From Chloroflexota bacterium (GTDB lineage Bacteria > Chloroflexota > Anaerolineae > Anaerolineales > Villigracilaceae), in the NCBI GenBank assembly GCA_021824575.1, contig JAKAKJ010000092.1:1-32415 (forward strand): a DNA stretch of 32,415 bases, written 5' to 3'. A program made the position numbers and the translations under genes. This document shows positions 1 to 32,415 of the stretch, piece by piece (the first letter of the stretch is position 1; each line of letters opens with the position of its first letter). The notes beneath the pieces are model-generated. The model did not search any database, was not told where the DNA came from, and was given only the letters and a program-made list of their open reading frames with translations.

Positions 1-658
1 CAACAACGTCAAACGTGACCAATGCCGTTTCGACGCCGGCATTGCGCAACTTGTACGCAACTTCAAACGGATCGATTCCATCCACCTGCGCCGCGTCCGT
101 GACGGCCTGACATAATGCAACGCGGCCCGCATACCGAGCCAACAAATCCGGATCGGCATGGACATATTCTATGTTCAGAAAAACGGGAATCTTCAAACGC
201 GCAGCTTCATCCATGGCACGAAGGATGTGGTCCCCATCATACCAATCCACATATAAAACGCGCGCTCCACTCAACATGGACAAATCTGCGGTATCGAGCG
301 TATTCAAAACGCGTGGCTCACGCTTCCAAAAATACGTCCGCGCGCCGGTGCGGTCGGAGACGTCCACTTCCAGCGGCGTAACGATCTCATCCAATAAACG
401 AACTTCGCCCTGAACATCCCAGTCGCGTAATTGCTTTGCCAGCGCGCGTCCGCGCGCGTCGTTGCCAACCGCAGTACCGATGATGCCGGTGGAAACTCCC
501 CATTGCCGCAATAAACATGCGACGATGGCAGCGTCGTCAAAGACAAACTCATTGATCTCCTGAATCAACGCACCGGTATTGTGGTCCGGCAGCGCTTCTA
601 CGACCAGGATGGCAACCGGCGTGAGCATTCCAAAGCCAACGTACTCCGGATGTGTCAT
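1..658 (-). CDS. PfkB-family carbohydrate kinase (3' end cut by window edge)
   Basis: The reading frame is open from an ATG at 658 to the left window edge, giving about 219 residues. The N-terminus (EYVGFGMLTPVAI) has the Rossmann-like opening strand of the ribokinase/PfkB fold. It is followed by a GIIGTAVGNDARGRALAKQL segment, which is the usual glycine-rich 'G.vG.D..G' region of that family. The C-terminal ATP/anion-hole motif (DTxGAGD) would lie beyond the window, so it cannot be checked. The family phosphorylates sugars, nucleosides or sugar acids in the cytoplasm with ATP; the substrate here is unknown. The gene follows the FAD/GcvT gene on the same strand with a gap of about 77 bp, so it is probably in the DeoR-controlled leftward operon. 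A GTG at 670 is an alternative start. The family call is fairly sure. Confidence 0.8.
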   Translation of the reverse strand, partial: MTHPEYVGFGMLTPVAILVVEALPDHNTGALIQEINEFVFDDAAIVACLLRQWGVSTGIIGTAVGNDARGRALAKQLRDWDVQGEVRLLDEIVTPLEVDVSDRTGARTYFWKREPRVLNTLDTADLSMLSGARVLYVDWYDGDHILRAMDEAARLKIPVFLNIEYVHADPDLLARYAGRVALCQAVTDAAQVDGIDPFEVAYKLRNAGVETALVTFDVV

Positions 659-735
659 GAGCTTCAGCACCTGATAAGGTTCGAACCAAATAAGATATGC
701 AATTCAACGCCTCCACACATTTTCTTTAGCCGCGT

Positions 736-3165
736 TTATGCGCGCAGTTTTTCGCCTTTCGGATCAACCAAAACGGCAGCGGTTACTTCTCCAGAGCGGC
801 GACCCTCTATCAGGTCGAATTCGAAGCGATTGCCGGTCTTTGCAAGTTCGATTGGCAGATACGCGTACAAAATATTTCTCTTGACTGTGTATCCGTATCC
901 GCCGCTCCGCACGCGAGTCAACACTTTGCCTTCATGGTAGATCGCCTCGCCGCCATAGATTTGCGTAAACTCATTGCCATCCACAACCAGCGTGCAGAGT
1001 TTCCGTTTGATGCCTTCGGCTTTCTGTTTGACGAGCGCGGCTTTGCCAATGAAATCCTTTTTGTTGAGATCAACGCAGAAACCAAGTCCGCCTTCATAAG
1101 GCGTCTCAAGTTGCGTGACATCGGCTGTGTAATAGCGATAACCTTTTTCGAGACGAAGCGCGTCCAGTACTTTATAACCGCCGACCTCGATGCCAAATTC
1201 TGTGCCCGCTTCAAGCAGCATATCCCAAACCATCGTGGCGCGGTTGTATGGGATGTAAAGTTCCCAGCCAAGTTCGCCCGCGTAGCTCACGCGTTGAGCG
1301 TAAACCTTCGCTCCGTTGATGGTGATTTGTTTCGTCATCAAATATGGATGCGCCTCATTCGAGATGTCATCCCTTGTGACTTTGCTTAACACTTCGCGCG
1401 CCTTCGGTCCCCAAAGCGGAAGACAAGCCCATTCTTCGCTGATGTCGCGAATGTTGACCTCACCATCGTTTTCGTCCGCATGCATTTCAAGCCATGACTT
1501 ATCGTTGCCGAGGAATGCCCCGCCAGTGATCACCCAGAAATGATCTTTTCCTAGACGCGTCACAGTGACATCGGCTTCGACGCCGCCATTCGCATTGCAA
1601 AACTGCGTGTACGTTGCCGAGCCAATCGGTTTATCCATTTCGCTATCAGCAACACGATTCAACAACGGCAATGCGCCGGGACCAGTCACCTCGATTTTGC
1701 TGAACGGAGTCAGATCATAAAGACAGACGCGTTCGCGCGTGGCAATATGTTCTTTTTCGAGGCGATCAAAATAAGGCGGTTTGATCCAGCCTCCCCAGTT
1801 GCGTTGATCTTCACCCATTCGCCGCGATGGCTTGCCGGGTTCATAATAATTGACGCGCTCCCAGCCGAACTTCTCGCCGAAGACCGCGCCCATTTCCAAT
1901 TCGCGATGATAGACCGGGCTGATGCGATGCGGGCGGGCCCATTCAAATTCATCGTTCGGGAAGCGCAAGCGATAATAATATTTCACGCTCTCGCGTGTTC
2001 GTTCGCAGGCATATTGCGGATCATCAAAATAATTGCTAAAGCGCGTGGCTTTATAAGCATACACATCCATCGTCGGCTCGCCGCCGATGATCCATTCCGC
2101 CATCAATTTGCCGACGCCGCCCGCGCCGCCATAGCCATTCAGAGAAAATCCCGCAGCCATCCACATGCCGCGCACGCCTGCCATCGGTCCGAGAATGGGC
2201 TGGCAATCCGGCGAATACGCGCCAGGATGACAAACCAGCGTGATAATTCCCGCTTGATCCAAAAACGGCAAACGCCGAATTGCGCCTTCAAGCAATTGCT
2301 CAAATCGATTCATATCCGGGGGCAAGGTTGTGCTACCGTGTTCCCATGGCGCGCCATCAATCCAACGCGCAAATGGATTTGGTTCATAACCGCCAATCAC
2401 GAGCCCGCCTTGCTCCTGCCGCATATAAACCAAATTTTCGGGATCGCGCAAGCAAGGCGTTTTTTCATCAAACTCGTGACCCGGCACCGCTTTCAATGCG
2501 ATATGCTGATGGTCAACCGGTGTCGTCGGAAAATGCAGACCCGCCATCGCGGCAATGCGCGGCGCCCACATGCCTGCTGCGTTGACAACGATCTCGCATC
2601 GAATCGACCCTTTGTCGGTCACGACCTCTTCGACCTCTCCCTTCGCTGACAATTTGATTCCGGTCACGCGCGTGTTGGTATAGACCGTCACGCCCAAATC
2701 CTTCGCGAACTTGACCATGCTGGTCGTGGTGGTATACGGATCAAGTTGTCCATCGCGCGGCAAATAGATCGCGCCGTAAAGTTCTTTCTTCGTAATCTGC
2801 GGCATGTGCTTCAACGCTTCATCGGGACCAATGACCTCGCAGTCCAAACCCAATGCCTTGGCACGGCTGACACCTCGCTCCAAATCCTTCAATGACTCGC
2901 GCGTCGAGGCGACGCGCAAACTTCCGACGTGATCGAAGAGTCCAAGTTCGCTGTACAGTTCGATGCTATACATGCGAAACTTCAACATGGTCTGCGATGT
3001 TGCAAATTGAGTCACCAAACCAGCCGCGTGTGATGATTCGCCACTGGCGATTTCGCCTTTTTCCACAAGTACCACATCCTTTTCCCCAAACTTTGCAAGA
3101 TGATATGCAATTTGGGCACCGACGATGCCTCCGCCTATGACTACGATCTTTGCCTGATCTTTCAT
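736..3165 (-). CDS. FAD-dependent dimethylglycine/sarcosine dehydrogenase-like enzyme with GcvT domain
   Basis: This 809-residue protein has the full DMGDH layout. An N-terminal DAO-type FAD domain starts at VVIGGGIVGAQIAYHL (residues 8-23) with the acidic strand end VVLVEKGE. A FAO_M-like linker lies around residues 370-420, followed by a GcvT folate-binding domain and its C-terminal barrel (about 420-809). Such enzymes oxidise N-methyl groups of small amines and pass the one-carbon unit to tetrahydrofolate. His46 in SGESSHAAGL aligns with the histidine that carries covalent FAD in DMGDH, but the Trp that normally precedes it is Ser here. An upstream TTG at 3171 is in frame; the ATG at 3165 is preferred. 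It is a clear paralogue of the enzyme at 5109-7541. It lies 78 bp downstream of the DeoR gene, probably in the same transcript. The true substrate is not known. Confidence 0.88.
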   Translation of the reverse strand: MKDQAKIVVIGGGIVGAQIAYHLAKFGEKDVVLVEKGEIASGESSHAAGLVTQFATSQTMLKFRMYSIELYSELGLFDHVGSLRVASTRESLKDLERGVSRAKALGLDCEVIGPDEALKHMPQITKKELYGAIYLPRDGQLDPYTTTTSMVKFAKDLGVTVYTNTRVTGIKLSAKGEVEEVVTDKGSIRCEIVVNAAGMWAPRIAAMAGLHFPTTPVDHQHIALKAVPGHEFDEKTPCLRDPENLVYMRQEQGGLVIGGYEPNPFARWIDGAPWEHGSTTLPPDMNRFEQLLEGAIRRLPFLDQAGIITLVCHPGAYSPDCQPILGPMAGVRGMWMAAGFSLNGYGGAGGVGKLMAEWIIGGEPTMDVYAYKATRFSNYFDDPQYACERTRESVKYYYRLRFPNDEFEWARPHRISPVYHRELEMGAVFGEKFGWERVNYYEPGKPSRRMGEDQRNWGGWIKPPYFDRLEKEHIATRERVCLYDLTPFSKIEVTGPGALPLLNRVADSEMDKPIGSATYTQFCNANGGVEADVTVTRLGKDHFWVITGGAFLGNDKSWLEMHADENDGEVNIRDISEEWACLPLWGPKAREVLSKVTRDDISNEAHPYLMTKQITINGAKVYAQRVSYAGELGWELYIPYNRATMVWDMLLEAGTEFGIEVGGYKVLDALRLEKGYRYYTADVTQLETPYEGGLGFCVDLNKKDFIGKAALVKQKAEGIKRKLCTLVVDGNEFTQIYGGEAIYHEGKVLTRVRSGGYGYTVKRNILYAYLPIELAKTGNRFEFDLIEGRRSGEVTAAVLVDPKGEKLRA

Positions 3166-3243
3166 AAACAATCCATTATGCCTTTCAATAAGACTTTATT
3201 TTTTTAACCAAAGTAATTAGCTCTGGCCAAGCAGTTCACAATT

Positions 3244-4053
3244 TCATCGGGCGCGAACTATTTGACTGCTTGCCATCAAAACCTCAACCGAATGAGGCGC
3301 AAGGTCTTCCATAGCGGACGCATCAATTTGCTGATCAGTTACGATTTTGTCAATCTCATCAATGGTTGCAACCTGAAAATTGGAAACGACGCCCCATTTG
3401 CTATGGTCAGCAACGATGATCACTTGGCCATTGGTTCGCTCGATCATCTGCCGGACAACTTCCGCCTCCGCGTTGGTTGGGACAGTGCAGCCGCGCTTTA
3501 TGCTGACTCCGTCCACGCCGATGATGGCTTTATCAGCATAAACTTGCTTTAGGTTTTCGATTGCAAAACGTCCGGCCACCGAGTTGGAGCGCGGCTGGAA
3601 CTCGCCGCCAATCAAATAATGATGAAAACCCGCGTCGCCAACTTCAAGTGCCGCGTTGAGATTATTGGTGAAGATCGAAATGCTTGGATTATTTTGTATG
3701 TTGCGAATCACCTGATTCGTGGTAGTACCGCTATTGATAAAAACGATGTCGCCATCTTCGATCAACGAAGCCGCCAACTCGCCAATCATTTTCTTTTCTT
3801 CTGGAAAACTCTGAACGCGTTGAATGTATTCCGGTTCAAAAGCCATGCGCTGATTAAGTGTTGCTCCCCCATGTGTGCGTTCTAAAATCCCCTTTTTTTC
3901 GAGCCACTCCAAGTCCCGGCGCACTGTCGCTTCAGAAGCGTCCAGCATATTACACAAGTCAACCATTCTGGCGACTTGATGTATTGTCAAATATTCCTGA
4001 ATTCGTTCTCGCCTCTGAGCCGGGATGAGAGGTTTGCTCATAACAATTGGCAT
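3244..4053 (-). CDS. DeoR/GlpR-family transcriptional regulator
   Basis: The protein has an N-terminal DeoR winged helix-turn-helix (QRRERIQEYL, then ASEATVRRDLEWLEKKG and the wing ERTHGGATL). A C-terminal DeoRC effector domain follows, with the sugar-phosphate-binding SGTTT motif (FINSGTTTNQV) and IIGVDGVS. The family mostly represses sugar or polyol catabolic operons and is released by a phosphorylated intermediate. The frame extends back to a GTG at 4089, but a strong promoter on this strand (-10 at 4095-4090) would start transcription at about 4083, so that start is unlikely. ATG 4053 is used here, with GAGG very close upstream; ATG 4041 is an alternative that begins MSKPLIPAQ. It lies between two paralogous FAD/GcvT genes and two kinase-like genes, and probably controls both divergent arms. 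A phosphorylated product of one of those kinases is a plausible effector, by inference. Confidence 0.9.
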   Translation of the reverse strand: MPIVMSKPLIPAQRRERIQEYLTIHQVARMVDLCNMLDASEATVRRDLEWLEKKGILERTHGGATLNQRMAFEPEYIQRVQSFPEEKKMIGELAASLIEDGDIVFINSGTTTNQVIRNIQNNPSISIFTNNLNAALEVGDAGFHHYLIGGEFQPRSNSVAGRFAIENLKQVYADKAIIGVDGVSIKRGCTVPTNAEAEVVRQMIERTNGQVIIVADHSKWGVVSNFQVATIDEIDKIVTDQQIDASAMEDLAPHSVEVLMASSQIVRAR

Positions 4054-4089
4054 TGCCTCAATGAAGGTTTTTGAGTGTTTTAGTCGCAC

Positions 4090-4141
4090 ATTATATGAAA
4101 ATCTGAAGAAATTTGCAAGTTTTTGTTTTTTTCATTATAAT
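4090..4141. promoter_or_regulatory. Mirror-symmetric divergent promoter pair sharing one -35 box
   Basis: The palindromic hexamer TTGCAA at 4113-4118 reads the same on both strands. Rightward, after exactly 17 bp, comes TATAAT at 4136-4141. Leftward, after exactly 17 bp, comes TATAAT (4095-4090 on the minus strand). Both arms therefore have a consensus -10 box and share the same -35 box. The left promoter would drive the DeoR and FAD/GcvT genes; the right one would drive the phosphotransferase gene at 4208. Two RNA polymerases could hardly occupy it at once. The AT-rich arms around TATGAAAA and TTTTTCATTA are imperfectly inverted and may include the DeoR operator, but that is a guess. Confidence 0.75.
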
Positions 4142-4207
4142 TATCCGCATTAACCTGCGGACAGAAACCAAAATGATCAGTTCATTTCTCCAAGGATAAA
4201 AACAATC

Positions 4208-5116
4208 ATGGCGCTTTCTGCCGGGGAGGCTGTTGCACGGATACCAGGATGGGCAAATGCCAGCAGCCTGAGAATATCATCGCTGGGCGGCGGAATCACC
4301 AATCAAAATTTTCGTGTGGATGTAAATGGTGAATCGTTCGCCTTACGGATTCCTGGTGAGAACACAGAGCTATTAGGAATCAACCGTGAATATGAATACA
4401 AGGCAAACCTGGCGGCTGGAAAATTAGGTCTTGCCCCAGAAGTAATAGACTTTATTCAACCCGAAGGTTGCCTTGTCACGCGCATTATCAACGGGCGCCA
4501 GCCGTCGCCCGAGGAACTTCGCCAGCCGAATCGGATTCGAGACATTGCGGCGCTCCTGCGCAAAATCCACGTCATGCCCGAATTTCCGGGAATGTTTTCC
4601 GCGTTCCGCGTTGTCGCAGATTATTCGAAGATTGTGCGGCAGCATAAAGTTGGATTCCCCAATGGCTTTGATGGTTTGATCGAGCGGATCCGCAGTGCCG
4701 AGAAAGCGCTCACCTTTCGATCCAACAAAATGCACTTTTGCCATAACGATCTGCTCAACGCCAATTTTCTCGTAAGCGATAAAATGTATATCCTCGACTG
4801 GGAGTACGCAGGCATGGGTGATCTATTTTTTGACTTGGCGAATTTTTCAAATAACCATGAGTTTTCGAGCGAGCAAGATCATTGGCTGCTTGGCTCGTAT
4901 TTTGGAAGATATACTTCAACACAATGGGCGCATTTGAAGATTATGCAAGTCATGTCCGACCTGCGCGAAGGCATGTGGGGACTGGTGCAATTGGGCATTT
5001 CCAAATTAGATTTTGATTTTCGCGAGTATGCGGACAAATTCTTTGACCGCGTATTCGCTAACATTCACAATCCCGATTGGGACAAATGGCTTCTGGAGGT
5101 TAGTACGAATGAATGA
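4208..5116 (+). CDS. Choline/ethanolamine kinase-like phosphotransferase (APH fold)
   Basis: This 302-residue protein has the aminoglycoside/choline-kinase fold. It has an N-lobe glycine-rich turn (SLGGGITNQNFRV, residues 25-37). The catalytic Brenner motif is HNDLLNANF (His179, Asp181), and the Mg-binding strand is MYILDWEYAGMGD (Asp197), followed by FDLANF. The combination of LDWEYAG and a downstream FDLANFSNNHEF is typical of LicA/choline kinases rather than of antibiotic kinases. It is expected to phosphorylate a small alcohol such as choline or ethanolamine in the cytoplasm. Other APH-fold kinases (thiamine, methylthioribose) cannot be excluded. The ATG follows AAGGA about 12 bases upstream. 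Its stop overlaps the start of the next gene by 8 bp, so the two are translationally coupled. The leader begins at the shared divergent promoter. Confidence 0.82.
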   Translation: MALSAGEAVARIPGWANASSLRISSLGGGITNQNFRVDVNGESFALRIPGENTELLGINREYEYKANLAAGKLGLAPEVIDFIQPEGCLVTRIINGRQPSPEELRQPNRIRDIAALLRKIHVMPEFPGMFSAFRVVADYSKIVRQHKVGFPNGFDGLIERIRSAEKALTFRSNKMHFCHNDLLNANFLVSDKMYILDWEYAGMGDLFFDLANFSNNHEFSSEQDHWLLGSYFGRYTSTQWAHLKIMQVMSDLREGMWGLVQLGISKLDFDFREYADKFFDRVFANIHNPDWDKWLLEVSTNE

Positions 5117-7541
5117 TTTTCCTACTCAGGCTCAAGTAGTTATCATCGGCGGGGGTGTCGGCGGGTGCAGTATCGCCTACCATCTCACACTGATGGGATG
5201 GAAAGATGTTGTCATTCTTGAGCGGCATGAATTAACCAGTGGTTCGACGTGGCACTCCGCTGGCTTGGTCGGACAGATGCGCACGGATGCGAATCTGACG
5301 CGCATGATGCACTACAGCACAGATTTGTACCGTCGCCTGAAAGATGAAACCGGTCAGGACACATCCTGGCGCGAAGTTGGTGGCGTGCGGCTTGCATCGT
5401 CTGCAGAACGCATGGAGGAGATCAAACGTTTGGTTGGCATGGCGCGTTCCTTCGGCGTTCCGATGGAATTGATCTCGCCGCAGGAAGCGCACAAACTTTT
5501 TCCGCTTATGTCCCTGGATGGCGTAGTCGGCGCGGCATACACACCGAATGATGGAAGCATTGATCCAACCGGCTTGACCAACGCGCTTGCTGTCGGCGCA
5601 AAGAATCGCGGGGCGCGTATCTTTACCAACACCAACGTCGAGAAAATCAATTTGAAAAACGGCCGCGTGGAAGAAGTGGTGACCGACAAGGGTACGATCA
5701 AGACCGAGATTGTTGTCAACGCTTCCGGGTTGTGGGGACGCGAAGTCGGAAAAATGGTCGGCCTGAATCTGCCCGTCGTGCCGATGGCGCATCTTTACAT
5801 CATGACCAAACCCATCGAAGGCGTGACAAAGGATTTCCCAAATTTGCGCGATCCTGATTTGCTGGTTTACTGGCGTGAAGAAGTTGGCGGGCTAGTTACC
5901 GGCGGTTACGAACGGCAGCCCGCTCCATTTGGTTTGAAGGGTGTTCCGCGTGATTTCAAATTCCAGCTGTTGCCGCCCGATTGGGATCGCTTCGCGCCGC
6001 TTATGGAAAACTCCATCAAGCGTGTCCCAGCCATAGAAAATGCGGAAGTCATCAAACTCTTGAACGGTCCCGAAGGTTTTACGCCCGATGGTGAATATTT
6101 GCTCGGTCCAACATCGGTCAAAGGATTTTGGGTCGCTTGCGCGTTCTGCGCGCATGGTCTCGCGGGCGCGGGCGGCATTGGAAAGACAATGGCCGAGTGG
6201 ATCATTGACGGACATCCTGAATGGGATGTTTGGCGACTCGATGTGCGCCGCTTCGGCCCCAATTATGACAGCCTCGATTACACGGTGGCGCGCACGATAG
6301 AAACTTATACACAATATTACGATATCCATTTCCCCGGCGAGGAACGTCTCTCGCGGCGCGGCCAGCGTCTCTCCCCCACATATTATCGCCTGCGCGATCT
6401 TGGTTGTTCGTTCGGTGAAAAGTTTGGATGGGAACGCCCGAACTGGTTCAGGATTTATGAAGAGAAAGCAAATCATGGTCATGAACCAAAAGGCTGGGCG
6501 CGTGAAAATTGGTCGCGTGCCATTGGCTACGAACACCTGATGACGCGCGAGAACGCCGGTCTCTTCGATGAAACTTCATTCAACAAGTTCGAAGTTCGCG
6601 GACCCGGCGCGTTGAAGTTCCTCAATTATGTTTGCGCCAATAATATTGACCAACCTATCGGCTCGATCATTTACACTCAATGTTTGAATAAACGCGGCGG
6701 CATCGAATGTGATTTCACAGTCACGCGTTTGGCCGATGACCGCTTCTTCATCATCACCGGAACCGCGTTCGGGCAGCACGATTCATCATGGCTTTCGCTC
6801 AACATGCCTGATGACGGTTCAGTAACCATCGAAGATGTTGGCTCGGCGTACGCCTGTCTCGGTTTGTGGGGTCCGAAGGCGCGGAAGATTCTTGAAAAAG
6901 TTACCACCGACGATATATCGAACGCGAACTTTCCATATATGACCGCCAAGCGAATCACCGTTGGAGATGTTCCGCTTCTCGCTTCGCGCGTGACATATGT
7001 CGGCGAGCTGGGCTGGGAATTTTACTGCCCAATGGAATATGGCGCCCGCCTGTGGGATACATTATGGGAAGCTGGAACGCCTGAGGGAATGGTTGCGGGC
7101 GGCTACAAAGCAATTGACACAATGCGATTGGAAAAAGGTTACCGTTATTGGAGCAGTGAGATCAGCCCAGACTACACGCCGCTCGAAGCGGGTTTGGGAT
7201 TCGCCGTCAAACTGGATAAAGGCGACTTTCTCGGACGCGAGGCTTTGGTCAAACAAAAAGAAGCGGGCATCAAGCGAAAACTATGTTGCTTAACGCTCGC
7301 CGACGATCGCATGGTTGTGCTAGGCAAGGAACCGATTCGAACCAACGACAAAACCATCGGCTGGATCGCGGCAGGCGGATACGGTTATTCGGTCAAGAAA
7401 AGCATGGCTTATGCTTACCTGCCTATCGAATACACAAAAGTCGGCACGCCATTGGAAGTGGAATTTTTCGGAGAGCAGGTTGGAGCCGTCGTGGTTCAAT
7501 CACCGCTGTGGGACCCAAAAGGAGAACGGGTTAGAGCATAA
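5109..7541 (+). CDS. FAD-dependent dimethylglycine dehydrogenase-like enzyme with GcvT domain
   Basis: This is an 810-residue DMGDH-type enzyme. The dinucleotide fold opens VVIIGGGVGGCSIAYHL (residues 10-26). The covalent-flavin site TSGSTWHSAGL has His49 after Trp48, as in characterised dimethylglycine dehydrogenases. A FAO_M-like region and a GcvT domain (from about residue 420, including ASRVTYVGELGWEFY) plus its C-terminal barrel follow. The expected chemistry is oxidative N-demethylation with transfer of the one-carbon unit to tetrahydrofolate. The ATG at 5109 is preferred over upstream in-frame codons because GGAGG at 5095-5099 lies 9 bases before it and the Rossmann strand starts at once. 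It overlaps the upstream kinase gene by 8 bp. It is paralogous to the enzyme at 736-3165 but keeps the canonical Trp-His pair. A strong hairpin ends the transcript. Confidence 0.9.
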   Translation: MNDFPTQAQVVIIGGGVGGCSIAYHLTLMGWKDVVILERHELTSGSTWHSAGLVGQMRTDANLTRMMHYSTDLYRRLKDETGQDTSWREVGGVRLASSAERMEEIKRLVGMARSFGVPMELISPQEAHKLFPLMSLDGVVGAAYTPNDGSIDPTGLTNALAVGAKNRGARIFTNTNVEKINLKNGRVEEVVTDKGTIKTEIVVNASGLWGREVGKMVGLNLPVVPMAHLYIMTKPIEGVTKDFPNLRDPDLLVYWREEVGGLVTGGYERQPAPFGLKGVPRDFKFQLLPPDWDRFAPLMENSIKRVPAIENAEVIKLLNGPEGFTPDGEYLLGPTSVKGFWVACAFCAHGLAGAGGIGKTMAEWIIDGHPEWDVWRLDVRRFGPNYDSLDYTVARTIETYTQYYDIHFPGEERLSRRGQRLSPTYYRLRDLGCSFGEKFGWERPNWFRIYEEKANHGHEPKGWARENWSRAIGYEHLMTRENAGLFDETSFNKFEVRGPGALKFLNYVCANNIDQPIGSIIYTQCLNKRGGIECDFTVTRLADDRFFIITGTAFGQHDSSWLSLNMPDDGSVTIEDVGSAYACLGLWGPKARKILEKVTTDDISNANFPYMTAKRITVGDVPLLASRVTYVGELGWEFYCPMEYGARLWDTLWEAGTPEGMVAGGYKAIDTMRLEKGYRYWSSEISPDYTPLEAGLGFAVKLDKGDFLGREALVKQKEAGIKRKLCCLTLADDRMVVLGKEPIRTNDKTIGWIAAGGYGYSVKKSMAYAYLPIEYTKVGTPLEVEFFGEQVGAVVVQSPLWDPKGERVRA

Positions 7542-7554
7542 TTCCCACTAAAAT

Positions 7555-7588
7555 AAAACAGGAGCGTCCAGCTGGATGCTCCTGTTTT
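7555..7588. terminator. Bidirectional intrinsic terminator between convergent genes
   Basis: An 11-bp perfect inverted repeat (AAAACAGGAGC at 7555-7565 with GCTCCTGTTTT at 7578-7588) encloses a 12-base centre that itself contains CCAGCTGG. The A/T ends give a U-tract on either strand. It lies 14 bp after the stop of the FAD/GcvT gene and just beyond the end of the convergent small gene, so it probably serves both. Confidence 0.85.
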
Positions 7589-7602
7589 GGCAGATCACTA
7601 AT

Positions 7603-7824
7603 TCAATAAGGAAGGCCGGTCAGCGAATGATAGGTCACCGAACCGGCGAGCAGCAAAACCACAACCCCGGCGGTGATCGTCATAATGGGTTTGGTCTTCA
7701 ACTCTTTCGGCTCTTCAACGCCATCAGATTGGACTTGGGCTTCCCGTTTCGCCTTGAGCTGCTTGCTGTTCAAGCTGACGCCGGTTGTAGCCGCTATGGG
7801 AATTGCCGCGCAAAACATGCACAT
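7603..7824 (-). CDS. Small single-span membrane protein with CxxC-like N-terminus
   Basis: This is a 73-residue protein that I do not recognise as a named family. It begins MCMFCAAIPIAATTGV, with two cysteines in the first five residues. A basic segment (SKQLKAKREAQ) and one clear membrane helix near the C-terminus (IMTITAGVVVLLLAG) follow. An upstream TTG at 7836 is in frame, but that stretch contains the ribosome site GGAGG (minus strand, 7834-7830), which lies 5 bases before the ATG at 7824, so ATG is the start. It is divergent from the NicO-type transporter, about 126 bp apart, and may be functionally linked; the cysteines could bind metal, by inference only. Confidence 0.7.
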   Translation of the reverse strand: MCMFCAAIPIAATTGVSLNSKQLKAKREAQVQSDGVEEPKELKTKPIMTITAGVVVLLLAGSVTYHSLTGLPY

Positions 7825-7950
7825 AGGTTCCTCCAAAACTTACTCTAAGTTTATCTTGCCGATTGTTCCGTATCGTATCACACCAAACTTAAAGTCACCT
7901 TAGTTGTTTCTCGCCGAAACAAATCGAGGGTAGAATTTTCCCCCAACTAA

Positions 7951-10650
7951 ATGATAAAGATAAGTTCAAGATCGGCTTCGTTTGTTTTAAAAATAGCGGC
8001 CCTATTATTGACAATATTGATCCTTGCCCTTCCCGCGAGCGCCGTCCACGCTGACCCGCCGGACATGTACGCGCAGAATCAATCCATCTCGATTCAGCCA
8101 GATGGCCTTCACGTTGACTGGAAGATCGCACCGGGACCCGTTATTGCCGATGCGACATGGCAAGCCGCCGACCTTAATCACGATGGTTCCATCAGCCAGC
8201 AGGAAGCGGCAGCTTGGACAAAGCCGTTCATTGCCGGATATTCAATCAATGCCGATGGCAATCCTATCAACTTGATTCAGACCGAAAATGTCCGGTGGCC
8301 CGCCTCAGTGGACAGCCTCCGCACGGGGCAGGATGCAATTGAAATCCAATTGCTCGTCAAATTGCCGAATGGCCTGACCGGCAAGCATTCAATCCAAATA
8401 AACAATTCATATCTTGAATTAAACAGCCTCAACTGGTTCTCACTCACAGGAGAATCTGGATTTTCTTTTGATCAACCGAGTCAGGATAACAACAAACTTG
8501 GTTTCAATCTTTATTTCCCCAATTCATCTAGCGCTTCAACATCCAGCATGACTTCATGGAATAGCGGCATCCCAAACCTGCCGGGATTTACTGGCACAAT
8601 TTCAAAGCTCGCAATCAACCTCGCCGCGCCATCTTCGCCAACGCAACCACAGTCACAGACACAAGCGCCAGTCGCGCCGACCAGCGCAACACCGTTTACT
8701 GCGGCGTTAGTTGGACTTGTCAAAACACAGCAACTCTCGCCATTGTTTTTAATTGGCGCATTTTTGCTTTCGCTCGTTTTGGGAAGTTTGCACGCGCTGA
8801 CACCTGGTCACGGAAAAACATTGGTCGGTGCGTACCTGGTTGGTTCACACGGAAAAATTCAGGATGCGGTTTTTCTCGGTGCGGTGGTCACGGTCACGCA
8901 TACTGGCTCGGTTTTACTACTTGGCCTGATAACACTTGTTGCCTCGCATTTTATTCTTCCATCGCTGATTACGCCGTGGCTGGAAATTTTATCAGGTTTG
9001 CTCGTGATCGGCTTTGGAATCAATCTGCTCTTACAACGCAGGCGAGATTTTCTCGCATGGTCAAAGAAGAAAAACCCTGATAACAAGACAGGAATCAATA
9101 TTCAATCCGCAACCGTAATTCAGCCGCACAGCCACGAATTACTTCATTCTCACAGCCATGCACATGATGGTCACATTCACGAACATATACATGGCGAATC
9201 CGTTCATGAACATTCCCATACGCTGCCAGACAACAAGGTGACATGGAAATCTTTGCTCACGTTGGGCATCAGCGGCGGACTGGTTCCCTGCCCCGACGCG
9301 ATTGCCATTTTGCTGGTGGCCGTCGCCATCAACCGCATTCCGCTTGGGATGATGATGATCGTGGCATTCAGCATCGGGCTTGCATTGGTATTGATCACGA
9401 TTGGCGTTGCGATGGTCCAGGGAATGCGCTTCGTCACGCGCAGTGAGTTTCTGAATCGCTTCAGTGTTTACACGCCGGTCATCAGCGCGGTAATTGTTCT
9501 TGGCTTGGGTTTCGCGTTGACGGTCAACGCGATCAATTCATTTCGATTTGCGACAACCGTTTTAGCGGCGCCCGTTTCAAGTCCGGTAGCGAGCGCAGAT
9601 TTACCGACGCCATCCGCCGCGTCGACATCAGTTGTCCAACCGATGCGATTGCTTTATATCGCGTCCGACAGCCAGGGTCACGATCAACTTTTTGCAAAAC
9701 AACTTTCCGGCGGCGCAGCCATCCAATACACGCGGGAACCTTCGGGCATTGTGAGCTATTCGCTTTCGCCCGACCAGCGCACAATTCTTTACACGGTCTT
9801 CGAGCCGGATAACAGCACTTCGATTTGGGCAATCAATTCAGACGGCAGCCAGAATCGGCTTGCCTTGAAATGTCCGCAGACGGAATGCGGCTCGCTACAA
9901 TGGTATCCCGACAGTCAACGAGTTGTGTATGAGCGTTTGGAAAACGCGCAGGATTCGGCGCTGGCGCGCTTCAGCATTTGGTGGCTGGATGTTTCGACCG
10001 GGAATACTCAGCCGGTCTTCCGCGACCAAACATTTCCGAGTATTGCCGCAAAGTTTTCGCCGGATGGTCAATGGTTGAGCTACATTTCCCCGGCAACCAA
10101 CACGCTCACGCTTTATCGTTTGAAAGATGGACACACAATTTCATTATTGCTCAACTCGCAACAAATGATCCCAGAGACTTGGAGTCCTGCGAGCGACTCG
10201 CTCATCTTTGGCACACCGGCAAGTTCGCAGGATGGCGCGCCGATTCACGTCCAGCGATATGTTTTGGATTCTGGTCGGACGATTGACCTGGGCGATATGA
10301 ATCACGGCGCGTCGGATTATTCCGCATCATGGTCGCCGGATGGAAGCTGGATCGCCGTTGATCGCGATGTTCCCTCATCTGACGGCTCCGCGCCGAGCAA
10401 CCAAGTCTGGCTGGTCAAACCGGATGGAACCGACGCTCACGCGCTCCTGACAGAATCCGGCGCGTCGTATTCTGACATCATTTGGTCGCCAGATGGAAAA
10501 TCAATCATCTATTCGCGATACTCTTTACAAAATACATCCAACGGCATCGGGCAATTTGACATTTATCAAACCGACATCCAAACCGAGAATTCAACAAAAC
10601 TGGTTGCCGACGGCGATTACCCAACACTGCTGCCACAGCAAAACAGATAG
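7951..10650 (+). CDS. NicO-type nickel/cobalt transporter fused to a PD40/TolB-like propeller
   Basis: The 899-residue protein has four parts. A signal peptide (about 1-33) is followed by an extracellular domain with an EF-hand-like loop (DLNHDGSISQQE, about residues 74-85). A Pro/Gln/Thr-rich linker lies near 228-250. Six membrane helices (about 262-530) carry NicO signatures HALTPGHGKT (about 280), THTGS and GGLVPCPDA (about 442). Between helices 3 and 4 lies a long His-rich loop (about 391-427). The last 330 residues hold repeated SPDG motifs (SPDGQWLSYIS, SPDGSWIAVD, SPDGKSIIYSR), typical of PD40 beta-propellers. With a cleaved signal and six helices, the propeller should be outside and the His loop in the cytoplasm. 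The family moves Ni2+ or Co2+, often as efflux (RcnA-like). The propeller fusion is unusual. There is no clear ribosome site before the ATG. Confidence 0.85.
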   Translation: MIKISSRSASFVLKIAALLLTILILALPASAVHADPPDMYAQNQSISIQPDGLHVDWKIAPGPVIADATWQAADLNHDGSISQQEAAAWTKPFIAGYSINADGNPINLIQTENVRWPASVDSLRTGQDAIEIQLLVKLPNGLTGKHSIQINNSYLELNSLNWFSLTGESGFSFDQPSQDNNKLGFNLYFPNSSSASTSSMTSWNSGIPNLPGFTGTISKLAINLAAPSSPTQPQSQTQAPVAPTSATPFTAALVGLVKTQQLSPLFLIGAFLLSLVLGSLHALTPGHGKTLVGAYLVGSHGKIQDAVFLGAVVTVTHTGSVLLLGLITLVASHFILPSLITPWLEILSGLLVIGFGINLLLQRRRDFLAWSKKKNPDNKTGINIQSATVIQPHSHELLHSHSHAHDGHIHEHIHGESVHEHSHTLPDNKVTWKSLLTLGISGGLVPCPDAIAILLVAVAINRIPLGMMMIVAFSIGLALVLITIGVAMVQGMRFVTRSEFLNRFSVYTPVISAVIVLGLGFALTVNAINSFRFATTVLAAPVSSPVASADLPTPSAASTSVVQPMRLLYIASDSQGHDQLFAKQLSGGAAIQYTREPSGIVSYSLSPDQRTILYTVFEPDNSTSIWAINSDGSQNRLALKCPQTECGSLQWYPDSQRVVYERLENAQDSALARFSIWWLDVSTGNTQPVFRDQTFPSIAAKFSPDGQWLSYISPATNTLTLYRLKDGHTISLLLNSQQMIPETWSPASDSLIFGTPASSQDGAPIHVQRYVLDSGRTIDLGDMNHGASDYSASWSPDGSWIAVDRDVPSSDGSAPSNQVWLVKPDGTDAHALLTESGASYSDIIWSPDGKSIIYSRYSLQNTSNGIGQFDIYQTDIQTENSTKLVADGDYPTLLPQQNR

Positions 10651-11150
10651 ATTACCCAATGTGCAACTCTTTCTAATTTGGACGCGGAAAAGCGCGGAAA
10701 TTGCCTTGTCCAGAGTATTGAGTGGTCGGTTTTTGAATGGTGTGGAAGCTTGGAAGGTGGGACAATGACTGCGCGCAAATTTTGTCTTGCTATGGACAAA
10801 AAAAACATCATTATATTTTTCCTAAAACATCTTGATGTTTTTCCATCCAGAATAGCGTACTTGTTCAGGATGGCGAAGCTCGCGGTGGCGCAAGTGCTAT
10901 TGGGATTGTAGCACACTGTTCCGGCTATCCCGCCTTGCAAGGTGAACGAAATTCCCCTTGCACCAGCACACATAGCTTGCAAAGGAGGTCATATTGTTTT
11001 AATGCTACCATACTTAAAAGCACTATCTTTGCACTTTCAAGTTTTAGTGCCATATCTAGTGGTCAGATCATCGTCTGCCCCAGCATGCCTGGTGGTCTAA
11101 CCCCAAAAGTGCAAAGATAGTATTAAAAGTCTCAAGGTTCTTTCTTCACA
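10651..11150. other. Long intergenic region without a supported gene
   Basis: This gap of about 560 bp to the LacI gene shows no convincing coding sequence in any frame. It contains a short A/T hairpin at 10824-10841 (AAAACATC, two bases, GATGTTTT) followed by more T, a possible weak terminator for the transporter gene. It also contains a GGAGG at 10984-10988 not followed by an open frame of any length, and the inverted-repeat element listed separately. Its disordered look suggests remnants of old insertions, but I recognise no transposase. Confidence 0.5.
11021..11122. repeat. 102-bp MITE-like element with 16-bp perfect terminal inverted repeats
   Basis: ACTATCTTTGCACTTT at 11022-11037 is the exact reverse complement of AAAGTGCAAAGATAGT at 11106-11121. 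The element is bracketed by the direct repeat TTAAAAG (11014-11020 and 11123-11129), one base outside each arm, which looks like a 7-bp target duplication. The interior of about 68 bp has no open frame. It could be a miniature transposable element or the scar of a larger insertion sequence. It sits directly upstream of the lacI-type promoter. Confidence 0.55.
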
Positions 11151-11194
11151 TTGACACAACGTTTGCACTTGTGCTAAACTGAAAGTGCTTTCAT
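11151..11194 (+). promoter_or_regulatory. Promoter and LacI-type operator of the regulator gene
   Basis: TTGACA at 11151-11156, an 18-bp spacer and TAAACT at 11175-11180 form a sigma-70-like promoter. The operator TGAAAGTGCTTTCAT (11180-11194) overlaps the end of the -10 box. It is nearly palindromic and resembles the GAAAGCGCTTTC sites bound by LacI/CcpA-family repressors. The same 15 bases recur at 12390-12404, so autorepression is likely. Confidence 0.8.
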
Positions 11195-11216
11195 AAATCG
11201 TACCCAATGGCGAGTG

Positions 11217-12224
11217 ATGTGTCCTTTGAAGAAAAACCCTACCATTTATGATGTCGCCAAATATTCCGGCACAAGCATTTCAACCATTTCCCGAGTGCTA
11301 AATTCCCCTGATAAGGTTAATGTTGAAACGCGGCGAAAAGTTTCAGCGGCTATCGATGCTCTCGGATTTGTACCCAAGGCTGAGGCTCGTGCTCGCGCAC
11401 TTCGCCTGAACGGGCGAATTGGTGTAATGACCCCCTTTTTTACGGCACCTTCCTTCGTTCAACGTTTACGCGGTATCGCGGGAGGACTGTCCAAGAAGAA
11501 TTACGATTTGGTCATATATACGGTTGACTCAGTGGATCAATTACAGAGTTATCTTTCATCGTTGCCGCTTACGGGAAACTTAGATGGGTTGATCTTGATG
11601 TCGCTACCAATCGAAGACGTTGCTGTGAACCGCTTGCTTAAGCACCATATCCCAACTGTATTGATTGAATTCCCCCACAAAAAATTAAACAGTGTCGAAA
11701 TTGATGATATAGGTGGCGGTCGGATGGCTGCCGAATATCTTGTCGCCAAAGGACATCGCCGAATCGCATTCCTAGGTGATACTGATTTGCCTGAATATTC
11801 TATTCACCCTGTCAGCTTGCGTTTGGTCGGTTTTCGACAAGCCTTGCAGGAAGCAGGGATCACGCTTACCGATGAGTTTGTGCGCTTGGCGCCTTACACA
11901 ATGGAGCAGACTCGTCAGGTGGCAATCGAACTTCTAAGCGCATCGAACCCACCTACTGCGGTTTTTGCCGCCACTGACTTTCAGGCTTTGGGTATGCTAA
12001 AAGTTGCGCGCCATCTTGGAATCAAAGTCCCGGAGCAGTTGGCAGTAATCGGTTTTGATGATCTCGATATGGCAGAGTATGCGGATCTGACCACCGTTCG
12101 TCAACATCTGGACGAATCTGGGCGTCTGGCGATTGAGATTTTACTTTCGCACATAGCGGATAATTCGCGTCCGGTTCAACATATTAACCTTCCCCTGAAC
12201 ATTGTAGAACGCATAACAGCTTAA
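11217..12224 (+). CDS. LacI-family transcriptional repressor of the sugar locus
   Basis: About 335 residues with a LacI-type helix-turn-helix and hinge at the N-terminus (TIYDVAKYSG, ISTISRVLNS, then AIDALGFVPKAEARALR-like hinge). The periplasmic-binding-protein-like sensor domain follows, with the family signatures DIGGGRMAAEYLVAKGHRRI, FAATDFQALGMLKVA and VIGFDDLDMAEYADLTTV. It binds a sugar effector and represses transport and catabolism genes. The ATG at 11217 is used; a GTG immediately before it at 11214 is possible. No strong ribosome site is visible. Its promoter carries the same operator as the promoter of the downstream binding-protein gene, so it very likely represses both. The ligand is probably the sugar handled by the genes at 12716-19299. 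Confidence 0.93.
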   Translation: MCPLKKNPTIYDVAKYSGTSISTISRVLNSPDKVNVETRRKVSAAIDALGFVPKAEARARALRLNGRIGVMTPFFTAPSFVQRLRGIAGGLSKKNYDLVIYTVDSVDQLQSYLSSLPLTGNLDGLILMSLPIEDVAVNRLLKHHIPTVLIEFPHKKLNSVEIDDIGGGRMAAEYLVAKGHRRIAFLGDTDLPEYSIHPVSLRLVGFRQALQEAGITLTDEFVRLAPYTMEQTRQVAIELLSASNPPTAVFAATDFQALGMLKVARHLGIKVPEQLAVIGFDDLDMAEYADLTTVRQHLDESGRLAIEILLSHIADNSRPVQHINLPLNIVERITA

Positions 12225-12355
12225 TAACTGATGTTACGCACCATGCGACCAAATACTGGCTAATCTACATAGCTGCCCGGATTTCGCCCAAACCTGATTG
12301 ACCGAAGTTAGCATATTGTGTGGTGTCCATGTAAAGTGAGGTAATGATTTTCGTA

Positions 12356-12404
12356 TTGACTCTTGTTAGGCGTCATGCTACAATGCGATTGAAAGTGCTT
12401 TCAT
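12356..12404 (+). promoter_or_regulatory. Promoter and LacI-type operator of the ABC transporter operon
   Basis: TTGACT at 12356-12361, a 17-bp spacer and TACAAT at 12379-12384 match a strong sigma-70-like promoter. TGAAAGTGCTTTCAT at 12390-12404 covers the expected transcription start and is identical to the operator before the regulator gene. A repressor bound here would block initiation. Confidence 0.85.
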
Positions 12405-12715
12405 CAAAACACTTTCCATTCATGTGCGAGCGACATAAAATTTGTGTTTTGTAATTCGAATAACGGCTGAATAAAGATGGAAATAACCAATGCTTAGCTT
12501 TCTTTGCATAAACCGAGTTGGAAATGCTTGGATCATGGCTTTCATTGCGAATAACAAAACAAAGCAACCATCAATCACGAAGCATCTGGATAATGCGTCT
12601 GCAATGTATTGAAGGAGGTGGCCTCAAACAGAGAAACTGTTGTTCTACACGCAAGCAACAATCCAAATCTCTCAAAAAGATATTGTCCCACCACGCAAAC
12701 GAAAAGGAGAAGAAC
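12405..12715 (+). other. Long untranslated leader of the binding-protein gene
   Basis: About 310 bases separate the operator from the ATG of the binding-protein gene. A short frame of 41 codons at about 12490-12615 lacks a good ribosome site and has no recognisable product. A GGAGG at 12612-12616 is not followed by a start codon. No known riboswitch fold was recognised by eye. The length leaves room for post-transcriptional control, but nothing specific is seen. Confidence 0.45.
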
Positions 12716-14134
12716 ATGAATAAAATCACGGTGCGATTGCTGGCACTGGCGGTGATAAGTGGCATACTTCTAGGCGCATGCTCACCTGCCACAACTGCCG
12801 CCCCTTCCGAAACACAAGCCCCTGCTCCAACTCAGGCCCCTGCAACCCAGCCTCCCGCTACGGCGGCTGCCACCGTAGCGCCCACACAGGCTGCAACTGC
12901 CTCTGGTCCCAATTGCGGGACCGCGCCGGTAACCCTCAATGCCTACTTTGAAACGGGCTTCGATCTGCCCTTCAAGCTTTCCGACGAGTTCACGAAGGAA
13001 TACCCAAACGTTACCTGGGATATCAAACAAGATCAGTTTGCAAACCTCATCAACGAAACACCGCGCCTCCTCTCTGGTGATAATCCTCCAGATCTCATCA
13101 GACTGCCAACCATGGTATCGTTTGCCAAGCAGGGATTGCTCAAGAACCTTGATGGCTACGCCACTGCTTTTGGCTGGGATAAATGGCCGATGGCACAAAT
13201 CAACCAGAATCGAGTCGCGTCAGACGGCACACGAGGTTCCGGCTCGCTCTACGCATGGGGCCTCAACTATAGCCTGACCGGGGTCTTCTATAACAAAAAG
13301 CTAGCTGCTCAAATCGGGATGACCCAACCGCCAGCAACTCTTGCTGACTTCGATGCTCTGCTTGCGAAGGCCAAAGCGGCTGGGCTCTTGCCGATCATGC
13401 AATGGGGTAGTGCCAAAAGCGGCATGGGACTCGCATTCCCGTTGCAGGCGCTCATGGCGTCCATAGGCCCAACGCAGCCCATCAACGATTGGATTTTCCA
13501 GAAGAAAGGTGCCACGATCGATACCCCTTCGAATCTGACTGCTGCCCAGCATCTCCAACAGTGGATTCAAGCGGGCTACTTTCCACCTGATATCAATGCC
13601 ATCGAGTACACTGACTCTAATGCCCGTTTCGTCAAGGGCGAGGGCGTCTTCACCTTTAATGGCGACTGGGAGAACGCCGATTATGATAAGAACATGGCTG
13701 GCAATGTTGGGTTCTTCCTGATGCCACCTGCAACGGCCGGAGGTGACCCGGCGGCTATGTCTGCTCCGCTAACCTATGGCATCGCAGCCAACGCCAAGAA
13801 TGCGGATTGCGCCGCCTTCTTCCTCAACTGGGTAGCCACAAACCCAACTGCGCGCCAGATCGACGTTACCGTTGGTGGCTCGAATCCAGGCGGACCTTCG
13901 GATGCAACCATGCCGACTGTAACCGCAGGCTCGGTCACAAACGATACGCTGGCTGCTGGAGCTGTGGTCAATAAGGCTGGCACGGCGATGGATTTCATCG
14001 CCAACTCTACAAGCTCCATTTTTGCCCAGGGCTGGACACCCGCGCTCCAGAAGATGGTCGGCGGCAAGGAGGATGCTGCCAGCCTCCTCAAGGATGTTCA
14101 GGCCGAATACCTGCTGGAACTCTCTCAGCAGTAA
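12716..14134 (+). CDS. Sugar ABC transporter substrate-binding lipoprotein
   Basis: A 472-residue protein with a lipoprotein signal: charged MNKITVR, hydrophobic core, lipobox LLGAC with Cys at about residue 21. A Pro/Thr/Ala/Gln-rich tether (about 22-62) follows, typical of anchored binding proteins in monoderm or Chloroflexi cells. The rest is an SBP_bac_1 fold (LSDEFTKEYPNVTWDIK, GDNPPDLIRLP, GVFTFNGDWENADY). It should capture an oligosaccharide or disaccharide outside the membrane and deliver it to the two permeases encoded next. The ATG at 12716 is chosen over upstream in-frame codons because AGGAG lies about 10 bases before it and the signal peptide starts there. It heads an operon under a LacI-type operator. 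Confidence 0.93.
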   Translation: MNKITVRLLALAVISGILLGACSPATTAAPSETQAPAPTQAPATQPPATAAATVAPTQAATASGPNCGTAPVTLNAYFETGFDLPFKLSDEFTKEYPNVTWDIKQDQFANLINETPRLLSGDNPPDLIRLPTMVSFAKQGLLKNLDGYATAFGWDKWPMAQINQNRVASDGTRGSGSLYAWGLNYSLTGVFYNKKLAAQIGMTQPPATLADFDALLAKAKAAGLLPIMQWGSAKSGMGLAFPLQALMASIGPTQPINDWIFQKKGATIDTPSNLTAAQHLQQWIQAGYFPPDINAIEYTDSNARFVKGEGVFTFNGDWENADYDKNMAGNVGFFLMPPATAGGDPAAMSAPLTYGIAANAKNADCAAFFLNWVATNPTARQIDVTVGGSNPGGPSDATMPTVTAGSVTNDTLAAGAVVNKAGTAMDFIANSTSSIFAQGWTPALQKMVGGKEDAASLLKDVQAEYLLELSQQ

Positions 14135-14191
14135 TGGGCTTATGGCCGCGGGATAATTACACTTATCCAGTTGAAGGTAAAATCTAAAGAG

Positions 14192-15121
14192 ATGTCAGAA
14201 AACCGTCCGGCGGCTCTTTCAATCTCCCAGCGAACCTACTTGAGCAAACGGGTCCGCTGGGAGACCATTGGTGGCTGGCTCTTCGTACTGCCTGCGCTGC
14301 TCATGTACACGGTCTTCGTGATCCTGCCTCTCATATTGACCATCCTGTACTCGTTCTATCGCTGGAACGGCATCGGTCCAATGACTTGGGTCGGGTTGAA
14401 AAATTACGCCACCGTCTTCGAGGTACCCGACCTGCTTGGGACGATCTTCAATGCTTTCTGGCTGGTCGTATGGTTTAGCTTTATTCCGGTGGGCTTGGGC
14501 CTTGTTGTTGCGAGCGTAATCCACCGCGTGGCGACGGGGCGCCTAGGAGCAATAGCTCGAACCGTTCTGTTCCTGCCACAAGTCATACCGCTCGTCGCTG
14601 CCGGTATCATCTGGGGCTGGTTGCTGGCTCTGCCGGGCTTAATCAACCAGATTCTCAACGCCGTTGGGCTTGGCGCCTTCACCCGCGCTTGGCTGGGCGA
14701 CTTCGACTTCGCTCTCCCAGCTGTTGGCCTTATCGGGATCTGGGTTCTGTTGGGATTCTGCACTGTCTTGCTGTTGACCGGTATGACAAAGGTTGACCCG
14801 GCTCTTTATGAGTCCGCGAGAATCGATGGCGCTGGCTGGCTCCAGGAGTTCCTAGCAATCACCGTTCCGCTTCTCAGATACGAGATCGGCGTGTGCCTAA
14901 CCGTTACTGTGATTGCCGCGTTGGCGGCATTTGACATCGTCTACGTTTCGACGGCCGGCGGGCCAGGCAACTCGACGTCTGTTCCCGGTATCCAGATCTA
15001 CGTTTTGGCATTCACTCAGCGAGCGGTGGGTTTGGCATCTGCCCTGGCAGTTATGCTCATGGTTCTCGTGGTTTTGGTTATCATCCCGATCCAGTGGCTG
15101 AGCCGGGAGGGTATATCATGA
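14192..15121 (+). CDS. Sugar ABC transporter permease, MalF type
   Basis: This is a 309-residue integral membrane protein of the binding-protein-dependent permease family, with six predicted helices. The first is FVLPALLMYTVFVILPLI, and then comes the typical 'YSFYRWNGIGPMTWVGLKNY' segment. The EAA loop that contacts the ATPase is YESARIDGAGWLQEF (about residues 208-222), with the conserved Gly. A TTG at 14171 is in frame, but the ATG at 14192 (MSENRPAAL) with AAAGAG just before it is more likely. The stop overlaps the next start as ATGA. The sugar passed is set by the binding protein; no ATPase gene is in the cluster. Confidence 0.92.
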   Translation: MSENRPAALSISQRTYLSKRVRWETIGGWLFVLPALLMYTVFVILPLILTILYSFYRWNGIGPMTWVGLKNYATVFEVPDLLGTIFNAFWLVVWFSFIPVGLGLVVASVIHRVATGRLGAIARTVLFLPQVIPLVAAGIIWGWLLALPGLINQILNAVGLGAFTRAWLGDFDFALPAVGLIGIWVLLGFCTVLLLTGMTKVDPALYESARIDGAGWLQEFLAITVPLLRYEIGVCLTVTVIAALAAFDIVYVSTAGGPGNSTSVPGIQIYVLAFTQRAVGLASALAVMLMVLVVLVIIPIQWLSREGIS

Positions 15122-15942
15122 GGGTTGCTCGCGGCGAGCTCTGGGCAGGCCGGGCACTTCTTCTCGTCTTGATGACGATCACGATACTGCCCTTCATCAG
15201 CATCTTCACAACGGCGCTGCATCCGTCGGGGACTGTGCCCAACGGGCTCGACTGGCCCGTAAACCCGCAGTGGGGCAACTTCGTCCAAGCATTCAAGGTT
15301 GCAGATATGCCTACCCTCCTGCTCTCGAGCACATACATTGTCCTGGCTGTCGTGCCCATATCCCTGATTATCTCCACAATGGCCGGCTTTGCCATCGGGC
15401 TCCTCCGCGTCCCTGGTGCGAGCGCACTCCTCTTTCTATTCGTGTTTGGGCTGACACTCCCGTTCCCGGGAATCATCATCCCCATCTATATCTTAGAGCG
15501 AGGGATGCACATCTACAATACGAGACTTGCGATCGTACTGCCGCTGATCGCTTTGTATATGCCCTTCGCCGTTTTCTGGATGCGCGCTCACTTCGTCAAT
15601 ATGCCAACCGAAATCTCGGATGCAGCCCGCGTCGATGGCGCGAGCACATGGGATCTGTTCTGGCGCATCCACGTTCCGCTCGCGCGTGCTCCAATCACAT
15701 CGCTCGGGATCCTTATGTCTGTGTGGACGTGGAACCAGTTTCTCCTTCCGCTGGTGGTTGTAGAAGATCCATCACAGCGAACCATGGCCGGCGCGCTGGG
15801 AGCGTTCCAAGGACACTACGCGACCGATATCCCGTTGCTATGCGCCGGCACGCTACTGCTCCTAGTGCCGACCCTAGTGGTCTTTATCCTGTTCCAGCGC
15901 CAGATCATCGCAGCGCTGCTCCAGGGTGCAGTAAAAGGATAA
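15118..15942 (+). CDS. Sugar ABC transporter permease, MalG type
   Basis: A 274-residue permease with the compact MalG layout. The N-terminal helix and a periplasmic loop (SIFTTALHPSGTVPNGLDWP) are followed by the core helices. The EAA loop is SDAARVDGASTWDLFWRIHV (about residues 165-184). The ATG at 15118 overlaps the preceding stop by four bases and is served by GGGAGG at 15105-15110, so the pair is translationally coupled and probably forms the heterodimeric channel. No nucleotide-binding subunit follows; a shared MsiK-type ATPase encoded elsewhere would be needed. Confidence 0.92.
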   Translation: MRVARGELWAGRALLLVLMTITILPFISIFTTALHPSGTVPNGLDWPVNPQWGNFVQAFKVADMPTLLLSSTYIVLAVVPISLIISTMAGFAIGLLRVPGASALLFLFVFGLTLPFPGIIIPIYILERGMHIYNTRLAIVLPLIALYMPFAVFWMRAHFVNMPTEISDAARVDGASTWDLFWRIHVPLARAPITSLGILMSVWTWNQFLLPLVVVEDPSQRTMAGALGAFQGHYATDIPLLCAGTLLLLVPTLVVFILFQRQIIAALLQGAVKG

Positions 15943-16080
15943 GCCTTGGGATTACCCGAAGCAAAAAAGCCCCTGCGTAAAGGAATAGGGGAAGCATCGA
16001 TATCGTGTATCGGAAGAGCGGAAGGCGAATTATCCATCTTCCTGATATTGTTGGAGATAATCTGAGTCAGAGAGTACAAA

Positions 16081-17055
16081 ATGCCACTTATTTTCGATCT
16101 TCCATTCGAGCAGTTAGAAAGTTATCAGGGTAGAAATCCGCGCCCACAGGACTTTGATGCTTTCTGGGAAAAAGGCCTCGCGGAAATGCGGGCAACCGAT
16201 CCACAAGTTGAATTAGTTCCCGCCGAGTTTAAAGCAACGAACACAGCATGTTTTCACCTTTATTTTACCGGCATGGGAGGGGAACGTATCCACGCGAAGC
16301 TGTTGCAGCCCGTGAAATTTTCTCCCCCTCATCCAGCCATCCTGATGTTCCATGGTTACACAGGTGATTCCGGTGATTGGTCCGATAAGCTCAGTTACGT
16401 TTCGGAAGGGTTCACCGTAGCGGCATTGGATTGCCGAGGGCAGGCAGGTTTGTCGGAGGACAGAGGCGGCGTAAGCGGAAACACACTCCACGGGCACATC
16501 ATTCGTGGATTGGATGATGCTCTGAACGATTTGCCGGAAAAGTTGCTTTTCCGGCAAATATTTCTTGATACCGCCCAACTTGCCAGGATTGTTATGGGAA
16601 TGCCCGACGTTGATGCAAATCGGGTAGGCGCAACAGGCAGCAGTCAGGGAGGCGCGTTGACCGTTGCCTGCTCCGCATTGGAGCCTCGCATCAAGCGCGC
16701 AGCTCCAGTATTTCCATTCCTCAGCGATTACAAGCGGGTTTGGGAAATGGATCAGGCAAAAGATGCCTACCTGGAACTGCAGGAATTCTTCCGCCATTCA
16801 GACCCTACGCATAAACTTGAGGATCGTATCTTCGAGAAGTTGGGTTACATCGATATTCAATTTCTGGCTCCCCGCATCCGGGCAGAAGTGTTATGGGGAA
16901 TTGGATTAATGGACACCGTCTGCCCACCTTCAACCCAATTTGCCGTATATAACAAAATTGTTTCGGCCAAGGGAATGACGGTATATCCGGATTTCGAACA
17001 CGAAACTTTGCCGGGTCATAGTGATCGGGTTTTTCAATTCATGATGGGGTTGTAG
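16081..17055 (+). CDS. CE7-family acetyl esterase (acetyl xylan esterase / cephalosporin C deacetylase)
   Basis: A 324-residue alpha/beta hydrolase that matches the length and layout of carbohydrate esterase family 7. The opening PxDFDAFWEKGLAE is characteristic. The family RGQ motif is at residues 119-121 (DCRGQAG). The nucleophile Ser188 sits in GSSQGG, the acid is probably Asp278 (GLMDTVCPP), and the base is His307 (DFEHE). Tyr93 in HGYTG fits the oxyanion hole. There is no signal peptide, so it acts in the cytoplasm, as usual for CE7, on acetylated oligosaccharides that have been imported. It lies 138 bp after the MalG-type permease gene on the same strand, which suggests that the transported sugar may carry acetyl groups. 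The precise substrate is unknown. Confidence 0.9.
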   Translation: MPLIFDLPFEQLESYQGRNPRPQDFDAFWEKGLAEMRATDPQVELVPAEFKATNTACFHLYFTGMGGERIHAKLLQPVKFSPPHPAILMFHGYTGDSGDWSDKLSYVSEGFTVAALDCRGQAGLSEDRGGVSGNTLHGHIIRGLDDALNDLPEKLLFRQIFLDTAQLARIVMGMPDVDANRVGATGSSQGGALTVACSALEPRIKRAAPVFPFLSDYKRVWEMDQAKDAYLELQEFFRHSDPTHKLEDRIFEKLGYIDIQFLAPRIRAEVLWGIGLMDTVCPPSTQFAVYNKIVSAKGMTVYPDFEHETLPGHSDRVFQFMMGL

Positions 17056-17166
17056 ATGATCCCGGTTTCAATTACACCATACCCAAGGAAGCAACTCAGA
17101 AAACGTGGATGCTGACGGCTACATTTTTGAAAAAGAGTTTGTCTGTGCGGGACTAAAGAGGTCATT

Positions 17167-17820
17167 ATGAAAGGCGATATCCTTGTTCTACAAGAATATC
17201 ACACACGGGTCGCAAGTGAGATTGTTCCTCAAATCATTGACAGTATCAGACAGAAAAACACAAGATACATAATCACAGTCGCAGGAGAATCTGGCAGCGG
17301 CAAGTCTGAAACTGGCGAGGCTATTGCAGACGAATTGGAAAAATGCGGAATCAAATCTTTCGTGCTGGGACAGGATGATTACTTTGTTCTTCCTCCCAAA
17401 CAGAATGACCGAAAGAGGCGAGAAGATCCAGAATGGCTCGGGCCGCATGTAGAAGTCAAACTGGATGTGATGGAACAAAATCTGGTGAGCGCCATCCAGG
17501 GGAAAAGAGAAATAACCAAACCACTGGTTGACTATGATTCAAGTACTATTGAGGAAGAGACCATAAATTTGGATGGAATTAAGGTTCTGATTGCGGAAGG
17601 AACATATACGTCTCTGCTCAAACATGTTGATACCAGGATTTTCATCGCTAGAAACTGGCGGGACACGCTGGAACATCGCCAGATAAGAAAGCGCGGTAAT
17701 GAAGTAGGTGACCCATTTATCGAGCAGGTGCTAAGCATGGAACATAAGATTATTGCCGGCCATAAGCAATTGGCAGATTTCCTGATAACGAAAGATTATG
17801 AAGTGCTGGTCGTTGCATAG
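17167..17820 (+). CDS. Uridine-kinase-like P-loop kinase, substrate unknown
   Basis: A 217-residue cytoplasmic P-loop kinase of the uridine kinase/phosphoribulokinase/glycerate kinase superfamily. Walker A is GESGSGKS (residues 40-47). The segment LGQDDYFVLPPKQND resembles the acceptor-substrate Asp-Asp-Tyr/Phe motif of uridine kinases. VLIAEGTYTSLL corresponds to the 'vEG' strand, and RQIRKRGNEVGDP forms a lid-like basic segment. It is shorter and divergent from true Udk. The gene is 9 bp upstream of the GH13_18 phosphorylase, and both starts share the same AGGTCATTATGA context, so the two are co-expressed. A sugar, fructosyl or glycerate acceptor seems more likely than uridine, by context only. 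Confidence 0.78.
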   Translation: MKGDILVLQEYHTRVASEIVPQIIDSIRQKNTRYIITVAGESGSGKSETGEAIADELEKCGIKSFVLGQDDYFVLPPKQNDRKRREDPEWLGPHVEVKLDVMEQNLVSAIQGKREITKPLVDYDSSTIEEETINLDGIKVLIAEGTYTSLLKHVDTRIFIARNWRDTLEHRQIRKRGNEVGDPFIEQVLSMEHKIIAGHKQLADFLITKDYEVLVVA

Positions 17821-17829
17821 CAGGTCATT

Positions 17830-19299
17830 ATGACGGTCAAGAATCAAGTTCAGCTGATAACGTATCCAAATTCGATGGGCGGAAATCTAAGAACACTCAA
17901 TTACATTTTGGAAACTTATTTTCCTGGTCTTTTTAAGGGCGGGATCCATATACTGCCGCCTTTTCCTTCTTCGGGTGACCGGGGTTTTGCGCCCCTGACC
18001 TATCTGGAAATCGCACCGGAATTCGGCAGTTGGGAAGATATCAAACAAATCAGCGAACAGCACCCGATCTTGCTTGATTTAATGGTTAATCACATCTCTG
18101 CAAAGTCAATCTATTTTCAGGATTTTCTCGAAATGGGGCGCGAGTCTGAGTATGCGGATCTATTCATTCCCGTGGATAAGATTTGGTCAAATGGCGATCC
18201 TCTGCGGGAGGATATAGAAAAAATATTCCTGCGCCGGACAGAGCCATTTTCCGACTTCACGATCAGGAAAACAGGCGAAGTGGAGAGGGTTTGGACGACA
18301 TTTGGGAAAACCACTCCATCCGAACAGGTTGATATAGATGTGAATTCAAAGATTGCTCGTCACCTGCTGACTGAATTCATGACCAAATTTAGCAAAAACG
18401 GAATCAAGATCGTGCGGTTGGATGCAGTGGGGTACGTGATTAAAAAGCCGGGAACGACATGTTTCTTTGTAGAGCCTGAAATTTATCAATTTCTGGAGTG
18501 GTTATCGGAACTAGCCAATTCACTTGGGATCGAGCTGTTGCCCGAAGTTCATGCAGATTACTCAACCCAATTCAAATTGGCCGAAAAAGGATATTGGATC
18601 TATGACTTTATCCTGCCTTATACAGTTCTTGATGCATTGTTGAATGGAACCAGTAAAAGGCTGAAAGAGTATCTGAAAACCAGACCACATCGGCAATTTA
18701 CCATGCTCGATTGTCACGATGGGGTGCCGATCAAACCGGATTTGAATGGCTTTTACAGAACCGAAGATGCCCGCAAGTTGGTTGACATTTGTCTAAATAG
18801 AGGTGCGAATCTCAGCCCAATATTTTCCTCAAAGCATAAGGACCCGGATGGCTTCGATGTGCATCAAATCCGCGGCACATTCTATTCCCTGCTGGATTGC
18901 AATGATGATGCATACATCGCTGCCAGGGCTATTCAGTTCTTCACACCCGGCGTTCCGCAAGTTTATTATGTTGGGCTGCTGGCGGGAAAAAACGATCAAG
19001 TCGAGGCGGAAAGGACGGGGGATGGCCGCGATATCAATCGTCACAATTATTCAACGCCTGAGACAGAAAAGGCGCTTCAACTTCCAGTTGTCCAGCGTCT
19101 GATGAAACTGATCCGATTCCGGAATGAATTTGATGCCTTCGATGGAGAATTTCAAGTTCAAGACTCGGATGATCGGCTCTTGAAATTATCCTGGGAAAAT
19201 AAACAAAAAAGGTGTCAGCTAATGATAGACCTCCACAGCTACAAGGCCGTTATTCAATACACAAATGATGTTGGAAGTCTGGTAGATTATCCCCTGTGA
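17830..19299 (+). CDS. GH13_18 phosphorylase, probably sucrose 6F-phosphate phosphorylase
   Basis: A 489-residue protein of the usual length for sucrose phosphorylases, with no signal peptide. It starts VQLITYPNSMGGN, as in this family. Catalytic residues visible are the nucleophile Asp198 (VRLDAVGY), the acid/base Glu239 (LLPEVHAD) and the stabiliser Asp297 (LDCHDGVP). Late motifs are AARAIQFFTPGVPQVYYVG and GRDINRHNY. It carries SSGDRGFAPLTY and FLRRTEPF, and His345 in GFDVHQI where sucrose phosphorylases usually have Tyr. Arg135 and His345 match, from memory, the residues that bind fructose 6-phosphate in the Thermoanaerobacterium enzyme. The reaction would be sucrose 6F-phosphate plus Pi to glucose 1-phosphate and fructose 6-phosphate. 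Ordinary sucrose, glucosylglycerol or glucosylglycerate phosphorylase remains possible. It is the last gene of the sugar locus. Confidence 0.85.
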   Translation: MTVKNQVQLITYPNSMGGNLRTLNYILETYFPGLFKGGIHILPPFPSSGDRGFAPLTYLEIAPEFGSWEDIKQISEQHPILLDLMVNHISAKSIYFQDFLEMGRESEYADLFIPVDKIWSNGDPLREDIEKIFLRRTEPFSDFTIRKTGEVERVWTTFGKTTPSEQVDIDVNSKIARHLLTEFMTKFSKNGIKIVRLDAVGYVIKKPGTTCFFVEPEIYQFLEWLSELANSLGIELLPEVHADYSTQFKLAEKGYWIYDFILPYTVLDALLNGTSKRLKEYLKTRPHRQFTMLDCHDGVPIKPDLNGFYRTEDARKLVDICLNRGANLSPIFSSKHKDPDGFDVHQIRGTFYSLLDCNDDAYIAARAIQFFTPGVPQVYYVGLLAGKNDQVEAERTGDGRDINRHNYSTPETEKALQLPVVQRLMKLIRFRNEFDAFDGEFQVQDSDDRLLKLSWENKQKRCQLMIDLHSYKAVIQYTNDVGSLVDYPL

Positions 19300-19466
19300 A
19301 GATCGATTCTCGCCGTCAAGATGCACGCCGCCTCATGCTGGAGGATTTTGGAGGACGACTCTCCTGACCTGCCCTCACAAAGAGGCAAACACAAATACCG
19401 GAAAAGCGATCCACGATTGACCCGTTTTTCGGTCATTATGAAATCGTTTTGAAATAAGCCAGAGAA

Positions 19467-19802
19467 CTAAAGCAATCGATCTGTCTTTGCAGCCATGATG
19501 AAATCGTTCTGATGCAAGCCACCGATCTTGTGTGTCCACCAATTGACGGTGACTCTTCCCCATTCCGTGATGATCAATGGATGATGATCTTCTTCTTCGG
19601 CGATTGCGCCAATCTTATCGGTAAACGCAATCGCTTCGGCGAAATCCTTGAACTTGAAGACGCGCTCCAGGCGATTCATGCCGTCCACTTTTTTTACCTT
19701 CCATTCTGGAACACGTATTTGATATTCAAGGATTTGTATATCGCTCAAAGTTGGCTCGGTGCCGCGGCATGCAACGCATTTCATTTGAGACAAATCATCC
19801 AT
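19467..19802 (-). CDS. phhB: 4a-hydroxytetrahydrobiopterin (pterin carbinolamine) dehydratase
   Basis: This is a 111-residue protein of the PCD/DCoH family. The signature EEDHHPLI (His73, His74) plus VTVNWWTHKIGGLHQNDF (His91) includes the three active-site histidines and the terminal GL..NDF.. motif. The N-terminus has a Cys-x-x-Cys (MKCVACRG) found in many bacterial forms. The enzyme dehydrates 4a-hydroxypterin to regenerate pterin cofactor for aromatic amino acid hydroxylases; some bacterial versions act in molybdopterin-related roles. GGAG lies 8 bases before the ATG. It is the last gene of the leftward central-carbon operon, 21 bp after the unrecognised gene. No phenylalanine hydroxylase is in the window. 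Confidence 0.93.
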   Translation of the reverse strand: MDDLSQMKCVACRGTEPTLSDIQILEYQIRVPEWKVKKVDGMNRLERVFKFKDFAEAIAFTDKIGAIAEEEDHHPLIITEWGRVTVNWWTHKIGGLHQNDFIMAAKTDRLL

Positions 19803-19823
19803 AAATATTCTCCGGTAAACAGA

Positions 19824-20225
19824 TCAAATATTGTGATCGATAAAGTATAGATAGCCCTGTCGCCCGCCTTGCTTGGTCCACAAGTCAATGGATTTGCGGA
19901 TCCGCTTGAGGCAGGCCATAATCTCATCAACGGAAATCGGCTCCGGCTTCAATCGCATCAACTCCTTGTCCGTCTTTATATCTTGCCGTCCGAGCCGCCA
20001 TTCGCATATTTCTCTGACACGGTCATAAACCATCTGGGCATTATCACCCAACTTCGACGGAGGGATCGTCCTGCCCTGTTTTTCGTTTCGATATTCCATC
20101 CAAAGAAGGTTCAAAACCTTGTCCACATCGTAATCCACCAAATCACGATGCTCACGATAGACACTCAGGATCGCCATTTCGATATTCTGCAGAACATCCA
20201 AATATTGATCTTCAAAAGCTGGCAT
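19824..20225 (-). CDS. Conserved-looking hypothetical protein, 133 residues
   Basis: I do not recognise a named family. The protein is soluble and mostly helical in appearance, rich in charged residues, with aromatic clusters (VLNLLWMEYRNEKQG, ICEWRLGRQDIKTD). It ends in a Lys/Arg/Ser helix (ACLKRIRKSIDLWTKQGG) and YLYFIDHNI. There is no signal peptide or membrane helix. The ATG is served by GGAGA 8 bases upstream. It is in the same orientation as tal-pgi (44 bp gap) and the pterin dehydratase gene (21 bp gap), so it is probably co-transcribed. Its steady codon use and clear ribosome site support a real gene. Confidence 0.75.
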   Translation of the reverse strand: MPAFEDQYLDVLQNIEMAILSVYREHRDLVDYDVDKVLNLLWMEYRNEKQGRTIPPSKLGDNAQMVYDRVREICEWRLGRQDIKTDKELMRLKPEPISVDEIMACLKRIRKSIDLWTKQGGRQGYLYFIDHNI

Positions 20226-20269
20226 GAGATTTCTCCGCTACGCCGCTACTCGACCGGCGAATTCACCAA

Positions 20270-22960
20270 TCACTGTAAAGCCTTCACCAGCAAATCGACA
20301 TCTTCCACCTTGGAAAGATGAACGCGGATCACGCGTCGACCGCGCACAACCAGTGTCTCATAATCGCCGAGCGCTTGCGCGCGGATCAACGTTCCATACG
20401 TCATCCCTTCGTTTGGAATTTGCATATCCTTGTCAACATCTGAAATGATTTGAATGAACAGTCCCGTGTTCGGCCCGCCTTTGTGGAATTGTCCCGTCGA
20501 ATGCTGGAAGCGCGGACCAAAGCCAGCCGTCACCGCGCATTTGGTCTTCTCGCGGATGGCAACGCGCATTCTTTGCAATTCATCCACCATTCCGCGTGTG
20601 CGCGGCAAATACGCGTTGATGGCAACATAATCGCCAGCTTTGGCTTGTTTCAAAAATTCAGCCAGCGCGGGCTTTGCCTCTTTCAACTCAACCGATTTTC
20701 CTTCGTTCAATTTTCCGCTCGATTTATATTCGGCGATCTTGGCTTTCGTGCGATCCTTGCTGTCCTGCACATCGGGCTGGTCGAACGCGTTGACGCCGAT
20801 GATGTGGCACGCAACCGCCGTCGCAATTTCCCAGCGATAAAACTCCGCCGCCGCGTCATACGGATCAGCAATCGGAAACTCGATCACAGGATGACCAACC
20901 GCACGCAACGCGGCCACGCCATTTTCAAGTTCGCCATTTTGTTTCAGATAAACAAGGATGCGGTCATGACCATAAACTTCAGGATGATCCAGCGGCTCCA
21001 ACGGGACCGGCAGGATTCCTTTGCCGTTCTTCCCACTTGACTCGGCAATGATCTGTTCGATCCAGCTCGCCAACGCAGACAGAGGCGCATCAGCCAGGAT
21101 CGTCAACTTGTCGCGGCCCGCCAAAGCGGATTCGCCCAGGACGGCTCCCAGCGCCAAACCGGGATTGCGCGCCGCTGGAATATTTTTTGTGCATTGACGT
21201 TTCATCCAATCCGCGCAGTCGAGGAAATGATTCAAATCCACGCCAAGCAATGAAGCGGGAACCATGCCAAAGTCGGTCAACGCGGAATAGCGCCCGCCGA
21301 CGGTTGCATCGGATGAAAAGGTTTTTCGGAAGCCGCGTTCACGCGCCAGTTGTTCAAGCGATGTACCAGGATCAGTGATGGCAATAAAGCGCGAACCATT
21401 GCCTTTGCTGAGTTTCCAGAAATAATCGAAATTGGCTGAGACTTCCGCGGTGCCGCCAGACTTGCTGGAGACAATGTAAAGACTCTTATCAGGCGGATAA
21501 TCTTCCGCGGCTTTGGCAACCTGCGCGGGATCAGTCGAATCCAGGATAGCCAGACAGGATGGCGCGTCAATTTTTGCATCGGCGAGTAATGAGCTGATGA
21601 CTTCCGCTGTCAGCGACGAGCCGCCCATGCCCATAACCAAGATGCGGCCAATTCCTTCTTTGCGAATTTCATCCGCAAGAGATTCATAAGCAGGGATCAA
21701 TTCGCGGGCTTTATCAGGCGAGTCCATCCAGCCCATGCGGATGGTGACTTCATTTTGTCCGGCAGGATCGGTCGTCCATAACGTGGGATCATGCGACCAC
21801 AGACGCGCGGGAACGGAATCCGCTTCGAGCTTGGACATCCGCTCGGAAACGGAGTCCGCCAACGGTCCGAGAGAAGAGACGGCGTTCTTTCGTCTTTCAT
21901 CAATCGTTTTCAACAACGCGGTGATCGCGTCCGCAAAAGCCTTGACGCCTTCCTCTTCCAATTCCTGCGTGACCTGATCCATCGAAATTCCCGCGGCTTC
22001 GAGTTGGGCAATTTCAGCGTGCGCCTTGTCAACATCTTTGTTGATTGTGACCTCGGCCCTGCCATGATCCTTGACGGCTTCGAGCGTTTGCGGCGGAACC
22101 GTGTTGACGGTATGCGGGCCGACGAGATTATCAACATAGATCGTGTCGGGATAGGCAGGATTCTTCGTGCTGGTCGAAGCCCACAGCGGACGCTGAAGCC
22201 GCGCGCCGCGCGCCTTTAGTTTTTCCCAGCGTTCGCCCTGAAATGTTTTCTCAAATTGTTCATAAGCGAGCCTGGCATTGGCAACCGCAGCCTTGCCGCG
22301 CAATGGCGAACCTTCGGGAAGTTTTGCATCAACTTTTGTATCCACACGCGAAACAAAAAACGACGCAACCGAGGCGATGTGACTGATTGGATGACCGGCC
22401 GCGAGGCGATCCTCGAGTCCGCTGAGATATGCTTCCATGACTTCAAGATAACGCGCAATCGAAAAGATCAGCGTGATGTTGACATTGATGCCCGCGGCAG
22501 TCGCGCGTCGAATCGCGGGGATGCCAGCTTTCGTCGCCGGAATCTTGACCATCAGATTCGGTTTGGCAACGCGTGCCCAAAGCTGCTGAGCCTGCGCGCA
22601 AGTTGCTTCGGTGTCGTTGGCGAGATATGGGCTGACTTCAATGCTCACATAACCATCGCCGCCGTTCGATTCTTCATAAAGCGGCGAGAGTTGACGGCAG
22701 GCTTCTTTGATATCTTCGACAACCAATTCCCAAAAGATTTTTTCCGCATCCCATCCGGCCCATGCCAGCGGAGTCAACGCTTCATCATAATCATGCGAAT
22801 TGGCAATGGCGTGGTTGAAGATACTCGGATTGGATGTCACACCGCGGATGTCGCCGCGTTCGATCATGGCTTTGAATTCGCCATTTTCCAACAATTTGCG
22901 CTGGATGTTATCGTACCAAATGGATTGACCCAGTTGAGTAAGTTTAGTAATCGGATTCAT
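20270..22960 (-). CDS. tal-pgi: Bifunctional transaldolase / glucose-6-phosphate isomerase
   Basis: An 896-residue fusion. Residues 1-365 form a transaldolase: [12 protein letters not shown] near residue 41, the Schiff-base Lys139 in [11 protein letters not shown], and [11 protein letters not shown]. Residues from about 385 to 896 form a glucose-6-phosphate isomerase: [11 protein letters not shown] and [14 protein letters not shown] for phosphate binding, and an extended C-terminal SIS half. The fusion links glycolysis (glucose 6-P to fructose 6-P) with the non-oxidative pentose phosphate pathway in one cytoplasmic protein. This architecture is known in several bacterial lineages. ATG 22960 has CGGAG 6 bases upstream. 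It follows rpiB and tkt in the same operon; its leader is built from the 8-bp repeat described separately. Confidence 0.95.
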
Positions 22961-22977
22961 ATGTACTCCGTTTTAAA

Positions 22978-23063
22978 GTTCGAAGGTTGGAGAGTTTGCA
23001 AGTTAACCGGCGAACATTCAAACCTTCCAACATTCCAACATATTAGCCTTCCAACTTTCCAAC
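22978..23063. repeat. 8-bp-period repeat with inverted halves at the rpiB/tal-pgi junction
   Basis: On the plus strand GTT recurs exactly every 8 bases (22978, 22986, 22994, 23002). From the central GTTAAC, AAC then recurs every 8 bases (23013, 23021, 23029, 23037, then after one degenerate unit 23053 and 23061). Units read like GTTcGAAG in the first half and AACcTTCC in the second, so the halves are inverted and could pair. The repeat extends through the rpiB stop and encodes its last residues (KLEDVGKLEG). Confidence 0.8.
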
Positions 23064-23513
23064 ATCTTCAAGTTTATGAATTTTCGCAACCCGTCTGGCA
23101 AGTCTCTCGCCGCCGGGATCATTTCCTTCATAGCGCGCGTTCAAAAACGCAGAGACGAGACTCTTTGCAAGTTCGGGGCCAACGACGCGCCCGCCGAGGC
23201 ATAACACATTCATTTCGTCGTGCATCACACCTTGCGCGGCGGAATACGTATCGTGACAAATCGAAGCGTACACGCCTTTCATCTTGTTTGCCGCAATGCA
23301 CGCGCCGATGCCCGAACCGCAGACCAAAATTCCACGTTCGGCCTCGCCCGTTTGAATCGCGCGTCCAACTTTCTCGCTGTAATCCGGGTAATCCACGCTC
23401 GCGGACGAATAGGTGCCAAGATCAATCGGTTCGTGTCCCGCGGTGCGCACGGCATCGAGAACAACTTCTTTCAGCGGAAAACCTGCATGGTCAAAACCAA
23501 CAGCAACCTTCAT
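23043..23513 (-). CDS. rpiB: Ribose-5-phosphate isomerase B
   Basis: This is a 156-residue RpiB/LacA/LacB-family isomerase. It has the opening MKVAVGFDHAGFPLK with Asp8 and His9, and the active-site Cys65 in LVCGSGIGACIAANK. His98 lies in GVMHDEMNVLCLGG. It interconverts ribose 5-phosphate and ribulose 5-phosphate in the cytoplasm. GAGG lies 4 bases before the ATG, and the previous stop is 6 bases upstream, so it is coupled to the small membrane protein gene. The last ten residues (VGKLEG end) are encoded by the 8-bp repeat, so the C-terminal tail is probably not functional. Confidence 0.95.
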   Translation of the reverse strand: MKVAVGFDHAGFPLKEVVLDAVRTAGHEPIDLGTYSSASVDYPDYSEKVGRAIQTGEAERGILVCGSGIGACIAANKMKGVYASICHDTYSAAQGVMHDEMNVLCLGGRVVGPELAKSLVSAFLNARYEGNDPGGERLARRVAKIHKLEDVGKLEG

Positions 23514-23519
23514 TCAGCC

Positions 23520-23735
23520 TCATCGTCCAAGCAAACTTGTGCCGCCAAAACGCAAAGCGCCAAGCACAATCAATACAAAGCCAATCGCGATATAAACCAC
23601 GCGCGCAACGGCTTCGCCCGCCAAACGATTGAACAACTTTCCGGGCCGCATGATGATGCTCCAATTCAATGCAGCCCCGAGTATGCAGAGAAGGCCGGCG
23701 GCGATCAACGCGCTTCCAACAATGGCATTGTTCAT
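23520..23735 (-). CDS. Small two-helix membrane protein (resembles Imm17-type family)
   Basis: This is a 71-residue protein with two membrane helices: [19 protein letters not shown] near the N-terminus and [15 protein letters not shown] near the end. Between them lies a conserved-looking basic hinge ([18 protein letters not shown]). The pattern is like the small Imm17-type two-helix proteins, which also occur outside toxin loci. Its ATG overlaps the tkt stop by four bases (ATGA), and it ends 6 bases before rpiB, so it is firmly inside the operon. A toxin partner is absent. Its role is unknown. Confidence 0.75.
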
Positions 23736-25720
23736 GAATCTAAAATCTCATGTGCTTTAGCGACGACATTCTCAACCGTAAAGCCCAAATGTTCGAAGAT
23801 GGTCTTGTACGGAGCGGACGCGCCAAAGCGGTCAATGCCGATGACTTTTCCATCGAGACCGACGTATCGCTCCCAGCCGAGGCTGGCCGCCGCTTCGACG
23901 GCGAGTCTGCGTTTGACGCGGCGCGGCAGGACGGACTCTTTGTAAGCCTCGTCCTGTTGCTCAAAAAGTTCCCACGATGGGAACGAAACCACGCGCACGC
24001 TGTATTCTTCTTCAGCGAGTTTCTTCGCCGCTTCATAGATCAAACTGACTTCTGAACCGGACGCCATCAAAATGATATCCGGCTTTTTCTTTCCAAATGA
24101 AGCCAGCACATACGCGCCTTTCTCAACGGTTGGAAGGTTTGAAGGTTCGAAGGTTGGAACGGCTTGACGCGTCAACGCCAGCACAGTCGGGCCGCGGCGG
24201 TTGGCGATGGCAAACTTCCAGGCTTGTGCGACTTCGTTTGCATCGGCAGGACGGATCACGGTCAGGTGTGGAACCGCGCGCAGCGCCGCCAGATGTTCAA
24301 TCGGCTGGTGTGTCGGGCCGTCTTCGCCGAGACCGACACTGTCATGAGTAAAAACAAAGATCGAAGGAATGCGCGCAAGAGCCGCGATGCGGATGGCGGG
24401 TTTCATGTAATCCGAGAAGATCAGGAACGTGCCGCCGTACGGAATCACTCCGCCGTGCAGCGTCATGCCATTGAGAGCCGCGCCCATGGCGTGTTCGCGC
24501 ACGCCAAAATGGAAATAGCGCGCCGAGCGATTATCTTTTTCAAAATCGCCTGCACCATCGAACTTCGTGTTGTTCGACGGCGTCAAATCTGCGGAGCCGC
24601 CAATCAATTCCGGGATGACATTTGCAAGCGCGGTCAACACTTTTCCAGATGAGGCGCGCGTTGCCATGCCTTTTGGATCCGCCGGAAAAGCCGGCAGAGC
24701 CGCTTCCCAACCCTGAGGCAGTTCACCTTTCAGACGCCGCTCCAATTCCGCACCGAGATCGGGATGTTCCTTTTTATAAGCATCGAACCTGCCCTGCCAC
24801 TCGCTTTCATATTTTTGCCCGCGCCCAACACTCTCGCGATAAAACGCGAGCACATCTTCGGGGATATAAAAACGCGGTTCCAGCGGCCAGCCGAGGTTTT
24901 GTTTTGCGGCATTAAGTTCATCATCGCCAAGCGGCTCGCCATGCACTTTGGCCGTATCCTGTTTATGCGGCGCGCCGAATCCGATGTGCGTGCGGCAAAG
25001 GATGAGCGACGGCTGTTGATGGATTTTCGCAGACTGAATGGCGGCGTCCACTGCATCAACGTCGTTGCCGTCCTCCACTTTTTGGACGAACCAGCCGTAC
25101 GCCGCGAAGCGCGCCGCGCGGTCTTCGGTGAAAGCCAAATCGGTGGAACCGTCAATCGAAATGTGGTTGTTATCGTACAGATAGATCAAATGAGGCAGCT
25201 GCAAATGCCCCGCCAGCGACGCGGCTTCGGACGACACACCCTCCATCAAATCGCCGTCGGTGACAATTCCATAGATGTAATAATCGAACAAATCGGGAGA
25301 AAATTCCGCGGCGAGATGTGCGCGTGCAATCGCCATGCCGACGCCCGTCGCAAATCCCTGACCGAGCGGACCGGTCGTTGTTTCGACTCCGGGTGTCAGT
25401 CCATATTCGGGATGACCCGGCGTTTTGCTTTCCCATTGGCGAAAATTCTTGATCTCATCGAGCGACAGATCGTAACCGGTCAGATGCAGAAGCGAATACA
25501 ACAACATCGAGCCGTGACCGCCCGACAAAATGAATCGGTCGCGTCCGGGCCACTTCGGGTTGTGCGGGTTGTGGCGCAGATGACGCGTCCATAGGGTGTA
25601 GGCCATTGCGGCCGCGCCCATTGGAAGTCCGGGATGACCCGAATTGGCTTGTTGAACGGCATCCGCCGAAAGGAATCGAATTGTATTGATTGCGCGTGTT
25701 GTCAGATCGTCAGTGGTCAT
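23732..25720 (-). CDS. tkt: Transketolase
   Basis: This is a 662-residue full-length transketolase. It has substrate-side motifs [13 protein letters not shown] and [18 protein letters not shown], and a TPP/Mg site ([20 protein letters not shown]). The pyrimidine-domain signature is [20 protein letters not shown], with REHAMGA carrying the catalytic Glu. The C-terminal domain follows. It transfers two-carbon ketol units in the pentose phosphate pathway. The ATG at 25720 follows GAGGAGA; an in-frame TTG at 25732 overlaps that ribosome site. It heads the operon of six leftward genes. A 32-bp run of the 8-bp repeat (24128-24159) lies inside the coding sequence, encoding part of a probable surface loop ([15 protein letters not shown]). 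Confidence 0.96.
24128..24159. repeat. Four tandem 8-bp units GGTTNGAA inside tkt
   Basis: GGTTGGAA, GGTTTGAA, GGTTCGAA and GGTTGGAA follow without gaps. This matches the units near 22978-23063. The frame of tkt is kept because the neighbouring sequence makes up a multiple of three; the encoded residues fall between the pyrimidine and C-terminal domains. Confidence 0.85.
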
Positions 25721-25813
25721 ATCTCTCCTCAATGATTATTTTACCACTCGCAAAATTCCATAACCTCGACGCTGTCAAGTATAATTTTCTGACCCAATCC
25801 AAATAAAGAGGCG

Positions 25814-25833
25814 TGTCATTCCGGGGAATGACA
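25814..25833. promoter_or_regulatory. 20-bp palindrome upstream of the cNMP-DUF1003 gene
   Basis: TGTCATTCC and GGAATGACA form a perfect 9-bp inverted repeat around GG. It lies 23 bp before the ATG at 25857 and about 30 bp after a TATAAT (25780-25785) that could be the -10 box. It may be an operator or a leader hairpin. Confidence 0.5.
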
Positions 25834-25856
25834 TATTATTCTGAGGAGAAAACGCC

Positions 25857-26687
25857 ATGGTAAATCCGGATATTTTTAACGAAGTGCCTCTATTCAGCCT
25901 GCTCGACAACGATGAGCGCAATGTGCTCGCAGGACAGGTTTCGGTTCGCGAATTCAAGAAGGGACAGACGGTTTTCAAAGCCGGTGACCCCGGCGGACTG
26001 GCTTACCTGATTCAAAAAGGCGAAGTGCGTGTGACCATCAGGGACGCAGGAGGCGAAGAAGTGATTGTTGATGTCGCTGGTAACGGAGGTTTGGCCGGCA
26101 TGTCATCGCTGCTGGCAAGCGACAATCATCTCACTACGGCCATCGCGACCGAAGACACAATCGCCATCGAGATTGACCGCAATGACATCACGGCTTTGCT
26201 AATGACCAAGCCCATGGCCGGACTCGACATGCTGACCATCGTCGAGAAACATTTACGCGCCACTCACGAGCTTATGCAGACACGCGTATCCCGCAACCCG
26301 AATGAAGAAATCGAGGAGCAGGAAACGTTTGGTCAGCGCATGGCCGATAATGTTGCGAAGTTCGGCGGCTCGTGGACATTCGTGATTCTGTTCGGCGTGA
26401 TTCTGCTGACTTACACCTTCATCAATTCGCAGTTGGCGCATCCGTGGGACCCGTATCCGTTCATCCTGCTCAACTTGTTTCTTTCCATGCTGGCTGCCAT
26501 TCAAGCGCCCGTCATTATGATGAGCCAGAATCGACAGGATGCCAAAGACCGCGTGCGCAGCGAGTTGGATTACCGCGTCAATCTCAAGGCCGAAGTGGAA
26601 ATCGAGGATATGCTCCAGCGCATGGGAAAGATCGAAGAAATGCTGACCGAAGTTTTACCGGATGCAGGAAGAGAAACAAACTCTTAG
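25857..26687 (+). CDS. Cyclic-nucleotide-binding domain fused to DUF1003 membrane domain
   Basis: A 276-residue protein. Residues 1-130 form a CRP-like cyclic-nucleotide-binding fold (LFSLLDNDERNVLAGQ, FKKGQTVFKAGDPGGLAYLI, KGEVRVTI). The phosphate-binding cassette region (GNGGLAGMSSLLASDNH) lacks the usual GE...R pattern, so nucleotide binding is doubtful. Residues from about 160 hold a DUF1003 domain: FGQRMADNVAKFGGSW, two membrane helices, DPYPFILLNLFLSMLAA and MMSQNRQDAKDR, then a C-terminal coiled segment. The function of DUF1003 is unknown. The start follows GAGGAGA. The gene is convergent with the ABC exporter whose ATPase carries two similar sensory domains. Confidence 0.88.
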   Translation: MVNPDIFNEVPLFSLLDNDERNVLAGQVSVREFKKGQTVFKAGDPGGLAYLIQKGEVRVTIRDAGGEEVIVDVAGNGGLAGMSSLLASDNHLTTAIATEDTIAIEIDRNDITALLMTKPMAGLDMLTIVEKHLRATHELMQTRVSRNPNEEIEEQETFGQRMADNVAKFGGSWTFVILFGVILLTYTFINSQLAHPWDPYPFILLNLFLSMLAAIQAPVIMMSQNRQDAKDRVRSELDYRVNLKAEVEIEDMLQRMGKIEEMLTEVLPDAGRETNS

Positions 26688-26713
26688 AATGCTTTTTCCA
26701 GGCGGCATCAAAC

Positions 26714-29056
26714 TCATTCGTACGCCAGCGTATCGCGGATAGTCAGGCGCGCCGCATTTTGTGCAGGGATCAAGCTGGCAATGACCGCGATGATTACGAT
26801 TAATGCCAGCCACAAGCCAACAGCTTGCCACGAAAAAATGTAATCCAGCGGACGGTCCAAAAGCGAGACACCCAGCACGTTACCGAGATAGATTGCCAAC
26901 GGAATCGAAATCGGAATCGCCAGCGCCCAACTGATCAATGCAATCACCAGCCCTTCCAAAATAACAACGCGGCGGACAACGCCAGCCTGAGCGCCGAGCG
27001 AACGAAGAATCCCAATTTCGCGTGTGCGTTCCAGCACATTAAGTCCCATCGTGATGGCAAGACCGAGTCCGCCCACCACCGCAATCAACACCACCATGGA
27101 CATCAGCAGAATAATAAGCGTGTCCATCTGCTGCGCGGTCGTCTCTTTGAGTTGAGTCGTCGTTTCCGAAGCGGCGACCGTCATTTTGTCCGCGGAGAAG
27201 CGTTTCAATAAATCAGATTGCACGGTTGCTTCAAAGTCTGGTGTGCTGGTATTTGTCACAACCACGAGCCGGTTCGCAAGGTTCGTCAAATTCGTCTGCG
27301 TCACTAAATCATCATAATGAACAAAGGCTTGCGGAATAAAACCGCGTGCGCCTGTACCGACAATCGTCCAATCATGTTCCTGCCCCGCGATCTGCAACCT
27401 GACCACGGAACCGGCGTGCAGGTTGGGCGATAAATCCAAAAAGTCCGCGTTGACGAACATCGTGTATTTATCGCCAGCATTCAGCCAACGGCCCGTGTTG
27501 ACTCCAGGTTGTGCCATTTTGGAATTGGATGGAATGCCATAAATAATCACACTGCCGCTCAACCAATCCTTGTTGAAGACGACGCGTCCATCTGCAATGG
27601 CCCACGCCTCAACGGACTTCACGCCATTAACCGATAATGCCTTATTTTGAATGTCAGCGGCAGGATACGGTTGCGCAAAATCCATGTTGATGTTGTAGTT
27701 GAGATCGCCCTGGATTTGCTTCACCGCATCGCGCATGGACTGGCGAATGCCAATCACAGCGATAAACATCGCACCCGCCAAAGTCAGCGCCGCAAACGTT
27801 AGGGCAAGCCTTCCCTTTCGGCGGAACGTATTGCGGATGGAAAGATTCATCAACTGAGAAAACCCGCCAAAGCGGGTCGCTCCGCCTGCACCCGTATTCA
27901 TCGAATTGCTGTTGATCGCTTCGCGGATGGTGATTCGCGAACCCATCAGGATTGGAAATAACGAAGCCAATAAAGGAATCAATAATGCGCTGGCAACTTG
28001 CAGAATCAACGTCAGCGGCGGCAGGCTGAATTGCGTCACGTCGAAATTCATGCCGCTGGCTACGCCGGTCGCCAGAAAATACGAACCGATCATGCCCATC
28101 GGCACCGCCAGAATCAACGCGCAGATCCCGAAGATCAATACTTCGGAGAAATACAGCGACATGGTCTGGCTGATGCGCGCACCCAGCGATTTCAGGATTC
28201 CGATCTGCGGGATTTGTTGCGTAATCACTGCTGACATCACGCTGGTCACTAGAAATGCACTGAGCAATAACGTCAATACGCCTAACGCGCCAAGGATAAA
28301 TAACACCGAGGTCATGTTATCGCCAAGCGCATATCGATCTGGCGGAGGCACCGGTGCGCTATATACCGCGTAGCCTTGCTTTTGAATATCAGCGACCAGC
28401 TTCGTCAAATTCTGTTCTATCTCGGCGCGCGTCGAGGCATTTTTGAAGGTCACATAAAGTTGGTTGTAGCCGGATGGCAGTCCCAATGACTTTGCGGTGT
28501 CCGTTGTGATGTATCCATACGCCGTCAAACTGATGTCGGTGGGCAATTGCGATAAGTCATTGACGAAGCCCGTCACTTTCAACGTATGGTCATTGCCATT
28601 TAACATTTGCACACGAACTGTATCGCCCACGGTGGCAATGTTCTTCAATGAGCGCTCGAGCAGAATCGAATTCAGCGCAGGCGCTTGATCAACGGGAGTG
28701 ATGCGGTTGAGGGTCAAAGCATGGAAATCGGGAACCGTTTCCAGGTCGAGGCTGAGCGCCGGGCCGGAACCAACATTCAAACGCGCCTGTGTCATCTGTC
28801 GTGCGTCGGCATTCTGCACATAACTCAATCCGCGCACATGCATGAGCAACGCATCATCGAAAGGCTGCACCAGCAGCACGCTTTGCGCGGGATGGCTGGC
28901 TGAATACACATTCTTGAGATTCGATTCGAGGATGATGCGTCCGGAAATCATCAGGCCGAACGTCGCCACCCCCACAGCCACCGCAAGGATAATCAACAAA
29001 CTGCGTGACTTATTGACCCACAAGTCGCGCAGGATTTTGGTGAGACGCACGTTCAT
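26714..29056 (-). CDS. FtsX-like (MacB/LolC-type) ABC transporter permease
   Basis: This is a 780-residue permease with two FtsX repeats. The first helix ([19 protein letters not shown]) is followed by a large extracytoplasmic domain. A helix bundle with [20 protein letters not shown] and [17 protein letters not shown] comes next. A second N-terminal helix ([20 protein letters not shown]), a second external domain and a final bundle ([18 protein letters not shown]) complete it. The layout is that of mechanotransmitting exporters for lipoproteins, peptides or drugs. Its ATG overlaps the stop of the ATPase gene by four bases, so both subunits are made together. The transported substrate is unknown. 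It ends 26 bp from the convergent DUF1003 gene. Confidence 0.92.
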
Positions 29057-30570
29057 CTGCGCCTCGTTGACTTGTGAACCTGTTCGAGTTCTTTTTTACG
29101 TTTACCCGCTTCGTCCTGGACTTTTTGTTTGATCCCCTCCGAGGCGTTGACCAACTTCTGGAATTCTTGCTCGCCCAATTCGATGAGGCGCGCCGGACCA
29201 TCTTTGCTGACGCGTACGCTGGCATTCCGGCGCCGGTCACCCAGCAGCGCCATCTCGCCAAAGTATTGGCCGCGCTTCAATTGGTTCACACGCGTTTCGT
29301 TTCCATCTGCGCTCTTAATCCACACATCCACTTTGCCATCTTCGATGATAAAGAACGAATCGCCAAGCGCACCCTGCCGAATGATCTCGCTCCCAGCTGC
29401 GCAGGTTTTGGCTTGCGCGCCTTTGACCATGGAGAGCAGGTCATCATGTTTCACTCCAGACAGGCTCTTCACCTCGTTGGCCGTTGCGCGCTGTTCAATG
29501 AGACCAGCCAACTCTTCGCGCAGGACGCGCGAGTCGGCAATCAAATCGCTGAACGTTTTTGAATCGAGCGCCGCGACCTTTGCGCCACCATCACTGGCGG
29601 CCTTCACGGTGGCGGTGCGGATGCCATTGCCCATCAATGCCATCTCACCAAAATATTGACCCGCTTCGAGTTGGTTGACCAAAATCTCGGTGCCGCCCGG
29701 TTGTTCAATTAACACATCCGCTTTGCCGTCCAGCAAAATATAAAACTTATCTCCCATTTCGCCTTGACGGATGATGCTCGCATCCCGCGCAAAGGCCTGC
29801 GGTTTGACACGCCGCGCCACTTCGACAAGTTGATCCTGCGTCAGCGCCGAAAGCGCACGCACCAAATATTCGTTGACGATTTCACCGTCGGAGATGACAA
29901 TGGTGCGGTTCACGCGGCGGGCGAGGTCGCTGTCGTGCGTGACCATCAAAATGGTCTTGCCGGATGCGGCGAGTTCTTCAAACAATTCAAAGATTTTATT
30001 GGCGGTCTTGGAATCAAGGTTGCCGGTCGGTTCATCCGCGACGATCAGCGGCGGATCGTTTGCCAGGGCGCGCGCAATCGCCACGCGTTGTTGCTGCCCA
30101 CCTGAGACGGCGGATGGAAGTTTGTCCGCCTGATGTTCCATCTCGACGCGTTCGAGCAGGCTCATGGCGCGCTTGCGTCGTTCACGCGGCGCATATTGCT
30201 TGTTCAATTCCATCGGCAATATAATGTTTTCAAGCAAAGTCAGCGTGGGCAATAATTGGAAGAACTGGAAGACGATGCCGAGATTCCTCCCGCGCCATGC
30301 CGCCATCTGACTTTCGTTGAACGTATGAACCGGCGCGCCGCCGATGATGACTTCGCCCGAGGTTGGACGGTCGATGCCGGTCAACATGTTGATGAAGGTG
30401 GATTTGCCGCTGCCAGATTTGCCGATGATGCCGACAAATTCCCCCGCTTTGACATCCACGTCTATGCCTTTGACGGCGGCAAAATCCCCCGCTGGCGTTT
30501 TATAGACTTTAACAAGATTGTGAACTTCAATTAACGAGCTGCCATTAACCTGCTTCCTTATTGCAACCAT
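29053..30570 (-). CDS. ABC exporter ATPase fused to two cyclic-nucleotide-binding domains
   Basis: This is a 505-residue protein. Residues 12-235 are a MacB/LolD-type ATPase: Walker [10 protein letters not shown], signature [14 protein letters not shown], Walker [13 protein letters not shown] and H-loop MVTHD. After an ordinary end of the ATPase come two CRP-like domains (about 245-355 and 375-480). Each contains a cassette that fits the family pattern: [17 protein letters not shown] and [17 protein letters not shown], keeping Gly-Glu and Arg. A basic C-terminal tail ends it. The domains suggest gating of export by a cyclic nucleotide. Start ATG 30570 is chosen because AAAGGA lies 8 bases upstream; an ATG at 30579 directly abuts that site. 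It is translationally coupled to the permease. Confidence 0.9.
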
Positions 30571-30634
30571 TAAAACCATCCTTTGGCGAAGATGTAACCG
30601 TTAATGCAGCCAAGTATAAAGCAAAATACGGCTG

Positions 30635-30719
30635 GTGAGCTGGATTACCGCGGCAATGGCGCATGGGCAAGATCGAAGAAATGCGGGTTGAGGTTTTGCC
30701 GGATGCGGGAAGGAAATGA
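30635..30719 (+). pseudogene. Decayed fragment of the DUF1003 gene 3' end
   Basis: The sequence repeats the end of the gene at 25857-26687. A first piece reads ELDYR-N (GAG at 30637), and a second piece starting at 30660 encodes RMGKIEEM, then EVLPDAGR and a stop at 30717. Over the 26 bases beginning GCGCATGGG the two copies differ at one position. A 34-base deletion relative to the parent puts the two pieces out of frame, so it is not a gene. It appears to be a relic of a duplicated or recombined copy. Confidence 0.8.
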
Positions 30720-30747
30720 AATAAGAGGACAGAATCGTTTTCATCCC

Positions 30748-30775
30748 TTGCGTTTTTGGTGTAAAGTCCTACAAT
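30748..30775 (+). promoter_or_regulatory. Putative promoter of the NB-ARC gene
   Basis: TTGCGT at 30748-30753 and TACAAT at 30770-30775, separated by 16 bp, lie 27 bases before the start codon of the NB-ARC gene. The leader then carries GAGAGGG. The -35 match is moderate. Confidence 0.5.
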
Positions 30776-30802
30776 TACAGCAACCCCGCAGTGAGAGGGA
30801 AA

Positions 30803-32415
30803 ATGATGGCAAAAAAGAAGTCTGCGAAAGAAGAAATAAAAAGTAATGTAAGCATTGGCGGCGGCGTGAACGATGGCGTCATCATAGACGGCAATGGCAA
30901 CATTGTTACCATCAACAAAATGCCGGAAAGCAGGTTTTCGCATTTGCACCAACTTTATGCGCCGCCTGCGGATTTCACCGGACGAGAAGCGGAACTTGGA
31001 ATTCTGCTTCAGAAAATTAGAAAGGGTGGAGTGGCGATTTCTGGGCTCCACGGAATGGGTGGTATTGGTAAAACCGCGCTGGCTTTGAAATTAGCCGATC
31101 TGCTCAAGGAGCAATATCCTGATGCTCAATTCTTTCTTGATCTGCATGGCGTGGATAAAGATCAGCAGGAACCGCTTACGCCTGCGCAGGCGATGGCTCA
31201 CGTGATCTTGAATCTGCAGCCCGGCGAAAAACTATCGGACGAGAAGGGACAACCCTTCGATGAAGAACGCGTGGGAGTCGTTTACCGTTCCGTGTTATAT
31301 GGCAAACGCGCCATCCTATTGTGGGACAACGCGCGTGATGCGGATCAAATCAAACCTTTGCTGGTGCAGAATTGCCTAACGCTGGTCACTTCGCGCCAAC
31401 ATTTTGTGCTCCCCGGACTGGACGCCATTACTCTTGAAACACTGAGCGAGGAAGACTCGCGAAGCCTTGTCATGAAAATTGCACCTCGGCTTACAACCAA
31501 GGACGCGGACGAGATTTCGAGACTTTGCGGTTATTTACCCCTTGCACTGCGTACCGCCGCATCCGCGCTTGACAATCGCCCTGACCTATCTCCTGCTGAT
31601 TACATTCAGCGCTTGAAAGACGCTCAAACCCGCCTGGGTCTGGTCGAGGCATCCTTCCAAACCAGCTACGACTTGCTCAACGAAACAGCCCAGATGCGCT
31701 TCCAGCAATTGGGCGTATTTTCCAGCTCCTTCGGTCGCGAGGCGCTGCAAGCCATTTGGCAAACCGAAACCGAAGAGACCGACCAAACAATCGCACAGCT
31801 GCTCCAGGATAGCTTGCTCGATTACGATACCGACATATCCCGTTATATTTTGCATGACATGCTCAAGATATTTGCCCGCGCTAAATTACATAAAAGCGCG
31901 GAGGAAACAAATACCTTTATCCTGCTATCCTCCTGGCTTGCCGATCTCTTCAATGCCAATTACAAGGTTGATCCGCAGAACGCTCCCGAGATCCAGTTTG
32001 AAATGGATAACCTGCGATTCGCCATCGAATGGGCAATTGCAAATAAGAAAAGTAATATACTGGCTGATCTTTCAACCGCGCCTCGAAATTGGTTATTTAA
32101 CTTTTTCCGTAACTGGGATGAATGGCTGGGTTGGCTTCATGCCGCGCTGGACCTGGGAATTGAAAATAATAAATTAAAAGCCAACGTGCTGAAAGCCATC
32201 GGCGACGTGCAACAGTTCCGCGATGAACGGGATGCCGCGCTCGCCAGTTACAACGAAGCCTTGAAACTGTTCAAAGCCGTCGGCGATCATTTGGGCGAAG
32301 CCAACGTGCTGAAAGCCATCGGCGACGTGCAACAGTTCCGCGATGAACGGGATGCCGCGCTCGCCAGTTACAACGAAGCCTTGAAACTGTTCAAAGCCGT
32401 CGGCTCGAATTTGGG
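30803..32415 (+). CDS. NB-ARC (NLR-like STAND) ATPase with TPR array, 3' end cut by window
   Basis: The frame is open for 537 codons to the window edge. Residues 15-38 are a Gly/Asn-rich tag (NVSIGGGVNDGVIIDGNGN). An NB-ARC module follows: Walker A GMGGIGKT (84-91), Walker B ILLWDNARD, sensor LVTSRQ, GYLPLAL (about 243) and an MHD-like LHDMLKIFA (about 350). A helical linker then leads into 40-residue TPRs from about residue 460. Such proteins act as ligand-sensing switches in stress, signalling or phage defence; the effector is often N-terminal or encoded nearby. Only the short tag is N-terminal here. ATG 30803 or ATG 30806 may be used; GAGAGGG is 3 or 6 bases before them. Beyond the edge more repeats are expected. 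Confidence 0.9.
   Translation, partial: MMAKKKSAKEEIKSNVSIGGGVNDGVIIDGNGNIVTINKMPESRFSHLHQLYAPPADFTGREAELGILLQKIRKGGVAISGLHGMGGIGKTALALKLADLLKEQYPDAQFFLDLHGVDKDQQEPLTPAQAMAHVILNLQPGEKLSDEKGQPFDEERVGVVYRSVLYGKRAILLWDNARDADQIKPLLVQNCLTLVTSRQHFVLPGLDAITLETLSEEDSRSLVMKIAPRLTTKDADEISRLCGYLPLALRTAASALDNRPDLSPADYIQRLKDAQTRLGLVEASFQTSYDLLNETAQMRFQQLGVFSSSFGREALQAIWQTETEETDQTIAQLLQDSLLDYDTDISRYILHDMLKIFARAKLHKSAEETNTFILLSSWLADLFNANYKVDPQNAPEIQFEMDNLRFAIEWAIANKKSNILADLSTAPRNWLFNFFRNWDEWLGWLHAALDLGIENNKLKANVLKAIGDVQQFRDERDAALASYNEALKLFKAVGDHLGEANVLKAIGDVQQFRDERDAALASYNEALKLFKAVGSNL
32178..32415 (+). repeat. Identical 120-bp-period TPR-coding tandem repeats
   Basis: Bases 32178-32284 and 32298-32404 are identical over 107 positions, with a period of 120 bp (40 codons). 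Only a short linker around 32285-32297 differs from the start of the next linker. The array continues past the window. Confidence 0.95.

Follow-up and report, generated by a model that had tools for sequence, protein, structure and literature searches.

A free-standing P-loop kinase beside a sucrose 6F-phosphate phosphorylase-like gene in a Chloroflexota operon: a candidate sucrose 6F-kinase

How would an enzyme that cleaves sucrose 6F-phosphate obtain its substrate in a bacterium whose adjoining sugar importer is of the ABC type? The question is raised by the window, which is the whole 32,415 nucleotide stretch of DNA analyzed here. The GH13_18 review, in the part available to us, names either a PTS or a currently unknown source of sucrose 6F-phosphate (PMC7178133). 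In the window, a LacI regulator gene and the genes of an ABC importer are followed by three more, which encode a CE7 esterase, a P-loop kinase resembling uridine kinase, and a phosphorylase of GH13_18. The LacI-family gene (11214..12224; PF00356/PF13377) is probably the local operon regulator, and relatives with 60-76% identity are found ahead of the same genes in loci L006, L007, L031-L033, L042 (Pelolinea submarina MO-CFX1), and L052. The importer consists of a sugar-binding lipoprotein (SBP; 12716..14134) and two permeases (14171..15121 and 15094..15942; both PF00528), whose orthologs are 69-81% and 73-82% identical. The SBP has weak NCBIfam sugar-SBP matches and no match in the Pfam profile search, and its true start is likely the Met ahead of the LLGACS lipobox rather than the TTG at 12518. 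SBP orthologs that are 69-80% identical occur in ten loci that also carry an SPP (sucrose 6F-phosphate phosphorylase) or SPP-like gene. The CE7 carbohydrate (acetyl) esterase (16081..17055; 324 aa) is followed after 111 bp by the kinase (17167..17820; 217 aa), which lies 9 bp upstream of the phosphorylase (17830..19299; 489 aa). All of these genes are on the + strand. The gene order and the importer thus agree with the original prediction, and the SBP and two permeases support import of an unphosphorylated sugar.

The GH13_18 gene product is most likely a sucrose 6F-phosphate phosphorylase of the type found in Thermoanaerobacterium thermosaccharolyticum (TtSPP), to which it is 63% identical. 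It matches the NCBIfam sucrose phosphorylase model TIGR03852 with 482 bits, and its best PDB match is TtSPP itself (6s9v, 716 bits; the next best has 458 bits). Arg135 and His345, from which a fructose 6-phosphate type site had been proposed, correspond to TtSPP Arg134 and His344 in the pairwise alignment and support an SPP-type site. The other +1 subsite residues (R196, Y202, Q346, and R400) map one to one to Arg195, Tyr201, Gln345, and Arg399, and the catalytic triad D198/E239/D297 also matches, making all nine site residues identical. The roles of these residues are taken from the parts of two SPP papers available to us (PMC6720575, PMC7178133), as are the motifs that follow. Loop A (residues 341-346) reads GFDVHQ, the TtSPP-type motif. 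Plain sucrose phosphorylases have N(L/V)D(I/L/V)YQ in its place (PMC7178133), which the window enzyme lacks. In glucosylglycerate phosphorylase a Glu replaces the loop A Gln of the other enzymes (PMC6720575), and the window has the Gln (Gln346). The VGA motif in loop A of glucosylglycerol phosphorylase (PMC6720575), as seen in 7xdq, is absent as well.

Could the phosphorylated sugar come from a PTS? We did not find EIIC or the N-terminal domain of EI in the organism's own genome (G000), in a search that was positive in 7 of 14 control genomes, and a PTS source was rejected for this genome. The absence of EI is no general rule among genomes with a kinase-SPP pair, as the EI domain is present in three of the seven checked.

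The kinase had been described as divergent and uridine-kinase-like with an unknown acceptor, and this description stands. It has the PRK/URK fold in common with Udk, yet reaches only 30.5 bits against PF00485 (PRK) and 51.5 and 51 bits against the NCBIfam udk models TIGR00235 and NF004018, far below their cut-offs of 220.3 and 180. A genuine Udk (261 bits) is encoded elsewhere in the same genome. Uridine kinase was rejected on these two grounds. The AF2 model (pLDDT 93.7) has a PanK/URK/PRK fold. The profile of the kinase matches sucrose-kinase (SK) domains with an E-value of 2e-29 along 214 columns and true Udk with only 2e-14, and hhalign aligned it to the SK domains over 215 columns (5e-30), a full-length profile similarity. 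The SK domain of Ruminococcus gnavus phosphorylates sucrose with a Km of 1.0 mM; there it is joined to a GH36 alpha-galactosidase, whereas the window kinase is a single domain without this fusion. The best reading of the window kinase is an ATP-dependent sucrose 6F-kinase that would feed SPP.

In the first tree of the kinases, 44 of the 45 SPP-linked ones fall into one clade (SH-aLRT 100), with L073 outside. A large tree that includes Udk places the SK domains within the SPP-linked kinases on a branch of length 6.9. A more careful tree of 44 rows does not show the SPP-linked kinases as a single clade, although it does not reject such a clade (p-AU 0.487), nor one of SPP-linked kinases plus SK (p-AU 0.44). 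The best 44-row tree joins the SPP-linked and sister kinases without SK (support 74/74). The A3 alignment includes several fragments cut by contig ends and a row, L067, whose start is wrong; the second tree leaves out the Gemmatirosa kinase L005, and the third consists of 18, 12, 8 and 6 chosen rows. Some sister kinases adjoin an unclassified GH13-fold protein, others a GT4 resembling sucrose-phosphate synthase.

The best 80 kinase relatives of one scan include 45 that are directly followed by a GH13_18 gene, at an estimated spacing of -1 to 246 bp (median 14 bp). A lack of such linkage among homologous kinases would have refuted the original prediction; it was not refuted, although 34 of the 80, mostly the more distant ones, are unlinked. 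The Gemmatirosa kinase has no GH13_18 in 20.5 kb. The linkage exceeds chance, with three label changes on the first tree compared to 33.3 when shuffled, and 0 of 500 shuffles as low. Viewed from the phosphorylase, the kinase accompanies 14 of 19 GH13_18 genes with a fructose 6-phosphate type site and 0 of 12 others, two of which have less than 400 bp visible upstream (Fisher test, p = 9e-5, or 2e-4 without those two; relatedness is uncorrected). The same type of kinase adjoins two SPP architectures, the TtSPP type and, in Acidimicrobiales/Ilumatobacter, the type of the Ilumatobacter coccineus enzyme (IcSPP). Genome G709 encodes the IcSPP protein of 6s9u (a match of 1173 bits along 510 residues), and the gene directly upstream is for a kinase that is 69% identical to the window's. 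This SPP is about 32% identical to the window phosphorylase and has another acceptor-site solution. The importers in kinase-SPP loci are ABC, SSF or TonB-type. The nearest kinase-SPP pair, that of L006, lies with an importer unlike the window's, and no CE7 is visible there.

The coupling is not strict. The kinase is missing from genomes G195 and G278 (93% and 90% complete), which do have the window-type importer together with a beta-lactamase-fold hydrolase and an SPP-like gene that keeps Arg135 and His345, and strict coupling was not upheld on this basis. In two loci with a GFDVHQ phosphorylase from the clostridial sample (G607, G400) a PfkB kinase occupies the kinase position, and one genome of that sample with an APNVHQ phosphorylase has none of these kinases. 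G195 and G278, the two PfkB loci and the promiscuity of TtSPP would fit a phosphorylase that cleaves plain sucrose and a kinase that is a fructokinase for the released fructose. TtSPP is highly active on plain sucrose, so an enzyme of its type has no strict need for a kinase, whereas IcSPP and RgSPP, the R. gnavus enzyme, are reported to be strictly specific for sucrose 6F-phosphate (PMC7178133, in the available part). The kinase beside IcSPP must therefore act before cleavage. Further, none of seven plain sucrose phosphorylases, which release fructose, has such a kinase in the 1.5 kb upstream, a hexose kinase could come from the ROK-family genes that adjoin the kinase in eight loci, and the related SK domain acts on sucrose. 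We consider a fructokinase unlikely.

Two other roles for the kinase seem less probable still. The product of AgaSK, the R. gnavus alpha-galactosidase and sucrose kinase, is given in the published text available to us as sucrose that carries its phosphate on C6 of the glucose, and SPP is thus not expected to use it. By analogy, the window kinase could act on the glucose unit of sucrose, or, given a fold common to kinases of many acceptors, on a nucleoside or glycerate, its adjacency to SPP being regulatory or historical. We think this improbable: the product would be useless to SPP, yet the kinase is so often found directly upstream of GH13_18, and the Udk scores argue against a nucleoside. 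Phosphorolysis is reversible, and with the GT4 genes beside some sister kinases in mind, the kinase could instead make fructose 6-phosphate from which SPP would make sucrose 6F-phosphate for a compatible solute. This synthetic direction is very improbable for an operon whose first genes are those of a LacI regulator and an importer, and which includes an esterase. A sucrose 6F-kinase acting ahead of phosphorolysis remains our preferred reading, and we hold it with good confidence.

The esterase is a clear CE7 member, with 405 bits against PF05448 (AXE1; cut-off 21) and 422 bits against PDB 6fkx. It contains RGQ, GSSQG, and HE stretches, which we take to be the CE7 motifs. By eye, the N-terminus (MPLIFDLPFE) has no evident signal peptide, and the enzyme is therefore probably cytosolic. 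CE7 genes with 70-75% identity are found in seven loci with the window's importer, where they lie downstream of SPP rather than upstream of the kinase as in the window. In three further loci a beta-lactamase-fold hydrolase lies between the importer and the kinase/SPP. One or the other hydrolase is present in 11 of the 12 loci with this importer that are not cut off inside SPP. The proposed deacetylation gains support from this association, but its basis is gene association alone and nearly confined to one importer lineage. There is perhaps an even chance that the esterase acts on the same sugar as the kinase and phosphorylase. Xylan fragments are the usual substrates in descriptions of CE7 enzymes, as PDB names also suggest, and in 38 of 46 loci with both the kinase and GH13_18 the available, often short, stretch contains no CE7. 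An esterase unconnected with the other two enzymes, serving another imported sugar such as xylo-oligosaccharides, is accordingly a serious, if somewhat doubtful, alternative, against which the frequency of hydrolases beside this importer has to be weighed.

Related systems have been published, and the original statement that no such pathway is established was too strong. The R. gnavus E1 Rgaga1 locus and its gut relatives likewise place an ABC importer, a sucrose kinase domain and SPP side by side (AgaSK and RgSPP; PMC6521584, PMC7688924), separate kinase and alpha-galactosidase genes are published for the gut Clostridium sp. L2-50, and Tauzin et al. had already pointed out that a kinase gene accompanies SPP. 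In an Agathobacter rectalis relative, the SPP gene overlaps with a gene whose last part encodes the kinase domain; the window kinase is only 26-29% identical to this domain. Rgaga1-type loci differ from the window in their YYQ-type phosphorylase and in having an alpha-galactosidase in place of the esterase. The T. thermosaccharolyticum operon shares the acceptor site, but its published description, in the part available, lists a PTS and a gene for a putative phosphofructokinase (PMC7178133) where the window has ABC import and a P-loop kinase. The available part of the SPP structure paper does not mention the kinase upstream of IcSPP (PMC6720575). We found no report of a multi-phylum kinase family in the literature searched, which is no proof of absence. 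In the parts available, papers pairing sucrose phosphorylase with uridine kinase were on other matters, the sucrose passages of an Anaerolineae paper on sucrose phosphorylase had no kinase step, and PMC10112845 and PMC8950772 added nothing on free-standing kinases. What appears to be new is the spread of the kinase clade over several phyla, its association with an esterase gene, and the sister kinases beside a GH13-fold protein or GT4.

We infer all functions at this locus from sequence and gene context, including the kinase's substrate and position of phosphorylation, the esterase's substrate and the order of steps. The operon is probably one for catabolism of sucrose or a sucrose ester. The ABC importer would bring in an unphosphorylated sucrose-type sugar, and the cytosolic esterase would remove any acyl groups, probably acetyl ones. 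The kinase would then transfer the gamma-phosphate of ATP to O6 of the fructosyl unit, and the phosphorylase would use inorganic phosphate to convert the resulting sucrose 6F-phosphate to glucose 1-phosphate and fructose 6-phosphate for glycolysis. The kinase step costs one ATP, the same as a plain sucrose phosphorylase plus fructokinase. The predicted ATP saving holds only relative to hydrolysis plus two hexose kinases.

More broadly, and tentatively, at a little under an even chance, these kinases may be a widespread soluble sucrose 6F-kinase family that feeds phosphorylases without PTS import, contradicting the glucose-side regiochemistry given for AgaSK. The sugar would first be trimmed by interchangeable accessory enzymes, an alpha-galactosidase in the gut Clostridia and a GH1 beta-glucosidase or esterases in the Chloroflexota, and the sister kinases would serve the unclassified GH13-fold enzyme, maybe a new phosphorylase of another phosphorylated glucoside. 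If so, a dedicated kinase upstream of both kinds of SPP would be the missing source of sucrose 6F-phosphate, and the regiochemistry of sucrose kinases would be directly testable. Annotators would also gain a means of recognizing this kinase, which among curated models is closest to those for uridine kinases, and there would be a starting point for finding a new GH13-fold enzyme.

The forward strand carries an operon-like run of genes that encodes a LacI regulator (11214-12224), a sugar-binding lipoprotein (about 12716-14134), two ABC permeases (14171-15942), a CE7 esterase (16081-17055), a 217-aa P-loop kinase (17167-17820) and a 489-aa GH13_18 phosphorylase (17830-19299). A gap of 9 bp separates the last two genes. 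The genome is 3.64 Mb with a completeness rating of 98%, and similar operons occur at loci labelled mostly Chloroflexi/Anaerolineae. A transketolase and a fusion of transaldolase with phosphoglucose isomerase are encoded on the reverse strand, convergent to the operon at its 3′ side (20270-25732). These enzymes could draw on fructose 6-phosphate, although the adjacency may be coincidence. At 736-7541, two FAD-oxidoreductase/aminomethyltransferase-type proteins with the same domain make-up lie on opposite strands, with a DeoR regulator and a choline-kinase-like gene between them.

The best solved relative of the phosphorylase is the sucrose 6F-phosphate phosphorylase (SPP) of T. thermosaccharolyticum (TtSPP; 6s9v, 716 bits), followed by an enzyme named sucrose phosphorylase (458 bits) and glucosylglycerol phosphorylase (410 bits). 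In a pairwise alignment (63% identity), the six fructose 6-phosphate subsite residues and the three catalytic residues, whose roles in TtSPP are described in PMC6720575, are the same in both enzymes. Loop A reads GFDVHQ, the signature given for TtSPP (PMC7178133), and not the sucrose phosphorylase motif. TtSPP is described as promiscuous, accepting sucrose too (PMC7178133), and thus strict specificity of the window phosphorylase is not provable by sequence.

The kinase is a weak member of the PRK family that misses the uridine kinase (Udk) cut-offs by far, and a true Udk (261 bits) is encoded elsewhere in the genome. Its AlphaFold model (pLDDT 93.7, from an alignment of 48 sequences) has the pantothenate kinase/uridine kinase/phosphoribulokinase fold, matching 5xlv (Z 19.2, 3.0 Å, 208 residues) and 1rz3 (Z 18.8, 2.4 Å, 176 residues). 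This fold is common to kinases of many acceptors and is therefore uninformative on the substrate.

A three-row kinase profile was run against a collection with one genome per species (84,980 species), and the best 80 of 155 relatives were analysed. GH13_18 lies downstream of the kinase in 45/80, its start estimated at −1 to 246 bp away (median 14), and at L022 it is on the opposite strand, about 3.4 kb from the kinase. No GH13_18 was found in the available stretch at 34 of the 80 loci, some of them on contigs that stop soon after the kinase. In a 99-row tree, 47 GH13_18-linked kinases form one clade (SH-aLRT 100) together with L011, a locus with no GH13_18 within its 1.7 kb of downstream sequence; the linked kinase at L073 falls outside. 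Titles in the clade include Chloroflexi, Bacillota, Actinomycetota, Bacteroidota, Chlorobiota/Ignavibacteriota, KSB1, Spirochaetota and a deltaproteobacterium. Most members are MAGs, so isolated odd placements may be binning errors. In a 44-row tree with Udk, 18 chosen linked kinases were not one clade, three of them falling with weak support among related kinases that have other partners (sister kinases), and their monophyly was not rejected (p-AU 0.49). At five loci (L010, L018, L019, L024, L026), the SPP-linked kinase and a ROK-family gene are preceded by a second kinase-like gene (about 211 aa, 27-28% identical).

Linkage was also counted from the phosphorylase side. With the window phosphorylase as query, 301 genomes of its phylum gave 7 places and 391 genomes of a clostridial class gave 24. 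The upstream sequence in view extended over about 1.5 kb, except at L092 (35 bp) and L124 (386 bp). A kinase-like gene (20-35% identity) lies just upstream of all 11 phosphorylases with a YYQ loop A (MY..YQ in L115), and the P-loop kinase stands there in three of five with GFDVHQ. Within this view, none precedes those with the variants AVDIHQ, VDVHQ or APNVHQ (0/3), the plain sucrose phosphorylase motif (0/7), RYQ (0/2) or the glucosylglycerate type (0/3). Pooled, and with relatedness ignored throughout, the kinase accompanies 14/19 fructose 6-phosphate-type phosphorylases vs. 0/12 others (Fisher p 9e−5); the others become 0/10 without L092 and L124 (p 2e−4), and the former 13/18 without the window (p 2.5e−4). 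The remaining two GFDVHQ genes, from the clostridial sample, have a PfkB-family kinase directly upstream (L128:5882-6850 in genome G607; L129:6803-7765 in G400). This may be a fructokinase, or else a second, unrelated enzyme that fills the role of the P-loop kinase.

The kinase pairs with two kinds of SPP. Partners of the TtSPP type, 53-78% identical to the window phosphorylase, occur in Chloroflexota, Bacteroidota and others. In Ilumatobacter and other Acidimicrobiales, where the kinase is 68-72% identical to that of the window, the partner is of the I. coccineus type (IcSPP), 71-82% identical to the L017 phosphorylase and 30-33% to the window's. One such protein, in genome G709, scores 1173 bits against 6s9u across 510 residues, vs. 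914 for the 77%-identical L017 protein, and was therefore taken as the crystallised I. coccineus enzyme; a kinase 69% identical to the window's lies directly upstream of its gene. IcSPP is described as strictly specific for sucrose 6F-phosphate (PMC7178133). Phosphorylation after cleavage would serve no purpose beside such an enzyme, and this pairing is the strongest argument that the kinase acts before cleavage.

Sister kinases have other neighbors. At 19 of the 34 loci without GH13_18, the downstream ORF belongs to a single family of about 700 aa where complete (L068:10645-12723, and L048, L053-L056, L058, L059, L061, L062, L064-L067, L070-L072, L075 and L077), and the kinases there are 49-57% identical to the window kinase. 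The family gave no Pfam match in five members, no NCBIfam match in four beyond one at E 0.11, and no PDB-sequence match in the one member tried. An AlphaFold model (pLDDT 82) has a GH13 fold, with best match to the maltosyltransferase 1gju (Z 24.4, 4.1 Å, 491 residues) and next to GlgE (Z about 21.7). At L048 this protein follows the kinase and an SSF symporter, in the position otherwise occupied by the SPP. It is possibly a new phosphorylase or hydrolase. Other sister kinases have a GT4 glycosyltransferase directly downstream (5/10 downstream ORFs scanned; L069:847-2112, L074:10188-11609, L078:10660-11907, L081:10638-11912, L084:10666-12087), with similarity, below the cut-offs, to the sucrose-phosphate synthase domain (TIGR02472) or to MshA.

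A plasmid search placed a relative of the kinase at the end of an annotated Agathobacter rectalis alpha-galactosidase (E 4e−4), whose gene lies after an ABC importer and overlaps with a sucrose phosphorylase gene downstream. The locus is of the same kind as the published Rgaga1 locus of R. gnavus, which encodes AgaSK, an alpha-galactosidase-sucrose kinase (SK) fusion. In profile comparisons, SPP-linked kinases are closer to SK domains (E 2e−29, 214 columns) than to nine true Udks (2e−14, 171 columns), as are the sister kinases (1.7e−22 vs. 1.2e−15). The SK branch is too long for placement in trees. In a clostridial genome (L113), a free-standing 267-aa kinase, which shares the amino-terminal M-x-GD...H stretch of SK domains, ends 2 bp before its SPP gene; a separate kinase gene has been published for Clostridium sp. 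L2-50 (PMC7688924). The R. gnavus SK acts on sucrose with a Km of 1.0 mM and a kcat of 2.4 per s, and its stated product is glucose-side sucrose 6-phosphate (PMC7688924), whereas the SPP of the same locus (RgSPP) requires the fructose-side isomer. In the proposal of Tauzin et al. (PMC6521584), sucrose 6F-phosphate itself is imported. Given the cross-phylum kinase-SPP pairing, fructose-side phosphorylation is the simpler expectation.

Kinase-SPP pairs elsewhere accompany the window-type ABC importer, another ABC importer (SBP2), or a TonB receptor and/or a sodium-solute symporter, none of which is known to phosphorylate its cargo. No PTS EIIC or EI N-terminal domain was found in the window's own genome; each matched in 7/14 control genomes. 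The EI domain is nevertheless present in 3/7 kinase-SPP genomes.

We counted 12 loci with the window-type importer, leaving out L028 and L029, which end inside the SPP and have neither CE7 nor a beta-lactamase-fold hydrolase in the available part. CE7 is found in the window and in L007, L031, L032, L033, L039, L042 and L052. L046 (treated as one contig with L095 and L003), L093 and L094 have a beta-lactamase-fold serine hydrolase between permease and kinase or SPP, in the position of the window's CE7 (L095:7316-8521, PF00144, 251 bits; L093:9978-11132, reverse strand; L094:4790-5935). L041 has neither. Among other kinase loci CE7 occurs once, on the opposite strand (L009). Two hydrolase folds thus replace each other in this operon, which argues for a common ester-removing step on a putative substrate. 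GH1 beta-glucosidase genes are found at six kinase-SPP loci and alpha-galactosidase genes at the gut loci; our guess is that the shared theme is the stripping of decorated sucrose. The gene order is evidence against the overall reading: the window has CE7 before the kinase, but the other seven loci that combine CE7 with this importer have it downstream of the SPP. The closest kinase and phosphorylase, 82 and 78% identical, are those of L006, which has a different importer and no CE7 in view. The kinase and SPP thus form one module and the esterase and importer another.

Two genomes stand against a fixed association. G195 and G278 (rated 93 and 90% complete) have LacI, the importer, the beta-lactamase-fold hydrolase and an SPP-like gene that encodes Arg135 and His345. 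The kinase was not found in them, the best kinase-profile matches being P-loop fragments (E 1.4e−3 or worse). Either the phosphorylase works on sucrose there or another kinase serves. The original prediction was that a sugar is deacetylated, phosphorylated and then phosphorolysed. Its kinase-SPP half has good support, and a precedent from gut bacteria has been published. As far as literature searches show, the multi-phylum clade of free-standing kinases, its presence beside both kinds of SPP, and the association with esterases are undescribed.
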